The notes beneath the pieces are model-generated. The model did no database searches, had not been told where the DNA came from, and saw nothing but the letters and a program-made list of their open reading frames with translations. Both the position numbers and the translations under genes were made by a program. A DNA stretch of 64,000 bases from Palleronia sp. LCG004 (GTDB taxonomy: Bacteria > Pseudomonadota > Alphaproteobacteria > Rhodobacterales > Rhodobacteraceae), in NCBI RefSeq assembly GCF_032931615.1, contig NZ_CP136759.1:1550001-1614000 (forward strand), in the 5' to 3' direction. Positions 1 to 64,000 of the stretch are shown piece after piece; position 1 is the stretch's first letter, and each line of letters starts with the position of its first letter.

Positions 1-122
<122 letters not shown>

Positions 123-1085
123 TCAGTTCACCGGCGCGGCGCGCCACGATGGCGGCATCCGTTCGCCGAAGCGTTCGGCCACGAACGCATAGGTTGGTTC
201 GAAAGTATCGCGCGCGCGGCGCGCGGCGTCTTCCGGCAATGCGAGACCGTCATGCAAGCTGCGATTGACGCGGCGTTCCGGCTCGACGTCGATCCCGGTC
301 AGGCCGAGATGGCTCGAAAGCCGTCTCATCTCGCCGTCCGTCCTGATCGTCTCGTGAAAGAAATAGGCAATGCGGTCCGGCTCGACCGCCTGTTCCACAT
401 TCGAGATGATCGCCTTGTAATCGCTCAGCCGGTAGGCCTTGGAAGACGGATCGTCGATGGACGCCTCGAACGTCGCTCTGATGTCGCTCCAAACTCTGTC
501 CCGCGGGCGCGTATCCGTCTGGAACGCCTGCTTCACGCCCGACCAGAGCCGGTCGACGGGGTCGCGCATGACGAAGACGAACCGCGTGTCGTCGTGAAGG
601 TGCGCCATGCGACGGATCGTTTCGGCGGAGAGGAGGCAATATACCGGCGTAAGCTCTCCGACAACGGGTTGGTCGCGCCGACCCCGCATCAGGAGCCGGC
701 AGTAGTTCTGCACCGACGGGTCGATCGTCAGCGACCGCTTTGCAAGACCGAGCCGCAGCTGGTTGAGCGCCACCCTTGCGCGCGCGGGATGGCCGATCGA
801 CAGCGCCATGTCACGGAGCTTGTTCCGGATCGTCTCGTTGCACTTGGCGATGGCGGCGGACCTTGCCTTGCGGCGTTCGCGCATGTCCCAGTAATGCAGC
901 TCTTTCGTGGGCGACACGTGACACTCGGCGGATTTCGACAGCATCCTGGCCAGCCACGTCGTCGACGCCTTCTGCGTTCCCAGAACGAAAAACAGGGTGC
1001 GGAGGCCGCGAAAGCGCTCGGCCAGCACGAAGCCGTCCGGCACGGAGAATGCCGGCACGGTTTCGACGCTGGCCGCATGGCCCAT
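123..1085 (-). CDS. Sulfotransferase family protein within the nuo operon
   Basis: A 320-residue P-loop sulfotransferase, expected to move a sulfonate group from PAPS to an acceptor that cannot be named here. The 5'-phosphosulfate loop is at about residues 36-43 (GTQKASTT). The 3'-phosphate motif follows in the middle (FVMRDPVDRLWS, with the usual Arg and Ser). Length and layout fit the bacterial heparan-sulfate/glycan sulfotransferase-like group. The ATG overlaps the nuoC stop by one base (TGATG), so translation is probably coupled, and nuoD begins 18 bp downstream. Nothing in complex I chemistry calls for a sulfotransferase, so this is an inserted passenger or a gene that profits from constitutive nuo expression. 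Family assignment is firm; substrate unknown. Confidence 0.85.
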   Translation of the reverse strand: MGHAASVETVPAFSVPDGFVLAERFRGLRTLFFVLGTQKASTTWLARMLSKSAECHVSPTKELHYWDMRERRKARSAAIAKCNETIRNKLRDMALSIGHPARARVALNQLRLGLAKRSLTIDPSVQNYCRLLMRGRRDQPVVGELTPVYCLLSAETIRRMAHLHDDTRFVFVMRDPVDRLWSGVKQAFQTDTRPRDRVWSDIRATFEASIDDPSSKAYRLSDYKAIISNVEQAVEPDRIAYFFHETIRTDGEMRRLSSHLGLTGIDVEPERRVNRSLHDGLALPEDAARRARDTFEPTYAFVAERFGERMPPSWRAAPVN

Positions 1086-1693
1086 CACGATTTGGCCTCG
1101 GCCTTGTCGTCGCCGGGCAAGACGTATTCCGCCCCTTCCCAGGGGCTCATGAAATCGAATTGCCGATATTCCTGGACGAGGCTCACCGGCTCGTAGACGA
1201 CGCGCTTGCTGACTTCGTCGTACCGAACCTCGGTATAGCCAGTCGTCGGGAAATCCTTGCGGAGCGGATGCCCCCGGAAACCGTAATCCGTGAGGATGCG
1301 CCGCAGGTCGGGATGGCCCGCGAAAAGGATCCCGAACATGTCGAAGACCTCGCGCTCGAACCAGTTGGCCGAGGGATGGACGCTCGTGATCGACGGGGCC
1401 ATCTCGTCCTCGCGCACCTCGGCCTTCAGGCGGATACGCTGGTTCTGGTACATCGACAGGAAGTGGTAGACGAGCTCGAAGCGCGTCTCCCGCGACGGAT
1501 GGTCGATCGCCGTGATGTCGACCAGCGTCGAGAATTGGCAGGAACTGTCGGATTTCAGGAACTCGATCAGCGAGACGAGCGAGCTCAGCGAGACGGTCAT
1601 CGTCAACTCGCCCAGCGCGATATCGTAGTCGAGCACGCAATCCTTGCGACGCGACTTGATGTGCTCTCCGAGCTCTTTCAGGGCTTCGGCCAT
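1085..1693 (-). CDS. nuoC: NADH-quinone oxidoreductase subunit C
   Basis: A 202-residue NuoC (30-kDa subunit), part of the peripheral arm of complex I on the cytoplasmic face. The family signature is present in the middle and C-terminal half: [14 protein letters not shown], followed by the [14 protein letters not shown] segment. Length is normal for a stand-alone NuoC, not a NuoCD fusion. It starts 12 bp after the nuoB stop and its own stop overlaps the start of the sulfotransferase gene. The C-terminal tail (DDKAEAKS) is variable in this family. Confidence 0.97.
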
Positions 1694-1705
1694 GCTATGC
1701 CCTCC

Positions 1706-2239
1706 TCAACGGGAAATCGTGCCGGTGCGGCGGATCTTGCGCTGAAGCTGCAGGATCCCGTAGAGCAGCGCCTCGGCCGTCGGCGGACAGCCCGGCACGT
1801 AGATGTCGACGGGGATGATCCTGTCGCAGCCGCGCACGACGCTGTAGCTGTAGTGGTAGTACCCGCCGCCATTGGCGCAGGACCCCATCGAGATCACGTA
1901 GCGCGGCTCGGGCATCTGGTCGTAGACCTTCCTGAGCGCGGGGGCCATCTTGTTGGTCAGCGTGCCCGCCACGATCATCACGTCCGACTGACGCGGAGAG
2001 GCACGCGGCGCGACACCGAACCGTTCGGCATCGTAGCGCGGCATGGAGGTGTGCATCATCTCGACCGCGCAGCAGGCGAGGCCGAAGGTCATCCAGTGCA
2101 GACTGCCTGTCCGCGCCCAGTTGATGATGTCCTCGGACGTCGTGAGCAGGAAGCCCTTGTCGGTCAGCTCGTTGTTGAGCTCTTGCGTGGCCACGTCGCG
2201 ATCGGCACCGGCGGCGTTCGGGTTGGTGACTACTCCCAT
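1706..2239 (-). CDS. nuoB: NADH-quinone oxidoreductase subunit B
   Basis: A 177-residue NuoB (PSST subunit), which carries the terminal iron-sulfur cluster N2 next to the quinone site. The cluster cysteines are all visible: the tandem pair in LACCAVEM, the one in GSCANGG and the one in VPGCPPTAE. The ATG at 2239 lies inside the end of nuoA (10 bp overlap), which agrees with the short variable N-terminus preceding the conserved [11 protein letters not shown] segment in this order. It belongs to the nuoA-B-C-(sulfotransferase)-D transcription unit. Confidence 0.97.
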
Positions 2240-2598
2240 TCGAGTGCCCCTTTCTTCCATTCGTAGGCGAATCCGACGGTCAGCACGCCGAGGAATACCA
2301 TCATCGACCAGAAGGCCGCGTCGCTCATCACGTTGAAGCTCACCGCCCAGGGGAACAGGAACGCGATCTCGAGGTCGAAGATGATGAACAGGATCGACAC
2401 GAGGTAGAACCGCACGTCGAATTTCATCCGTGCGTCGTCGAACGCGTTGAACCCGCATTCATAGGCGCTGACCTTCTCGGAATCGGGGTTTCGCACCGCG
2501 ACGATCATCGCGGCCAGCATCAGGATCAGGCCGAGTGCGACGGCGAATCCCAGCAGGATCATGATGGGCAGGTATTCGCGGGAGAGGATGGCGTCCAT
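2230..2598 (-). CDS. nuoA: NADH-quinone oxidoreductase subunit A
   Basis: A 122-residue NuoA, a small integral membrane subunit of complex I near the quinone channel. Three hydrophobic segments are visible (about residues 10-34, 62-85 and 92-112). The conserved loop with YECGF and the acidic [11 protein letters not shown] segment in the second helix are present. It is the first gene of the operon, with a good promoter about 50 bp upstream of its ATG. Confidence 0.97.
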
Positions 2599-2647
2599 AA
2601 GTGGTGGCTTCCTTCGTATCGTCGGACCGTCCGGTGCGTTGGGATTG

Positions 2648-2676
2648 GATTTAGAGGCGCGTCAGCCAAGCGTCAA
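2648..2676 (-). promoter_or_regulatory. Sigma70-type promoter of the nuo operon
   Basis: On the minus strand a TTGACG -35 box (2671-2676) is separated by exactly 17 bp from a TAAATC -10 box (2648-2653). The start point would fall near 2640, giving a leader of about 40 nt before nuoA. The match at -35 is strong and at -10 moderate. Confidence 0.6.
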
Positions 2677-2712
2677 CGCCGCCGCGCAGGTCACATCGGC
2701 GCAGGCCGTGCG

Positions 2713-3381
2713 TCATTCGGGCCAGGGCGGATAGAATTCCCGGTCGTAAAGCAGCTCCGCGCCGGCAGGTGGCAGCGCGTTGGCGAAGGTCTCGCGCTCG
2801 GTGATCTGCGCGTACCACCGCGCGACTTCGGGGAACGGATCGAGCCGGGCGAAGTGGCGGGCCATGTAGACGGCCTGCCCGACCGAGATGTCGGCCGCCG
2901 AGAAGCCGCTCGTCAGCAGGTAGTCGCGATTCTCGAGCGGCGTCGACAGCCGCGCCTCGATCGCAGCGAAGCATTTCTCGAGCCGCTTGGCCTCGATCTT
3001 CATGACCGTGGGCGAGCGCATCGCGTCTTCGTAGATCACGATATGTTGCTGCGTCAGCGCGGCGGCATGCTGGCTGATCGTCTCGGCGAAGTGCAGCCAG
3101 ACGAGGAAATCGGGGCGGTCGATATCGCCGGGCGGGCGACCCAGACCGCGATCCGCAAAGCGCTCGCAGAGCACTTCGGTGATGGCACCCGTCTCCCAGA
3201 TGACTTCTCCGTCGATCTCGAGCGCGGGGACCCGCCCCGCAGGATTGAGCGAGAGATATTCCGGATCGCGCAGCGACCGGTCGAAGGGCCGGACGCGAAG
3301 CTGGAACTCGACGTCGAGTTCATGGAGCAGCCAGAGCGTCCGCATGGAACGTGTCTGATGGCAATGGTGGAGAGTGATCAT
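2713..3381 (-). CDS. Glutathione S-transferase family protein
   Basis: A 222-residue cytosolic glutathione transferase. The N-terminal thioredoxin-like half has the beta-alpha-beta start and the cis-proline region (NPAGRVPALEIDG), followed by WETGAI, where Glu-Thr/Ser normally contacts the gamma-glutamyl group. The helical C-terminal half contains the N-capping segment FSAADISVGQAVYMA typical of GSTs. It probably detoxifies electrophiles; the substrate cannot be read from sequence. It reads away from the nuo promoter and lies 69 bp downstream of the carboxylase alpha subunit gene, so it may be the last gene of that unit. Confidence 0.88.
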   Translation of the reverse strand: MITLHHCHQTRSMRTLWLLHELDVEFQLRVRPFDRSLRDPEYLSLNPAGRVPALEIDGEVIWETGAITEVLCERFADRGLGRPPGDIDRPDFLVWLHFAETISQHAAALTQQHIVIYEDAMRSPTVMKIEAKRLEKCFAAIEARLSTPLENRDYLLTSGFSAADISVGQAVYMARHFARLDPFPEVARWYAQITERETFANALPPAGAELLYDREFYPPWPE

Positions 3382-3450
3382 CGGGGTCCCGTCTCGCGGA
3401 TCGTGGCGCTCCCCTATCAGGCCGGAACGAAAAGGACCATGGTCCGGCGC

Positions 3451-5397
3451 TCATTCCTCGGCGAGGCGCAGAAGCGCGTCGCCGGCGCTGACCTGAGCGC
3501 CCTCCTCCACCATGATCTTGGCGATCTCGCCCGAGCGGCCCGCGCGCAGGACATGCTCCATCTTCATGGCCTCCAGCACGGCGAGCGGGTCGCCCGCCTC
3601 GACCGCGTCGCCCGGCGCGACGTGCAGTGTCCTGACAAGACCCGGCATCGGGGCGGTCACGACATCCTCGCCCGGTCCCGCGATCGATGCCCGATCCAGA
3701 GGATCGACCGCCTCGAAGACGAATCCCGGTCCTTGCGCAACGGCGATGCGGGCACCCACCCGCACGGGATCCGGCATCCGGCGGCCGTCGATGCGCCAGG
3801 CATCCCCGAGGCGCACCAGCCTGAGATCCATCCCCTCGCCCATGACACGGCGAACCGTTCCGCCATCGCACTCGACCCGAAGCGACAGCTCACGCTCGCC
3901 CGATCTCAACAGGCAGGGCTGCCCGCGGCCGGACCAAAGCGCGAAACCCTGCAAGTCGTCACCCGGCCGGTGGAGGCCCAGCGCCGCGATCGCGGCCAAT
4001 GCGACGGCCTCCGCCGGTGGCTCGGCAGTCTGCACGAGGCTTTCCATCTCGCGCCCGATGAGCCCGGTATCGACCCGCCCGGCGCGGAACCCCTGGTGAC
4101 CGAGCAATGCCTGAAGGAACGCCTTGTTCGTCACGGTCCCGGCCACGACCATCTTCCCGAGCGCCCGCGCCAGCACGCGCATCGCGGCCTCCCGGCTTTC
4201 TCCGCGCGCGATGATCTTCGCGATCATCGGGTCGTAATGCGGCGAAATCGCGTCCCCCTCGCGCACGCCGGTCTCGATCCGCACGCCGTCGGGAAACCGC
4301 AGCGCATGAAGCGTGCCGGTGGCGGGCAGGAACCCCGCCGCCGCATCCTCGGCATAGAGCCGCACCTCCATCGCATGGCCCGAGAGGACCAGATCGTCCT
4401 GACGGACCGGGAGGTCCTCTCCCGCCGCCACGCGAAGCTGCCACTCGACCAGATCGACGCCCGTGACCTCTTCCGTGACCGGATGCTCGACCTGCAGACG
4501 GGTGTTCATCTCCATGAAGAAGAAGCCTCGCCCGGGCTCTCCCTCCATCTCGGTTCCGTCGACGATGAACTCGACCGTTCCGGCACCGGCATAGCCGATC
4601 GCCTCGGCCGCGCGGACGGCCGCGGCCCCCATCGCGGCGCGCATCTCGGGCCGCATGCCGGGGGCCGGAGCCTCCTCGATCACCTTCTGATGACGCCGCT
4701 GGAGCGAGCAATCCCGCTCGAACAGATGCACGGCGCGGGTGCCGTCGCCGAAGACCTGGATCTCGATATGGCGGGGCCGCGTCACGAACTTCTCGATCAG
4801 GACGGTATCGTTGCCGAACGCGTTGCGCGCCTCCGACCGCGCCGAGCCGAGCGCCTCGGCGAAATCCTCGGCGCGCTCGACCATCCTCATGCCCTTGCCG
4901 CCGCCGCCCGCGACCGCCTTGATCATCACCGGAAAGCCGATCCGGTCGGCCTCGCGGCCCAGATGCGCGTCATCCTGATTGCGCCCGTGATAGCCCGGGA
5001 CGACCGGAACGCCCGCAGCCTCCATCACGGCCTTGGCGGCGTCCTTGAGGCCCATCTTGCGGATCGCCTCGGCCGACGGCCCGATGAAGACGAGGCCCGC
5101 CGCCGCGACCGCCTGCACGAAGTCCGGGTTCTCGCTCAGAAAGCCATAGCCCGGGTGGATCGCCTCGGCACCGGTCGCCTTCGCCGCCGCGATGATGCGA
5201 TCGCCGTTCAGATAGCTTTCCGACGGGGCCGCGCCGCCGATCCCGACAGCGATGTCCGCCATCGCGACATGGCGCGCGCCGGCATCGGCTTCGGAGAAGA
5301 CCGCGACCGTCTCGACGCCGAGCCTGCGGCACGTGTCGATCACGCGGCAGGCGATCTCGCCGCGATTGGCGATCAGGATACGCTCGAACATGTTCAC
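3451..5397 (-). CDS. mccA: Methylcrotonyl-CoA carboxylase-type alpha subunit (biotin carboxylase plus BCCP)
   Basis: A 648-residue biotin-dependent carboxylase subunit. The N-terminal biotin carboxylase domain starts at residue 4 (ERILIANRGEIACRV), with the ATP-grasp glycine loop (KAVAGGGGKGMR) and the active-site EMNTRLQVEHPVTE near residue 290. The C-terminal biotinyl domain carries the biotinylation site EAMKMEH about 35 residues from the end. With the MccB-type partner directly upstream it should carboxylate a branched acyl-CoA, most simply 3-methylcrotonyl-CoA in leucine breakdown. The other usual leucine genes (isovaleryl-CoA dehydrogenase, HMG-CoA lyase) are not adjacent, so a related acyl-CoA substrate remains possible. 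Confidence 0.88.
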   Translation of the reverse strand: MNMFERILIANRGEIACRVIDTCRRLGVETVAVFSEADAGARHVAMADIAVGIGGAAPSESYLNGDRIIAAAKATGAEAIHPGYGFLSENPDFVQAVAAAGLVFIGPSAEAIRKMGLKDAAKAVMEAAGVPVVPGYHGRNQDDAHLGREADRIGFPVMIKAVAGGGGKGMRMVERAEDFAEALGSARSEARNAFGNDTVLIEKFVTRPRHIEIQVFGDGTRAVHLFERDCSLQRRHQKVIEEAPAPGMRPEMRAAMGAAAVRAAEAIGYAGAGTVEFIVDGTEMEGEPGRGFFFMEMNTRLQVEHPVTEEVTGVDLVEWQLRVAAGEDLPVRQDDLVLSGHAMEVRLYAEDAAAGFLPATGTLHALRFPDGVRIETGVREGDAISPHYDPMIAKIIARGESREAAMRVLARALGKMVVAGTVTNKAFLQALLGHQGFRAGRVDTGLIGREMESLVQTAEPPAEAVALAAIAALGLHRPGDDLQGFALWSGRGQPCLLRSGERELSLRVECDGGTVRRVMGEGMDLRLVRLGDAWRIDGRRMPDPVRVGARIAVAQGPGFVFEAVDPLDRASIAGPGEDVVTAPMPGLVRTLHVAPGDAVEAGDPLAVLEAMKMEHVLRAGRSGEIAKIMVEEGAQVSAGDALLRLAEE

Positions 5398-5416
5398 TCC
5401 CCTCCCCGCATGCCTG

Positions 5417-7021
5417 CTACATCCGGAAGACGCCGAACCGCGTCTCGGGGATCGGTGCGTTCAGGGCCGCGGCGAGGCTGAGCGACAGCACGCCCCGCGC
5501 GCGCCGCGGATCGATCACCCCGTCATCCCAGAGCCGCGCGCTCGCATAGAGGGGATGGGATTGCCGCGCGAACTGGTCGAGGATCGGTGCCTTGAAGGCG
5601 TCCTCCTCGGCCTCGCTCCAATCCTCTCCGCGCTTTTCCTTCTGGGTGCGCGTGACGGTCGCGAGGACGCCCGCGGCCTGCGGCCCGCCCATCGTGGCGA
5701 TCCGCGAATTGGGCCAGGTCCAGACGAAGCGCGGCGAGAAGGCGCGTCCCGCCATGCCGTAATTGCCGGCACCGAAGGACCCGCCGATCAGCATCGAGAT
5801 CTTCGGCACCGCGGCGGTCGAGACGGCCGTCACCATCTTGGCCCCGTGCCGCGCGATGCCCTGATTCTCGTACTGTCGGCCCACCATGAAGCCGGTGATG
5901 TTGTGCAGGAAGAGGAGCGGCACGCGCCGCTGCGCGCAAAGCTCGATGAAATGCGCGCCCTTCTGCGCGGCCTCCGAGAACAGCACGCCATTATTCGCGA
6001 CGATCCCGACCGGCCAGCCGTCGATATGGGCGAAGCCCGTGACGAGCGTGTCACCGAACCGCGCCTTGAACTCGTCGAAGCGCGACCCGTCGACCAGCCG
6101 TGCGATCACCTCGTGCACGTCGTATGGGGTGGTCAGGCTCCGCGGCACGATGCCCAGAACCTCCTCGGGGTCGAAGGCGGGGGCCTCGGGCGCTTCGCGG
6201 ATCACGTCCGACGCGGGCCCCGCCCCGAGCGATGCGACCGCCTGCCGGGCAAGGGCCAGCGCATGCGCGTCGTCTTCGGCCAGGTAATCGGCCACGCCGC
6301 TCAGCCGCGTATGCACGTCGCCGCCGCCCAGATCCTCGGCGCTCACCACCTCGCCCGTGGCGGCCTTCACCAAGGGCGGACCGGCCAGGAAGATCGTCGC
6401 CTGATCGCGCACGATGATCGTCACATCCGACATGGCGGGCACGTAGGCCCCCCCGGCGGTGCACGATCCCATCACGACCGCGATCTGCGCGATGCCCTTC
6501 GCGCTCATGTTCGCCTGATTGTAGAAGATCCGCCCGAAATGGTCGCGGCCCGGGAAGACCTCGTCCTGCTGCAGGAGGTTCGCGCCGCCCGAATCCACCA
6601 GATAGATGCAGGGCAGATGGTTCTCTTCCGCGATCTCCTGCCCGCGAAGATGCTTCTTCACGGTCATCGGGTAATAGGTCCCGCCCTTCACAGTCGCGTC
6701 GTTCGCGATGATCATGCATTGCCGCCCCGCGACCCGCCCCACACCCGCCACGGCCCCGGCCGCGGGGGCGCCGCCGTCGTACATTCCGTGCGCCGCCGTC
6801 AGCCCGACCTCGAGGAAGGGAGATCCGGGATCGAGCAGCGCCGCCACCCGGTCGCGCGGGGCCATCTTTCCGCGCGCCTCGTGACGCTCGCGCGCTTGCG
6901 CACCGCCACCCGCCATGGCGCGTTCGGCGGCGTCCCGCATTTCCTCGATGAGGCCGAGATGATGGTCGCGGTTCTCGGCGAATTCCGCCGAATTGGTCAG
7001 GATCCCGGATGTGAGCTTCAC
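5417..7021 (-). CDS. mccB: Methylcrotonyl-CoA carboxylase-type beta subunit (carboxyltransferase)
   Basis: A 534-residue carboxyltransferase with the two crotonase-like halves of MccB/PccB proteins. The N-terminal half has the acyl-CoA region ([33 protein letters not shown]). The C-terminal half has NITGFMVG and the glycine-rich [12 protein letters not shown]. The start chosen is GTG at 7021, giving VKLTSGIL, because a GGGAGGA ribosome site lies about 10 bp upstream and the length then matches the family; in-frame starts further upstream would add unconserved sequence. It ends 19 bp before mccA, so the two subunits are made together. Confidence 0.9.
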
Positions 7022-7093
7022 CGCAACAAGATCCTCCCAAATCTCCCGCCCGGGAACCTTAGGGGTGCGCCCTCCGCCCCGCAAGGCCGCGCG

Positions 7094-7405
7094 TCAGAGC
7101 GTGGGGTCAACGCCCGGATCGACCTCGAAGCCGAACCGCGAGATGCCGTAGACCCGCGGCGGATCGCCAAGGCAGGCGACGCGCATCCAGACATCGCCGT
7201 CTCCGGGCAGACCGACGCAGTCGCCGATGCTGCCGCCCGTCTCCTCGGCATAGCGTTCCGCATAGCTCATGAGGACTTCGCTCTCGTCCAGGGTGATGGC
7301 GCGCAAGCCGACGACGAAGCCCATGACCGCCGCCGTCACGATGACCGCGCCGAGCGAAAGCAGCGCCCAGCCGTTCAGGCCGCGGACCTTCGGCCTGCCC
7401 GTCAC
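7094..7405 (-). CDS. Small single-pass membrane protein, unknown function
   Basis: A 103-residue protein starting with GTG at 7405, preceded by a GGAGGGGG ribosome site, 10 bp downstream of the phosphatase stop. One strong transmembrane segment lies at about residues 13-35 (ALLSLGAVIVTAAVMGFVVG). The rest is a soluble periplasmic-looking domain with two cysteines (about residues 63 and 79) that could form a disulfide. I do not recognise a family. Its placement suggests co-transcription with the HAD phosphatase. Confidence 0.6.
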   Translation of the reverse strand: MTGRPKVRGLNGWALLSLGAVIVTAAVMGFVVGLRAITLDESEVLMSYAERYAEETGGSIGDCVGLPGDGDVWMRVACLGDPPRVYGISRFGFEVDPGVDPTL

Positions 7406-7415
7406 GCCCCCTCCG

Positions 7416-8102
7416 TCACGAAACCCGCCGCGCGCCGTTCCGCAACATGAGCCCGTCGAAGAGATCCGGCAGATCGTCGAAATGCTCGAGCAGCGCATCG
7501 GGGGAAAGACGTTCGATCCCGCGCCCTTCCGGTCCGAAGGCCACGAGGATCGACGGCGCATCCGCCCGGCGCGCGGTCTCGCGGTCGGTTTCGGTATCGC
7601 CCACGAGGACGGCCTGCAGCCGGTCGCCGCCCGCCCGGTCCACGGCTTCCCAGAAATGCAGGGGATCGGGCTTGCGCGTCTCGAGCGTGTCGGCCCCGAC
7701 CAGCGGCCCGAAATGCTCGCGCAGGCCGACGGCGCGCAGCAGCTTGTCGGCCAGCCATTCGGGCTTGTTGGTGGCGATGCCCACGCGGATGCCGCGCGCG
7801 CGCAACGTGTCCGCCACCTCGATCGCCCCCGGATAGAACGTCGAATGCACGCAGATCGCCTCGCCATAGTGATCGAGCAGCGGCTGATACTGGCGATCGA
7901 CCAGATCCTCGTCCTCGATCTCCACCCGTCCGAGGCCCGCCCGCAGCATCGCGCGCGCGCCGCGATGGGCGATGGCCTTGTCGGTTTCGGGGCGCAGCAG
8001 GTCCCCATGGCCGAGATCGCGGAAACAGGCATTGGCCGCCGCGATCAGGTCGCCGCTCGTATCCATGAGCGTCCCGTCCAGATCGAAGATCACCGTTCGC
8101 AT
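7416..8102 (-). CDS. gph: HAD-superfamily phosphatase, phosphoglycolate phosphatase-like
   Basis: A 228-residue HAD hydrolase. Motif I is FDLDGTLMDT with nucleophile Asp7, motif II IATNK, motif III the lysine in RKPDP, and motif IV GDTETDRETA. The alpha-helical cap lies between motifs I and II, so this is subfamily IA, the Gph class that dephosphorylates 2-phosphoglycolate. It is divergent from glmU across a 123-bp region that holds promoters for both. Substrate specificity within the family is not certain. Confidence 0.8.
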   Translation of the reverse strand: MRTVIFDLDGTLMDTSGDLIAAANACFRDLGHGDLLRPETDKAIAHRGARAMLRAGLGRVEIEDEDLVDRQYQPLLDHYGEAICVHSTFYPGAIEVADTLRARGIRVGIATNKPEWLADKLLRAVGLREHFGPLVGADTLETRKPDPLHFWEAVDRAGGDRLQAVLVGDTETDRETARRADAPSILVAFGPEGRGIERLSPDALLEHFDDLPDLFDGLMLRNGARRVS

Positions 8103-8164
8103 GCGCCGCTCCCTCGTTCAGCCGGCTGTAACCTGCAGCAACGTCATGTGAAGGCAAGCGGGGA

Positions 8165-8192
8165 TTGCAACCGGGCGCACCTGGGATAGAAA
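8165..8192 (+). promoter_or_regulatory. Candidate promoter for glmU-glmS
   Basis: TTGCAA (8165-8170) and TAGAAA (8187-8192) are separated by 16 bp in the gph/glmU divergent region, about 34 bp before the glmU ATG. It is a moderate match to sigma70 boxes, judged by eye only. Confidence 0.4.
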
Positions 8193-8225
8193 CGCCGGCA
8201 ATCCGAGAGCAGACGAAAGCGTGCC

Positions 8226-9575
8226 ATGGCAACCCATCTGATCGTTCTTGCCGCCGGTGCGGGCACGCGGATGAAATCCGATCTGCCCAAGGTCCTGCAC
8301 GAGGTGGCGCATGCGCCGCTCTTCGTCCACGCGCTCGGCTCCGCGGCGGATCTCTCGCCCGAGCGGCGCATCCTCGTCGCGGGCCACGGGGCCGATGCGG
8401 TGAAGAAGGCCGCCCGGTCGCACGACCCCGCGCTCGACATCGTGATCCAGTCGCAGCAGCGCGGCACCGCCCATGCGGTGGCGCAAGCGCGCGAGGCGAT
8501 GGCAGGCGCGACGGGCGATGTCTTCGTGCTCTATGGCGACACGCCGTTCATCCGGCCCGAGACGCTTCGGGCGATGGTGCAGGCCCGGCGTGACGGCGCG
8601 GGAATCGTGGTGCTGGGCTTCGAGGCCGCCGATCCCGGTCGCTACGGCCGGCTCCTCCTTCGTGACGGCCGGCTCGAACGGATCGTCGAATACAAGGATG
8701 CGACGGACGAGGAACGCTCCGTAACCCTCTGCAATTCCGGTGTTATCTGTGCGGATGCCGAACGCCTGTTCGAACTGATCGACCGGATCGGCAACGACAA
8801 TGCGAGCGGGGAGTACTATCTTACCGACATCGTCGCCGCGGCGCGCGAGGCGGGTCTCGGGACCGCTGCCGTGACGTGCGACGAGGCCGAGACGATGGGC
8901 GTCAACACGCGCGCCGAACTCGCCCGCGCCGAGGCGCTCTTCCAGGCCCGCGCCAGGGAAGCCGCGCTCGGGGCCGGCGTCACCCTCACGGCACCGGAAA
9001 CCGTCCATTTCGCCTACGACACGCGGGTCGCGCAGGACGTCACGATCGAGCCTCACGTGATCTTCGGCCCCGGCGTGACGATCGAAAGCGGCGCGCGGAT
9101 CCGGGCGTTCAGCCATCTCGAAGGGGCGCGGGTCGCGGGAGGCGCGGTGATCGGCCCCTATGCGCGGCTGCGCCCCGGCACCGACATCGCAGAGCGCGTC
9201 CGCATCGGAAACTTCGTCGAGACCAAGAACGCCCGCATCCACGACGGTGCCAAGGTCAACCACCTCAGCTATGTGGGCGACGCCGAGATCGGGGCGGCCG
9301 CCAATCTCGGCGCGGGCACGATCACCTGCAATTACGACGGCGTTTTCAAGCATCGAACGACCATCGGCGACAATGCCTTCATCGGATCGAACACGATGCT
9401 CGTGGCCCCGGTCAGCGTCGGGCGCGATGCGATGACCGCCTCCGGGTCGGTCGTGACGATGGACGTGCCCGACGGTGCGATGGCGGTCGCCCGCGCGCGC
9501 CAGCAGAACAAGGACGGCTTTGCGCGCCGGTTCATGGACAGGCTGCGCGCGGCCAAGAACAAGGACAGGATCTGA
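8226..9575 (+). CDS. glmU: Bifunctional N-acetylglucosamine-1-P uridyltransferase / glucosamine-1-P acetyltransferase
   Basis: A 449-residue GlmU, which makes UDP-GlcNAc from GlcN-1-P in the cytoplasm for peptidoglycan and LPS. The N-terminal pyrophosphorylase domain has the nucleotide loop LAAGAGTRMKS at residues 7-17 and the YGDTPF metal site. The C-terminal left-handed beta-helix has hexapeptide repeats and the acetyltransferase segment NFVETKNARIHDGAKVNHLSY. It is followed after one base by glmS, so two consecutive steps of amino-sugar synthesis are co-expressed. Confidence 0.97.
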   Translation: MATHLIVLAAGAGTRMKSDLPKVLHEVAHAPLFVHALGSAADLSPERRILVAGHGADAVKKAARSHDPALDIVIQSQQRGTAHAVAQAREAMAGATGDVFVLYGDTPFIRPETLRAMVQARRDGAGIVVLGFEAADPGRYGRLLLRDGRLERIVEYKDATDEERSVTLCNSGVICADAERLFELIDRIGNDNASGEYYLTDIVAAAREAGLGTAAVTCDEAETMGVNTRAELARAEALFQARAREAALGAGVTLTAPETVHFAYDTRVAQDVTIEPHVIFGPGVTIESGARIRAFSHLEGARVAGGAVIGPYARLRPGTDIAERVRIGNFVETKNARIHDGAKVNHLSYVGDAEIGAAANLGAGTITCNYDGVFKHRTTIGDNAFIGSNTMLVAPVSVGRDAMTASGSVVTMDVPDGAMAVARARQQNKDGFARRFMDRLRAAKNKDRI

Positions 9576-9576
9576 C

Positions 9577-11388
9577 ATGTGCGGGATCGTGGGTGTTCTG
9601 GGCCGGCATCAGGTCGCGCCGATCCTCGTCGAGGCGCTGAAGCGCCTCGAATACCGCGGCTACGACAGTGCGGGGATCGCGACAATCGACGAGGGGCGGC
9701 TCGACCGTCGCCGCGCGGTCGGAAAGCTCATCAACCTGTCGGATCATCTGGTGCGCGCGCCCCTGCCCGGCATGTCGGGCATCGGCCATACCAGATGGGC
9801 GACCCACGGCGCGCCGAGCGTCACGAACGCGCATCCGCATCGTTCGGGGTCCGTCGCGGTCGTCCATAACGGCATCATCGAGAACTACGCCGCGCTCCGG
9901 GACGAACTCGGTGCCCGCAATCTCGGCACCGAATCCGAGACCGACACCGAAACCGTCGCGATCCTCACCCAGAGCTTCCTCGAGGATGGCGCGACCCCGC
10001 AGGAGGCCGTGGCCCGCACGCTCGAACGCCTCGAAGGGGCCTTTGCGCTGGCCTTCCTCTTCGACGGCCACGACGACCTCATGATCGTCGCGCGTCGCGG
10101 ATCGCCGCTTGCCATCTCGCTGGGCGACGGAGAGGCCTTCGTCGGCTCCGACGCGATCGCGCTTGCGCCGATGACGGATCACCTGACCTATCTCGAGGAA
10201 GGCGACTGGGCCGTCCTCACGCGGGCCTCCGCGCAGATCTTCGACGCGGCGAACCGCCCCGTCATTCGCACGAGCGTCCCGATCACCCCCGAGGCGGGCC
10301 GCGTCGAGAAGGGCGGCCACCGCCACTGGATGGCCAAGGAAATCGCCGAACAGCCCGCAGTGCTCGACGCCGTGCTGGGCCATTACGTCAGGGACGGTGC
10401 ACTCGCCTTCCCCGATCCGGGCATCGACTTCTCGGATGTGACGCGCATCGTGATGGTCGCCTGCGGCACCGCCTCCTATGCCTGCCATACCGCGAAATAC
10501 TGGATCGAACGGCTTGCCGGCCTGCCGGTCGAGGTCGATGTCGCATCGGAATTCCGCTATCGCGAGCCCCCGATCCCCGAAGGCACGCTCGCCGTGTTCG
10601 TCAGCCAGTCGGGCGAGACGGCCGACACGCTTGCCGCGCTGCGCTATTGCGAGGGGCGCGCGCGGATCGTCTCGGTCGTCAATGTCGAGAGTTCCTCGAT
10701 CGCGCGGGCCTCAGATCTGGCGCTTCCGATCCTCGCGGGCCGCGAGATCGGCGTCGCCTCGACCAAGGCCTTCACCTGCCAGCTGGCCGTGCTGGGCCTT
10801 CTGGCGCTCAAGGCGGCACAGGATCGCGGCACGCTGTCGGCGTCCGAAATCGCCGGCCATCTCGACGATCTGGGGCGCATCCCCGCCCTGATCGCCCATG
10901 CGCTCAACGCCGAGTCCGAGATCAGCGATATCGCCCGCGATATCTCCGAGGCGCAGGACATCCTCTTTCTGGGGCGCGGCGCGATGTATCCCCTCGCTCT
11001 CGAAGGGGCGCTGAAACTCAAGGAGATCAGCTACATCCACGCCGAAGGTTATGCATCGGGCGAACTCAAGCACGGGCCCATCGCGCTCGTCGACGAGCAT
11101 GTGCCGATCATCGTCTTCGCCCCGTCGGACAGGCTCTTCGCGAAGTCGGTCAGCAACATGCAGGAAGTGATGGCGCGTGGCGGGCGCGTGGTGCTGTTCA
11201 GCGATGCGGCAGGCCTCTCGACGCAGCCGAATGTCTGGCACCATGCGCAGATGCCGGACGTGCCCGAACTCTGGGCCCCGATCCTCTATGCGGTGCCCGC
11301 GCAGTTGCTCGCCTACCATACGGCGATCGCCAAGGGCACCGACGTGGATCAGCCGCGCAACCTTGCCAAATCCGTGACGGTGGAGTGA
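9577..11388 (+). CDS. glmS: Glutamine-fructose-6-phosphate aminotransferase (isomerizing)
   Basis: A 603-residue GlmS making glucosamine-6-phosphate from fructose-6-P and glutamine. Cys2 after the initiator Met is the glutaminase nucleophile (MCGIVGVLG), which fixes the start at 9577, one base after glmU. Two SIS isomerase domains follow, with SQSGETADTLAAL and the C-terminal end NLAKSVTVE that closes the active site. Length is standard. There is no room between glmU and glmS for a separate promoter or glmS-type leader. Confidence 0.97.
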   Translation: MCGIVGVLGRHQVAPILVEALKRLEYRGYDSAGIATIDEGRLDRRRAVGKLINLSDHLVRAPLPGMSGIGHTRWATHGAPSVTNAHPHRSGSVAVVHNGIIENYAALRDELGARNLGTESETDTETVAILTQSFLEDGATPQEAVARTLERLEGAFALAFLFDGHDDLMIVARRGSPLAISLGDGEAFVGSDAIALAPMTDHLTYLEEGDWAVLTRASAQIFDAANRPVIRTSVPITPEAGRVEKGGHRHWMAKEIAEQPAVLDAVLGHYVRDGALAFPDPGIDFSDVTRIVMVACGTASYACHTAKYWIERLAGLPVEVDVASEFRYREPPIPEGTLAVFVSQSGETADTLAALRYCEGRARIVSVVNVESSSIARASDLALPILAGREIGVASTKAFTCQLAVLGLLALKAAQDRGTLSASEIAGHLDDLGRIPALIAHALNAESEISDIARDISEAQDILFLGRGAMYPLALEGALKLKEISYIHAEGYASGELKHGPIALVDEHVPIIVFAPSDRLFAKSVSNMQEVMARGGRVVLFSDAAGLSTQPNVWHHAQMPDVPELWAPILYAVPAQLLAYHTAIAKGTDVDQPRNLAKSVTVE

Positions 11389-11412
11389 CGGGCGGCTATT
11401 CGGCCGCCTGTC
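11387..11412. terminator. Hairpin between convergent glmS and the glutamate-synthase-like gene
   Basis: A 10-bp stem with one G-T pair: GACGGGCGGC (11387-11396) and GCCGCCTGTC (11403-11412), with a 6-nt loop. It lies across the two converging gene ends. There is no clear T-run, so it may work as a weak bidirectional terminator. Confidence 0.45.
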
Positions 11413-13066
11413 GTTTCGCCTGCCCCCGCTTGATCGAGCGGCCGTAAGGCTCCGGCGGCTCGAACGTATCGGCCGAGGCGCGCCGCCAGCGCTTGAGGTA
11501 GATGTCCTCGATCTCGGCCTTCTCGTTCTCGATCAGGTGGCCCGCATCCATGTAGGGCCAGGCATCCGATGCCTCGACCATGTCGCCGTCATTCTCGCGC
11601 TTCATGAAGTGGTGCGGAAGGAAGTCGCGCGGATCGTCCAGGCCCGCCGCGGCCGCCATTTCGGCAAGGGCCTTCATCGTGTTGCGGTGAAAGTTCGTGA
11701 CCCGGACCGACTTGTCGTCGACCACGAGGGCGCGCTGGCGCAAAGGGTCCTGCGTGGTGACGCCCGTCGGGCAGCGGTTCGTATGGCAGGCCTGCGCCTG
11801 GATGCAGCCGACTGCGAACATGAAGCCGCGCGCCGAGTTGCACCAATCGGCCCCCATCGCGAAAGCCTGCGCGATGTCGAAGGCGTGGATGAGCTTGCCG
11901 GCCGCGCCGATGCGGATACGCTCGCGGATATCGGCCCCCCTGAGCGTGTTGTGCACGAAGGTCAGCCCCTCGGTCAGCGGCATCCCCACATGGTTCGCGA
12001 ATTCGAGCGGCGCGGCTCCCGTGCCGCCCTCCTTGCCGTCCACGACGATGAAGTCGGGATAGATGCCGGTGGCGATCATCGCCTTGACGATGCACATGAA
12101 TTCGCGACGGTGCCCGATGCAAAGCTTGAAACCCACGGGCTTGCCATCCGACAGCTCGCGCAGCCGCCCGATGAACTGGCAGAGCTCTCTTGGCGTCGAG
12201 AAGGCCGAATGCCCGGCGGGAGAGACGCAATCGCGCCCCATCGGCACGCCGCGCGCCTCGGCGATCTCCTTGGTGATCTTGGCGGCGGGCAGCATCCCGC
12301 CATGGCCGGGCTTGGCGCCCTGGCTCAGCTTGAGCTCGATCATCTTGACCTGTGGATCGCGGGCCTTGTCGCGGAAGATGTCGGGATCGAAGCCCCCGTT
12401 CTCGTCGCGGCATCCGAAATAGCCGGATCCGATCTCCCAGATCAGATCGCCACCGTGCAGGTGGTATTTCGAAAGCCCCCCCTCGCCCGTGTCGTGGGCG
12501 AAGCCACCGGCCTTCGCGCCCTTGTTGAGCGCCATGATCGCATTCGCCGAAAGCGACCCGAAGGACATGGCGGAGATGTTGTAGAGCGACGCGTCGTAGG
12601 GCTGGCGGCAATCGGGGCCGCCGATCGTCACGCGGAAATCGTGCCGGTCGAGGTGACGCGGCATGATCGAATGCGTCATCCAGGCGTACCCGCCCTGATA
12701 GACCTTCTGCTTGGTGCCGAAGGGACGCGCGGATTCCTCGCCCTTCGCACGCTGATAGATGATCGAGCGATCCTCGCGGCTGAACGGCTCCTCGTCCTGG
12801 TCGGATTCGAGAAGGTATTGCCGGATCTCCGGGCGGATCCGCTCGAAGAAATAGCGGATATGACCGATGACGGGATAGTTGCGCAGGACGGCATGGCCGA
12901 CCTGCGTGATGTCGTAGATCCCCACGATCGCGAAGATCCCGAAGAAGATCGCCGGCACGAGGAACAGCGTGGTGCTGGTGAGGCTCAACCAGAGAAAGAT
13001 CAACGTGAGGACGATCGCCGCCGCGAACGTCCCATAGCGATCGACGGAACCAATTCTCTTCAGCAT
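11396..13066 (-). CDS. FMN-binding glutamate synthase-like protein with N-terminal membrane anchor
   Basis: A 556-residue protein with two predicted N-terminal membrane helices (about residues 13-32 and 35-55). The rest is the FMN-binding alpha/beta barrel of the glutamate synthase large subunit: ISAMSFGSLS, GEGGLSKYH, the KPGHGG loop, and VDGKEGGTGAAP. A cysteine cluster (CIQAQACHTNRCPTG) near residue 430 resembles the 3Fe-4S site of GltB. The glutaminase domain is missing, so it cannot be a complete GltB. Such orphan proteins are widespread and their reaction is not settled. It stands alone, convergent with glmS. Confidence 0.8.
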   Translation of the reverse strand: MLKRIGSVDRYGTFAAAIVLTLIFLWLSLTSTTLFLVPAIFFGIFAIVGIYDITQVGHAVLRNYPVIGHIRYFFERIRPEIRQYLLESDQDEEPFSREDRSIIYQRAKGEESARPFGTKQKVYQGGYAWMTHSIMPRHLDRHDFRVTIGGPDCRQPYDASLYNISAMSFGSLSANAIMALNKGAKAGGFAHDTGEGGLSKYHLHGGDLIWEIGSGYFGCRDENGGFDPDIFRDKARDPQVKMIELKLSQGAKPGHGGMLPAAKITKEIAEARGVPMGRDCVSPAGHSAFSTPRELCQFIGRLRELSDGKPVGFKLCIGHRREFMCIVKAMIATGIYPDFIVVDGKEGGTGAAPLEFANHVGMPLTEGLTFVHNTLRGADIRERIRIGAAGKLIHAFDIAQAFAMGADWCNSARGFMFAVGCIQAQACHTNRCPTGVTTQDPLRQRALVVDDKSVRVTNFHRNTMKALAEMAAAAGLDDPRDFLPHHFMKRENDGDMVEASDAWPYMDAGHLIENEKAEIEDIYLKRWRRASADTFEPPEPYGRSIKRGQAKRQAAE

Positions 13067-13129
13067 TGCGCCACTCCTGTCGTCCGATCGCTCATATCAT
13101 GGGCAAGACCGCCCCATATCGCAACCGGA

Positions 13130-15499
13130 TCAAATGCCGCGCGTGAAGACGAGCCCCATCGCATCGCGCAACGTGATCGGCCCGGAGATGTAATCCTCAC
13201 CGATCCCGGGCGTGCGCAGCGCACAGGTCCATCCCGCCCCTTCCAGACCGGGGATCGGCAGGCGCAGCGGGTCGAATTCGCCCGATGGTCCGCCCTCCAT
13301 ATGGGTGATCGCGTAGATCTCCTCGTTTCCGCGACGGCGATAGCTGGTAAAGATCGTGCGTCCCTCGACGGGGCGAAGATAGTCGAAGTGATCCTCGGGT
13401 CCGAGATTGTCACGCAGCCACGCATGATCGCGCCGGAAGCGCCTGAGCGCGAGCATGAAGCTCGTCTGCTCGTCGTGCAGTGCCGAGGTCGAATTCGCGA
13501 CGTTGCAGTATTCGTGCATGTCGTCCATCCACGCCCGCGCGATGATCTTGAGATCGCGCACGGTAAAGCGTCCCGGCCCGGCAAGCGGCGGCTCCACCCC
13601 GTTCAGAAGCTTGGCGATGTGGTCGAGATCGTATTCCGTCACCTCGACGAGCGCCGGAAGGAATTCGAAGAACCGCGCGAGCTCCTCCCGCGTCTCGAAG
13701 CCCAGCTCCTTGAGGCGTCGGAAATTGCCCGGCACCGAATAGCGGTACGTGTCAACCTGCCATTTGAGGCTGATCACCTCTTCGGCCACCACCTTCACGC
13801 CGTACTTGTCGTCCTGGTTGCGGATGAAGCCCCAGTTCGCGCGTGCGGTGGCGTTCAGGAAATCCATTGGCACGCCCGGGAACGCGGCATAGGTCAGCAT
13901 GCTGACGGCCGGGTTGTCGTAGGCCTTCTCGAGGATCTCCATCTGCGTGTCGCCGAGGCGCGTGTTGATGTTGAGCTTCGGATTGACCTGCGTCCCGCGC
14001 CGCAGCGTATCGTGGTTGGCCGTGCCCGAGATCCAGTTCGATCCGACATGCATCATCTCGTGGATGCGCCACCATTTTGACAGCCAGTAGCCGTAGATGA
14101 AGGGCGTGTTGTGCGCGAAGGTCAGCGGCCCCCACTGGAACACGTCCGCATCGGCGTGCTGCTCGATCACCGCGCGATAGGTCGAGGACAGCTCCCAGTC
14201 CTCCTGCGGCCAGGGGCGTCCGTCCTCGAAGACGAACCACGGGCGATACTGCGTGCCCGCGACCTCCTGGACGAGGTCGGACATCGCATTGAGATACTCG
14301 TCGTCGTGGCGCAGCGTCTGCGTGCCGGCATCCCACCACTTGAAATCCTGCGCGCCGTCGACCCGCACGCCATCCGCCCCGAAATCGACCTTGCGGCGCT
14401 GCAGCTCGAGCATGATCGAGCGCACCGCCGGGTTCTTGTAGTCCATGTTCTGGCCGTACATGTTCGGCCCGGCGAAGAAATGGTGGTTGAGCGCGTCGAG
14501 CCCCTGATTGTCCGAATGGCCGAACACCACGTCGAAGATCAGCTTCTTGGGTTTCGTCGGAAAGTTGTGCAGCACCGAGGCGAAATCGACGAGCTCGTCG
14601 GGACGACCCGATTCCAGCAGCACAGGATTGACCGTCGCCATCCCGGAGATGACGATATCGTAGCCCCAGTTCGTCGTGTCGGGCCGGGTGAGGCTGACCA
14701 TGACCTCGTCGTCGGTCTCGCCGGGCGTCTCGGACCAGAAGCCCGGACCCGTCTCGTAGGTCGTCGTCGGCTCGACCGGCAAGAGCTGGACGGCATCGTA
14801 GCCCAGGAAGATCTGGTCCATCGGGTCGAGCGTCAGGTCCTTCTCGACCCGTTCGGCGAGACGCTCGAACTGCCGCGTGAGGCTCGCCAGCGTTCCCCCA
14901 GCCGTGGCGGTCGGCACGTGGATCTGCAGGATATTCGTGGGCGGACCGAACTTGTGGGGGGTTTCGCCGCGAAACCCCTCGAAATACTCCTTGTCGCCGC
15001 GACGCGCCTGCATGGCGGCCACATCGTAGAGCTCCGCCGGAGCGAAGGCCCCGAAGGGAAGCGACATGGCGAGGGGATCGAGAATCCTGTGCCAGACCTC
15101 CTGCGCGTCGCGCCAGACGAGGCTGTAGAAGTCGCCCCCCTGTTCGCGCGATCCGGCGCGCATCCCCTTCACCGCCGCGAATGTATGCGCCTCGTACCGT
15201 GCGACGGGCAGATAGACCCGCTCGAACGTGACATCCTGATGCGCGCGCGTGAGGTCGAGCGGCCCTTTCGGCGACATCACTTCGAGAAAGACGTCCCCGT
15301 CGGGCACCCGCGCGTCGAGCAGTTCGGGCGTCCAGAAACCGAATGTCGCGCCGTCCTCGGTGACCTTCCCGCCAAGCATCCTTGCGATGGCCTGGTGGGC
15401 ATCGAATGCCGTTTCCGACGTGTTGAGCAACTGCCGGCACTTGTAGGCCAGACCTTCGGCGACGTCACTCTCCGCGGTGATACGAGTCTTCAAAGTCAT
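13130..15499 (-). CDS. GH13-clan glycoside hydrolase, glucosylglycerol hydrolase-like
   Basis: A 789-residue protein with a recognisable but divergent alpha-amylase-type barrel. Region I reads LIFDVVFGHSDNQG, region II GADGVRVDGAQ (nucleophile Asp), region III FVFEDG (acid/base Glu) and region IV ISGTANHDTLRRGTQ. The size and these unusual motifs match my recollection of the GghA-type glucosylglycerol hydrolases known from cyanobacteria. That points to compatible-solute turnover, but a different alpha-glucoside substrate is possible. It is the last gene of the glycogen operon, 12 bp after pgm. Enzyme class is likely; exact substrate is inferred. Confidence 0.7.
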   Translation of the reverse strand: MTLKTRITAESDVAEGLAYKCRQLLNTSETAFDAHQAIARMLGGKVTEDGATFGFWTPELLDARVPDGDVFLEVMSPKGPLDLTRAHQDVTFERVYLPVARYEAHTFAAVKGMRAGSREQGGDFYSLVWRDAQEVWHRILDPLAMSLPFGAFAPAELYDVAAMQARRGDKEYFEGFRGETPHKFGPPTNILQIHVPTATAGGTLASLTRQFERLAERVEKDLTLDPMDQIFLGYDAVQLLPVEPTTTYETGPGFWSETPGETDDEVMVSLTRPDTTNWGYDIVISGMATVNPVLLESGRPDELVDFASVLHNFPTKPKKLIFDVVFGHSDNQGLDALNHHFFAGPNMYGQNMDYKNPAVRSIMLELQRRKVDFGADGVRVDGAQDFKWWDAGTQTLRHDDEYLNAMSDLVQEVAGTQYRPWFVFEDGRPWPQEDWELSSTYRAVIEQHADADVFQWGPLTFAHNTPFIYGYWLSKWWRIHEMMHVGSNWISGTANHDTLRRGTQVNPKLNINTRLGDTQMEILEKAYDNPAVSMLTYAAFPGVPMDFLNATARANWGFIRNQDDKYGVKVVAEEVISLKWQVDTYRYSVPGNFRRLKELGFETREELARFFEFLPALVEVTEYDLDHIAKLLNGVEPPLAGPGRFTVRDLKIIARAWMDDMHEYCNVANSTSALHDEQTSFMLALRRFRRDHAWLRDNLGPEDHFDYLRPVEGRTIFTSYRRRGNEEIYAITHMEGGPSGEFDPLRLPIPGLEGAGWTCALRTPGIGEDYISGPITLRDAMGLVFTRGI

Positions 15500-15511
15500 G
15501 TATTCTCTTCC

Positions 15512-17143
15512 TCAGGCACGCACGTCCGGTTCGGTGCGACCTGTGTAATGTTCGATCCGGGCGATCTCGTGGGCGGCGCGGCGAATGTCGTCGAGCGCCT
15601 CCTGCGCGTCGCGGTCCTTCGCGTCGCTCCCCTCGCCGACATCCTCGAGATAGACGCGCAGGGTCGCGCCCACCGTTCCGGTGCCCGACAGGCGATAGAC
15701 GATGCGTCCGCCGCCCTCGAACATCACGCGCAATCCCTGCTGCCGAGCGACGGAGCCGTCCACCGGATCCTCGTAGGAGAACTCGTTCGCCTCCTCGATC
15801 CGGCGGCCCGCGACCTCCTGCCCCGCAAGCCCGTCGAGCCGACTGCGCAGATCGTCGAACATCTCGGTCGCGCGGTCCGCGTCGACCCCCTCGAAATCGT
15901 GGCGGGTATAGAAGTTACGTCCGTATTCGGCCCAGTGGTCATGGACCAGTTCGCGCACGCCCTTGCCGGTCCTGGCGAGGATGTTGAGCCAGAGGAGTAC
16001 CGCCCAGAGCCCGTCCTTCTCGCGCACGTGGTCGCTGCCGGTGCCGGCGCTTTCCTCCCCGCAAAGGGTGATGCGGCCCGCATCGAGCAGGTTGCCGAAG
16101 AATTTCCAGCCGGTGGGCGTCTCGAAACATTCCATCCCCTTGCGCGCGGCCACGACGTCGAGCGCGCGCGAGGTCGGCATGGACCGCGCGACGCCCGCGA
16201 GCCCACGCTCGTATGCCGGTGCCAGATGCGCGTTGGCCGCCAGCACGGCCAGCGAATCCGATGGCGTCACATAGAGATCCGGCCCCATGATCATGTTGCG
16301 GTCGCCGTCGCCATCGCTCGCCGCGCCGAAATCGGGGGTGTCGTCGCCGCTCATCGCCGAGACGAGCTCCTTGGCCCAGATCGGGTTCGGGTCCGGATGG
16401 CCGCCCGCGAAATCCGGCTTGGGCTCGGCGTTGACGACCGTTCCCCCGGCCGCGCCCAGCCGCCCTTCGAGGATCGCCTTCGCGTAAGGCCCGGTCACCG
16501 CATGCATCGCGTCGAAGCGCATCGTGAAGCCGTTCGAGATGAGCTCGCGGATCGCATCGAAATCGAAGAGCTCCTCCATCAGATCGGCGTAGTCGGCGAC
16601 CGGATCGACGACCTCCACCACCATGTCGCCGAGCTTGTGCTCGCCCAGATCCGACAGGTCCACGTCCTGCGCCTCGACGATCTTGTAGCTGGTGATCGTC
16701 TTGGTCGCGTCGAAGATACGGCCGGTCACGTCCTCGGCGGCGGGGCCGCCATTGGCGTTGTTGAACTTGACGCCGAAATCCTCGTCCGGGCCGCCGGGAT
16801 TGTGGCTCGCCGACAGGATGATGCCCCCATCCGTGCCGCGCTTGCGGATGAGGTTCGATGCGGCGGGTGTGCTCAGCAGCGCGTTCCGGCCGACGATCAC
16901 GCGCGCGGCCCCCGATGCTGCGGCCATCCGCAGGATGACCTGTGCGGCCTCGGGCGAGAAATACCGCCCGTCACCACCCAGGACGAGCGTCTTGCCCGCG
17001 ACGCCGCCGATCCCGGCCCATATGCTCTCGACGAAGTTCTCGAGGTAATGAGGTTCCATGAAGGTGCGGGTCTTCTTGCGAAGTCCGCTCGTTCCCGGCT
17101 TCTGACCGTCGATTGGCTGGGTTTCGATCGTCAGCATGTCCAT
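15512..17143 (-). CDS. pgm: Phosphoglucomutase (alpha-D-glucose phosphate-specific)
   Basis: A 543-residue alpha-phosphohexomutase interconverting glucose-1-P and glucose-6-P. The phosphoserine loop is IILSASHNPGG (about residues 109-119), the metal loop ASDGDGDRN and the sugar-binding segment LCGEESAGTGSDH. The N-terminus KPGTSGLRKK is typical of the long, eukaryotic-like bacterial Pgm group. In the operon it links GlgP and GlgC, both of which handle Glc-1-P, to central metabolism. It lies 13 bp after malQ. Confidence 0.95.
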   Translation of the reverse strand: MDMLTIETQPIDGQKPGTSGLRKKTRTFMEPHYLENFVESIWAGIGGVAGKTLVLGGDGRYFSPEAAQVILRMAAASGAARVIVGRNALLSTPAASNLIRKRGTDGGIILSASHNPGGPDEDFGVKFNNANGGPAAEDVTGRIFDATKTITSYKIVEAQDVDLSDLGEHKLGDMVVEVVDPVADYADLMEELFDFDAIRELISNGFTMRFDAMHAVTGPYAKAILEGRLGAAGGTVVNAEPKPDFAGGHPDPNPIWAKELVSAMSGDDTPDFGAASDGDGDRNMIMGPDLYVTPSDSLAVLAANAHLAPAYERGLAGVARSMPTSRALDVVAARKGMECFETPTGWKFFGNLLDAGRITLCGEESAGTGSDHVREKDGLWAVLLWLNILARTGKGVRELVHDHWAEYGRNFYTRHDFEGVDADRATEMFDDLRSRLDGLAGQEVAGRRIEEANEFSYEDPVDGSVARQQGLRVMFEGGGRIVYRLSGTGTVGATLRVYLEDVGEGSDAKDRDAQEALDDIRRAAHEIARIEHYTGRTEPDVRA

Positions 17144-17156
17144 ATCTTCAGATGTC

Positions 17157-19037
17157 CTATCTTCCGGCGTCGCGCATCAAACTGGCGGTCGAGACGACGG
17201 CGTCAAGCTCTCCCAGCCGTTCGGGGGCGACTCCGATCGTCCTGCGCCAGTTCGGATGCTCGTCGACCGTGCCCGGCAGGTTCGGCTGTTCGACGCGTCC
17301 CAGAAGGTCCTCGATCTGCACCGCGATGAGCCGCGAGGGCGTCCGTGCGAGGAATGCGTGAAGGTCGTACGCGTCGGTCCCCCCTATGAGGGTCGTCAGT
17401 GCCGCGACCTCCTCGCGCCGTTGCGCGCGCCCGTCCTCGAACTGCGCCTGGTCCGTATCGCCGATATCGCGCCGCCATTCGAGATCGCGACCGGCCTTCC
17501 ACCCTTCCCACGTAGGAAGATCGTGCGTGCCGAACGAGGTCAGCGCGCTCTCGCTGTAGCCCTCGGCGGGGATGAAGGTCGCGGTCGCGGCGTTCCAGTC
17601 CTGTTCGAACTGGGCGACGCGGCAGCCGAATATTCCCGCACCGCTCAGCGCATCGTGCAGGCCGTCGGGAATGTTGCCGAGGTCCTCGCCCACGATCGTG
17701 GCGCCCGCCCGCGCGGCCTCGATCCGGGCGACGGCCAGAAGCGCGTCGCGCGGCATGGAGACATAGGCACCGGGAATCTCGCGATTCTGCGGTGCCCAGA
17801 ATGCACGCTCGAAGCCCAGAATATGATCGATTCTGAGAAGCCGCGCATGCGCGAGCTGCTGACGCAGGATCGCGGCCAGCGGCGCGAAGCCGCGCGCGAT
17901 CAGCGTGTCGGGCCTGAGCGGTGCCAGCCCCCAGCTCTGCCCCCGGGCGGAGAACGCGTCGGGCGGTGCCCCGAGCGAAACACCCGACGCAAAGAGATCG
18001 GGATCGGCCCAGGTTTCGGCCCCCGCCGGATGTGTCCCGACGGCAAGATCGAGATAAAGCCCGAAGCGCATCCCGGCCTCGTCGGCTGCGCGCTGCACCG
18101 CGTCGAGCTCGCTCTCCGCGCGCCATTGCAGCCAGGCGTGGAACCCGATCCGCTCGGCGTGGTCGCGGGCGAAATTTGCGACCTCCTCGCTGCGCGGGTC
18201 GCGGTAGGGCTCCGGCCAGTCGGGCCAGTAGGACCCGAGCTCTTCCGACAGCGCCTGGTGCAGGGCGAAACGTTCGAGTTCCTCGTCCTGCCGGTCGCGC
18301 CAGGCGGTGAAATCGGGATCGTCCGCATCCCATTCCCGTGCCAGCGCGGCAAGGCGATCGGGCTGCGTCGCCCGGTAATCGACGAATTCACCGCCGGGGG
18401 CCTCGGGCGCGTCGGCGGGGCCGATATGCACCGCCGAGAGACGCCCGCGATGCGATGGCGAATACGGGCTGATCGCGGTCGGATCGCCAAGAAAGCCTGC
18501 ATGGATCGGGTTGATCCCCACGAAATCCGCACCGCTCTGCCCGAGCGAGCGCATGGCCGCGCGCAGGTCGTCGTAGGTGCCGATCCGCCCCTTCGCTCCG
18601 AGGCCGTAGAGCGGCAGCGTCACGCCCCAGCTCTTGGGTGGCGGGTCGAGGCGCGGCCGCGCGGCCACGATCGGCGACGACCAGCCGTCGCCCGCGATCC
18701 GGTGCATCCCCATCGGAAGCTGTCCGAGATCCGCGCCATGACCCTGCCGGGTCGTGCCGTCCTCGAACGTCATCTCCCAATCGTGGCCGTCCAGCGCGGC
18801 GACGCGTTCGGGCCATTCGGACGACAGGACCATGTATTCACCGACCGGGCGGCGGGAATCCTCCGCCTCGATCCGGGCGAGATGGTCTTCGGCGGCCTCT
18901 GCCCCCGGCGGCACGCCCATCGCGGCGAGGATCGCGTCGCGGGTCTCGGGCGTCAGCTCGTGCGTCTTGCCGATCTGGTCGGTATAGGTCCTGACGACGC
19001 CCAGACGCGCCGCCAGCCTGTCACGCGGATCGCTCAT
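17157..19037 (-). CDS. malQ: 4-alpha-glucanotransferase (amylomaltase)
   Basis: A 626-residue GH77 enzyme that disproportionates maltooligosaccharides released during glycogen breakdown. The catalytic features are present: nucleophile Asp in LLRIDHILGF, acid/base Glu in IVGEDLG, and the third Asp in TSFGTHDLPTW. An N-terminal extension of about 110 residues before the barrel is common in this family. Its ATG overlaps the glgX stop by 4 bp (ATGA), so the two are translationally coupled. Confidence 0.93.
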   Translation of the reverse strand: MSDPRDRLAARLGVVRTYTDQIGKTHELTPETRDAILAAMGVPPGAEAAEDHLARIEAEDSRRPVGEYMVLSSEWPERVAALDGHDWEMTFEDGTTRQGHGADLGQLPMGMHRIAGDGWSSPIVAARPRLDPPPKSWGVTLPLYGLGAKGRIGTYDDLRAAMRSLGQSGADFVGINPIHAGFLGDPTAISPYSPSHRGRLSAVHIGPADAPEAPGGEFVDYRATQPDRLAALAREWDADDPDFTAWRDRQDEELERFALHQALSEELGSYWPDWPEPYRDPRSEEVANFARDHAERIGFHAWLQWRAESELDAVQRAADEAGMRFGLYLDLAVGTHPAGAETWADPDLFASGVSLGAPPDAFSARGQSWGLAPLRPDTLIARGFAPLAAILRQQLAHARLLRIDHILGFERAFWAPQNREIPGAYVSMPRDALLAVARIEAARAGATIVGEDLGNIPDGLHDALSGAGIFGCRVAQFEQDWNAATATFIPAEGYSESALTSFGTHDLPTWEGWKAGRDLEWRRDIGDTDQAQFEDGRAQRREEVAALTTLIGGTDAYDLHAFLARTPSRLIAVQIEDLLGRVEQPNLPGTVDEHPNWRRTIGVAPERLGELDAVVSTASLMRDAGR

Positions 19038-21127
19038 GCCGCATCCGACCCCAGGACGAGGACGGCGACCGATTGCGCGGCGACGTCGATGCTCGACCCG
19101 ACCTCGCCCTTTTCACCGGCATCGCCATCGGTGTCGATGCGCCATTCCCAATGCGTCCCCTCGGGGGCCTCGGGCACAGTCATCTCGATCGCGTCGCCCG
19201 CATTGAAGATCACGAAGGTCGCCATCTCCGTTTCGGCGTAATGCGGCGTTCCGCTGGCCATCCTCAGTTCCATCGCGATGCAGCGAAGTTCGGGATCCTG
19301 CCAGTCGCCGTCGCTCATCGGCTGGCCGTCCGGACGCCACCAGAACAGGTCCTCGAACCCGTCGACCGCGCGTTCGTGGGAATGCAGGAACAGCTTCTGA
19401 CGCACGAGAGGATGCGTCTTGCGGAAATGGATCATCATCCGCGTGAAATCGTGGAAGTCCGGGTCGAAGGCCTCCCAGTCGATCCAGCTGATCTCGTTGT
19501 CCTGCGAATAGGCGTTGTTGTTGCCCTGCTGGGAATTGCCCAGCTCGTCCCCGGCCAGGATCATGGGCGTGCCCTGGCTCAGCATCAGCGTCGCCATCAT
19601 GTTGCGGCGGCGCTGGGCCCGCGCGGCGATCACCTCTTCGTCGTCGGTCTCGCCCTCGACGCCCAGATTGTCGGAATAGTTCTCTCCGTGGCCGTCCGCC
19701 CCGTTCTCGCCGTTGGCCTCGTTGTGCTTCTTGGTGTAGCTGACCGTGTCCATCAGCGTGAAGCCGTCATGCGCGGTCAGCAGGTTCACGGATGCCGTCG
19801 CGGGCCGGCCCGAATGGTCGAATTGCAGCGCGCTGCCGGTCAGCCTGTCGGCCAGGGCCGGTGCCTCGGACGCATCGCCGCGCCAGAACCTGCGCACCGT
19901 ATCGCGATACTTGTCGTTCCATTCCATGAAGGGCGGCGGGAAGGCGCCGAGCTGATAGCCCCCCGGTCCGATATCCCAGGGTTCGGCGATGAGCTTGACG
20001 TCCGACAGGATCGGGTCCTGCCGGATCGCGTCGAAGAATGCCGCGCCGCGGTCGAAGCCTCCCTCGTCCACGCGCCCGAGGGTCGAGCACAGGTCGAAGC
20101 GGAACCCGTCGACATGCATCACCTGCACCCAGTAGCGCAGGGAATCCATGATCATCCGAAGCACCATGGGGTGATCGACGTTGACCGTGTTGCCGGTGCC
20201 CGTGTCGTTCACGTAATAGCGCGGATTGTCCGGCATCAGCCGGTAGTAACTGGCATTGTCGAGCCCGCGAAACGACAGGGTCGGCCCGAGTTCGCTGCCC
20301 TCGCAGGTGTGGTTGTAGACCACGTCCATGATCACCTCGATCCCGGCGGAATGGAATCGGGCGACCATCTGCTGGAACTCGTCGATCTGGTGCCAGGCCA
20401 TGTATTTCGGCTCCGGCGCGAAGAAACCGAAGGTCTGGTAGCCCCAGTAATTCGTCAGCCCCTTCTCGTGCAGGAAGTGGTCCGTCAGAAAGGCCTGTGC
20501 GGGCAGAAGCTCGATCGCCGTGATGCCCAGATCGGTAAGGTATTCCAGCATCGGATCGGACGACATGGCCAGGAACGTGCCCGGATCGTCCACATCCTTG
20601 CGCTTCATGGTGAGGCCCTTCACATGCGCCTCGTAGATGATCGATTGCTGGATCGGCGTATGCAGCCTGCGATCGCTGCCCCACGAGAACGACGGATCCT
20701 CCACGACCGACCGGGGCATGAAGGGTGCACTGTCGCGCGGATCGGCGATCAGGTCCTTGTCCTCGTGATCGACCGGATAGCCCATCAGCGCGTCGTTCCA
20801 CTCGGGATGCTTGGTCAGACGCTTGGCGTAAGGATCCATGAGCAGCTTCGCGGGATTGAACCGATGCCCCTCCTCTGGCGCGAAAGGTCCGTGCGCGCGG
20901 TATCCGTAGCGCTGGCCGGGACGAAGCCCCGAAATGTAGCCGTGCCAGACATCGCCGTCGCGCTCGGGCATCTCGATCTGGACGATCTCGTTGTCCTCGT
21001 GATCGAAGAGGCACAGGATCATCCGTGTCGCGTTCTCGGAGAAGATGGCGAAGTTGACGCCATCGCCGTCGAAAGTCGCACCGATCGGGGCGGGACGACC
21101 TTCGGTCATCGTGAAGCTTATGCTCAT
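19034..21127 (-). CDS. glgX: Glycogen debranching enzyme
   Basis: A 697-residue GlgX-type isoamylase removing alpha-1,6 branches from phosphorylase-limit glycogen. It has an N-terminal CBM48-like domain (PIGATFDGDGVNFAIFSENA) followed by the GH13 barrel: VVYNHTCEG, the nucleophile in GFRFDLCSTLGR, the acid/base Glu in IAEPWDIG and the final Asp in LLTAHDGFTL. Its ATG follows the glgA stop with no gap. Its products feed malQ and glgP in the same operon. Confidence 0.95.
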   Translation of the reverse strand: MSISFTMTEGRPAPIGATFDGDGVNFAIFSENATRMILCLFDHEDNEIVQIEMPERDGDVWHGYISGLRPGQRYGYRAHGPFAPEEGHRFNPAKLLMDPYAKRLTKHPEWNDALMGYPVDHEDKDLIADPRDSAPFMPRSVVEDPSFSWGSDRRLHTPIQQSIIYEAHVKGLTMKRKDVDDPGTFLAMSSDPMLEYLTDLGITAIELLPAQAFLTDHFLHEKGLTNYWGYQTFGFFAPEPKYMAWHQIDEFQQMVARFHSAGIEVIMDVVYNHTCEGSELGPTLSFRGLDNASYYRLMPDNPRYYVNDTGTGNTVNVDHPMVLRMIMDSLRYWVQVMHVDGFRFDLCSTLGRVDEGGFDRGAAFFDAIRQDPILSDVKLIAEPWDIGPGGYQLGAFPPPFMEWNDKYRDTVRRFWRGDASEAPALADRLTGSALQFDHSGRPATASVNLLTAHDGFTLMDTVSYTKKHNEANGENGADGHGENYSDNLGVEGETDDEEVIAARAQRRRNMMATLMLSQGTPMILAGDELGNSQQGNNNAYSQDNEISWIDWEAFDPDFHDFTRMMIHFRKTHPLVRQKLFLHSHERAVDGFEDLFWWRPDGQPMSDGDWQDPELRCIAMELRMASGTPHYAETEMATFVIFNAGDAIEMTVPEAPEGTHWEWRIDTDGDAGEKGEVGSSIDVAAQSVAVLVLGSDAA

Positions 21128-22546
21128 TTATCTCATCAGACTTCTGTAAAGGGCCGCATAGGCCGTGGCTGACCCCTCCCATCCCACGGAATGGCGCATC
21201 GCGTTTCGCGCCACCTTGGGCCAACACTTCTCGTCCGCGAAAAGGTCCGAAAGACGGCCGAGTGCCGCGGCCACCGCCTCGGCGCTGCCCGGATCGTGGA
21301 GGATGCCCGTCGCGACGCCCGCCCGGAGCGCCGCATCGTTCGCGTCGATCACCGTATCGGCGAGCCCCCCGGTCCGCGCCACGACCGGAACCGTGCCATA
21401 GCGCAGCCCGTAAAGCTGCGTGAGGCCGCAGGGTTCGAACCGCGACGGCACGAGGATCGCATCGCCGCCCGCGATCATCAGGTGGCTCATCCGCTCGTCG
21501 TAGCCGATCCTGACCGCGACCCCCTCGCTCTGGGCCGCGGCAAGCCTCCACGCGCTCTCGAACGCGGCGCTTCCCGTCCCGAGAAGGGCAATCTGCCCGC
21601 CGCGCGCCAGAAAGGCCGGCAACGCCTCGAGCAGCAGGTCGAGGCCCTTCTGCTCCGTCAACCGCGAGACCACGACCGCGAGGGGGCCGTCGCCGTCGGG
21701 CAGGCCCATCTCCTGCCTCAGGGCCTTTTTCGCACGGGACTTGCCCGCGGGGGATCTGAAGGGCGGCGCATGGATGTCGGCGGCGGGGTTCCACAGATCG
21801 GTATCGATCCCGTTCAGGATCCCGACGAGGTCGTCCTGCCGCTGGCGGATGAGGCCGTCGAACCCCATGCCGAACGCCTCCTGCGCCAGCTCCCGCGCAT
21901 AGGTGGGGCTTACGGTGGTGATCTTGTCGCTCCAGACGAGGCCGGCCTTGAGGGCGCTGATGCGCCCCCAGAACTCGAACCCGCCCATGTGGAAATCCTC
22001 GGGCTGGAGCTTCAGCTCCCGCAGATGAGCCTCGTCGACGAGGCCGGCGAAGGCCATGTTGTGCACCGTCATGACCGACGGCACGCCCACCCGCATCTTG
22101 TGCAGGTAATAGGGCGCGAACCCTGCCTGCCAGTCGTGGCAATGCACGAGATCCGGCCGCCAGCCCGCCGCACCGTCCTGCGCGATATAGGCCGCCCCGA
22201 GCGACAGCGCGGCGAAGCGGCGCGCATTGTCGTCCCAGTCGCTCCCCGAGCCGTCGCCGTAGATCCCCCCCTCCCGGTCATAGAGATGCGGCGCGTCGAG
22301 GATCAGCAGCGGCAGGTCGCGCGACCCGTAGGACAGGATGCGGGCGGGTCCGCCGAAAAGCTCGGGGAACCGCGCGACCTCGCGCGCGCCGCCGGTCTCG
22401 GCCGTGACCTTGGGATAGCCCGGCAGAAGGACGCGCATCTCGACGTCCTGACCGGCCAATGCATGCGGCAGCGCGCCCACCACGTCCGCAAGTCCACCGG
22501 TCTTGATCAGGGGCGCGCATTCCGACGCGACCGACAGGACGCGCAT
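21128..22546 (-). CDS. glgA: Glycogen synthase
   Basis: A 472-residue GT5 glycogen synthase using ADP-glucose. The N-terminal ADP-glucose motif KTGGLADVVGALP is at residues 15-27, and the C-terminal signature VPSRFEPCGLTQLYGLRYG, with the GGLADTV segment, completes the GT-B fold. Two ATGs occur in tandem at 22549 and 22546; the family start (MRVLSVASE) is the second, which overlaps the glgC stop by one base. It accepts ADP-glucose from GlgC, encoded directly upstream. Confidence 0.95.
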   Translation of the reverse strand: MRVLSVASECAPLIKTGGLADVVGALPHALAGQDVEMRVLLPGYPKVTAETGGAREVARFPELFGGPARILSYGSRDLPLLILDAPHLYDREGGIYGDGSGSDWDDNARRFAALSLGAAYIAQDGAAGWRPDLVHCHDWQAGFAPYYLHKMRVGVPSVMTVHNMAFAGLVDEAHLRELKLQPEDFHMGGFEFWGRISALKAGLVWSDKITTVSPTYARELAQEAFGMGFDGLIRQRQDDLVGILNGIDTDLWNPAADIHAPPFRSPAGKSRAKKALRQEMGLPDGDGPLAVVVSRLTEQKGLDLLLEALPAFLARGGQIALLGTGSAAFESAWRLAAAQSEGVAVRIGYDERMSHLMIAGGDAILVPSRFEPCGLTQLYGLRYGTVPVVARTGGLADTVIDANDAALRAGVATGILHDPGSAEAVAAALGRLSDLFADEKCWPKVARNAMRHSVGWEGSATAYAALYRSLMR

Positions 22547-23820
22547 CATTGCCGGGCGGTCCATTCGTCGATCATGCTCTGCGTGATCAGCGTGACACCG
22601 CCCTCGCTCACCCGGAAGATGCCGCCGTGATCGGGGGCGTTCGGCCCGCCGACGACAAGGCCCTCGGGGATCTCGATGCCGCCATCGACCACGCATTTCG
22701 TGAGCTTCACGTTCCGTCCGATGACCACATGCGGCAGGATCACCGATTCCTCGAGCTGCGCGTAGCTGTTGGTATGAACCTGGGTGAACAGCAGGGATTG
22801 CCGGATCTCGGTCCCCGACACGATGCACCCCCCCGAGACGAGCGACGAGATCGCGTGGCCCCGCCTGTCGGCCTCGTCATGGATGAACTTCGCGGGCGGC
22901 GTCCCCTCGGAATAGCTCCAGATCGGCCAGTTCCGGTCCCAGAGGTCGAGATCGGGATCGAAATCCGTGAGGTCGATATTGGCCCGCCAATAGGCGTCGA
23001 TCGTCCCCACATCGCGCCAGTACGAAGGCGCGCCGTCGCGGTGGCGCACGCAGGAATCGTCGAAGCGATGCGCCTGTGCGTGGCCGTTCTTCACGATGTA
23101 GGGAATGATGTCTCCGCCGAAATCGTGCTTGCTGTCCACGACGCTCTCGTCGGCCTGCAGCAGCTCGCGCAGATAGGACCACTTGAAGACGTAGATCCCC
23201 ATCGAGGCGAGCGTCTGGGTGTCGTCTCCGGGCATGCCCGGCGGGTCCTTGGGCTTTTCCAGGAACGACGTGATGCGCCGGCTCTCGTCGACCGCCATGA
23301 CGCCGAAGGCGGACGCCTCGTGGCGCGGCACGGTCAGGCAGCCGACCGTCACGTCGGCTCCGGTATCGACATGCTCGGCCAGCATGACCTCGTAATCCAT
23401 CTTGTAGATATGGTCGCCGGCGAGGATCAGGATGTACTCGATCCCGTAGCTGTCGATGATGTCGATGTTCTGCGTGACGGCGTCGGCGGTGCCGACATAC
23501 CACTTGTCCTCGCTCACCCGCTGCGAGGCCGGCAGGATGTCGAGATATTCGTTGCGGTCTGCGCGGAAGAACGACCAGCCGCGCTGACAATGCCGTATCA
23601 GGCTGTGCGCCTTGTACTGCGTCGCGATCGCCATCTTGCGGATCCCGGAATTGAGCGCGTTCGACAGCGCGAAATCGATGATCCGCGTCTTGCCGCCGAA
23701 CGGCACCGCGGGCTTCGCGCGGTTGTCGGTCAGCTCCTTCAGCCGCGATCCGCGCCCGCCCGCCAGCACGAAGGCCAGCGTGCGTGTCGACAATCTTGCA
23801 TTGGGTTTGTTGTTATCCAT
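22546..23820 (-). CDS. glgC: Glucose-1-phosphate adenylyltransferase
   Basis: A 424-residue ADP-glucose pyrophosphorylase, the committing and usually allosterically controlled step of glycogen synthesis. The nucleotide loop [11 protein letters not shown] and the adjacent [11 protein letters not shown], which carries activator-site residues, lie near the N-terminus. A C-terminal beta-helix domain follows with [11 protein letters not shown]. The ATG at 23820 has a strong GGAGGGACGAG ribosome site just upstream. It lies between glgB (44 bp away) and glgA (coupled). Confidence 0.96.
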
Positions 23821-23863
23821 CTCGTCCCTCCTCCCTTCGGGCTCGTTCGACGGCCCGTTTCGC

Positions 23864-26059
23864 TCATTCCTTGACGAAGATCTGCGTGGAGAGCGGCGGG
23901 AGATAGAGCTCGGCGCGCGCGGGCTGTCCGTGCAGCGGTTCCTCCCGCGCCTCGATATGCCCCATATTGCCGCGGTCGCCGCCGCCATAGATACCCGCAT
24001 CGGTGTTGAGCGCCTCGCGCCAACGTCCCGAGGACGGCATGGGCAGGACATGCCCGATCCGCTCGACGGGTGTCATGTTGCAGACCACCACGACCTCCTT
24101 GTCGTTCCCGCCCGACCGCCGGATCCACGCATAGGTGGAATTCGTGCTGTCGTCGGCCTCGATCCACTGGAAGCCCTCGGGGCTCCAGTCGAGCCGGTGA
24201 AGCGCGGGCGTCGAGGTGTAGAGAGTGTTGAGATCGCGTACCAGCTTGCGCACGCCGTCATGCTTCGGATCGTCGAACAGATGCCAGGACAGCTGCGCCA
24301 TCTCGTTCCATTCGGTGGGCTGGGCGAATTCGCATCCCATGAAGAGAAGCTTCTTGCCCGGATGACCCCACATGAAGCCGTAATAGGCCCGCAGGTTGGC
24401 GAATTTCTCGGCCTCGGTGCCCGGCATCTTGCCGATCATCGACCCCTTGCCGTGCACGACCTCGTCATGGCTGATCGGAAGGATGAAGTTTTCCGAGAAC
24501 GCGTAATGCAGGCCGAAGGTCATCTGGTGATGATGATGCCGGCGATAGAGCGGGTCCTTGGACATGTAGCTGAGCGTGTCGTTCATCCAGCCCATGTTCC
24601 ATTTGTAGCCGAAGCCGAGCCCGCCTGCGTCGACGGGATGCGACACGCCGGGGAAGCTGGTCGATTCCTCGGCCACGGTCATCACGCCGGGGTTCTGTCC
24701 GTAGGCGGCGATGTTGGTCTTCTGCAGCATCGCGATCGCCTCGTAATTCTCGCGACCGCCATCCTTGTTGGGCACCCATTCCCCGTCGCGACGGCTGTAA
24801 TCGCGGTAGAGCATCGAGGCGACGGCATCCACGCGCAGGCCGTCGACATGATATTCGTCGAGCCAGTAGAGCGCGTTCGAGACGAGGAAATTCGCGACCT
24901 CGTTGCGGCCGTAATTGTAGATCAGCGTGTTCCAGTCCTGATGGAACCCTTCCCGCGGATCGGCATGCTCGTAAAGATGGGTCCCGTCGAAAAGGCCGAG
25001 CCCGTGCGGATCGGCCGGGAAGTGACCCGGCACCCAGTCGAGAAGCACGCCCACGTCGCGCTTGTGCGCGGCCTCGACGAGGTTGCGGAATTCGTGCGGC
25101 GTCCCGTGACGGACCGTCGGCGCAAACAGGCCCACGGGCTGATAGCCCCATGACCCGTCGAACGGATATTCGCTGATCGGCATGAGCTCGATATGGGTGA
25201 AGCCCATCTCGACCACGTAATCGACGAGTTCCTCGGCCGCTTCCTGATAGCTGAGCGGTCGGTTGCCCTCGTCGACCTTCCGCTTCCACGATGGCAGATG
25301 CACTTCGTAGACCGAGATCGGCGCGCCCCGTTCGTTGCGGGCCTCGCGCGACTTCATCCACTTGGCATCCTGCCAGCCATAGCCGCGGATATCGCGCACG
25401 ACGGAGGCGTTCTCGGGCGGATGCTGCGAGCCGAACCCGACCGGGTCGGATTTGAGCGGCTGTCGTTGCCCGTCGGCCCCGAGTATCTCGTACTTGTAGG
25501 CCTCGCCCTCGCCGATATTCGGAACGAAGATTTCCCAGGTTCCCGTAGCACCGCGCTTGCGCATCACGTGGCGGCGACCGTCCCAGCCGTTGAATTCGCC
25601 GACGACGCTCACGCGCTGGGCATTCGGTGCCCAGACCGCGAAATGCGTGCCGTGCTGCCCCTCATGCTCGAGCACATGCGCCCCGAGCGCGGTCCAGATC
25701 CGCTGGTGCGTGCCCTCGCCCAGAAGGTATTCGTCCATCTCGCCCATCACCGGGCCATAGCGATACGGGTCTTCGAACTCCCAGTCCTTGTCCCCGGCAA
25801 CGCCCTTGATCCAGTAATGGCCATCGCCCGGGGCCGGCCCCGAGAAGACTCCGGTGCCGTCGACGGGCTTCAGCGGATGGGCCGTTCCGCCGGCCATCGC
25901 GAACATTTCCGAGGCCCCTGGATCGAAGCAGGTCACGTGGCGGACCCCATCGATCATGTGGGGCCCGAGGACAGAGAAGGGATCGCCGTGCCGCCCGGCC
26001 TCGATCGCGCGGGCGGCTTCGACGGTGATTGCGGCGGGTTTGGCTTGCGACTGGTTCAT
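23864..26059 (-). CDS. glgB: 1,4-alpha-glucan branching enzyme
   Basis: A 731-residue GH13 branching enzyme introducing alpha-1,6 links. It has the long N-terminal form: an N1 domain, a CBM48 ([22 protein letters not shown]), then the barrel with the nucleophile in [13 protein letters not shown], acid/base Glu in VAEESTSFP and the final Asp in [12 protein letters not shown], ending in a beta domain. It sits between glgP and glgC, spaced 51 and 44 bp from them. Confidence 0.96.
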
Positions 26060-26109
26060 GACCTCTATCGTAGGTCACCGTTACGTCATCGCAAGCGCTC
26101 CCGCGCGAC

Positions 26110-28476
26110 TTACTCTGCGGCAAGCGTCTCCATACGCCAAACGTCGCGCATGTAGCCGCGGATCGTCCTGTCGCTGCTGAACCAGCCGGACCGCGCGGTA
26201 TTGAGGATCGCCATGCGGTTCCAGTTCTCCTGGTCGGCATAGGCGGCATCGACCTCGCGCTGTGCACGGTGGAAATCCGTGAAGTCCGAGGCCACGAGGA
26301 AGTAATCCGCCTCGGAGATGTTGGACACGATCCCCTCGAAACCGTGCCCGAACGTCCCGGTCGAGATCGCGTCGAGCGCGCGCTTGAGCCGGGGATCGGC
26401 GTCGATCGCCTGCCGCGCATGGCCCTCGATCCCGCGACGTGCGACGACCTCGGGAGCCTGCATGCCGAAAAGGAAGAAATTCTCGGCACCCACCAGGTCG
26501 CGGATCTCGACATTGGCGCCGTCGAGCGTGCCGATGGTCAATGCGCCGTTCAGCGCGAACTTCATGTTGCCCGTGCCCGATGCCTCCTTGCCGGCGGTCG
26601 AGATCTGCTCGGACAGCTCGGCCGCGGGGATGAGCCGCTCGGCGAGGGTCACGTTGTAGTTCGCGGGATAGGCGACCTTCAGCAGGTCCCGCGTGTCCGG
26701 GTCGGCGTTCACCACCTCCGAGACCGCATTGATGAGGTGGATGATCTGCTTGGCAAAGACGTATCCCGGTGCAGCCTTGCCGCCGAAGATCTTCACCCGC
26801 GGCGTCCAACCGGCACCGGGATTGTCCTTCATGTCCTGCCAGATCGCGATCGTCTCGAGAATGTTGAGATGCTGACGCTTGTATTCGTGGATCCGCTTGA
26901 TCTGCACGTCGAACATCGCGTCGGGATCGACGATCGTTCCCCGCTCGCCCAGGTAATTGGCGAGATCGGCCTTGTTGGCCCGCTTGGCCGAGGCATAGGC
27001 CTCGCGGAAGGTGCTGTCGTCGGCCATCGGCTCGAGCTTCTGGAGCTGCTCCAGATCGTCGATCCAGCCCGGCCCGATCGCCTCGGTGATGAGCGAGGAG
27101 AGCCGCGGATTGGCCGAGAGGAGCCAGCGACGCGGCGTGACGCCGTTCGTCTGGTTCACGATCCGGTCGGGATGAAGCCGGTGCAGCTCGGCAAAGACGG
27201 TATCCTTCATCAGGTCCGTGTGCAGCGCCGAGACGCCGTTCACCTTGTGCGCCATGGTGAAGGCCAGCGGCCCCATCAGCACGTCCCCGTCGCCCAGCAT
27301 CGCGACGGCGCGGTCGGGATGGTTCGCGGCATGATCGCGGTCGATCTGCTCGATCAGCTGGAAATGCCGGGGCAGCAGATCCATCATCAGCCCACGGCTC
27401 CAACGCTCCAGCGCCTCGGGCAGCAGGGTGTGGTTGGTATAGCTCAGGCATTCGCGCGCGACGTTGATCGCCTGCGCCAGATCCATGCCCTTCTCGTCGG
27501 CGAGGATGCGGACGAGCTCGGGCCCCGCGATCGCGGGATGCGTGTCGTTCAACTGGATCGCGACCTTCTGGGGCAGCATCGACAGGTCGTCGTATTCGCT
27601 TTCGAACCGCTGCACGATGTCGCGCAGCGACGCGGCGGTGAAGAAGAATTCCTGCTTGAGACGCAGGCGCTTGCCCTCTTCCGTGGTGTCGTCGGGATAG
27701 AGGACGCGGGAGATCGTGCGCGCCAGGTTCTCGGGCTCCGCCGCTCCGTAATAGTCACCCGCGTTGAAGCGATCGAGATCGAAGATCTCGACGGGGCGCG
27801 CGGCCCAGAGCCTCAGCGTGTTGGCCCAGCGCCCCTTCCAGCCGACGATCGGCGTGTCGAACGCCGCGGCAAGCACCGATTCCCCGGGCGTCCAGACGGT
27901 CTTGCCGCCGAGATCCGTCACCTCGCCGCCGAAGCCGATCGAATGGACCACGTCGGGGCGTTCGAATTCCCAGGCATGCTGCTGCTTCAGCCAGTCCTCG
28001 GGCTGCTCCACCTGGCGGCCGTCCTGGAAGCTCTGCCGGAAAAGGCCGTGTTCGTAGCGGATGCCGTATCCGAAGGCCGGACAGCCGAGCGTCGACATCG
28101 ACTCGAGGAAGCACGCCGCGAGCCGTCCGAGCCCGCCATTCCCGAGCGCCGCATCGGGCTCGTCCCCGAGAACATCCTCGAGCGACAGCCCCACTTCCTC
28201 GAAGATCGGTTTCACCTCGTCGAGAAGGCCGAGATTGACCACGGCATCCTCGAGCAAGCGACCGATCAGGAATTCCATCGACAGGTAATAGACCCGCTTG
28301 CCCGCCTTGGCATACGTCGCCTCCTGCGAGGCGAACCACGGATCGACGATCCGGTCACGGATCGCAAAGCTCAGCGCCAGTCTCCAGTCGGTCAGGCCAG
28401 CCTTCTCTTCCACTCTGCCAAGGCTGTACCTCAGATGCCGTCGGATGTCGTCGCGCAATGTCGGGAGGATTGGCAT
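26110..28476 (-). CDS. glgP: Glycogen phosphorylase
   Basis: A 788-residue PLP-dependent phosphorylase releasing glucose-1-P from alpha-1,4 chain ends. The PLP-lysine region GTGNMKFALNGALTIGTLDGAN is conserved near the C-terminus, and the family landmark YYLSMEFLIGR lies near residue 67. The ATG at 28476 is chosen because an AGAAAGG ribosome site precedes it and the start MPILPTLRDDI gives normal length. It is the first gene of the glg operon; the AT-rich region upstream holds the likely promoter. Confidence 0.95.
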   Translation of the reverse strand: MPILPTLRDDIRRHLRYSLGRVEEKAGLTDWRLALSFAIRDRIVDPWFASQEATYAKAGKRVYYLSMEFLIGRLLEDAVVNLGLLDEVKPIFEEVGLSLEDVLGDEPDAALGNGGLGRLAACFLESMSTLGCPAFGYGIRYEHGLFRQSFQDGRQVEQPEDWLKQQHAWEFERPDVVHSIGFGGEVTDLGGKTVWTPGESVLAAAFDTPIVGWKGRWANTLRLWAARPVEIFDLDRFNAGDYYGAAEPENLARTISRVLYPDDTTEEGKRLRLKQEFFFTAASLRDIVQRFESEYDDLSMLPQKVAIQLNDTHPAIAGPELVRILADEKGMDLAQAINVARECLSYTNHTLLPEALERWSRGLMMDLLPRHFQLIEQIDRDHAANHPDRAVAMLGDGDVLMGPLAFTMAHKVNGVSALHTDLMKDTVFAELHRLHPDRIVNQTNGVTPRRWLLSANPRLSSLITEAIGPGWIDDLEQLQKLEPMADDSTFREAYASAKRANKADLANYLGERGTIVDPDAMFDVQIKRIHEYKRQHLNILETIAIWQDMKDNPGAGWTPRVKIFGGKAAPGYVFAKQIIHLINAVSEVVNADPDTRDLLKVAYPANYNVTLAERLIPAAELSEQISTAGKEASGTGNMKFALNGALTIGTLDGANVEIRDLVGAENFFLFGMQAPEVVARRGIEGHARQAIDADPRLKRALDAISTGTFGHGFEGIVSNISEADYFLVASDFTDFHRAQREVDAAYADQENWNRMAILNTARSGWFSSDRTIRGYMRDVWRMETLAAE

Positions 28477-28557
28477 GGGATACCTTTCTGAAGAAAGCGT
28501 CTCGATCGGCAGATCCGGTGGGCGTCTCGCCCGCGCGGGCCGATCCCGCAAGCACCC

Positions 28558-28587
28558 TACATATCCAAATGTAAATTAATGGTGCAA
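28558..28587 (-). promoter_or_regulatory. Candidate promoter/operator region of the glycogen operon
   Basis: On the minus strand TTGCAC (28582-28587) and TATGTA (28558-28563) are spaced 18 bp apart in an AT-rich patch that stands out from its surroundings. The spacer contains CCA and TGG arms in inverted orientation, suggestive of a LacI-type operator but imperfect in the middle. It would give a leader of about 70 nt before glgP. Judged by eye. Confidence 0.35.
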
Positions 28588-28641
28588 TCCGGCATCGGCG
28601 GAACAACCGACCTTTGTTGCAACGAACGCCGCGTCGCGGCC

Positions 28642-29313
28642 TCAGTCCGTGTCGAGGCCGAGCCGGTCGCGGATGAAGGCGAGCGCCACGCCCAGCCCGT
28701 CGGGCGCGATTCCGTGGGCCGTGCCCTCCATCACATGCGCGAAGACATCGAGCCCCGCATCCTGCAATGCCTGCGCCGCCTCGGGCATCGAGGCGGGCGG
28801 CACCACGTCGTCCTGGTCGCCGTGGATGAGCAGGATGGGCGGCTTCGCCTTCAGCTCGGCCTCGAGCGTCTCGGGCCGCATCAGCCGCCCCGAAAAGCCC
28901 ACGACCGCCGCCACGGGATCCTCGCGCCTGAGCGCGACATGCAGCGCCATCATCGTGCCTTGCGAAAAGCCCAGCAGCACGAGCTGGTCGGGCTCGATCC
29001 CCTCGTCGAGGATCACGTCGTCGAGATAGGCGTTCAGATCGGCCGCCGCGGCATCCATCGCCCGATCGGCCTCGACCGGGTCGGACCCGTCGAGCCAGGC
29101 GATCGGAAACCACTGGAACCCCGCGGGATTCACGGCCGACCGCTCCGGCGCGTCGGGAGCCAGGAAGACAGTGTCGGGCAGATGCTCCGAAAGCGGCTCG
29201 GCCAGCCCCAGGAGGTCGTTGCCGTCCGCACCGTATCCGTGGAGAAAGACCACGACGGATCCGGTCCGCCCCGAGGCGCTGTCGCGCCGCTTGCTGTCGA
29301 GAACCCGCGTCAT
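28642..29313 (-). CDS. Phospholipase/carboxylesterase family alpha/beta hydrolase
   Basis: A 223-residue serine hydrolase of the acyl-protein-thioesterase-like carboxylesterase family. It has the oxyanion segment FLHGYGADGNDL, nucleophile elbow GFSQGT, a catalytic Asp in HGDQDDVVP and His in GTAHGI. No signal peptide, so cytoplasmic. Its ATG overlaps the stop of the upstream DNA glycosylase gene by 4 bp. It likely cleaves short esters; the natural substrate is unknown. Confidence 0.85.
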   Translation of the reverse strand: MTRVLDSKRRDSASGRTGSVVVFLHGYGADGNDLLGLAEPLSEHLPDTVFLAPDAPERSAVNPAGFQWFPIAWLDGSDPVEADRAMDAAAADLNAYLDDVILDEGIEPDQLVLLGFSQGTMMALHVALRREDPVAAVVGFSGRLMRPETLEAELKAKPPILLIHGDQDDVVPPASMPEAAQALQDAGLDVFAHVMEGTAHGIAPDGLGVALAFIRDRLGLDTD

Positions 29314-29939
29314 CCGATGCCTTCCCTTCCTTTGACGTAAGCGTAGTAGGCCCAGAGCCCGCGTGCCGCAACACCCCGCCAGGGCGACCACGGTTCGGCC
29401 ATCGCGCGCAGCGCCCGTTCGCCCGGACGCGCCTCCAGATCGAAGAGCATCCGCGCCCCCTCCTGCAGAGCCAGATCGCCCGCCGGGAACACGTCCGCCC
29501 GGCCGAGCGCGAAGAGCGCATAGATCTCGGCCGTCCAGATCCCGATCCCGGGCACGGCGACGAGGGTCGCCACCACCTCGTCGCTCGGTTTCGCGGCAAG
29601 CGCGTCGAAATCGATCCCCGCCGCCGCCAGCGCCCTGAGATACCGCTGTTTCGGCCGGCTGAGACCGCATTCCTTGAGCATCTCGTCCGACGCGGCAAGC
29701 ACGACCTCCGGCGAATGCAGCCCCGCGGCCTCGACCCGCGCGCCGATCGCGGCGGCGGAGGCGACGCTCAGCTGCTGGCTGACGATCGCCTGGGCGAGCG
29801 CCGGAAACCCGTCCGGGCGCAGCCGGTCCGGCCACGGGCCGCTCGCCTCCAGCGCATGCGCGAAACGCGGCTCGGACGCGGCAAGCGCCGCCGCCCCCTC
29901 GGCCACGTCGTCCGGCCCGGTGATCACCCGCTCATCCAC
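29310..29939 (-). CDS. DNA-3-methyladenine glycosylase (HhH-GPD family)
   Basis: A 209-residue base-excision repair glycosylase of the AlkA type. The helix-hairpin-helix is VAVPGIGIWTAEIY and the catalytic Asp is in GRADVFPAGDLAL. It lacks the extra N-terminal domain of E. coli AlkA, so it is the short form that removes alkylated purines. It overlaps cobK by 8 bp at its start and the esterase by 4 bp at its end. Confidence 0.87.
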   Translation of the reverse strand: MDERVITGPDDVAEGAAALAASEPRFAHALEASGPWPDRLRPDGFPALAQAIVSQQLSVASAAAIGARVEAAGLHSPEVVLAASDEMLKECGLSRPKQRYLRALAAAGIDFDALAAKPSDEVVATLVAVPGIGIWTAEIYALFALGRADVFPAGDLALQEGARMLFDLEARPGERALRAMAEPWSPWRGVAARGLWAYYAYVKGREGIG

Positions 29940-30675
29940 GTCGCCGCGCCCATGTCAGTGCCGCCGCCACCGTCTCGAGCTTCGGTCCCTCGGGTTGCAG
30001 GGGCCGCCGGATCATCGCGACCCGCAGGCCGAGCGCACGCGCCGCGTCGAGAGAGACGCGGCTGGCACTGCCCCCGAGGTTGCGCATGATCAGCCAGTCG
30101 ATCCCGAGCCGCCGGAAGATCCGCGTCTCGTCCTCGATCGTCGTGGTCGGCCGTGCGGCGATCCAGCCCCCCCTCTCGAACGGAAATGGGCCCGGGCGTC
30201 CCTCCTCGACGCGCGCATGGACGATGCGTCCCGGCAACGCGCCGAACCGCTGCACCCCGCGCCGGCCCGTCTCGACCATCACCCGCGCCCCCTCCTCGAC
30301 ATGGCGCGCGGCATCCGCCTCCTCGTTGAGAAAGGTCCAGCGATCCCCCTCGCGCGGTCGCCAGGCGGGCCTCAGCACCTGCGCGTAGGCGATGCCCGCC
30401 TCGGCGCAGACTTCCGCGCTGCGATGGCTTATCGCCGCGGCGAAGGGATGCGTGGCGTCGAGAACGGCCGTGACCCCCTCGCGCCCCAGATACTTCGCGA
30501 AGGCGTCCCGCCCTCCGAACCCGCCGATCCGCGTCGCGACCCCGAGCGGCTCCGGCATCGCCGTCGGCCCGGCAAGGGAGGCCGTCACGCGCATTCCGGG
30601 CTGTCCGCCCAGCGCGGCCGCCAGGTGCCGCGCCTCGGGCGTTCCGGCAAGCAGGAGGATCCGCAGCGGTGCCAT
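29932..30675 (-). CDS. cobK: Precorrin-6A reductase (cobalt-precorrin-6A reductase type)
   Basis: A 247-residue CobK/CbiJ reductase of the cobalamin corrin-ring pathway, NAD(P)H-dependent. The N-terminus LRILLLAGTPEARHLAAAL and the central VLDATHPFAAAISHRSAEVCAEAGI are typical of the family, as is LIMRNLGGSAS in the C-terminal half. The ATG at 30675 is preferred over the GTG one codon earlier. No other cob gene is adjacent, and no convincing cobalamin riboswitch was found upstream. Confidence 0.87.
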   Translation of the reverse strand: MAPLRILLLAGTPEARHLAAALGGQPGMRVTASLAGPTAMPEPLGVATRIGGFGGRDAFAKYLGREGVTAVLDATHPFAAAISHRSAEVCAEAGIAYAQVLRPAWRPREGDRWTFLNEEADAARHVEEGARVMVETGRRGVQRFGALPGRIVHARVEEGRPGPFPFERGGWIAARPTTTIEDETRIFRRLGIDWLIMRNLGGSASRVSLDAARALGLRVAMIRRPLQPEGPKLETVAAALTWARRRG

Positions 30676-30678
30676 CAC

Positions 30679-30985
30679 GCCCCGCCGACATCATACGGGC
30701 GGGCGACGCGGAAATTTGGGGCTGACACTCGCATCGCGGCTTTCGGCATCTCCCGAACAGGTCGGGGCCGAGCTTAGGACGCGTCTCCGGCAGACGCAAT
30801 TTGCAAGCGGCCGGTCCCCTGCCGCCTCCCCCGGCGACAAATCCGCACCCCCGCAGCATGTCCACCGACACGCGTCGCGGTCCCGCCTGCAACCGGGCCC
30901 CGACGATCCCTCGTCCGGTCCGCCCCACCGCCCAGCCGCACCATGCCGCTGGACCTCCGCCGCGGGCGGGAGTATCCGCCTTTTC
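30679..30985. other. Divergent intergenic region between cobK and the MFS gene
   Basis: About 307 bp without a convincing gene. It must hold the promoters of both flanking genes. A perfect 6-bp hairpin, GCGTCT/AGACGC with a 5-nt loop, lies at 30781-30797. The stretch GCCGGAGAC within it on the minus strand vaguely recalls a B12 box, but the rest of a cobalamin riboswitch is not recognisable. Confidence 0.4.
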
Positions 30986-32194
30986 ATGTCGACCGATCAC
31001 ATGGCCCGGCGCAATGTCGCCCTTCTGACCGCCGCGCAGGCCTTTCTCGGCGCGCAGATGCCGATGATCTTCGTTCTGGGCGGGCTCGCGGGGCAATCGC
31101 TCGCCTCCAATCCCTGCTTCGCGACGCTGCCGATCTCCCTGATCGTGCTGGGCTCGATGCTTTCGGCGCAGCCGCTCTCCATGCTGATGCAGCGGTTCGG
31201 ACGGCGCGCGGGCTTCCTCGTGGGGGCCGCGGGTGGCGCGATCGGCGCAAGCGTCGGCGCATGGGGCCTCATCGAGGCATCGTTCCCGATCTTTCTCGCC
31301 GGATCGCTTCTTACCGGCATCTACATGAGTGCGCAGGGCTTCTACCGTTTCGCCGCCGCCGACACCGCCTCCGAGGACTTCCGCCCCAAGGCCATCAGCT
31401 ACGTCATGGCGGGCGGCCTTCTCTCCGCCCTGATCGGCCCGCAGCTGGTCAAGGTGACGGCCGAGGCGATGGTCGTGCCCTTCCTCGGGACCTATCTCGC
31501 GGTCGTCGTGATCAACGTCGTCGGTGCCGGGCTCTTCCTGTTCCTGAACATTCCCCGCCCGCCGCGCCCCGATGCCGGCGCGCCCAAGGGCCGGTCCCTG
31601 CCCGAACTCCTGCGCACCCCGCGCATCGCGGTCGCGATCATCTGCGCGATGGTCAGCTACGCCCTCATGAACCTCGTCATGACCTCAACGCCGCTGGCCG
31701 TGGTGGGCTGCGGCTTCGACCAGAACGCGGCGGCCGACATCGTGTCGGGCCACGTCCTCGCCATGTACGCGCCGAGCTTCTTCACCGGGCATCTCATCGC
31801 CCGGTTCGGGGTCGAGCGGATCGTGGCCCTTGGCCTCGTCCTTCTGGCGGGTGCTGGCGGCGTCGCGCTCGCGGGCGTGGATCTGGCGAATTTCTTCGTG
31901 GCGCTCGTGCTTCTGGGGCTCGGCTGGAATTTCGGGTTCATCGGCGCGACCGCGATGCTTGCCGGGTCCCACCGCCCCGAAGAGCGCGGCCGGATCCAGG
32001 GTCTCAACGACATGGCGGTCTTCGGCCTCGTGACGATGGCGTCGCTCTCGTCCGGCGGCTTGATGAACTGTGCGGGCGGCACGGCGCAGCAGGGCTGGAT
32101 GGCGGTGAACCTTGCAATGGTCCCGTTCCTCGCGCTCGCCGGCGGTGCGCTCGTCTGGCTCTGGCTCCGGCGCGGATCGACCCGCGTCGCCTGA
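30986..32194 (+). CDS. Major facilitator superfamily transporter
   Basis: A 402-residue membrane protein with about 12 hydrophobic segments in two sixes. It has the MFS loop motif after helix 2 (QRFGRRAGFLVGAAGG) and a related motif in the second half (LIARFGVERIVALG). The ATG at 30986 is used; a second ATG five codons later is possible. The transported compound cannot be read from sequence. It is separated from the convergent downstream gene by only 2 bp. Confidence 0.85.
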   Translation: MSTDHMARRNVALLTAAQAFLGAQMPMIFVLGGLAGQSLASNPCFATLPISLIVLGSMLSAQPLSMLMQRFGRRAGFLVGAAGGAIGASVGAWGLIEASFPIFLAGSLLTGIYMSAQGFYRFAAADTASEDFRPKAISYVMAGGLLSALIGPQLVKVTAEAMVVPFLGTYLAVVVINVVGAGLFLFLNIPRPPRPDAGAPKGRSLPELLRTPRIAVAIICAMVSYALMNLVMTSTPLAVVGCGFDQNAAADIVSGHVLAMYAPSFFTGHLIARFGVERIVALGLVLLAGAGGVALAGVDLANFFVALVLLGLGWNFGFIGATAMLAGSHRPEERGRIQGLNDMAVFGLVTMASLSSGGLMNCAGGTAQQGWMAVNLAMVPFLALAGGALVWLWLRRGSTRVA

Positions 32195-32196
32195 TC

Positions 32197-32946
32197 TCAG
32201 ATCCGCGCCGACCGCCAGAGCAGCGCGGCGCGCCGACGAAACCCCGATTGCCCCAGCGGCCCGGTCAGCGCCCGCCCGGGGTCTTTCGCGACCTGTCCCA
32301 GCACCACCCGCGCCTCCCATGCGCTCAGACCGGCAATGCGGCCCGCGCGCGACGGACGCCCGTCCGGCATCTTCTTCAGGGCGTCGCGCGCAAGATCCCC
32401 GATGGCCTCTGGGCTGTCGTCGACCAGGGGTTGCAGCCCCCGCGCCGACATTTCGGGCACGGCCTGGAACCAGCGCGCCAGCGCCTCGGCAAAGGCCAGA
32501 CGGCGCAGCGCACCCTCCTCCTCGGCCGCCGCGCCCAACAGGCGTGCGGCGGTCCAGAGCAGGTTGCCGTTCGTCGCGTCGAGATGCGCGCGGAACTGTG
32601 CGGCGCTCAGGAACGGCTCGGCCATCGCATCCCAGCGCCGCGCATCCGCGATCCGCGTCATCGTCTCGCAGGCCTGCGGGTCGAGGATGCCGGCCAGCGG
32701 TTCGACCACCTCGTGACGGCGCGGGGTCTGCCCCTTGCGGATCTCCTCCAGCGCATCGCGCCACCATTGCAACCGGATCTCGGCCAGCATCGGCTCGGAC
32801 GTGACATAGGGCGCGCGCGCGATCTCGACGTTGCAGGCATAGAGCGGAAAGAGGACACCGCGCGCCTCGGGCGGTGCCGCCATGGCGGCCAGGAACCGGT
32901 CGGGATCGCCGCGCCGGACGATTTCGGCGCATTCGTTGATGCTCAT
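32197..32946 (-). CDS. Squalene/phytoene synthase family protein (NDUFAF6-like)
   Basis: A 249-residue all-helical protein of the squalene/phytoene synthase fold, with the conserved LAEIRLQWWRDALEEI helix and LLWTAARLLG. The first Asp-rich DxxxD motif needed for prenyl-diphosphate chemistry is replaced (ACNVEIARAPYV), so catalysis is doubtful. Such degenerate alphaproteobacterial members resemble the mitochondrial complex I assembly factor NDUFAF6; a role in assembly rather than isoprenoid synthesis is inferred. It lies 31 bp downstream of cimA. Confidence 0.7.
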   Translation of the reverse strand: MSINECAEIVRRGDPDRFLAAMAAPPEARGVLFPLYACNVEIARAPYVTSEPMLAEIRLQWWRDALEEIRKGQTPRRHEVVEPLAGILDPQACETMTRIADARRWDAMAEPFLSAAQFRAHLDATNGNLLWTAARLLGAAAEEEGALRRLAFAEALARWFQAVPEMSARGLQPLVDDSPEAIGDLARDALKKMPDGRPSRAGRIAGLSAWEARVVLGQVAKDPGRALTGPLGQSGFRRRAALLWRSARI

Positions 32947-32977
32947 GCGGGGCGAACCCGCGAAGGCGGGATGTGGT

Positions 32978-34594
32978 TCACGACGGATCCGCGTCGCGGA
33001 TGAGCTTCCACGTCACCGCGTCGAGAAGCGCCTCGAAGCTCGCATCGACGATGTTGGGCGAGACGCCGACCGTGGACCAGCGGCGGCCCATGTCGTCCTC
33101 GCTGTCGATGATCACGCGGGTCACGGCCTCGGTCCCGCCCTGCGTGATGCGGACCTTGAAATCGACCAGCCGCATGTCGTCGATCGCCGCCTGATAGGGC
33201 CCGAGATCCTTGGCGAGCGCGCGCGACAGCGCGTTGACCGGTCCGCGGTCGCTGCCCGTCTCGTCGAGACTCTCGCTCACCGACAGCGTCTTCTCCTCGC
33301 CGATCCGGACGACCACGACGGCCTCCGACAGCGAGATGACGCGCCCGCGCTCGTCGCGGCGACGCTCGACCGTCACGCGGTAGCGTTCGACCTCGAAATA
33401 GGACGGCACCCGCCCCAGTTCCCGCCGCGCGAGCAGCTCGAAGCTCGCCTGTGCGGTGTCGTAGGAATAGCCCTCGTCCTCGCGCGCCTTGATCCGGTCG
33501 AGAATCCGGCCGAGCGCGGGATCGCCCTTCTCGACCTCGAGCCCCATGGCCTGAAGCCGCGCGCGCAGGTTCGACTGCCCCGCCTGGTTCGACATGGGCA
33601 CGATGCGCGCATTGCCGACGCTTTCGGGCGGCACGTGCTCGTAGGTCGACGGGTCCTTGGCGATCGCGCTCGCATGAAGGCCCGCCTTGTGCGCGAAGGC
33701 CGACGCGCCGACATAGGGGGCCGATCCGCGCGGCACGCGGTTCAGGATATCGTCGAGCGTCCGGCTCATCCGCGTGAGGCCGCGCAGCCCCTCGGACGTC
33801 ACGTTCGTCTCGAACCGGCTCGCATAGGGCTCCTTGAGCAGGAGCGTCGGGATCAGCGAGATCAGATTGGCGTTGCCGCAGCGCTCGCCCAGACCGTTGA
33901 GCGTACCCTGCACCTGCCGCACGCCCGCCTCGATCGCGGCAAGCGACCCGGCAATGGCAAGCCCCATGTCGTCATGCGTGTGAATCCCGAGCCGCTCGCC
34001 CGGGATGCCGCCGGCGATCACATCGCCCACGATGCGGGCGATGTCGCCGGGCACAGTCCCGCCATTCGTGTCGCAGAGCACGATCCACCGCGCCCCCGCC
34101 CCGTATGCCGCATGCAGGCATTCGAGCGCATAGCCGGGATCGGCGGCATAGCCGTCGAAGAAATGCTCGGCATCGAACAGCGCCTCGCGCCCAGATGCCA
34201 CCAGATGCGCGATCGAGGCGCGGATGTTCTCGACATTCTCCTCGAGCGGGATGCCCAGCGCCGCGCGGACGTGGAAATCGTGCGTCTTGCCGACGATGCA
34301 GACCGACGGCGTGCCCGCGTTCAGGACCGCGGCCAGCACGTCGTCGTTCTCGGCCGACCGGCCCGAGCGCTTGGTCATGCCGAAGGCCGTCATCGTCGCG
34401 CGCGTCGACGGGTCGGCCTCGAAGAAGGCGCTGTCGGTCGGGTTCGCGCCGGGCCAGCCGCCCTCGATATGATCGACGCCCAGCGTGTCGAGCATCGCCG
34501 CGATCCTGAGCTTGTCATGCGTCGAGAACTGCACGCCCTGCGTCTGCTGACCGTCCCTGAGCGTCGTGTCGTAGAGATAGAGCCGCTCGGTCAT
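32978..34594 (-). CDS. cimA: (R)-citramalate synthase
   Basis: A 538-residue DRE-TIM metallolyase condensing acetyl-CoA and pyruvate, the first step of the threonine-independent isoleucine route. The catalytic [10 protein letters not shown] is at residues 9-18, the metal site is GIHTHDDMG and the linker [12 protein letters not shown] follows. A C-terminal LeuA-type regulatory domain (from about residue 400) suggests feedback by isoleucine. Length and the GQQTQGV variant fit CimA rather than LeuA or homocitrate synthase. Its ATG overlaps the cysS stop by 4 bp. Confidence 0.9.
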
Positions 34595-35958
34595 CCCAGC
34601 GCGTCCAGCTTGCTCGCGTCGAAATCGCTGCCGGGCAACAGCTCGATCCCCTCCTTCGACATGCGCACCTCGACGCCCGCCTCCTGCAACGCGGATCTGA
34701 GCGCATCGACGCGGGCGAAATCCTTGCTCTCCATCGCGTCGGCGCGCGCCTGCGCCAGAAGCATTCCGTAAGCCGACAGATCGACATCCGGGGCCTGCGC
34801 CCAGCCGCCCATCTCCTCGCCCAGAAGCCCCAGAAGCGCGGCACCCGCCGCGAGCGCCTCGACCTCGCCCGCGCGCGACAGCGCATGCAGACGCGAGATC
34901 GCCTCGGGCGTGTTCAGATCGTCGGCCAGCGCCTCGAGGATCCGCGCGGGGATCGGGCCCGGCTCGACGTCGCGCACCTGTTCGCGCCAGCGGCGCAGGA
35001 TCGCCTCGGCCTCGCGCGCCTTCTCGTCGGTCCAGTCCATCGGCTTGCGGTAATGCGTGGACAGCATCACGAAACGGATCACCTCGCCGGGCACGCCCCG
35101 GTCGAAAAGATCGCGCACCGTGAAGAAATTGCCGAGCGACTTCGACATCTTGCGGCCGTCGACCTGCAGCATCTCGTTATGCAGCCAGACCTGCGCCATC
35201 GGCGCGCCGCCATGGGCGCAGGCCGATTGCGCGATCTCGTTCTCGTGGTGCGGGAACATCAGGTCGTTGCCCCCGCCATGGATGTCGAAGCTCTGCCCCA
35301 GCAGGTCCGCGGCCATGGCCGAACATTCGATATGCCACCCCGGACGTCCGCGGCCCCACGGGCTGTCCCAGCCGGGCTGCCCCTCGGCGGAGGGTTTCCA
35401 GAGGACGAAATCCATCGGATCCTCCTTGTAGGGCGCGACCTCGACCCGCGCGCCCGCCCGCATGTCGTCGAGCGACCGACCCGAGAAGCTGCCGTATCTC
35501 TCGTAGGATCGCACCCGGAAAAGCGCGTGACCCTCGGCCGCATAGGCATGGCCCTTCGCGATCAACTCCTCGGTCATCGCGATCATCTGCGCGACATAGG
35601 CCGTCGCGCGCGGCGTGCGGTCGGGCAGCATGTTGCCCAGCGCGGCCATGTCCTCGAAATACCAGGCGGTCGTCTCCTCGGTGATCTCGCCGATGGACCG
35701 CCCGCTCTCGGCGGCGCGCGCGTTTATCTTGTCGTCGATATCGGTGATGTTGCGCACATAGGTCACCTGACCCGCGCCGAAGACCTCGCGCAGCAGCCGG
35801 TAGAGCACATCGAAGACGATGGCCGGCCGCGCATTGCCCAGATGCGCGCGGTCATAGACCGTCGGTCCACAGACATACATCCGCACGTTCGACGGGTCGA
35901 GCGGCCGGAAATCGACCTTGCGGCGCGTGGCCGTATCGTGAAGCTGGATCTCGGTCAT
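34591..35958 (-). CDS. cysS: Cysteinyl-tRNA synthetase
   Basis: A 455-residue class I aminoacyl-tRNA synthetase. The HIGH-type motif is AHLGNARP, the zinc site begins at YVCGPTVYD and includes ECSAM and the HHENEIAQS histidines, and the KMSKSLGNF loop is intact. The start is ATG at 35958 ([10 protein letters not shown]), in keeping with the family. It is the upstream partner of cimA. Confidence 0.96.
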
Positions 35959-36059
35959 GGCACGCTCTCTTGGCAAGTCTGTGGCTGCGGCGCAAGCCCG
36001 GGTGCGATTGCAAATCCCGGCCACGCCTGCGCAATGTGGCCCGCGAGGAGGACCATGCA

Positions 36060-36749
36060 ATGATCGAAGAACCCGCAAAGCTCATCGTCCGCAAGGATCG
36101 CAACCGCCCGACCGACGCGCAGATCGCCGCCTTCCAGGGGGTGCCGACGGGCTTCGTCGTCGATGCGATGCACGGGCGCGGCGCGCTCCATGCCGGCATC
36201 TCCCCGCTCGGCGCGCATGGCGAAGCCGTCGCTGGCCCCGCCCTCTGCGCCGAGAACCAGCCGGGCGACATCCTCGCGACGCTGGCGGCGCTGGCCTATC
36301 TCTCGCCCGGCGACGTGCTGATCGTGGGCACCGCTGGCGGCTATCAGGGCTGCGCCGCGGCGGGCGACCGGGTCTGCGGCATGGCGAGGAACGCGGGGGC
36401 CGTGGGCCTCGTCACCGACGGGCCGCTGCGCGATCTGGCGGGCATCGAGGAAATCGGCCTGCCCTGCTGGGCCACCGGCCTCACCCCCGCATCCCCCTTC
36501 ACGACAGGGCCCGGCGTGGTCGGCGGCGCGATGCCGTTCGGCGGCCTGCATGTCGCGACCGGCGACATGATCGTGGCGGATGCCGACGGCGTGGTCGTCG
36601 TCCCCTTCGACATGATCGACACCGTGGCCAAACGCGTGGCGCAGGTGCGGGAGGTCGAGCTCGCGCTCGACGCCGAGGTGCGCGAGGGCCTCAAGGTGCC
36701 GCCCGCGATCGAGGAGCTGCTGGCCTCCGACGCCACGCGCCACGACTAG
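36060..36749 (+). CDS. RraA-like protein / 4-hydroxy-4-methyl-2-oxoglutarate aldolase family
   Basis: A 229-residue protein with the RraA/HMG-aldolase fold: [13 protein letters not shown] near the N-terminus, [21 protein letters not shown], then the substrate/metal segment [12 protein letters not shown] and the end segment [12 protein letters not shown]. Members are either divalent-metal aldolases or regulators of RNase E; the Gly-rich loop and D-G-x-x-R-D motif fit the aldolase/demethylmenaquinone-methyltransferase-like group. The ATG at 36060 follows GGAGGACC. It stands as a single gene divergent from cysS. Confidence 0.78.
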
Positions 36750-36760
36750 GCGCGCGGGTC

Positions 36761-38584
36761 TCAGCCCGCCGCGCGTTCCTCGAGGCTCAGCCACTCGGCC
36801 TCGGCCTCCGACAACATGTCGTGACGCGCGACCAGCGCGTCGCTGGCCTTCTGGAACTTCACCGGCTCGCGGGTAAAGAGGTCCGGATCCGACAGCAGCT
36901 GTTCGAGCTTGGCGATCTCGGCCTCGATCCGTTCGATGACCGACGGCAACTCCTCCAGCCGGTGCTTCTCCGTGAAGCTCAGCCCGCTTTCGGTCTTTCC
37001 GGCAGGCGCGGATTTTGCCGATCCCTGCGACGCGGTCCCGCCCTTCGCGGCGGGCCTGGTGGTTTCCGGCCAATCGTCGGGCCGCTGCGCGAGGTAATCG
37101 CTCCAGCCGCCCGCATAGAGCGTCGCACGGCCCCGCCCCTCGAAGGCGACGGTCTGCGTGGCGACGCGGTCGAGGAAGTCGCGGTCGTGGCTCACCAGCA
37201 GCACGGTGCCGTCATACTCGCCCAGCAGATCCTGCAGCAGGTCCAGCGTCTCGATGTCGAGATCGTTCGTCGGCTCGTCGAGCACGAGCACGTTCGAGGG
37301 CTTGGCCATGATCCGCGCCATGAGCAGACGCGCCTTCTCCCCGCCCGAAAGCGACCGGACGGGCGCGCGGGCCTGCGCCTCGGAAAAGAGGAAATCCTTG
37401 AGGTATCCCACCACGTGGCGCGCCTGTCCGCGCACCATGACCTGATCGGCATTGCCCGACACCCGCATGTCGGGCGTGCCCGTCAGGCTTTCCCAGAGCG
37501 TCATGTCCGGATCGAGCTGCGCGCGCGCCTGGTCGAAGACCGCGACCTCGAGATTGGTGCCGTGCGTGACGGTGCCGGTATCGGGTTCGATCTCGCCCGT
37601 CAGCATCTTGAGAAGCGTCGTCTTGCCCACCCCGTTCGGGCCGACGAAGGCCACGCGGTCGCCGCGCGCGACGCGGATGTCGAACGGGTTCAGGATCGGA
37701 CGGTCGTCATACGTTTTCGAAATGCCCTTGGCCTCGATCACGCGCTTGCCGCTGCTCGGGCCCTCGGCCAGGTCCATCGCAGCGGTGCCCTGCCGACGGA
37801 TCATGTTCGATCGTTCGTCGCGCAGATCGGCCAGCGCGCGGACGCGGCCCTGGTTGCGCTTGCGCCGGGCGCTGATGCCCTCGACGGCCCAGCGCGCCTC
37901 GGCCTTGATCTTCCGGTCGAGCTTGTGACGCTGGACGTCCTCTTCCTCCCAGGTGGCGTCGCGCCATTCCTCGAAGGCCTCGAACCCCTTTTCCTGCCGG
38001 CGCACCTGCCCCCGGTCGATCCAGAGCGTCGCGCGCGTCAGGGCCTTCAGGAACGCACGGTCGTGCGAGATGATGACGTATCCCGCGCGCGTCGACTTGA
38101 GCTGATCCTCGAGCCAGGCGATCGCCTGGATGTCGAGATGGTTCGTCGGCTCGTCCAGCAGCATGAGTTCGGGCGCCTCGGCCAGCAGCTTGGCCAGCGC
38201 CGCGCGCCGCCGCTCGCCGCCCGAAGCGGTCGCGGGATCGCCCTCGGGATCGAACTTCAGACCCTCGGCCACCATCTCGACCTTGTAGGCCTCAGACGGG
38301 TCGAGTTCGGAGGACGCGAAATCGCCCAGCGTGGCGAACCCCTCCATCGAGGGTTCCTGCTCCATGTAACCGACGGTCGTCCCGGGCGACAGGATCAGAT
38401 CCCCGCGATCGGGCTCCACCAGACCGGCCATCACCTTCATCAGGGTCGACTTGCCCGAGCCGTTCCGCCCGACAAGCGCCACCCGGTCGCCCGGCTGCAC
38501 GACGAGGTCGAGCCGGTCGAAGACTGGATCGCCGCCGAAGGTGAGCGAGATTTCGTTGAGTTGCAAAAGGGGTGCGCGCGCCAT
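36761..38584 (-). CDS. uup: ABC-F family ATPase, Uup-like
   Basis: A 607-residue soluble protein with two ABC domains and no membrane segments. Walker A motifs are VGRNGSGKST and VGPNGVGKTT; signatures ASGGERRR and LSGGEKAR; Walker B motifs LMLLDEPTNHLD and VLVLDEPTNDLD. The C-terminal coiled coil after about residue 515 (TEKHRLEELPSVIERIEAEIAKLEQLL) is diagnostic of Uup. Such proteins act on the ribosome or branched DNA, not transport. It is convergent with the RraA-like gene, 11 bp apart. Confidence 0.88.
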   Translation of the reverse strand: MARAPLLQLNEISLTFGGDPVFDRLDLVVQPGDRVALVGRNGSGKSTLMKVMAGLVEPDRGDLILSPGTTVGYMEQEPSMEGFATLGDFASSELDPSEAYKVEMVAEGLKFDPEGDPATASGGERRRAALAKLLAEAPELMLLDEPTNHLDIQAIAWLEDQLKSTRAGYVIISHDRAFLKALTRATLWIDRGQVRRQEKGFEAFEEWRDATWEEEDVQRHKLDRKIKAEARWAVEGISARRKRNQGRVRALADLRDERSNMIRRQGTAAMDLAEGPSSGKRVIEAKGISKTYDDRPILNPFDIRVARGDRVAFVGPNGVGKTTLLKMLTGEIEPDTGTVTHGTNLEVAVFDQARAQLDPDMTLWESLTGTPDMRVSGNADQVMVRGQARHVVGYLKDFLFSEAQARAPVRSLSGGEKARLLMARIMAKPSNVLVLDEPTNDLDIETLDLLQDLLGEYDGTVLLVSHDRDFLDRVATQTVAFEGRGRATLYAGGWSDYLAQRPDDWPETTRPAAKGGTASQGSAKSAPAGKTESGLSFTEKHRLEELPSVIERIEAEIAKLEQLLSDPDLFTREPVKFQKASDALVARHDMLSEAEAEWLSLEERAAG

Positions 38585-38699
38585 GCCCGGCAGGTAGATG
38601 CGCCACGCGGGGCTGTCAATGCGCGGCGACCGGGTCCGCCCTGCCCCCTTGTTTCGCGAGAAAGGTCCGATCCGGCCGGTTTCGCCGCGAAACCTGCGC

Positions 38700-39422
38700 C
38701 TATTCGGCGAGCGCCCTCAGAAGCCGGACACGGGCCTTCGGGATCGCCGCGATCTCGAGTCCGGTGAAGACATGGATCGCCCGCATCTGACGGTCGATCA
38801 CGGCATGATCGCCCACCCGTCCCCCCATGCCGAGATAGCTCCGCAGAAGCGCCGGCATCCTGGCCTGGGCCCCTTTGGGATCGCGCGCATCGCGGTCTGG
38901 AAAGGTCACCACCTCGGGCGCGCGGATACCGGGCCGCCAGTCGGGTGGGGCCAGATGCCGCGCGCGCAACAAGGCGAAGGCATCCTCCAGCGCGCCGGCA
39001 TCCTGCGTCGGGAAGGTCGTGCAGCCGAAGATCATCTGCGCGCCCGTTTCCTCCACCCGCCGGACGATGGCCCCCCAGGCGACACGCAGGATGTCGGGGT
39101 CGCCGCTCCGCCCGGCCGTGCAGAAGCGCCCGAGCTCCATCATCGGCGCGTCATGACGCGACAGCGCGGAGAGTTCGTAGAATTGCGACGAATAGCTCGA
39201 CCCGATCGCCCCGCCCGTCGCGAAGAGCGCGAGACGGAAGGTGCCCACGACGGCACCTCCGGCCATGTCCTCGATCAGCATGTGCGCGCAGGCCGCGTCA
39301 TGGGCGTCGGGCCCGTCCCTGTCGGCCGCGAAGGCCCCCGCCCTGAGCGCGTGCAGCGCCGCGAAATCCTCCGCGCTGCCAGCCAGCCGCGCGCGGTAGC
39401 GTCCTTTTTCGAGAATGATCAT
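38700..39422 (-). CDS. olsB: L-ornithine N(alpha)-acyltransferase
   Basis: A 240-residue GNAT-fold acyltransferase of the OlsB / autoinducer-synthase-like type. Visible landmarks are FRLALFATGGAIGSSYSSQFYELS, MMELGRFCT and AWGAIVRRVEETGAQMIFGCTTF. It makes lyso-ornithine lipid from ornithine and 3-hydroxyacyl-ACP. The acylating partner OlsA is not adjacent. The ATG at 39422 is preferred; upstream in-frame starts add unconserved residues. Confidence 0.82.
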   Translation of the reverse strand: MIILEKGRYRARLAGSAEDFAALHALRAGAFAADRDGPDAHDAACAHMLIEDMAGGAVVGTFRLALFATGGAIGSSYSSQFYELSALSRHDAPMMELGRFCTAGRSGDPDILRVAWGAIVRRVEETGAQMIFGCTTFPTQDAGALEDAFALLRARHLAPPDWRPGIRAPEVVTFPDRDARDPKGAQARMPALLRSYLGMGGRVGDHAVIDRQMRAIHVFTGLEIAAIPKARVRLLRALAE

Positions 39423-39548
39423 GCGCAAGGCCACCCGCGATCCCGACATGCCGGACCCTTGGATCGCGACCACGTATGGCTATCTAAGACCCAAGATCGA
39501 CATGCCCACAAGACATGCGCCGCAGCCTTGCGGCGTGGAAAGGACGAG

Positions 39549-39941
39549 ATGGAGAAGATCACGAAATCGGACGCCGAATGGAAGGCCCAGCTCGACGAGC
39601 AGGCCTATCACGTGACGCGCAAGCACGGCACCGAGCGCGCCGGCACGCACGAGGATTTTCCGGACGGTCCCGGCAGCTACAATTGCGTCTGCTGCGGGCT
39701 GCCCGTCTTCGACCAGGACCACAAGTTCGACAGCGGCACCGGCTGGCCGTCCTTCTATCAGCCCGCCGACGACAGCCATGTCGAGACGACCGAGGACCGC
39801 AAGTTCTTCATGAAGCGGACCGAAGTGCATTGCGCGCGCTGCGAGGCGCATCTGGGACACGTGTTCCCGGACGGACCGCGGCCGACCGGCCTGCGCTACT
39901 GCATCAACGGCGTCGCGCTCGACTTCGAGCCCAAGGCCTAG
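39549..39941 (+). CDS. msrB: Peptide-methionine (R)-S-oxide reductase
   Basis: A 130-residue MsrB repairing methionine-R-sulfoxide. The zinc ligands are two CxxC pairs (CVCC and CARC), the fold motif is FDSGTGWPSF and the catalytic cysteine is in LRYCING. Length is standard. Its stop overlaps the stop of the convergent bamE gene by 4 bp, leaving no room for a conventional terminator between them. Confidence 0.95.
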   Translation: MEKITKSDAEWKAQLDEQAYHVTRKHGTERAGTHEDFPDGPGSYNCVCCGLPVFDQDHKFDSGTGWPSFYQPADDSHVETTEDRKFFMKRTEVHCARCEAHLGHVFPDGPRPTGLRYCINGVALDFEPKA

Positions 39942-40384
39942 TCGAGGAAGCTCGCCGCGTCGACGTTGCCGATATTGCCGAACAATTGCTGCAGGAAGCC
40001 TACGCCCTGCACCTCGGCATCGGTGACGCGGCGCGAGAGGGCGATCACCCTGCCCCGTTCGAGGCCGAACCGTTCGACATTGCTGACGGTGCCGGCATCG
40101 GTGAACGAGATCGCGACGACCTCGCGGTCGATCTCCTCGGGGGCGCGCAGACCGAAATGGCGGAAGCGGCTCTGGACGTAGTACCAGCCGCTTTCCTCGA
40201 GAAGGCCCGAGGCGGTCGGGCGGCCGATGATCTCGGCCACGTCGTCCTGATCGGACACGCCCACGCGGATGTCCGACAATGCCGGATCGGGGGGCACGTA
40301 GCCGTGATTGCGATATACCGCGCTGCAGGAGGCGAGCCCCACGAGGGCCGCGATCGCCAGGATGCGCCGCAACGCTGGTGCCAT
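39938..40384 (-). CDS. bamE: Outer membrane protein assembly factor BamE (lipoprotein)
   Basis: A 148-residue SmpA/OmlA-family lipoprotein of the Bam complex. The signal peptide ends with the lipobox GLASC (Cys about residue 20). The family segment VGVSDQDDVAEIIGRPTA and YYVQSRFRHFG follow. The start at 40384 (MAPALRRI) gives a proper lipoprotein signal. It is divergent from yceD, the usual arrangement in Rhodobacterales. Confidence 0.87.
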   Translation of the reverse strand: MAPALRRILAIAALVGLASCSAVYRNHGYVPPDPALSDIRVGVSDQDDVAEIIGRPTASGLLEESGWYYVQSRFRHFGLRAPEEIDREVVAISFTDAGTVSNVERFGLERGRVIALSRRVTDAEVQGVGFLQQLFGNIGNVDAASFLD

Positions 40385-40475
40385 GATATCAGATCCTGCC
40401 TCTTGTCTCACCGGCTGGGCGCGGCTTACCTCCTGCTACAGCAAGATACGGGCTTACATCAAGAATGGAGAGATC

Positions 40476-41027
40476 ATGACCGAGACCGCCCGCAGATCGA
40501 CGCCGACGAAGTTCCGTCTGAGCGCCCTGAGCCGGACGCGGCCCCATGAATTCGAGATCGTGCCGGACCAGTCGGCCCTGTCCGCGCTGGCGGGCGAGCT
40601 CGATCTTTCGGCCCTCCGCAAGCTGCGCCTCACGGGCGAGCTTGTCCCCGAGGGGCGGTCGGACTGGCGGCTGGAGGCGATGCTGGGTGCCACGCTGGTG
40701 CAGCCCTGCGGCGTGACGCTCGAGCCGGTGACGACCCGCGTCGACGAGCCCGTCCGGCGTCGCTATGTCGAGGGGCTGGATCGCGACGCGCTGCCCTCCG
40801 AGCAGGAGATGCCCGAGGATGACAGCGTCGAGGCCCTGCCCGATACGCTGGACCTCGAAGCGGTCATGCACGAGGCGCTGATCCTCGCCGTGCCGCCCTT
40901 CCCCCGCGCCCCGGGGGCCGAGGCGCTCGACATGGCGGTGACGGAGCCCGGCTCCACCCCCATGACGGACGACGACGCGAAGCCGCTGGCCGGGCTGCGC
41001 GACGCGATGAAACGCTCGGAACACTAA
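40476..41027 (+). CDS. yceD: DUF177 (YceD) family protein
   Basis: A 183-residue DUF177 protein, a family linked to 23S rRNA or large-subunit maturation. The conserved central motif with the CGVTLEPV cysteine and the acidic DTLDLEAVMHEALILAVPPFPRAPG segment are present. In most relatives rpmF follows it; here the next gene is the convergent folB, overlapping by 4 bp, so the usual yceD-rpmF-plsX-fabH order is broken. GGAG precedes the ATG at 40476. Confidence 0.85.
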   Translation: MTETARRSTPTKFRLSALSRTRPHEFEIVPDQSALSALAGELDLSALRKLRLTGELVPEGRSDWRLEAMLGATLVQPCGVTLEPVTTRVDEPVRRRYVEGLDRDALPSEQEMPEDDSVEALPDTLDLEAVMHEALILAVPPFPRAPGAEALDMAVTEPGSTPMTDDDAKPLAGLRDAMKRSEH

Positions 41028-41359
41028 CCCGAGAAGGTCACGCCCACCGATCTGCAATCCGGGTAGATGTCGGGCTTGCGGGACGACACGCGGGCCTCGA
41101 CCACGTGGTCGAGGCCCGTGACGAAGGCGTGGATGCGGCTTGTCAGTTCTTCCTGCGTCGCGATGTGCGTGCCCGCATATTCGCGGATGTGATCGGCCAC
41201 CCGGTCGTAATCGACATGCAGGGTGCCGTCGGCATCGGGCACGTCGATCCGCATTTCGACGCTGACGAGGACGCGCTGCCGGTCACGCTGCTCCGCCTCG
41301 TGGATGCCGAGGAACATGCGGATCTCGAGATCCTCGAGCCGGATGTCAAAGCGCGCCAT
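41024..41359 (-). CDS. folB: Dihydroneopterin aldolase family protein
   Basis: A 111-residue FolB-like protein of the folate pathway. The start is IRLEDLEIRMFLGIHEAEQRDRQ and the C-terminal segment VSSRKPDIYPDCRSVGVTF. The start at 41359 (MARFD) is fixed by an AGGAGG ribosome site at 41369-41374, nine bases upstream; an ATG at 41368 would sit directly on it. The N-terminus overlaps the SDR gene upstream by 14 bp. Confidence 0.82.
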   Translation of the reverse strand: MARFDIRLEDLEIRMFLGIHEAEQRDRQRVLVSVEMRIDVPDADGTLHVDYDRVADHIREYAGTHIATQEELTSRIHAFVTGLDHVVEARVSSRKPDIYPDCRSVGVTFSG

Positions 41360-42119
41360 CGACGCCATCCTCCTGTGCGAGAAAGGCCACATCGCGGCCG
41401 AGTTCCATCAGTGACTGCCCCCCGTCGAGCGTGACGATGTGACCGTCGAGGCCCTTTTCGCGCCAGAGATATTCGAGCGTGCGCGCGATATCCTCGGGGA
41501 AAACCCTGCGACCGAGCGGATTGATCCGCGCGGTTTTCTGGAACTCCGCCTCGCTCTGCGCGCCGGAGACCAGCGTGATGCTGGGCGCGATGCCGCAGAC
41601 CCGTGGCCGCCCGCCCAGGCGCTTCGCCAGCAACCGGGTCGCCGACAGAAGCGCCGACTTGCTGATCGTGTAGGTGAAGAAGTCGGGGTTGAGCGCGAAG
41701 ACCTTGTTGTCGAGCATGTTGACGACGAGCCCGTCGCCCCCGCCCGCCTGATCCGCCATCCGTGCCGAGAGGCGGACCGGAGCCTTGAGATTCACCGCCA
41801 GATGATCGTCAAACTTCGCCTCGTCGAGATCGAGGAGATCGTCGTTCGAGAAGGTGGAGGCGTTGTTGAGCAGCAGATCGACCGGACCTGTCGCTGCGAG
41901 GGCCGCGTCGAAGATCCGGTCGATCGCGCCTGCATCCGCAAGGTCGCCCTGCACCACCGCACAGGAATGCCCGTCTCGACCGAGCTCATCCGACAGCGCC
42001 TGCGCCGCGTCGGTCGATCGGTTGCAATGGATCGTGACGGCCCATCCGAGCGCCGCGAAATGACGCGCGACGGATGCGCCGATCCGCCTGGCCCCACCGG
42101 TGACGAGAAGATGCGGCAT
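41346..42119 (-). CDS. Short-chain dehydrogenase, FolM/pteridine reductase-like
   Basis: A 257-residue SDR. The nucleotide motif is TGGARRIG, the arginine-rich form seen in pteridine reductases and FolM; NNAST follows, and the active site is YTISKSAL with Tyr and Lys. Its partner downstream is a dihydroneopterin aldolase, so a role in reducing dihydrofolate or dihydromonapterin is a reasonable inference. It is the last chromosomal gene before the tRNA fragment and its ATG is 22 bp from the tRNA terminator. Confidence 0.78.
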   Translation of the reverse strand: MPHLLVTGGARRIGASVARHFAALGWAVTIHCNRSTDAAQALSDELGRDGHSCAVVQGDLADAGAIDRIFDAALAATGPVDLLLNNASTFSNDDLLDLDEAKFDDHLAVNLKAPVRLSARMADQAGGGDGLVVNMLDNKVFALNPDFFTYTISKSALLSATRLLAKRLGGRPRVCGIAPSITLVSGAQSEAEFQKTARINPLGRRVFPEDIARTLEYLWREKGLDGHIVTLDGGQSLMELGRDVAFLAQEDGVDGAL

Positions 42120-42140
42120 CCCCGCCCCCCTTTACGAAAA

Positions 42141-42162
42141 CGGGCACCGCCAAGGGTGCCCG
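42141..42162 (-). terminator. Intrinsic terminator of the tRNA-Val gene
   Basis: A perfect 8-bp stem CGGGCACC/GGTGCCCG with a short loop, followed on the minus strand by TTTTCGT. It lies 27 bp beyond the tRNA 3'-CCA and so would have terminated the tRNA transcript before the element integrated. Confidence 0.7.
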
Positions 42163-42188
42163 CAACGGCCGCATCACACGGCAAAGAA

Positions 42189-42255
42189 TGGTGGGTGATA
42201 AGAGATTTGAACTCCTGACATCTTCGATGTGAACGAAGCAACTGCCAGCCAAGTT
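42189..42255 (-). tRNA. Truncated tRNA-Val(CAC): integration-site remnant (attL/attR)
   Basis: Read on the minus strand, this has a D arm (AACT/AGTT), an anticodon arm CTTCG-TTCACAT-CGAAG with anticodon CAC, a T arm AGGAG/CTCTT and the 3' acceptor strand ATCACCC plus ACCA. The 5' acceptor strand GGGTGAT expected to pair with it is absent; the bases there (TTGATCTC on the plus strand) do not pair. This is the displaced 3' portion left after an element integrated into the tRNA gene, so it is not a working tRNA. The intact copy should be at the far end of the element. Confidence 0.75.
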
Positions 42256-42887
42256 ATTGATCTCTTCCCCACAGTTCTCTTTATGCATGAACTATGGCGA
42301 TGGTCCAGACCGAGAACACGTAGTGATCCCGGTTCACTGAACCAGAGAGCGCTTCGTAATAATCTATCATTAAGTTGACGTCAGGAGATTTACCGTGAGA
42401 AAAGCACCAGTCAGTGCCACTAGCGGTACACTGGCCCATAGCATAATTTTATGCCCGATGGTGTCCTCGCTCTAACGCGTACATTCAATGTAGCTCGTAT
42501 GTGGCCTCTTCACAAAACGATCGATAGAAGGGTTCGCGGAAGCTTTCCAACTAAGCGCTATCATCTTACGCCGCATCGAAGCCTACCAGCTCGATGTTCC
42601 TCCAGGGGCTAGGCCACCGACCATTACGAATCACCCCAACGAGCTAAAAGCTTGCGAACGGACGATTCTGACAAAATTTGCAGCGACTACGCCATACCGC
42701 CATCGAAAGCGTACACGCCGACGTCCAACGAACCTCAGCGTGAAGGCAAATGTCAAACCAGTGTTACAGCGGAGCAGGTCATGTCTAGTTTATAGGTTCT
42801 CCGCTGTCACACACGTTCAACGCAAGTTCTGCTAGCCATTTCTGCAGAAAAGTGCAAAAAAGTGGTCGAAAGAGCTGGGAAGCATGC
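42256..42887. other. Non-coding left end of the prophage
   Basis: About 630 bp with no convincing gene. Base composition drops sharply compared with the chromosome. One 26-codon reading frame (GTG at about 42394, with an AGGAG upstream, ending near 42474) is too short to defend. No integrase or excisionase fragment is recognisable. It should contain the promoter of the ATPase gene. Confidence 0.5.
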
Positions 42888-44165
42888 ATGCTGATTGAAT
42901 TTTCTGTACAGAATCACCGTACGTTCCGCACCAAACAGACATTTACTATGGCAGCAACTGCGACGACACAGCGCGCGGGTCATGGACACGTACTTCAAAC
43001 CGGTTTTCCAGCAATGCCGTTTGTCCTTACTGAGGCATGTATATTCGGTGCCAATGGTTCCGGGAAGTCTTCCTTGATAAATGCTATGGCAGCGATGAAA
43101 CATTTTGTTCGAACTAGCGGCAAAAATTCGCCAGGCGATCAATTTGAGACTAAGCCATTCGTATTTGACTCAACATCACACAAAGAAGCTTCGGAATTCG
43201 AAGTGGTCTTTATCGTGGGCGATCTGATCTATCATTACGGTTTTTCGCTCACAAAAAACAGAGTTATCGAAGAATGGCTTTTTGCACGGTCAAAAACCAC
43301 AGGAAGAGAGCGCCACATATTCTCTCGGGAATTTAATCCCTTGGAGGGTGAATACGATTGGCACCTAAATTCCAGCCAATTGAAGGGCGAACGGGATAGC
43401 TGGAAGTCCCAAACCTTAGAGAATGCGCTGTTCCTCAGCACGGCAGTTCGACTCAATGCCGAATACCTAGATCCTGTCTTCAACTGGATTACAAAATCGT
43501 GGCAGTTGATATATTCAGACGAACTAGAGCATCGCACAAGCCGAACTACCGATTGGCTTAGGGAAGAGGAAAAGAAAAAGAGAATTTTGCAGTTTCTCGC
43601 AAGCGCCGATATAGAACTTGCTGACGTTAGCGTAGAAGACAAAGAAGTTCCTGCAGAAGTTTTTTCCGTTGTAAAGGCATTTGTCGAGAGCCAGAACGAT
43701 GGCGAAAAACTAGATATAAATGATATGAAAATGCCGGATCTCACCACCTATAGGGTTGACTCAGAGGGAACAAAGAGGAGCCTTGCTTTTAGAGAAGAAT
43801 CTTCTGGGACCCAAGCTCTATTTGGCTTATCAGCTGTAATACTAGATACCCTTGACAACGGAAGAACTTTGGTAGTGGATGAACTTAACACTGGACTTCA
43901 TCCACTGGCCTTTCAGCATCTAGTTGGCCTTTTTGCTTCAGAGAAAATAAATAGCAAAGGCGCACAGTTAGTTTTTACAACGCATGACACCTCAGTTGCA
44001 GACCAAGAATGCTTAGGAAGAGATCAGATTTGGATGGTAGAGAAAGATCCTCAGCTGTCGGCTCGCCTCGTTCCTCTGTCGGACTTCAAGGAACGTGGAG
44101 CTAAAGGGTTCCAAAAGAAGTATTTGGATGGTCGGTTTGGTGGTGTTCCCAGAGTACTTGAGTAA
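42888..44165 (+). CDS. AAA-family ATPase, AbiLi/RloA-like defence component
   Basis: A 425-residue ATPase of the AAA_15/AAA_21 type (ABC-like fold without membrane domain). The Walker A is GANGSGKS at residues 54-61, an ABC-like signature SSGTQ lies before the Walker B LVVDE at about 328-332, and the switch histidine is in FTTHDTS. The start MLIEFSVQNHRTF is typical of the family and is preferred over the GTG 12 codons upstream. It is followed after 6 bp by an RloB-like gene, the arrangement of the AbiL abortive-infection system. Codon use is far more AT-rich than the chromosome, indicating transfer. Pairing makes a phage-defence role likely but unproven. Confidence 0.82.
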   Translation: MLIEFSVQNHRTFRTKQTFTMAATATTQRAGHGHVLQTGFPAMPFVLTEACIFGANGSGKSSLINAMAAMKHFVRTSGKNSPGDQFETKPFVFDSTSHKEASEFEVVFIVGDLIYHYGFSLTKNRVIEEWLFARSKTTGRERHIFSREFNPLEGEYDWHLNSSQLKGERDSWKSQTLENALFLSTAVRLNAEYLDPVFNWITKSWQLIYSDELEHRTSRTTDWLREEEKKKRILQFLASADIELADVSVEDKEVPAEVFSVVKAFVESQNDGEKLDINDMKMPDLTTYRVDSEGTKRSLAFREESSGTQALFGLSAVILDTLDNGRTLVVDELNTGLHPLAFQHLVGLFASEKINSKGAQLVFTTHDTSVADQECLGRDQIWMVEKDPQLSARLVPLSDFKERGAKGFQKKYLDGRFGGVPRVLE

Positions 44166-44171
44166 ACTCTA

Positions 44172-44864
44172 ATGAAACGAAAATCAAAGTCTATTCGAGA
44201 ACTCAGACGGCCCCGCCCAACTAAAACTGAAAGAGACAAGGTATTAATCGTAACAGAGGGAGAGAAAACTGAGCCAGACTACTTCAATAGGCTCATTGCC
44301 ACTTTGGGATTAACTACGGCCAAAGTTCGCGTCTCGGGTGAAGGCGGAGCTGCTCCAGTGAGTGTATTCGAAGCTGCAGAACAAATTCTAATACGCGATG
44401 ACGATTTTGAACAAGTATATGTAGTGTTCGATAGAGATGAGCACGAATCTTATGATGAGGCTATTGCTAAAGTTCATGGCCTTTCTCAGAGAAATGCTTT
44501 TCGAAAGAAGACGATCAAGGCAATTACTTCTGTCCCGTGCTTCGAGGTTTGGTTCAGATTACACGCTTCTAATAGCTGCAAGCCTTATACCGGCAACGCA
44601 GGAGGTCAGACAGCGGCTAAAGCACTAGTTTCAGACTTGAGAACCGCCGAAATACATGGGGAAAAAGTATTTTCCAATTATGACAAAAAAAACTGCGAAG
44701 CTTTTTTTAGACAATTAGCTTTGCATCGTTCGGAAGCAAAAACTAGATCAGCTCGGGTGCTTAGCCAGGCAAAGGCTCGTGGCGATGCGGAACATCATGA
44801 AAACCCATCGACGAGAGTTCATCTAGTTGTCGAGGCATTAGAGAAACTATCTAAGAACTCATAG
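44172..44864 (+). CDS. RloB-like protein, AbiLii-type defence component
   Basis: A 230-residue RloB-domain protein. The N-terminal motif LIVTEGEKTEPDYF is at residues 25-38, and the acidic VVFDRDEH at about 84-91 gives the Glu plus DxD pattern of a TOPRIM-like nucleic-acid active site. SVPCFEVWFRLHA, typical of RloB proteins, follows. The first 20 residues are highly basic. It is in an operon with the ATPase. In known AbiL-type systems both genes are needed; the reaction of this component is not established here. Confidence 0.82.
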   Translation: MKRKSKSIRELRRPRPTKTERDKVLIVTEGEKTEPDYFNRLIATLGLTTAKVRVSGEGGAAPVSVFEAAEQILIRDDDFEQVYVVFDRDEHESYDEAIAKVHGLSQRNAFRKKTIKAITSVPCFEVWFRLHASNSCKPYTGNAGGQTAAKALVSDLRTAEIHGEKVFSNYDKKNCEAFFRQLALHRSEAKTRSARVLSQAKARGDAEHHENPSTRVHLVVEALEKLSKNS

Positions 44865-45237
44865 CGGAAAGCAGATATGGTATGCCTTCCGATCTTTTGC
44901 TTTTCTTGATTGTCTGAAATTTTTTGCAAACAGAACGCTATAGCCGTAAACTGATACAGTCCGCTTACCAAAGCCTAGGGGCCTAAGCTCGACGCGGCGA
45001 GCTTGAACCAAAGTTTTGCCCATAAACTTTTCAATACCTCTCTCCCTTATTGTATAACCATGAACGTTTAGGCTCAGGCCCATTTAGTTGGTTGGGCGAA
45101 CTTGATCCGCCGTCTGTAAGCGAGAACTGCGGATCAGGACAGTTCTGCTCGCGACTTAGGAAGCGTTACACCGCTGCGTATGCGCGACGATCGGATGTCA
45201 GGCCTTCGCGCAACGCCGCGAGCGTGGGGATGGGCAG

Positions 45238-45432
45238 TTATGACGGGTCGGTGGTCTTATGGACGATCCGAGCACCGTGCAGCATCAGAAGATTATCGTA
45301 CGGATAGACCCGCACCGCCGTCGGCCACGCAGCCATCGCGATTGAGAATGAAACCGTCTGCACGATCGTCTCAGACGAACCGTCAGGCAACTCTCGAATG
45401 ATCCGATGGGAGAAGTCATGAACGCGTCGCAT
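45238..45432 (-). CDS. Small protein of unknown function
   Basis: A 64-residue frame with protein-like composition (MRRVHDFSHRIIRELPDGSSE... to ...HKTTDPS), including an AMAAWPTAVRVYP core. It has no signal peptide or membrane segment. There is no strong ribosome site. It resembles small phage-borne hypothetical proteins in style, but I cannot place it in a family. Confidence 0.35.
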   Translation of the reverse strand: MRRVHDFSHRIIRELPDGSSETIVQTVSFSIAMAAWPTAVRVYPYDNLLMLHGARIVHKTTDPS

Positions 45433-45573
45433 GGGGCGATCTAAGCGAGAACGTAAGATGAACGCCAGAGATATTTTGTCTTGTCAGCTGGACGGGCTTA
45501 TCGGCTTCTGCCCTGCCTCTAAACGACTATCCTCCAGCCACCCAGTCCTTGGCCTGCAGAGGTCTGGGCCGAG

Positions 45574-46023
45574 ATGACGCGCTCGACAATCTGGCTAGTT
45601 GGCGCATGGGGGCGATGCGTGATCGAGATCGGGGATGATGCATGGTCCAGAAGCAAGCTCTCTTCGCCAGTCATGTGCGCGGAGCGGGACGCTAAGCCCA
45701 AGATGACGGCCGGAGACGCGTTCGCTTGGGATCAGGTCGGCGCGCCCCGTGTCATACGATCGGTTCGACCCGTGGGCCCCGTGCTCCGTGCCGACGCCCC
45801 GACCAGCGGCCGGTCCTACGTGCCGCCTCCCGCGCCCGCTCTCGTTCCGGTCGGAGGCAAGTTTAAAAAGCCCTCAACGCGGCATGCGGTCGTGGATGGG
45901 CTACGCACTGGTATCGTATCGCTGCCCGGCGGCGCGCTGCTCCTGCTTACCGGCATTATCGGACTCGCGCTTCGCCGTTGCCATGGACCGTCCTCCAGAT
46001 ATCGCGTGGCCGTGTCAGGCTGA
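45574..46023 (+). pseudogene. Possible remnant of a VPLPA-CTERM protein (C-terminal sorting signal)
   Basis: The end of this 149-codon frame reads IVSLPGGALLLLTGIIGLALRR, which has the layout of a VPLPA-CTERM signal: short Pro-containing motif, hydrophobic stretch, basic tail. The preceding part has no signal peptide and does not look like a secreted domain, so if real it is a broken gene. It overlaps an opposing coding-like segment, and chance cannot be excluded. Confidence 0.25.
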
Positions 46024-46232
46024 TGGTATATCCCCAACCGTCGCTGAATGCGGAGTGTTACCTGCCGGGCGCGGCACGAGGCTGGAGATTCGGAGCCCTC
46101 GCGGTCCATCGTATCGTGAGCGCGAGTACGAGCTTCCAGCCAAGCATCACTACCGAATTCCGCGATCAGCTTCTCGGCGTCACGGTGAACTGCGGCACGC
46201 GCATCGAGGAATCTACGAACGAAATCGAGCAT
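45816..46232 (-). CDS. Hypothetical protein, possibly frame-disrupted
   Basis: The first 80 residues from MLDFVRRFLDARAAVHR look genuinely coding: amphipathic helices (AEKLIAEFGSDAWLEARTRA) and a QPDTATRYLED end that resembles small alphaproteobacterial phage or island proteins. The remaining 60 residues (SRSSAPPGSDT... onward) look like out-of-frame read-through, so the original gene probably ended near 45970. It is antisense to the VPLPA-like remnant. Function unknown. Confidence 0.35.
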   Translation of the reverse strand: MLDFVRRFLDARAAVHRDAEKLIAEFGSDAWLEARTRAHDTMDREGSESPASCRARQVTLRIQRRLGIYHQPDTATRYLEDGPWQRRSASPIMPVSRSSAPPGSDTIPVRSPSTTACRVEGFLNLPPTGTRAGAGGGT

Positions 46233-46307
46233 ACTGACAAGGTTGCATGCCAGCATGGCGAGGTGAGGGCCAGATTGTGTCCGACAGCCGACTTGTGAAA
46301 AATATTC

Positions 46308-46403
46308 GGGGCGCAGAAAAGTTTTCCTGCGCCCCTAACCAACCTTTCGGTAGATTAGATTCGCCCGGCCAAGGCACGAATCACATCAAAAGGTTGAAAT
46401 AGT
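46308..46403 (+). promoter_or_regulatory. Leader 1 with hairpin, upstream of the first VPLPA-CTERM gene
   Basis: A perfect 9-bp stem GGGGCGCAG (46308-46316) / CTGCGCCCC (46327-46335), loop AAAAGTTTTC, then 68 nt to the ATG containing CAACC and GAATCA (46378-46383). The same arrangement with different stem bases recurs at 47154-47249, so this is a duplicated element. It could be an RNA regulatory leader or a terminator/antiterminator. Confidence 0.5.
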
Positions 46404-47054
46404 ATGTTACGAACAATCGCAGCGAGTGCAATGCTCGCTCTTTGCGCAAGTGCTGCCTCGGCAGCGACACTTGTCTATACTGGAGACTACTACAACGAAA
46501 GGAACGTATCGGGAGATACCGAGCCATGTGTCAATTCGTGCAATGGAGTAGTTCAAGAAGGCTTTGGACCCTTTGACAGAATTCAAATGAAGGTCGAACT
46601 GAATCGTAGGCTTTTACCATTCGAATATTTTGATTTCTTCGAACGCAACCAGGTGTCGGACGAATCCGGGCTAACCGTTCTGTCTTTCTGGGCAAGCAAT
46701 GGTATTTTCAGCACCAGCCAAACAGATATCGCGTCTTTTACCGCAGGTGCTGACGGCAATATAGCTGAATGGGACATCAGATTCGGCGAGAATAGCGGGT
46801 TCGACGATGATTATTCGCAGTCAACCTCGCTTATGGACAGATCATCTCACCGGCGAGAGTACGCGCTCGAGGATGGCATCGGCGCAACTTTTGCCGATGC
46901 GTCGACCTACGGCCCAGGAACCTGGAGTTACGTCGAAGGTACCGCAGCTGCCCCGGACGAGATCGCAGCAGTACCGCTACCAGCTTCCGTTCCCCTCCTA
47001 GCGACCGGCTTCGGCATCCTAGCATTCATCCGACGTCGCAAAGCCACCTCTTAG
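46404..47054 (+). CDS. VPLPA-CTERM sorting domain-containing secreted protein
   Basis: A 216-residue exported protein. A Sec signal peptide occupies residues 1-20 (ends ASA). The middle is a Ser/Asp/Gly-rich beta-type domain without recognised motifs. The C-terminus AAVPLPASVPLLATGFGILAFIRRRK is a full VPLPA-CTERM signal, the substrate class of the exosortase XrtD type in Rhodobacterales, so the protein should be processed at the inner membrane and released or attached to the surface. An AAGG site precedes the ATG. Codon use is AT-rich. Confidence 0.75.
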   Translation: MLRTIAASAMLALCASAASAATLVYTGDYYNERNVSGDTEPCVNSCNGVVQEGFGPFDRIQMKVELNRRLLPFEYFDFFERNQVSDESGLTVLSFWASNGIFSTSQTDIASFTAGADGNIAEWDIRFGENSGFDDDYSQSTSLMDRSSHRREYALEDGIGATFADASTYGPGTWSYVEGTAAAPDEIAAVPLPASVPLLATGFGILAFIRRRKATS

Positions 47055-47153
47055 AGACTGTCCGAGCCGGAGGAATTTTCCGCAGACATATGTCGTCTAA
47101 GATCGAACTGCCTGACGTTGTTACAAGGTTACAGTAAGATAAATGCTTAAGCA

Positions 47154-47249
47154 GATCGGGGCAGAGGAACTTTTTCCGAGCCCCGATCACAACCGTTTGG
47201 TAACCTGATCATGCCGAGCCACGGCGAATCAAGTTACAGGATTGATATA
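47154..47249 (+). promoter_or_regulatory. Leader 2 with hairpin, upstream of the second VPLPA-CTERM gene
   Basis: A perfect 9-bp stem GATCGGGGC (47154-47162) / GCCCCGATC (47180-47188), with an inner GGAA/TTCC pairing. Then 61 nt to the ATG, containing ACAACCG and GAATCA (47226-47231), as in leader 1. Stem sequences differ between the two leaders while pairing is kept, which argues for a structural role. It also lies about 100 bp after the previous stop, so it might act as that gene's terminator. Confidence 0.5.
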
Positions 47250-47930
47250 ATGAGATCTCTTATTGCTGGAGGCGCACTGATTGCGGCCTCTGCCGTTATG
47301 GCAGACGCAGCAGTGTATCAGTACGACATTACAGTCGAATTAAAAGAAGCCACAGTTCTTCAAGCTTATGGATATTCGAACTCTAGTCCGACCAATATTC
47401 CGAGTGGCGTTTCATGTTTCGAAGGTGATTCCTACTTTACATGCGAAGGTGATGCATCTGGCGTGGAAGATCTACGAGGCACAGGTGCTCTTTCTGGATA
47501 CCCGGATATCTTATCTGCCTCTCTATTCTTAGATACTGATTATTCGATCCGCGACGGGGGGCGAGAACCCGTGTGTTTTGGATCCGGATTACTTTGCAGC
47601 AGATCCAGTATATATGGATATTACGCTTCCCCAACAGGATTTGGAATTTACCGATCCTTGAGCGGTCAAACAGATGAGAACTTCACATCTAATGGCTTCT
47701 TCTATGAGGATGATGCCTCATACGAATTCTCATTCGGCGGGATTGGATATTACACCATAGCGGGTATCAGATTGCAGTACGTGACTACGTCACTTGATAT
47801 CTCCGAAGTTTCGCCGATACCAGTTCCCGCGTCACTTCCGTTGCTACTCGCTGGTTTAGGCACCCTCGGGTTCGCCCGTCGGCGTAGCAATGAACGTAAA
47901 CAAACCCACACCTTCGGCACCAAGGATTAG
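47250..47930 (+). CDS. VPLPA-CTERM-type secreted protein, paralogue A
   Basis: A 226-residue exported protein. The signal peptide covers about residues 1-20 (MRSLIAGGAL... AVMADA). The mature domain starts AVYQYDITVEL and contains two Cys-bearing segments (GVSCFEGDSYFTC and VCFGSGLLCS). The C-terminal sorting signal is PIPVPASLPLLLAGLGTLGFARRR. Beginning and end of the mature domain match the next gene (AVYxYD, FSFGGxxY, xSLDISEVSPIPxPASLP), so the two are tandem duplicates. The start at 47250 is supported by alignment of the leader with that of the first gene. Confidence 0.72.
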   Translation: MRSLIAGGALIAASAVMADAAVYQYDITVELKEATVLQAYGYSNSSPTNIPSGVSCFEGDSYFTCEGDASGVEDLRGTGALSGYPDILSASLFLDTDYSIRDGGREPVCFGSGLLCSRSSIYGYYASPTGFGIYRSLSGQTDENFTSNGFFYEDDASYEFSFGGIGYYTIAGIRLQYVTTSLDISEVSPIPVPASLPLLLAGLGTLGFARRRSNERKQTHTFGTKD

Positions 47931-47933
47931 TTC

Positions 47934-48554
47934 ATGTCACCGTTTATTATCGCAGTCGTTGCGCTTGCAGTTTCCGTCGTTAATGCTGAGGCTGCTGTCT
48001 ACCGCTACGACGTCAGCATGGAGCGTAATTACGCTGGATATTTTAGCGTTTCGGGATCTAGCGATTTTTTTCCTGACGAAGTGCCAACCGGAGTTTCATG
48101 CCAAGGCCCCGCCCCATTAATTCAGTGCGATGGTTTCGGGGCCGAAGATGCCTTTACGATGTCTGACCTATTTCCACTAACGACTACAGCAACATACATA
48201 TTCGATACTGCTTCGCCGAACGCGAACCCTTTTTGCATAGGATCTGGCCCGCTCTGTCGAGCACTTGAATTTGGGATCACGATGGTGACTGCCTCACCTT
48301 CCGGTTTTACGGTCGATTCATCTCTATCCGCTGGCGGTTACTTCGTTGACCAAGACCGCCTCTTCTATGCTGATGACGGCCAGAACCCGTTCTCGTTTGG
48401 CGGCGTCGATTATAAAGCCGGCGGAATCACCGTCAGTTATAACAGAACGGGACTGAATATTTCGGAGGTATCACCGATTCCGCTTCCTGCAAGCCTGCCT
48501 ATGCTTTGTGCTGGAATAGCGCTTATCGGCTTTCTTCGTCGTAGAACGACTTAA
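47934..48554 (+). CDS. VPLPA-CTERM-type secreted protein, paralogue B
   Basis: A 206-residue exported protein 3 bp after paralogue A, so co-transcribed. Signal peptide at residues 1-20, mature start AVYRYDVSMERN, cysteines in GVSCQGPAPLIQC and CIGSGPLC, and C-terminal signal PIPLPASLPMLCAGIALIGFLRRR. The pattern of paired cysteines parallels paralogue A, suggesting the same fold with disulfides. No family function can be assigned. Confidence 0.72.
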   Translation: MSPFIIAVVALAVSVVNAEAAVYRYDVSMERNYAGYFSVSGSSDFFPDEVPTGVSCQGPAPLIQCDGFGAEDAFTMSDLFPLTTTATYIFDTASPNANPFCIGSGPLCRALEFGITMVTASPSGFTVDSSLSAGGYFVDQDRLFYADDGQNPFSFGGVDYKAGGITVSYNRTGLNISEVSPIPLPASLPMLCAGIALIGFLRRRTT

Positions 48555-48560
48555 TCGGTT

Positions 48561-48584
48561 GGCCCCCGGCGTGAACCGGGGGCC
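48561..48584. terminator. Bidirectional terminator between VPLPA genes and tail spike gene
   Basis: A 9-bp perfect stem GGCCCCCGG (48561-48569) / CCGGGGGCC (48576-48584) with a 6-nt loop between two converging genes. The T-run on either side is short. It separates the cargo zone from the late operon. Confidence 0.7.
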
Positions 48585-48589
48585 GCTTA

Positions 48590-51500
48590 TTACGCGGCGC
48601 GTTCTGGTAGCGCCGGCATATCCTCGATTGTCCGATCGTCCATGATCTGAACCAGAACGTCGGTGACATACTTCCGCATGGCTTCTTCGCCTTCCGAGTT
48701 CGGATGGATGCCGTCGCCTTCCAGCCAATTTTCGTGGTTCGAGATCATCCATCGATAGAAATCGAAGTACGGCCGGCCGGACGGGCCGATGCACCACGGG
48801 GCTTCTCTCTTTAGAAGCGGGATGATCTCTTGCTCGTTGAAGGGCTCGGACCCGTTTTCAGGGCTGGCAAAGGTGGACCCGCCGTAGTTTCGGAACGTGA
48901 GAGACCCCAGGAACACGCGGCCGGGATGCTGGCGCATCCGACTAACGACCACGTTGAGCCGTTCCCTGAACAACGTCAGATCCGCCGTCGCATGGGGCTT
49001 CGTCGCCGTCACATCATTGCCGCCCGAATGGACCACAACGATCGCGTCGGGATGTGCAGCAAGAACCTCGTCGAGACGCTTCGTGAAGCTGTCCAGCTTC
49101 TCCCCGCCGAACCCGTAGCCGAACACCTGAACCGGCCGCCCCTTCTCGATCATCTTCGCCGATGCGTTCGTGTTGGGGTTCACAAGGTCGCGCCCGAAAG
49201 ATTGCTCGACGATGCTCGCCCCCATGACCACGACCTTCGCAGGACGGCCGATCGCGCGCGATGCGTTCATTGCCCCACTGGTCGGATACGTCGGGCGTGG
49301 AATGCCGAAGAAGTCCAGCTCGACGCCAGCCGCGGCAAAGCCGGTGCCGTTCGCCTTGCTGTTGGCAAGCGGCCTTTCGAGCCTTTCCGTCCCCGGGGGC
49401 GATCCATAAGTACCGTCCCGGGCGATGGGATTGCTCCCCCGGCTGCGGTCCCACTTGTATTCGATTATGAGATCCTTCGGCCACGTCGCTTCGGAAGTGT
49501 TTTTGAGGATCGCGGCCCCTTCGATGAAGGAGATCTCGACCTCGCCAGATCGCGTGACGGTTTGATCCGTTGCAATCTCGTCGGCCCCGAGCTTGGCGAA
49601 ATGCACGCCGTCCGTGTACGCCGAAGGGGGCTGACCGAAATCCGTTCCCTTGTGGGCGATCTGAACGCTTTCCCCAGGCGCAAGCGGCGCGGTGAGCCTT
49701 ATGGCTTCGCCACCGCCGTCCTTATAGCCGCGCGTCCGGTATGTCGGGATGCTGTCGAGCATGGACATAGGACCGAACCCGATATCAGGCTGCGCCAGAT
49801 TGGGCTGATGGACGATGTTCCCGCGTTCGATGATCGTCCCGTCCGCGAGAGGCACATTGACCTCATCAGGGCGAAGGAATCTGACCCCCTCGGGCTTCCA
49901 TTCGTTCGCGTTGATCTCTGCCGCCAGCATCCGATTGACCAGCGTGTTATGCTCCCAGACGATCGGATCGATCTCGTCCCCGGTTACGAGACCGGAATTG
50001 ATGAATGCGCCGGCAGACTTGGGCTCGAACAGGTGGAAATTGATCCTCGGGGTCGTCGGGAAAACAAACATGCTGCGCCGCGTCGTGACGCCCCCGAACG
50101 CGATCTTGATCGGAACGCTTGTCATGTGAGACGCGAGGAAAACCACCCCGTCGATCCGCACGTTGTTGTTCCTGACAGATTTGCCCGTGTTCATATGCTG
50201 GAAAGCGAGGATCGTCTCACCGCCCTCGCAAACGCTCCGCTGCATGTTAAGCGCCATGTCGTGCACGTCATCATGGCCCATGAAGTTCCAGCGGAGCACA
50301 GGCTGCTGCGTGTGATACGGATTAATGTTCTCCCACCATCCGTTGTAGGTGAAGAAATCGCACCCATCCATGACGGCATGATCGACACCATTGATCCGCA
50401 TGCAGCCGTGCTGGTTGTGAGCGCCGTTTTTCCAGCCGCCGGACATCGCATCCCGGTGCTGTGTCAACTGCGTTCCGAGGAATGCCATGCGATTTGTACC
50501 GCTGAAAACGGCGTAATCCCCCCAGTTCGTGATGAGCGTATTCGACAGGATCGAGGTGATATGGTGATCCTCGTTATCCTGGTGCGAATTGCCGAGATAC
50601 AGGATCCCGGCGTCGAAACCGGAGATAAAGATATCGTGGAGCAGGAAGTATTGCGCCTTTCGATCCGGCTCACCCCCGCGCGAGAACGTGAAGGCGCGCG
50701 CCCTGCCGCCGGTTTCGCTCCAGCTCTGCCAGCTTCCGATAATGTCGACACCCACGAACGTCATATCGAGGCCGTGGCCCGGATCCTCGCGCGGCGACTT
50801 ATCGATCATGTAGAACAGCTCGCCGCTCCGCTTATCGGTCGTAACCTTGGCCCGGCCCCCGGGGGCTGCGCAGACATAGACATTCCGCAAGTAGGTCCCG
50901 ACGCCATTCTCGAAACGATGCTCGCCCGGCATGTAATGCTCGACACCCAAAGCGAGCATAACCCGGAAGGGTTGCCCGTTCCGCGCTTTCTTCAATGCGT
51001 CGTAAATGCTGGTAAATGTGCCCGCGCCGGTCGGGGCTGCGGAATAATCCCCGTCCGGGTGGACATAGTTCGTTTGCGCCCCGGCGAAGAGGATATCGGG
51101 ATCCTTGACGGTGAAGGGGCCGAGGGTGTGTTTCGCGAGCTTGCCGGTCGATGGCTCATAGACGATGACGGACGGTCTGTAAGTGCCGGGTTTCGTGTAA
51201 GTATGACCAACCTGCGGCCCGTAGCCGATGTTGGCGTTTCGCATGTGCTCCATGATGTTATCCGGCCGCGTGAAGCGCGAACCCGGATCGTCGAAATCCC
51301 ACAGGAAGATGAATTCGTGATAGCGGCGGTCCCACGTCTCGCCCTCTGCGGGGGCCGGCGTATCAAATCCGTTGTATCCGGTGACTTTGAAATAGAAGCC
51401 TTCGGGACCAACCTGCATGTCGCTGCGCCACGTCGTCACCTCGACAGACGCGTTGGCCGATTCAGCGTCCCAATCGGCCACCCGCATGATCCCCTCCGGT

Positions 51501-51646
51501 GCAGGCACCGCAGGGGCAACCGGAGCTTGCCCCCAGGACGGAACATTGCCCAGAGCCCTTTCTGCAAATCCCCCTTCTACTTGAGGAAGCAACCCCGCCT
51601 CGATCGCGTCACCGATTTTGAAGCCGTGAATTCCAAATCGCGCCAT
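48590..51646 (-). CDS. Phage tail spike/fiber with C-terminal SGNH hydrolase domain
   Basis: A 1,018-residue receptor-binding type protein, last gene of the late operon. The N-terminus (MARFGIHGFKIGDAIEAG) is the probable virion-attachment part, followed by a PKD-like segment (about residues 55-180) and a long beta-helix-like region rich in Asn/Gly turns. From about residue 804 an SGNH/GDSL esterase domain begins: block I VVMGAS with Ser811, block III SGGND with Asn877, block V GDGIHP with Asp978 and His981. It would deacylate a surface polysaccharide. The start overlaps the previous stop by one base. Confidence 0.8.
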   Translation of the reverse strand: MARFGIHGFKIGDAIEAGLLPQVEGGFAERALGNVPSWGQAPVAPAVPAPEGIMRVADWDAESANASVEVTTWRSDMQVGPEGFYFKVTGYNGFDTPAPAEGETWDRRYHEFIFLWDFDDPGSRFTRPDNIMEHMRNANIGYGPQVGHTYTKPGTYRPSVIVYEPSTGKLAKHTLGPFTVKDPDILFAGAQTNYVHPDGDYSAAPTGAGTFTSIYDALKKARNGQPFRVMLALGVEHYMPGEHRFENGVGTYLRNVYVCAAPGGRAKVTTDKRSGELFYMIDKSPREDPGHGLDMTFVGVDIIGSWQSWSETGGRARAFTFSRGGEPDRKAQYFLLHDIFISGFDAGILYLGNSHQDNEDHHITSILSNTLITNWGDYAVFSGTNRMAFLGTQLTQHRDAMSGGWKNGAHNQHGCMRINGVDHAVMDGCDFFTYNGWWENINPYHTQQPVLRWNFMGHDDVHDMALNMQRSVCEGGETILAFQHMNTGKSVRNNNVRIDGVVFLASHMTSVPIKIAFGGVTTRRSMFVFPTTPRINFHLFEPKSAGAFINSGLVTGDEIDPIVWEHNTLVNRMLAAEINANEWKPEGVRFLRPDEVNVPLADGTIIERGNIVHQPNLAQPDIGFGPMSMLDSIPTYRTRGYKDGGGEAIRLTAPLAPGESVQIAHKGTDFGQPPSAYTDGVHFAKLGADEIATDQTVTRSGEVEISFIEGAAILKNTSEATWPKDLIIEYKWDRSRGSNPIARDGTYGSPPGTERLERPLANSKANGTGFAAAGVELDFFGIPRPTYPTSGAMNASRAIGRPAKVVVMGASIVEQSFGRDLVNPNTNASAKMIEKGRPVQVFGYGFGGEKLDSFTKRLDEVLAAHPDAIVVVHSGGNDVTATKPHATADLTLFRERLNVVVSRMRQHPGRVFLGSLTFRNYGGSTFASPENGSEPFNEQEIIPLLKREAPWCIGPSGRPYFDFYRWMISNHENWLEGDGIHPNSEGEEAMRKYVTDVLVQIMDDRTIEDMPALPERAA

Positions 51647-52935
51647 TATGACAGGTCCCCCGGTGCGAGTGTTATTGCCGCCTGGATCAGGCGAGACGTG
51701 TTCAGGTTTTCGGAATTGCTCATCGAGAACGCATAGGCGCTATTGGCCGTTGTGCTCATCAGACGGAAATTCCTCAATCCGTCATGTTCCGTGACGCCGA
51801 TATAGGTATCCGGTGCGTTCGCGATATTGGCCGCCGCACCGATCAGAGCGCCGCCGTCCGCCGTCATAATCTTGTTGACGAAATTGTATCCTGCCGAGCC
51901 GTTTGACAGCAGAGACGCATTTACATCCAGAACGTGATGGACCCCATTCACCCGGTAAAGCTGAATTGCCGTGGAGCCGTGGATATCCGTCGTGCTGGAC
52001 AGTGCGAGACTGACGGCCCCGCCCCCCGCCGAAAGGCCCAGTTTCCGCCGGACCTCTGCGCGCGTCTGCCCGATGCTGTCTCTCGCAGCGGTTTTGCCAT
52101 TGCCAACCGCCAGCCCCATCTCTTGCCCTTTGATGGTCAGGCCGTTGATGTCGCGGGAACTGTTTGCGCTCATGCTGATGGTCGCATAGTAATCCCCCTC
52201 CTCGAGACTTGGGAGATCCCAGGTCAGCGCGCTGCTTGATACGGTCGCGTCGCTGAAACGAAGCGTGGCAACTTCCGTAATCGTGAAGCCCTCGGGCTCG
52301 GGCGTCTTTTCGATCGGCAGATAGTTGCTTTCGACGGGATCGGACACGCCGGCGCTATTCTCGACCGTCACCTTGACATGCGTACCCTGTTCAGCCGCCC
52401 CAGCAGGCACATCGAATTTCACTCCGGGCTCGACGTTGCTATGGAATTCGTTGCCGACAAAAAAGCGGTAAAGGATCGTAGGGACCGTTTTGCTCAAGGC
52501 GATAACCCGGCTCACGGAAAGCCTGTCCTGTTCGGTCGGAGTGCCGGAATCATCCAGATCCTCGACGAGAGACAGCACGGGCGTTGAGATGAGAACGCCT
52601 TTTTGCTCGACGCCATTTAGATCGAGCAAATCCGTATGCAGCGCCGCCCCCTCCACCGTCTGATACACAGTTCCGAGCGAAACACCCTTTTCGACGATCC
52701 GGACGCCGAAAAGCCCGGACCAATCGAACGTCTCGAACTCAATTCGGTCATCTACCAAAAGAGCTTGGAAAACCGGAACATCGGCCTCGATCGTCGCGAT
52801 ATCCTCGGACCACGCAATGCGGCCGAGTTCGTATTGCCCGGAGCGCAGCTCGATATCTGCTGGCAGGGTGCCATCTGGATACAGGGCGGCGTCGGCGAGG
52901 TCGGCAGACCCCGCCGGTCGGATAATGAAAGACAT
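51646..52935 (-). CDS. Phage tail-associated structural protein, unknown
   Basis: A 429-residue beta-rich protein starting MSFIIRPAGSADLADAALYPDG, a start typical of minor tail proteins. The middle has an Ig/fibronectin-like stretch (KVTVENSAGVSDPVES), and the C-terminal half contains RRKLGLSAGGG and repeated Asn/Ser-rich strands. The start at 52935 is 5 bp after the previous stop; upstream in-frame residues are antisense-like and basic. No catalytic motif is seen. Probably part of the tail fibre. Confidence 0.6.
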   Translation of the reverse strand: MSFIIRPAGSADLADAALYPDGTLPADIELRSGQYELGRIAWSEDIATIEADVPVFQALLVDDRIEFETFDWSGLFGVRIVEKGVSLGTVYQTVEGAALHTDLLDLNGVEQKGVLISTPVLSLVEDLDDSGTPTEQDRLSVSRVIALSKTVPTILYRFFVGNEFHSNVEPGVKFDVPAGAAEQGTHVKVTVENSAGVSDPVESNYLPIEKTPEPEGFTITEVATLRFSDATVSSSALTWDLPSLEEGDYYATISMSANSSRDINGLTIKGQEMGLAVGNGKTAARDSIGQTRAEVRRKLGLSAGGGAVSLALSSTTDIHGSTAIQLYRVNGVHHVLDVNASLLSNGSAGYNFVNKIMTADGGALIGAAANIANAPDTYIGVTEHDGLRNFRLMSTTANSAYAFSMSNSENLNTSRLIQAAITLAPGDLS

Positions 52936-52940
52936 GACGT

Positions 52941-53966
52941 TTATCCTGTGATGGTAAGGGTGTTGCCGTCGACGCCGAACGACGGCGCGACGACGGCGGG
53001 CGCTGAAGCGATCGTCAGCATGTTTCCGGCCACCGAGTATTCCCAAGCGGCGGGGATCTGGACCGATGCGACAAAGGCGAACTCGACCGTCACAACCTGG
53101 TCGAGATCGTCCCCGACCGTCAGCGTCACGATCCGTTCGATCTCGTCGTCGAGGGGCAGCACGACGCGGCCGTCGACGATCTCGCCGAAATCCGTCGCTG
53201 CGATCTTCGGGTTCAGACCGCCGAGAATGCGGGGCGTGACGATCGCCGTGCCACCCGCCCGGACAGTTGCGCGGACCTCTTCGACCGGCGAAACCGCCAA
53301 GCGTGCGACGACGAGAAGGGTGAACTCGGCTTCGTCGACCGCGCCGGTCACGTCGCGGCCGCTCACCGTCACGGTCCGCGCCTCGACCGTATCATGCGGC
53401 AGGACCAGCTCGTGATCCGCGCCCTGCCCCTCGATCGTTCCGAAGGTGGCGGCGAGCGAATAGGGCGTGATGCCCCCCGAGGCCGAGATCGGCAGGCGAG
53501 TGCGGCCGCCCGCTTCCTGGACAACCGTGACGTCGGACAGATCGCCGATCGCGAAGGGTAGGACGATCTCCGGGATCAGCGTGGCGCGGATCGACGGCTC
53601 GACCTTGATCTCGATCGCTCGCAGCATGCGGGGCGGCCGGTCGAGATGGTCCGGATCGTAGCCGAGCAAGTTGCCGTAGAACGTGTCACCCTCGCGCACG
53701 AACATGATCTCGTCGTTCGGAACGTCGAAGATCTCTTCGCTGCCCGCAAGGCCGAGCATCGCCTTCATGCGCGGATCGGATTGTTTCTCGCGTGTCGCTT
53801 CTGGATCGATGCCGCCCGCCTTCGTCGAGGCCAGCGTGAGCACTAGAAGCCAGCCCCGCGGGTTATCGACGATGAAGGTCAGCGGCTCGCCATCGTAATA
53901 CCGCAACGGTGCCGCTCGGTCGCGATCGGGGATCTCGACGCGCGGGATGTCATCGACATTCATCAT
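52941..53966 (-). CDS. Phage structural protein with Ig-like repeats
   Basis: A 341-residue protein. Residues 1-130 resemble a phage adaptor domain (RYYDGEPLTFIVDN, NLLGYDPDHLDRPP). Residues 130-300 contain two related beta-sandwich repeats, each with a G(G)ITPY or GGLNPK opening, a FGTI/FGEI turn, then a LVLPHD or VVLPLDD strand. The start at 53966 makes a 4-bp overlap (ATGA) with the previous gene. It is probably a carrier between tail tip and spike. Confidence 0.6.
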   Translation of the reverse strand: MMNVDDIPRVEIPDRDRAAPLRYYDGEPLTFIVDNPRGWLLVLTLASTKAGGIDPEATREKQSDPRMKAMLGLAGSEEIFDVPNDEIMFVREGDTFYGNLLGYDPDHLDRPPRMLRAIEIKVEPSIRATLIPEIVLPFAIGDLSDVTVVQEAGGRTRLPISASGGITPYSLAATFGTIEGQGADHELVLPHDTVEARTVTVSGRDVTGAVDEAEFTLLVVARLAVSPVEEVRATVRAGGTAIVTPRILGGLNPKIAATDFGEIVDGRVVLPLDDEIERIVTLTVGDDLDQVVTVEFAFVASVQIPAAWEYSVAGNMLTIASAPAVVAPSFGVDGNTLTITG

Positions 53967-54160
53967 CGCGCGCACCCCGCGTCGAGCGTGGCGATCAGGA
54001 CGCGACCGGTCACGACCGACATGTCGCCCCCGTCCCGCGATAGCGCCGCCGCGTGCGCCGCTGCCGGGGCATCCGTCCTACGGCAAAGCACGTCATCGCT
54101 CACCGCGATCGCGCAGCCACTCACGGTCGCCAACAGGCTGACCCGAGCCAATATCCGCAT
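53963..54160 (-). CDS. Candidate outer-membrane spanin lipoprotein (Rz1-like)
   Basis: A 65-residue lipoprotein: MRILARVSLLATVSGC carries a lipobox (VSGC). Its first two thirds overlap the end of the inner-spanin candidate in another frame by 68 bp, the arrangement of Rz/Rz1 pairs. Proline content is low compared with classical Rz1. The overlap plus lipobox in a lysis block is the main evidence. Confidence 0.55.
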   Translation of the reverse strand: MRILARVSLLATVSGCAIAVSDDVLCRRTDAPAAAHAAALSRDGGDMSVVTGRVLIATLDAGCAR

Positions 54161-54308
54161 CGTCAATCCTCCGGGAAGTGTCTCGATCGGCCTCAAGGGC
54201 CCGGCGATGGGCGGCATCGAACGCATCGTCCCTGCCCGCCCAGTAGATCGCGCCGATCATCAGCAGGACGCCCACCGCGCCAGCGGCGACAAGATAGAGA
54301 CGGCTCAC
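54093..54308 (-). CDS. Candidate inner-membrane spanin (Rz-like)
   Basis: A 71-residue protein from GTG at 54308, which overlaps the holin-like gene stop by 4 bp (GTGA). One membrane helix (LYLVAAGAVGVLLMIGAIYWA) is followed by a highly charged helical tail (RDDAFDAAHRRALEADRD...), the layout of an i-spanin. It is shorter than lambda Rz. It partners the overlapping lipoprotein. Confidence 0.5.
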   Translation of the reverse strand: MSRLYLVAAGAVGVLLMIGAIYWAGRDDAFDAAHRRALEADRDTSRRIDDADIGSGQPVGDREWLRDRGER

Positions 54309-54502
54309 GTCGAGCCACCCCGCGCCTTGAAGATGCGACTGGCGATGAAGGTCAGGGCATAGCCCACGAAGCCGGTCAGCGCGGCCGCGATGCTTTCGAC
54401 CTGGAAGGTGATCGTCCCGGCGACGGGATCGTGCACCGCGACCCCCTGCCCCGACAGCCAGGCGCAGGCGAAATAGATCGCCATCCGAATATAGACGCCC
54501 AT
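54305..54502 (-). CDS. Small membrane protein, holin candidate
   Basis: A 65-residue protein with two hydrophobic segments (about residues 4-17 and 36-58) and a basic C-terminus (SRIFKARGGST), starting with ATG overlapping the endolysin stop by one base. Adjacent to the endolysin, it fits a class II holin, but two other membrane proteins nearby could also be the holin. Confidence 0.5.
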   Translation of the reverse strand: MGVYIRMAIYFACAWLSGQGVAVHDPVAGTITFQVESIAAALTGFVGYALTFIASRIFKARGGST

Positions 54503-55047
54503 CAGTTCCGCCCCCCGAATGCCTGCCGCAGAGCGCTGAGAAGAGCCGCCCAGAAGCCGCGCGCAGGCGGTTGCGCGGTGGGGGCGTTGCGACGGCGCAG
54601 GACATCATCCCACCACGCGCGCGCATCGAAGCCCGGGCATTGCGTGGCGGCACCGGGCATGTCGCGGTGCCCCTCGACGATCGCGCCCGGGTAGCGTTCC
54701 TGCAGCTTGTCGATCAGATCGATCATCGCCCGGATCTGCGCCGGCGTCCGGCTATCGAACCCGATGTTCGGCGCGGCTTTCCTCACGCCACCCTCGAAGC
54801 AGATGCCGATGCTCGACGGGTTCGAGCCCTTGACATGCGCGCCCATCTCGAACCGACCGGGCTGCGACAGGTCGCGGCCGGTCTCGACCGCCCCGGCCTT
54901 GCGGATGAAGTAGTGATATCCGACCTCGCGAAACCCGCGCTTGCGGTGCATCCGATCGATATCGGCGACCGAGTAATCACGTTCGACGGGTGTCGCGCTG
55001 TAATGGATGACGATGTGCGTCACCCGGGCATCGGGCAGATAGGACAT
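54502..55047 (-). CDS. N-acetylmuramoyl-L-alanine amidase endolysin
   Basis: A 181-residue amidase_2/T7-lysozyme-type enzyme cutting the amide bond between MurNAc and L-Ala. The zinc ligands are His15 (HIVIHYSA), His127 (EGHRD) and Cys137 (QCPG), with Tyr44 in GYHYF in the active site. There is no signal peptide, so release depends on a holin. A C-terminal hydrophobic/basic tail (FWAALLSALRQAFGGR) may aid membrane contact. Confidence 0.9.
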   Translation of the reverse strand: MSYLPDARVTHIVIHYSATPVERDYSVADIDRMHRKRGFREVGYHYFIRKAGAVETGRDLSQPGRFEMGAHVKGSNPSSIGICFEGGVRKAAPNIGFDSRTPAQIRAMIDLIDKLQERYPGAIVEGHRDMPGAATQCPGFDARAWWDDVLRRRNAPTAQPPARGFWAALLSALRQAFGGRN

Positions 55048-55116
55048 GATGGGTCTCCATACGAAAAAGCCCCGCGCGAGGCGGGGCGAGGGAAGCGGAT
55101 GCCGGTGCGGCGGGGC

Positions 55117-55386
55117 TTACTCGGTGCGGTCCTTCATCTCTTCGAGCACGAGAAGGATCCTCTTGACGTCCAGCGCGATCGCGCGCTGCTCGTGGTGCGA
55201 CAGTCGAACGGTCGCACTGGTATCGGCAAGCGCCTCGCGCATCTTCGAGGATACGACCTCGCGCGGTGCGGGACGGCTTTCGCTATGCGGAAAGAGTTTT
55301 CTTGCCAGCCCCGCGATGAGGGGCGCGACGATCACCGTCAGGCACGCGATCGCCAGTTCGGGATTGGTCTCGGCCCATTCCAGCAT
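55117..55386 (-). CDS. Small phage membrane protein with coiled tail
   Basis: An 89-residue protein with one membrane helix (about residues 9-26, IACLTVIVAPLIAGLA) and a helical charged C-terminal part (RAIALDVKRILLVLEEMKD). The start at 55386 is 4 bp after the previous stop. It could be a holin or a lysis regulator. It lies 69 bp before the endolysin. Confidence 0.5.
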   Translation of the reverse strand: MLEWAETNPELAIACLTVIVAPLIAGLARKLFPHSESRPAPREVVSSKMREALADTSATVRLSHHEQRAIALDVKRILLVLEEMKDRTE

Positions 55387-55390
55387 CGGA

Positions 55391-55804
55391 TCAGCGGATC
55401 GTCGCGGAGACAGCCAGAAAGGCCCAGGACGCGCAGACAGCCACGCCGCAATAAAGACCGGCGGCCGAGAGTGCCCCCGTCTGCAGGAAGCTGACGGCGA
55501 GCGCCAGGAACATCGCCACCCCGAAGACAAGCGCGCAGCTCCGGATGACGATCGCGTAAGACCAGCGCCGGGACGTTACCACGTCGTGCAGCGCCGCGCC
55601 GACGAGAAGGGATCCGACGACAAGGCGCGCCACGGACCAAGCGATCTGTCCGCCATTGGCGAGCGCGAACGCGTAGATCCCGGCATCCTGCGCATAGCCG
55701 GGGATCAGGCCGGCGCTGCCGGCCCCGATCAGGATGATCCCCATGACGATCTCGCCCGAGTGCATCGGCTGGCGCCAGAGGTTCGTGACCCATGTCCTGA
55801 TCAT
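55391..55804 (-). CDS. Phage-encoded polytopic membrane protein
   Basis: A 137-residue protein with about four hydrophobic segments (MGIILIGAGSAGLIPGYA, AWSVARLVVGSLLVGAAL, IVIRSCALVFGVAMFLAL, GLYCGVAVCASWAFLAV). The start at 55804 overlaps the previous stop by 4 bp (ATGA). No known family. Its place between tail and lysis genes suggests a part in lysis or in superinfection exclusion. Confidence 0.55.
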   Translation of the reverse strand: MIRTWVTNLWRQPMHSGEIVMGIILIGAGSAGLIPGYAQDAGIYAFALANGGQIAWSVARLVVGSLLVGAALHDVVTSRRWSYAIVIRSCALVFGVAMFLALAVSFLQTGALSAAGLYCGVAVCASWAFLAVSATIR

Positions 55805-56217
55805 GGTGCAATCTCCTTTTCGATATCGAAAGCCGCGCTGACATCGGAGATGCCCGGATCCGGCGGGCTTGCCCCCATCGCCATCGCGTCGCGCATCAGC
55901 TGATCCCCCCATTCCGGGCTCACGCCGAGCGCAGTGAGGATCGCGCAGAAATCGGGATGCGTGCGCTCGTACTGGACGATATCGCGCCGCGCTTTCGTGA
56001 AGGGATGCGTCTCGCCGAGATCCGCTTCGAGCATGTCGAGAGCTTCGAGAATGCTGGCCGCGCCGCCATATCGCGCGCCGAGGATCGCGGACTGCGCCAC
56101 CGGCCGCGATGCCAGGGCCATGTTCACCGCGCGCCTGAACGCCTTGAGCCCTGCCCGCTCATCTTCGAGCGCGTTGGCGGCCCGCTGCGCCGCCGTGACG
56201 ACCTTCGATCTATCCAT
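55801..56217 (-). CDS. Phage protein of unknown function, helical
   Basis: A 138-residue predominantly alpha-helical protein, no signal or membrane segment. It begins MDRSKVVTAAQRAANALE; a Tyr/Gly-rich turn (GARYGGAASIL) is in the middle. It overlaps the previous gene by 8 bp and the next by 4. Possibly a small tail or chaperone protein; function unknown. Confidence 0.55.
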   Translation of the reverse strand: MDRSKVVTAAQRAANALEDERAGLKAFRRAVNMALASRPVAQSAILGARYGGAASILEALDMLEADLGETHPFTKARRDIVQYERTHPDFCAILTALGVSPEWGDQLMRDAMAMGASPPDPGISDVSAAFDIEKEIAP

Positions 56218-56560
56218 TCGCGATCGGCTCCCCCAGATCCTCGGGCGTCGGATTGATCGGCTCGCCGTAAGCGGGCAATGCCAGCCAATCGACACCCCAT
56301 TCGACTTCGGCCGGCGGGCTCAACAGTTCGGCAGGTGGATTGCGTCCATAGGGAATGATGATCGTCAAAAGGATCTTGCCGTCGATCCGCTCGACCCCGC
56401 CGGGTCCGATCCATTCGTTCCCCACCGCGTCGGTCGGAAGCCACTCGCCTTCCTGCAGGAACGAGAAATCCAGTTCCTCCCCGTTCAATGTCAGAACGTC
56501 GCCGTCGACGGACAGCGTCAAATGTTTCTCGAGCCGCTGAGTGATGATCCGAAACCGCAT
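56210..56560 (-). CDS. Phage protein of unknown function, beta-rich
   Basis: A 116-residue protein beginning MRFRIITQRLEKHLTLSVDGDVLTLNG, predicted beta-rich with a Pro-rich C-terminus (NPPAELLSPPAEVEW). The start overlaps the J-like gene stop by one base (TGATG). It resembles small proteins that follow the host-specificity gene in Rhodobacterales siphophages, without known role. Confidence 0.55.
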   Translation of the reverse strand: MRFRIITQRLEKHLTLSVDGDVLTLNGEELDFSFLQEGEWLPTDAVGNEWIGPGGVERIDGKILLTIIIPYGRNPPAELLSPPAEVEWGVDWLALPAYGEPINPTPEDLGEPIANG

Positions 56561-59500
56561 CAGGTGATCTCCATCAATCGCCACCGAAGGTCGCCGCGAA
56601 CCCTCTGCACGTTCGCCTGAGACCCTTGGATCTTGAGAACGATGCTTGCGTATCCGTCGCCCCGGGTCATGTAGATGACCTTGACGTCCCAGCCCCACCG
56701 GAAGCTATTGAGCGCCCGGCCGCTGTCGTAATCGACGCTGACATTGCCCTCCAATCCCGCGACGGCTTCATATGCCCGCGTGGAGCCCCGCCACGCCTCG
56801 ACCTGAAATCCTGTGTCGACATACCAAGAACCCCTTTCCGTGATGGCAGGCGTGTTGTCTGTGGCAAAGTTCACGTAGAAAGCGCCGGTCGCGACCTGCA
56901 GTTGTCGCCGGACCTTGATGTTCTGGAATTCCGCGTATCCGCCCCGGAAGATGCCCCAGCCCGCGGAATTCGAGCTGTAGTTGTCGGACTGCAGCCCCCC
57001 GCTGAAGATCGACATGCCATCGAAGCGCAGGGCCGCCCAGTTGCTGCCTGCGGCGACCTCAAGCATCGCGCTGTTGCGGCTTGTCCCGGCGGCGAGACGC
57101 ACAAGGGCAACCGAGTTTCCGTTGCTGTCGACAGTCGTGCGCGCGACCAGTTCGGCCATCGCCTCGACATCCTTGAAGCGGGAATTCGCGCTGATCTTGT
57201 ATTGCGAGAACGCTTCGCGATCATTGGCAACGGTCTGCCCGAGCGAATTGACCGACGACTCGATGTTTCCGAAGTCGGCAAAGAGCGTGTTGATCTGCCC
57301 GGCCTGCGCGCCCTGCTTGTTCGTGAGAACGACGATCTGCTCATCATGGCCCGCGATCGTCGTGTCGTAGCGCGCCCGGATCTCGGTTCGGAGCGAGGCG
57401 ATCTGCCGATCGGCCTCCGCCTTGGCATAGGTCGTCTCGCGCACGAACGCCTTGGCTTCGGCTTCCTGCGTCACGTCCTGCAGATAGGCGTTCGTCCACG
57501 AGAAATAGGCACCCGCCGGAAGGCCGGTGGCGACAAAGGCGAATTCGTCGCAATACGCTCCGCCCGCAACCTTCCCCTCCCCTGAAACGAAGGTCCAGGT
57601 GTTCGCCGGGACAACCTGCGACTTGATGCCGGTGAAATTGGAGTATTCCCCATCAGACTTTGCGGACCTGGCGGACATTTGCAGGGTCGTCGTTGCCGTG
57701 AACCGGAACCATCCTCCGACGCGGAGGGTCCGCCCTACGCTGACCGCAAGGCCCCTGTAGCGAACGTCGACCCTCCCATCTGCCGCCGCCGTTGCCCGGC
57801 CGCTGTAGGATGCGCCATGGGTGGCCCCGGCAACCGTGCCCGCCCTTACAAGCCCGGTCGTGCCGTTGGCTCCCGACCATAGCCCGATCGTGCCTTCCTT
57901 CGTGAAGCGGGGATCAAGGAACAGGTTATCCCGGCTTTCAGCCAGTAGTTCCGACCGCTCGACGGCCGTGTTCGCATCGCTCACCGCGCCCTCGATCTCG
58001 GCGTTCAAACCGTCAAGATACGAGACAAGCCCCGCCTCGTAGTGCTCGCCAAGTTCGTCCAGAAGCTCGATCTGCTGAACGATCTGGGGAACGAGATCGG
58101 CCTTGCCGATCCGTGCATCGGGCGTGGTGACGACAATTTGCGGCTCGGGTCGCGTCCGGCGATCCGATACCGCCTCGCCGATCACGCCATAAGTCTCGGC
58201 CGGCAAAAGCCCGTCGCTGATCACCATCCGCCCGGACCTGACAGCCGAGGTCGCGCCTTCGCTCACGACATCACCCGTTGCCAGGTGCACGATCCGCCAC
58301 GCCACCGCCCGCGCCACCAGGTCCGCGCTCCAGGTCAGCTCGATCGCGGGACGCCGCGCCTCGCCACCCTCGCCCTTGATCGCGAAGGCCCGAACGCCCC
58401 ACCCGTCCACGCCCGGCACCTCGGGCTCGATAATCGAGCGGGGCGGCGCGACCGGAAGCAACGCATCGAACGCGCTGTCGGGATCGTAATCGGACGGATC
58501 GCGCTCGCGCACCAGAAACGCGCTCGCCAGCGTCTCGGGATCGACAACCTGCCGCTCGATCTCGAAGAGCTTCGCCTTGTATCCGTTATGCTTGCTCGTC
58601 CATGAAATCGTATCGAGCGCGTTGTGCCCGAGCGCTTCCTGCGCGAGCGGGATCACGTGCGACCGGAAGCGGCGGTTATCCTTTCCGGTTTCCCGCATCA
58701 GCGCGCGGACCTGTCGGCCGAACGGCACCGCGTCGAGGCGCAGCTCGGCGGTCAGCCGCCGCCCGCCATCGGCCGCTTCCCATTCCGGGTTGATCCACTC
58801 GACGGCTTCCGTCGCTTCCCACGCATTGTCGACGTCGGGATAGGTTGCCGACACCGCGTTGTAGGTTTCCGCAAGCCCCGGGAACGGCTCGAACTCGCGC
58901 GGATCGGTGACGAGAATGTCGTCATCGGTGATATGCAGCGTGGCAGGCGGCGGCGCGCCGACCGAGATTACCCACCGGCCGCCGATCTCAGCGATCTTGC
59001 CACCACATGCCTTCAGCAGCTCGTCGATCACGTCGAGCGGCTCTTCGTCGACACCGACTTCGAGCCCCGCGCGATACCGCTTGCGGGTTCCGCCCCCGTC
59101 GACCGGCACAGCTTCGTCGCAGGCATTCATCGCCGCCGCGAAGTATGACAGAACAGGATCATCGGGATCGGCACCGATGCCCCATACATTCCCGTCCGGC
59201 AGGCGGATCCCGATGATGATGTTGTAGATCATCACGACCGGGTTCGCCGTATAGCTCCACGTCGAGGGATCATCGACGCGATGCCCGCCCGATCCACCGC
59301 GCGCGCTGTCGAGACGCGGATCATAGAGCCGCATCCCCAGAACCTCGAAAAGGCTGCGCGGCTGGCCCGCATACTTCTCTGTATCGAAGCGGAACGTCTG
59401 GTGCGCGTAGGCCACGCCCGGCAACACCATGTCCGAGCGCCACGGCCGATCCGGGTCGCTTCCGAGCGCATCGAGCAGGTAGGGATCCGCAACGCTTTGC

Positions 59501-60009
59501 GTGCCGTCGTGGAAGGTCAGCCAGGTTCGATCGTCGAGACGTCCGAGCGCCTCGCGCCCGGCAAGCTTGCCGTAGGTCTCCGACACATAATCGTCATACT
59601 CGACAGGCTCGCCATCGATGAAGACGCGCGTCAGCGCCTCGATCGGGACGTCGGCAAGCGAGATCACGTGCACCCGCTGCCGGTTGTCCTTTCCCCAGCT
59701 CGCGGGCGGTGCGGCGAATGTTCCGGCGGTCGCGCACCATCCGAAGATCATGGTCTGCGCATTGGTGCCGCCGGTCTGCGTGACCTGTGTCCGGATGCCC
59801 TGCGGGCGCTGCTGACGCCGCCCGAGCGCCATCGAGATCCGCGACGTGACGACACCCACCGCAAGCCGTGTCAGAACGCCGCCGAATCCACTGGACGCGA
59901 GCCCCGCCGTCACCCACCCGCTGAAGGCGGCGAGCGCGCCCACGACCGGCCCCGCCTCTGCCGGCTGCGCAAAGAGCGCGACGGCCGCGAGAAGCGCGAT
60001 AAACCTCAT
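56560..60009 (-). CDS. Phage tail tip / host specificity protein J-like
   Basis: A 1,149-residue central tail-tip protein. It starts with a signal-peptide-like hydrophobic segment (about residues 1-19, ending AEAG) and a second hydrophobic segment near 24-60. The core (residues 80-560) has features of the J/gp13-type hub: VISLADVPIEALTRVFIDGEPVEY, VNPVVMIYNIIIGIRLPDG-type sequence and DEEPLDVIDELLKACGG. A fibronectin-like section follows at about 560-650, a coiled region, then a DUF1983-like C-terminal end. It likely forms the baseplate hub and receptor contact. It overlaps both neighbours by 1-4 bp. Confidence 0.82.
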   Translation of the reverse strand: MRFIALLAAVALFAQPAEAGPVVGALAAFSGWVTAGLASSGFGGVLTRLAVGVVTSRISMALGRRQQRPQGIRTQVTQTGGTNAQTMIFGWCATAGTFAAPPASWGKDNRQRVHVISLADVPIEALTRVFIDGEPVEYDDYVSETYGKLAGREALGRLDDRTWLTFHDGTQSVADPYLLDALGSDPDRPWRSDMVLPGVAYAHQTFRFDTEKYAGQPRSLFEVLGMRLYDPRLDSARGGSGGHRVDDPSTWSYTANPVVMIYNIIIGIRLPDGNVWGIGADPDDPVLSYFAAAMNACDEAVPVDGGGTRKRYRAGLEVGVDEEPLDVIDELLKACGGKIAEIGGRWVISVGAPPPATLHITDDDILVTDPREFEPFPGLAETYNAVSATYPDVDNAWEATEAVEWINPEWEAADGGRRLTAELRLDAVPFGRQVRALMRETGKDNRRFRSHVIPLAQEALGHNALDTISWTSKHNGYKAKLFEIERQVVDPETLASAFLVRERDPSDYDPDSAFDALLPVAPPRSIIEPEVPGVDGWGVRAFAIKGEGGEARRPAIELTWSADLVARAVAWRIVHLATGDVVSEGATSAVRSGRMVISDGLLPAETYGVIGEAVSDRRTRPEPQIVVTTPDARIGKADLVPQIVQQIELLDELGEHYEAGLVSYLDGLNAEIEGAVSDANTAVERSELLAESRDNLFLDPRFTKEGTIGLWSGANGTTGLVRAGTVAGATHGASYSGRATAAADGRVDVRYRGLAVSVGRTLRVGGWFRFTATTTLQMSARSAKSDGEYSNFTGIKSQVVPANTWTFVSGEGKVAGGAYCDEFAFVATGLPAGAYFSWTNAYLQDVTQEAEAKAFVRETTYAKAEADRQIASLRTEIRARYDTTIAGHDEQIVVLTNKQGAQAGQINTLFADFGNIESSVNSLGQTVANDREAFSQYKISANSRFKDVEAMAELVARTTVDSNGNSVALVRLAAGTSRNSAMLEVAAGSNWAALRFDGMSIFSGGLQSDNYSSNSAGWGIFRGGYAEFQNIKVRRQLQVATGAFYVNFATDNTPAITERGSWYVDTGFQVEAWRGSTRAYEAVAGLEGNVSVDYDSGRALNSFRWGWDVKVIYMTRGDGYASIVLKIQGSQANVQRVRGDLRWRLMEIT

Positions 60010-60419
60010 ACCGCGAAGACCTTCCGGCCATCGGTGAGCGGACGAAAGCGCAAGCCGTCGAGGCCGAGCGCGGCGATCGACGGCCCGGTGACAAGCCCGA
60101 GCGCGAGATGCCCCTTGCCATCGGCGAGAACCGCGATGTCACCGCAGCGCGCGCGCATGATCGGCAGCGCCTCGAACAGGCTCGCCGCCATCGCGACGTG
60201 ATCCCGGTGCCCCATCTCGCGCAGCCGGACATAGCCGTCCTCGATCGTCCGATAGGACCCACGAAGGACAGCCGCCGGATCCCGTCCCGTCATCGCCTCG
60301 ACCCCGCCTGCCGCGAAAAGCGCGCAATCATGTATCCCGGGCCGGAACGCGGCCCGCGCAACGCGCGCGAGATAGTCGTCGAGGCGCAGCCGCCAGTTCG
60401 GCAGTCGCGAAAAGGTCAC
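60006..60419 (-). CDS. DUF6950-like phage tail protein (putative Cys peptidase fold)
   Basis: A 137-residue protein from GTG at 60419, which overlaps the previous stop by 4 bp (GTGA) and is preceded by GGGGGAGG. The conserved segment GIHDCALFAAGGVEAMTG places a cysteine at about residue 35, and ADGKGHLALGLV supplies a histidine. This matches the DUF6950 family, which resembles NlpC/P60 peptidases and takes the same position in tail operons. A cell-wall peptidase role is inferred. Confidence 0.68.
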   Translation of the reverse strand: MTFSRLPNWRLRLDDYLARVARAAFRPGIHDCALFAAGGVEAMTGRDPAAVLRGSYRTIEDGYVRLREMGHRDHVAMAASLFEALPIMRARCGDIAVLADGKGHLALGLVTGPSIAALGLDGLRFRPLTDGRKVFAV

Positions 60420-61015
60420 TTCCGATCCTCCCCCCACCAGACGGGGATCTGCCCGCTGATGACCGAATAGCGATAGCCGCGATCACCCCCGCGCTTGCGA
60501 AGGGCCGCGTCGGATTTCTTCGTGCCGAGCGTCCGCGTCCCGGCACGCGCCGAGGTCGCCAGAGTGAGATCGCAGACCGCGACGGACATGCCGTTTTCGA
60601 GCGCACCTTCTTTGATCGGCGCGCTGTCGACGAAGCCCTCGATCGCCTGGTCGATACTGATCAGTTCGTGGGTTTCCCGGTCGAAGATCGCGAGATGAAG
60701 CTCGGCCGGTGCAAGCCGCGAGTCGTAATTCCTCAGCAGGCTTTCGGCATCCGGAGAGAGCGCGATCCTGATCCGCTGCAGGCGGATATTCGTGCCCGCC
60801 TCATAGGTCAGCGGCTCGGGCTTCAGCAGCCCGGCTATCCCGCGATAGTCGCGGGTCTCGCCCTCGATCTCGAAGCTCTGATCATGCTCGCCATTCCAGA
60901 TGCCGGCGGGCTGGATCTCTCCGGTGTCATAGGTACGCACTTCGAGCCACAAGAGCCAGCGAGCCAAGCCGCGCCGCTGCGCAAGGGCATCCCGTCCTAC
61001 AGCGCTGATGATCAT
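60416..61015 (-). CDS. Phage tail hub/baseplate protein (DUF2163-like position)
   Basis: A 199-residue protein starting MIISAVGRDALAQRRGLARWLLWLEVRTYD. Beta-rich with a C-terminal IPVWWGEDRK tail like that seen in related tail proteins. The start at 61015 overlaps the previous gene by 4 bp (ATGA). Conserved order (tape measure, distal tail, this gene, peptidase, J) supports a baseplate role. Confidence 0.62.
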   Translation of the reverse strand: MIISAVGRDALAQRRGLARWLLWLEVRTYDTGEIQPAGIWNGEHDQSFEIEGETRDYRGIAGLLKPEPLTYEAGTNIRLQRIRIALSPDAESLLRNYDSRLAPAELHLAIFDRETHELISIDQAIEGFVDSAPIKEGALENGMSVAVCDLTLATSARAGTRTLGTKKSDAALRKRGGDRGYRYSVISGQIPVWWGEDRK

Positions 61016-61674
61016 CTGAGCGTCTGTTGCCACGTGATGGACCCGCCCGCCCAATGCGTTCGGCGGTGAAGCGGCTTGCGCGTCTCACCGGGCATCAAAA
61101 CCGCCTTCACGATCGGGCGCGTGAACCGTAGGGGCGCGGCATCGGGGATGCCCGGGCGCAGATGCGGCCTGACCTCGACCGGCCCCGTCTCGCCTTGCGC
61201 GTCGGCCTGCACCGGCGCGACAATCTCTTGATATGCGAGCGACGTGTTGTCCGGCCCATAGTAGAAGCTGAATCGGTCGCCGATCGACAGGCGGTAATTC
61301 GCGGGAAGCCCGGCAATCCGAAGGATGCGCCGATCGGCGAAATCCTCCGCCACGACGGGCGAAGCGGTCGCGATCTGTGCGCCCAGCGGATCGGCCGCCG
61401 GCCATGCGGCATTCGGATCGGTCGCAAGGAACTTGGCCCCGCTTCCGCGCAGAAGGTCGAGCCGCGCGCAGGCGATCCGGCCCACGTCGAGCGGCATGTC
61501 GGCGAACGGAAACTCGCCACGCCAAAGCCGCGGGCCGAGATCGGAATCGACGATCTCGCCGCCCCCGGTCTCGCCGACGCGCCGCCGCTCGGACAACTCG
61601 ACCAGCAGCCCATCGAGCGACAGCCGCACCAGGTCCATGAAGTCGGACAGCAACAGAGGATTGGAAAGCGGCAT
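61012..61674 (-). CDS. Phage tail protein, distal-tail-like
   Basis: A 220-residue protein beginning MPLSNPLLLSDFMDLVRLSLDG, rich in beta strands (LSIGDRFSFYYG, VEVRPHLRPG). Its C-terminus HWAGGSITWQQTLR is typical of the protein after the tape measure in these phages. The ATG overlaps the tape measure stop by one base. It probably joins tail tube to tip. Confidence 0.62.
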   Translation of the reverse strand: MPLSNPLLLSDFMDLVRLSLDGLLVELSERRRVGETGGGEIVDSDLGPRLWRGEFPFADMPLDVGRIACARLDLLRGSGAKFLATDPNAAWPAADPLGAQIATASPVVAEDFADRRILRIAGLPANYRLSIGDRFSFYYGPDNTSLAYQEIVAPVQADAQGETGPVEVRPHLRPGIPDAAPLRFTRPIVKAVLMPGETRKPLHRRTHWAGGSITWQQTLR

Positions 61675-63746
61675 CAGCCCCCCCGGACCCGAGGATCGCG
61701 TGCGATGCCCGCATTGACCTGCGGCGCGGCATCGCGGCTGTATTGCTTCAGCCCCTCGCTCACGCCGCTTTCGACCATTTGCCGGATCTCGGCGTTCCCG
61801 CGCGCCCCGTCGACAGCGATGTTGAACACGGGCGCTTGTCGCGCCATGGGCCGGGCTGCGGCGGCGCGCTGCGCGACGGCCGGTGCCGGGCTGCCACCAC
61901 CGAGAAGCCCCGCGCCGAACTGCGCAGCCGCGGCTATGCCCGATGCCATGCCCTGCGGCGCTCCGCCGAGACCACCAGCCAGCGCGCCCCCGATCGTCTG
62001 CGAGATGCCGCCGAACAAGGTATTGCCGACGCTCTGCAAGAACATGTCGGAGATCTGATCAAAAACGCTGCCTAGAGCATCACGCGCATTCCGAGCCGAC
62101 CTGACCCAGCCGCTAAATGCAGAAGACATGCTATTCTTGATTTGGTCAGATGCCGACTGCGCAGCCTGCGCCATCTCGGAAATTTCTTCGGTCGCTTCCC
62201 GGGCCGTCCGGCCAGCACCGCCCCCGCCGCCCGAACCGCCAGCGCCACCGGCCGCCGCATCGTTCGCCTCTTCGAGGCCATCGGCGAGATCCCGGGACCG
62301 GGTGGCCGCATCGCCCATCTCGTCGCTCGTTTCCGAAAGCAGGCGCCGGATCGCGGCCACCGATTCCTTGGCATCGTCGAAAGCCCCGGCGATGATGCCC
62401 CGGGCCTTCTCAGATGCAGCCTCGGCCGCAGAGCCCGCGTCGAGGGAACTTGCATAGAGATCGTTCGATGCCTTGGCCGCTGTGTTCGCGGCTTCCTGCA
62501 ATCCCGTCTGAAGACCCGCGAACGGCTTCTTGCCGAAGACCTCGATCCCCGCGAGCCCCGTGACGCTGTTGGTGATCGACTGCAGGAAGCCGCGCCATTC
62601 CCAGAGCATGTCCGAGACAGCTTCGAGGAAGTTCGCGCGGACGGATTGCCACGTGCCTTGAAGGGCGGGCGCAATCGCAGATGCGCTTGTCACCATGCCC
62701 TTGAAGACATTCCGGGCAAGGTCGCCCAGCAGATAGACCGCCTGCCCGACACCGCCCGCGGCCGTCGAGAGCCGCCCGAACTGATAGACCAGCTCCCCTG
62801 CCCCGACGATCAGAGCCCCGATCCCGGTACGGATAAGCGCACCCCGCAATGCGACCAGCGCCCCGGAAAGCGTCATGGTCGCGATCCGCGCCGCGATCAC
62901 GGCTCCGACATACCGCGCGCCGAAGGCCGCCGTCGCGGTCGCAAGATAGGTCGAGATCCGGGCCAGGTTGTCGATCAGCCCGTCGAGCATCACGCGCAGC
63001 TCGCCACCGGGCCGAAGGCTGTCGGTGATCGCCTGCGCCATGCGCCCGAAGACCGGGATCACTTCCTGCGCGATCCTCTGCGTGACATATTGCGTGACCA
63101 GCCCGAGCCGCGCGATCCGGTCGTTCGCCTGCTCGATCTCGGCCGCGTCGACATCGCTGATCGCAAGGCCATAATCCTCGATATCCTGCCGCGCGCGCCG
63201 GATCGCGTCACCGCCCTGGATCATCATCAGGACCATTTCACGGTTGCGGATGCCGAGATCGCGCAGCACGGCCGTCGCCTCGCCCGTCGTCAGCCCCATC
63301 CGCTGGATCGCATCGGCGATGCGCGCGACCTTCTCGTCGGCATCGACGCCTTCGAGCGCCGTGGCGTCGAGGCCCAGCCGTTCGAGCGCGCGATCCGCGT
63401 TGCCCGTGACGCCGAGGTTCGCCAGTTCCCGATCGATGTTCTGGACGTCGTTCGCCAGACCCGAGAGCGAGACCCCCGCCTCACCGGCGGCAAGTTCAAG
63501 GGCGCGGAACCCGCCAATCGACGCGCCGAGACGCCGCGCTGCCTTGGCGCTGCGGTCGATCTCCTGCGCACCCTTGAAGGCCGCAGCGGTCAGCGAGGCG
63601 AAGGCCGCCGTCCCGACCGCTGCCAGCTTCGTGAATTGGGCCTTCATGCGCCGCAGCGGACTTTCCGTCCGTCGCGCACCCTTCTCGAATTTGGCGCTGT
63701 CGAGGCCAAGATTGACCCGCAAAGCGCCGATGACGGATTGTGCCAT
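61674..63746 (-). CDS. Phage tail tape measure protein
   Basis: A 690-residue tape measure protein whose length sets tail length; at about 1.5 Angstrom per residue it would give a tail of roughly 100 nm. The N-terminus (MAQSVIGALRVNLGLDSAKFEKGARR) is typical. It is strongly helical, contains hydrophobic segments around residues 300-340, and has an Ala/Gly-rich C-terminal region (GGAGGSGGGGGAG linker near 515). The start lies 3 bp after the upstream gene. Confidence 0.88.
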   Translation of the reverse strand: MAQSVIGALRVNLGLDSAKFEKGARRTESPLRRMKAQFTKLAAVGTAAFASLTAAAFKGAQEIDRSAKAARRLGASIGGFRALELAAGEAGVSLSGLANDVQNIDRELANLGVTGNADRALERLGLDATALEGVDADEKVARIADAIQRMGLTTGEATAVLRDLGIRNREMVLMMIQGGDAIRRARQDIEDYGLAISDVDAAEIEQANDRIARLGLVTQYVTQRIAQEVIPVFGRMAQAITDSLRPGGELRVMLDGLIDNLARISTYLATATAAFGARYVGAVIAARIATMTLSGALVALRGALIRTGIGALIVGAGELVYQFGRLSTAAGGVGQAVYLLGDLARNVFKGMVTSASAIAPALQGTWQSVRANFLEAVSDMLWEWRGFLQSITNSVTGLAGIEVFGKKPFAGLQTGLQEAANTAAKASNDLYASSLDAGSAAEAASEKARGIIAGAFDDAKESVAAIRRLLSETSDEMGDAATRSRDLADGLEEANDAAAGGAGGSGGGGGAGRTAREATEEISEMAQAAQSASDQIKNSMSSAFSGWVRSARNARDALGSVFDQISDMFLQSVGNTLFGGISQTIGGALAGGLGGAPQGMASGIAAAAQFGAGLLGGGSPAPAVAQRAAAARPMARQAPVFNIAVDGARGNAEIRQMVESGVSEGLKQYSRDAAPQVNAGIARDPRVRGG

Positions 63747-63749
63747 GGA

Positions 63750-64000
63750 TCAGGACGGGAACCGTGCCCGCCATTCCTCCTGTGTGATTTTCGGAAGCGC
63801 CTTCGACAGCGCCTTCAGTCGCACGCGCAATTCGTCGGGCGACATCTTCTCGGGTTTGCCCCGCAAGAGCTTTGCGAGCGGCGGGATCTTCTCCGCGCGC
63901 GACAGGGTTGCGGTCATCCAGGCCAACTCGGCCGAGGACCGGCCCTCGCGCTCGAACCGTTGCGCAGCTCCGCGCATATGCGCGAGATAGAGACGCGGGG
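63750..64000 (-). CDS. Phage tail assembly chaperone-like protein, N-terminus beyond window
   Basis: The frame remains open to the right edge. The visible part (last 75 residues from MRGAAQRFEREG) contains AWMTATLSRAEKIPPLAKLLRGK and ends EEWRARFPS, the style of small tail assembly chaperones encoded before the tape measure. The ATG at 63977 may be internal, since the frame continues with LYLAH upstream. Assignment rests on style and position. Confidence 0.6.
   Translation of the reverse strand, partial: PRLYLAHMRGAAQRFEREGRSSAELAWMTATLSRAEKIPPLAKLLRGKPEKMSPDELRVRLKALSKALPKITQEEWRARFPS

Follow-up and report, generated by a model that had tools for sequence, protein, structure and literature searches.

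Three consecutive genes on the forward strand of the analysed window, a 64,000-nucleotide stretch of the Palleronia sp. LCG004 genome (C1:1550001-1614000; 3.87 Mb in five contigs), encode proteins with a VPLPA-CTERM tail (Table 1). Their N-terminal signal peptides were read by eye (MLRTIAASAMLALCASAASA in gene 1), and their tail motifs (VPLPAS, PIPVPAS and PIPLPAS in genes 1, 2 and 3, respectively) are each followed further on by RRR. The full reading frame of gene 2 spans 47211-47930 (239 aa); translation from ATG 47250 yields a normal signal peptide. With the VPLPA-CTERM model TIGR03370 (cut-off 25.35 bits), genes 1 and 2 scored 31.8 and 31.9 bits, both above the cut-off. At E-values of up to 10, this model had matches in seven of 14 control genomes and in none of them above the cut-off, indicating that the tails in the window are not due to chance. 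The preliminary description of three consecutive genes with a signal peptide and a VPLPA-type tail, on the strand opposite the tail spike gene and directly behind it, is borne out by the reading frames, by the TIGR03370 and PF07589 scores and by the coordinates. Gene 3 carries the weakest of the three tails: it scored 22.2 bits as a whole protein, below the TIGR03370 cut-off, and 25.4 bits, just above it, in the genome search, and it passes PF07589 (21.3 bits against a cut-off of 20.7). The genome as a whole returned 22 TIGR03370 matches at E-values of up to 10, with 16 over the cut-off, and 13 matches over the cut-off lie outside genes 1-3.

Genes 2 and 3 are paralogous, with 40% of residues identical over 202 aa, and the likeness of gene 1 to either of them is confined to the tail. 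A further reading frame upstream, possibly the remnant of a fourth gene, has a degenerate tail (VSLPGGALLLLTGIIGLALRR, 45922-45972) that scored 12.8 or 16.8 bits with TIGR03370. The make-up of the three genes is foreign, with a GC3 of 0.43-0.52 against 0.74-0.88 in eight VPLPA genes located elsewhere in the genome (six on C1, one on C2 and one on C3). The leaders of genes 1 and 2, of about 100 nt, reached a local alignment score of 33, which was not attained in any of 1000 shuffles (maximum 24), and that of gene 1 contains a 28-nt stem-loop that the scan read as terminator-like for the minus strand. In a search of the genome, a 104-base leader query returned only itself and three 14-base matches. 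The leaders of the eight other VPLPA genes, and those of two VPLPA genes from other phages, scored 10-17, against a shuffle mean of 14.2. At its downstream end gene 3 converges on the spike gene, ending 35 nt from the spike stop codon. The region between them (48554-48592) folds as RNA at -23.6 kcal/mol; the terminator scan did not flag its hairpin, and no sigma-70-type promoter was found on the forward strand of 46100-48700.

Table 1. Features in the window referred to in the text (positions counted from the first base of the window).
Feature	Position	Strand	Evidence or remark
att copy, 3' part of tRNA-Val(CAC), 54 bp	42186..42239	-	identical to C1:1630225-1630278
AAA_21 ATPase, AbiLi-like, start codon uncertain	42852..44165	+	PF13304 129.5 bits; PADLOC AbiLi 291.6
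RloB-like protein, AbiLii-like	44172..44864	+	PF13707 106.2 bits; PADLOC AbiLii 85.3
ORF with degenerate VPLPA-like tail, possible fourth-gene remnant	45574..46023	+	TIGR03370 below cut-off
5' leader of gene 1	46304..46403	+	related to gene 2 leader; local alignment
VPLPA-CTERM gene 1	46404..47054	+	216 aa; ORF list, TIGR03370
5' leader of gene 2	47146..47249	+	related to gene 1 leader; local alignment
VPLPA-CTERM gene 2	47250..47930	+	226 aa from ATG 47250; TIGR03370
VPLPA-CTERM gene 3	47934..48554	+	206 aa; TIGR03370, PF07589
G+C-rich hairpin, possible shared terminator	48561..48584		between convergent stops of gene 3 and spike
Tail spike, 1018 aa	48590..51646	-	aa 1-797 like EPS-locus protein; aa 805-992 GDSL esterase domain
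Phage amidase (lysis)	54502..55047	-	phrog_822 164.5 bits
J-like tail protein, lineage marker	56560..60009	-	phrog_5616 484.5 bits, phrog_31 87.1 bits
Tail tape measure protein	61674..63746	-	phrog_8462 167.6 bits

The inserted element and the host exosortase

No tRNA gene was detected in the window by ARAGORN, and the copy at 42.2 kb is a 3' part only. Its perfect 54-bp counterpart lies outside the window and overlaps an intact tRNA-Val(CAC) gene (C1:1630228-1630302) that is situated 16 kb past the window and adjoins an integrase gene. The element delimited by the two repeats measures 38.1 kb, with genes 1-3 located 4.2 to 6.4 kb from its end, and contains integrase, terminase, portal, head, tape measure, J-like, amidase and spike genes. 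It is a siphophage-type temperate prophage in tRNA-Val(CAC). A 400-base query joining the left flank to the tRNA side was compared with 13 other genomes of the genus, and two of them presented an empty site contiguous across the join (G004, query 1-282, 83%; G011, query 1-300, 80%); in the other 11, matches were limited to the tRNA side of the query or extended only marginally across the join. The att repeats and the empty sites hence place genes 1-3 inside the inserted element. Together with the integrase gene beside tRNA-Val, they also confirm that the prophage ends at the tRNA repeat, and they rule out a boundary at 48.56 kb. The tRNA-bounded prophage of the preliminary description stands insofar as tRNA-Val repeats bound the element, but the intact tRNA is not in the window.

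We regard it as almost certain that genes 1-3 are prophage cargo. The stretch from the att copy to the spike gene also holds an AbiLi-like and an AbiLii-like gene, neighbours that probably form a defence pair; each PADLOC match covers part of its profile, and these profiles come without stated cut-offs. Lysogenic-conversion (moron) genes are likewise accessory, of foreign composition and on the opposite strand, with a hairpin at the end. The genes in the window are unlike them in that their products are apparently placed by a host exosortase.

An XrtD-type host exosortase, implied by the sorting signals in the preliminary description, was indeed found with TIGR04152 (634.9 bits against a cut-off of 400) at C5:5127-6596, outside the prophage. 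C5 also carries XrtA/PEP-CTERM exopolysaccharide-like genes, which score below the curated cut-offs of those models. The three genes share with the VPLPA-CTERM/XrtD system (TIGR03370, TIGR04152) the tail motif, the hydrophobic stretch, the basic end and a putative signal peptide recognised by eye, and differ from it in that the predicted substrates are encoded by a prophage, next to its spike gene, with the XrtD found encoded on another contig. It is predicted, with good probability, that XrtD places their products at the cell surface. A change in biofilm or in phage receptors, as suggested in the preliminary description, may follow from this.

VPLPA-CTERM genes in related phages

The J-like tail protein was used as a lineage marker; of the 394 genomes sampled from the family, 33 encode it, at 38 places in total. 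The stretch behind it was examined at 35 of these places (all except G157:C6, G154 and the window itself; seven stretches were shorter than 8 kb, being cut by contig ends), with a search profile built from 12 VPLPA tails of the Palleronia genome outside the prophage. One of the 35 stretches, from another genus (G128), contained a VPLPA gene. This single gene (773698-774303, 31.4 bits) is convergent with the spike gene, at a distance of 16 nt, and its prophage also resides in tRNA-Val(CAC), with a 56-bp repeat. Among IMG/VR contigs with a J-like gene, a VPLPA tail was present in two of the 80 examined (out of 228, many of them fragments), and the whole records of the 16 contigs whose stretch was ended by the flank limit yielded the same two cases. 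One of these turned out to be the G128 prophage itself (100% identity over 12,447 bases). In the other (IMGVR_UViG_2600255081_000002), the VPLPA gene converges on the last tail gene, overlapping it by 4 nt, and has an endolysin gene on its other side, so that phage genes flank it. A further case, the sister phage 2832548308_000002, whose VPLPA gene overlaps the last tail gene by 13 nt, came from two scans (14 and 17 loci) that started from positive cases and are not a fair sample. A degenerate VPLPA codon pattern retrieved 11 IMG/VR contigs, one of which (L154) presented a real-looking tail, with no spike adjoining within 4.5 kb.

VPLPA-CTERM genes thus recur behind spikes in other phages, namely the G128 prophage and the two sister phages, and this cargo is an option, not a fixture, of the phage lineage. 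The recurrence asked about in the preliminary description holds for a VPLPA gene beside a spike, but no recurrence of mature-domain homologues was detected. In a collection of 5.8 billion proteins, the only full-length matches of genes 1 and 2 were the proteins themselves, and two weak matches of gene 2 (P0003 and P0004) aligned over 33% and 29% of it; no relatives were found for genes 1-3 in GenBank phages, or for genes 2 and 3 in IMG/VR. Another VPLPA protein of the same genome, taken as a control (L007), had one full-length relative and two weak matches. Since this control is nearly an orphan too, orphan status was dropped as a mark of phage-driven diversity. Across the cases, only genes 2 and 3 were clearly related among 15 pairs of mature domains; the similarity of gene 1 to the 2600255081 protein (z 4.0, reached by one of 300 shuffles) is a lead only.

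The distribution of these genes bears on whether they might be host-type genes taken up by chance and carried as functionless passengers. The degenerate tail at about 45.9 kb and the lack of cargo in most of the related prophages searched would fit such an origin. The three intact reading frames with their related leaders, the presence of such genes in the same position in further phages and a base composition unlike that of the eight other VPLPA genes of the genome count against it and make it improbable. The surroundings of the genes also have a bearing on when they act. Tail and lysis genes are close by, on both sides in IMGVR_UViG_2600255081_000002, and the window spike has an esterase domain, as could be expected if the cargo acted late, at release or on the virion, helping virions to leave or to hold to the host EPS matrix, or freeing debris from it. 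However, the VPLPA gene lies on the strand opposite the tail genes in all four phages, and the G+C-rich hairpin is located between the convergent stops in the window. This arrangement suggests expression apart from the late operon, and we give late action little credence.

XrtD was detected in 10 of the 33 carriers of the J-like gene, two of which have VPLPA cargo. Six others (G023, G143, G283, G319, G363 and G394) showed none in the 11 kb or more that were searched behind their J match; in the remaining two, the region was too short (G396) or had been left out (G154). The 23 XrtD-negative carriers, five of which (G134, G157, G164, G345 and G434) were covered over short stretches only, yielded no VPLPA cargo. 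The difference (2/10 against 0/23) is not significant, the probability of both cases falling among XrtD-positive carriers by chance being 0.085 (worked by hand). One of the carriers (G164) has 14 VPLPA matches but no XrtD match, which indicates that VPLPA tails and the TIGR04152 model do not always occur together.

Relatives of the spike in exopolysaccharide loci

The closest relative found for residues 1-797 of the window spike is encoded in the same genome, at C5:121806-124166 (68%). If C5 is circular, this gene is 6.3 kb from XrtD, and its neighbours include a flippase-type gene, glycosyltransferase genes, a transposase gene and an O-antigen-ligase-like gene (22.1 bits, below the cut-off). 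The GDSL domain is present in the phage spike only and absent from the C5 relative. A congener (G011) encodes a 44% relative of the spike at the end of a contig with exopolysaccharide-type genes. The same relationship was observed in G128, where the closest relative found for the prophage spike (58%) is encoded at G128:C8:21613-23535. The gene for this protein is 4.8 kb away from XrtD, and around it are a flippase-type gene, glycosyltransferase genes (recognised by eye) and a ligase-like gene that scored 21.8 bits, below the cut-off. In G394, whose prophage has no VPLPA gene in the stretch searched, relatives of both last tail proteins (34% and 32%) are encoded side by side on the XrtD contig, 41 kb away from XrtD.

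Compared between genera, spikes and locus proteins are 21-28% identical (32-35% over two short stretches), and a search of solved structures by sequence with the spike alignment returned no match. Given the likeness within genomes, spike and locus protein may act on one and the same polysaccharide. Phage depolymerase tail spikes are comparable in that the spike is encoded by a large last tail gene and has an esterase domain; the window spike, known from its sequence, is unlike them in that its nearest relative found lies in a host XrtD/EPS locus.

Linked change of spike and cargo and a possible exclusion function

The two sister phages (2600255081_000002 and 2832548308_000002) allowed a comparison along the tail operon, from which a 135-aa gene was left out. 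Identity amounts to 95% in the J-like protein, 95% and 94% in proteins of 132 and 140 aa and 79% in a protein of 808 aa, and falls to 55% and 27% in the last two tail proteins, spikes A and B, which are so named by position and size only. In 2600255081, neither of these had a PHROGs match and the last one had no Pfam match. The two spike B proteins are alike by BLAST in their first ~53 aa only. The VPLPA proteins encoded behind them have 18 of 20 residues in common in the signal peptide and 25 of 29 in the sorting tail, and the DNA upstream of and at the start of their genes is 87.5% identical over 272 bases. In the mature part 45 of 148 aligned residues are the same, a score that shuffled sequences reached (94/500; 68/300). 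An exchange of spike and mature domain in one piece would produce this pattern, which was observed in one pair known from phage sequences alone and to which a gradient of drift may contribute.

Conversion genes need not be tied to the spike. They might serve aggregation or the matrix by holding EPS on the lysogen, to the benefit of the latter, with no spike pairing and with the end of the tail operon as a tolerated insertion point. The AbiL-like pair at the same end of the prophage shows accessory genes gathering there, and the 13 other VPLPA-CTERM matches over the cut-off are consistent with a sorting path in use. Furthermore, exopolysaccharide can be retained on the cell by a PEP-CTERM protein: overexpression of PepA in Aquincola lowered the released and raised the bound exopolysaccharide (PMC9850573). 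Against such a role, the same study reports that PepA affected neither biofilm formation nor swarming. A role in aggregation or the matrix, moreover, leaves unexplained both the joint change of spike and mature domain in the sister phages and the location, directly behind the last tail gene, of each VPLPA gene found in the stretches searched, and we consider it rather unlikely.

We tentatively favour the reading that genes 1-3 are conversion genes paired with the spike, and that their products, by way of XrtD, may exclude phages bearing the neighbouring spike. We rank exclusion first among the single mechanisms, since it gives the best account of why the genes sit behind the spike and of the linked change. 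The products would leave the cell by Sec and be processed by XrtD, reaching the cell surface or the exopolysaccharide. There, the sorted proteins would alter or mask the polysaccharide used by the neighbouring spike, a putative adsorption protein, and phages with that spike would cease to adsorb to the lysogen and to freed cell debris. The three genes and the remnant could represent a stack gathered against several spikes. An extended form of this proposal appears doubtful. In it, a spike of the XrtD/EPS-locus family forms a cognate pair with an exclusion protein that the exosortase of the same locus plants in the polysaccharide; the two would be swapped as a unit, and the exclusion genes would be stacked in lysogens.

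The exclusion lipoproteins of other phages (Llp of T5, Cor of T1 and Phi80, Lpp of the mEpimmI phages), whose genes lie beside those of receptor-binding proteins or among structural genes, are comparable. Llp is encoded adjacent to the receptor-binding protein pb5 (PMC9586334), and the Lpp type of mEpimmI phages goes with the receptor used (PMC9586334, PMC11893012); the parallel also draws on part of PMC12685063. The likeness lies in a small exported phage protein whose gene is beside a (putative) receptor-binding gene, at 35 nt in the window and 16 nt in G128 and overlapping it by 4 and 13 nt in the sister phages. The proteins in the window differ in their size of about 200 aa, their exosortase tail and their probable polysaccharide target. 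Inspection by eye revealed no lipobox ([LVI][ASTVI][GAS]C according to PMC11893012) in any of the three signal peptides. Genes 1-3 are hence not members of the Llp/Cor group, and the parallel is a functional one only.

To our knowledge, most exosortase substrates are of unknown function. Their presence beside a spike provides a handle, as the job of such substrates should bear on adsorption or on the polysaccharide coat. In the open-licence literature (VPLPA-CTERM; PEP-CTERM or exosortase with phage), no account of phage-borne exosortase substrates was found, for instance in the accessible parts of PMC12642866, PMC4886054 and PMC9012009. If the exclusion reading is true, prophages would have a further path, beside exclusion lipoproteins, for changing the cell surface, and the makers of exopolysaccharide, their exosortase and the spikes of phages would be tied into one testable system. 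In addition, the likeness between spikes and XrtD-locus proteins of the same genome suggests a way to predict the polysaccharide that a phage uses.

Tail spikes and proteins of the exosortase locus

Within one genome, the prophage spike and a protein of the exopolysaccharide-type locus encoding XrtD, the host VPLPA-CTERM exosortase, were mutual nearest relatives among the proteins compared, a pattern observed in three genera. Identity between spike and locus protein was 68% in Palleronia sp. LCG004, 58% in G128, a genome of another genus, and 34% in G394, a further genome of the family. In the G394 prophage, the two adjoining last tail genes (L171:3757-7982) each have a relative on the XrtD contig, where these relatives lie side by side (L210:1389-5020). 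On sequence grounds, genes seem to have passed between phage tails and polysaccharide loci.

Coordinates of the spike, its locus relatives and the gene pair at the cargo end
Feature	Position	Relation
Window spike	48590-51646	locus relative G000:C5:121806-124166
Locus relative of G128 spike	G128:C8:21613-23535	
Locus relative in G394	G394:C92:1389-5020	
AAA_21/RloB-like gene pair, AbiLi/AbiLii-like	42852-44864	between att copy and VPLPA genes

Cargo ends and leader sequences

Judging from its sequence, the AbiLi/AbiLii-like pair is probably a phage-borne defence system. At its cargo end, the G128 prophage carries small gene pairs (L048:13479-17270) that, on visual inspection, resemble HicAB and Phd/RelE toxin-antitoxin pairs. 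The leaders of the first two VPLPA-CTERM genes (46304-46403, containing a stem-loop, and 47146-47249) are similar, and the mature proteins encoded behind them are dissimilar.

VPLPA tails in other contexts

Genome G164, also of the family, yielded 14 VPLPA-CTERM matches and no match to the XrtD model; its tails are perhaps served by another exosortase, or XrtD is missing from the assembly. In a very unlike phage contig (IMGVR_UViG_3300048837_000015), a VPLPA-like tail was observed on a protein with a signal peptide, identified by eye (L154:617-1345), close to a gene resembling DNA ligase on visual inspection. A chromosomal VPLPA-CTERM gene (G000:C1:1634063-1634137) lies 3.8 kb past the far end of the window prophage, in a 396 aa frame that appears by eye glycerophosphodiesterase-like.
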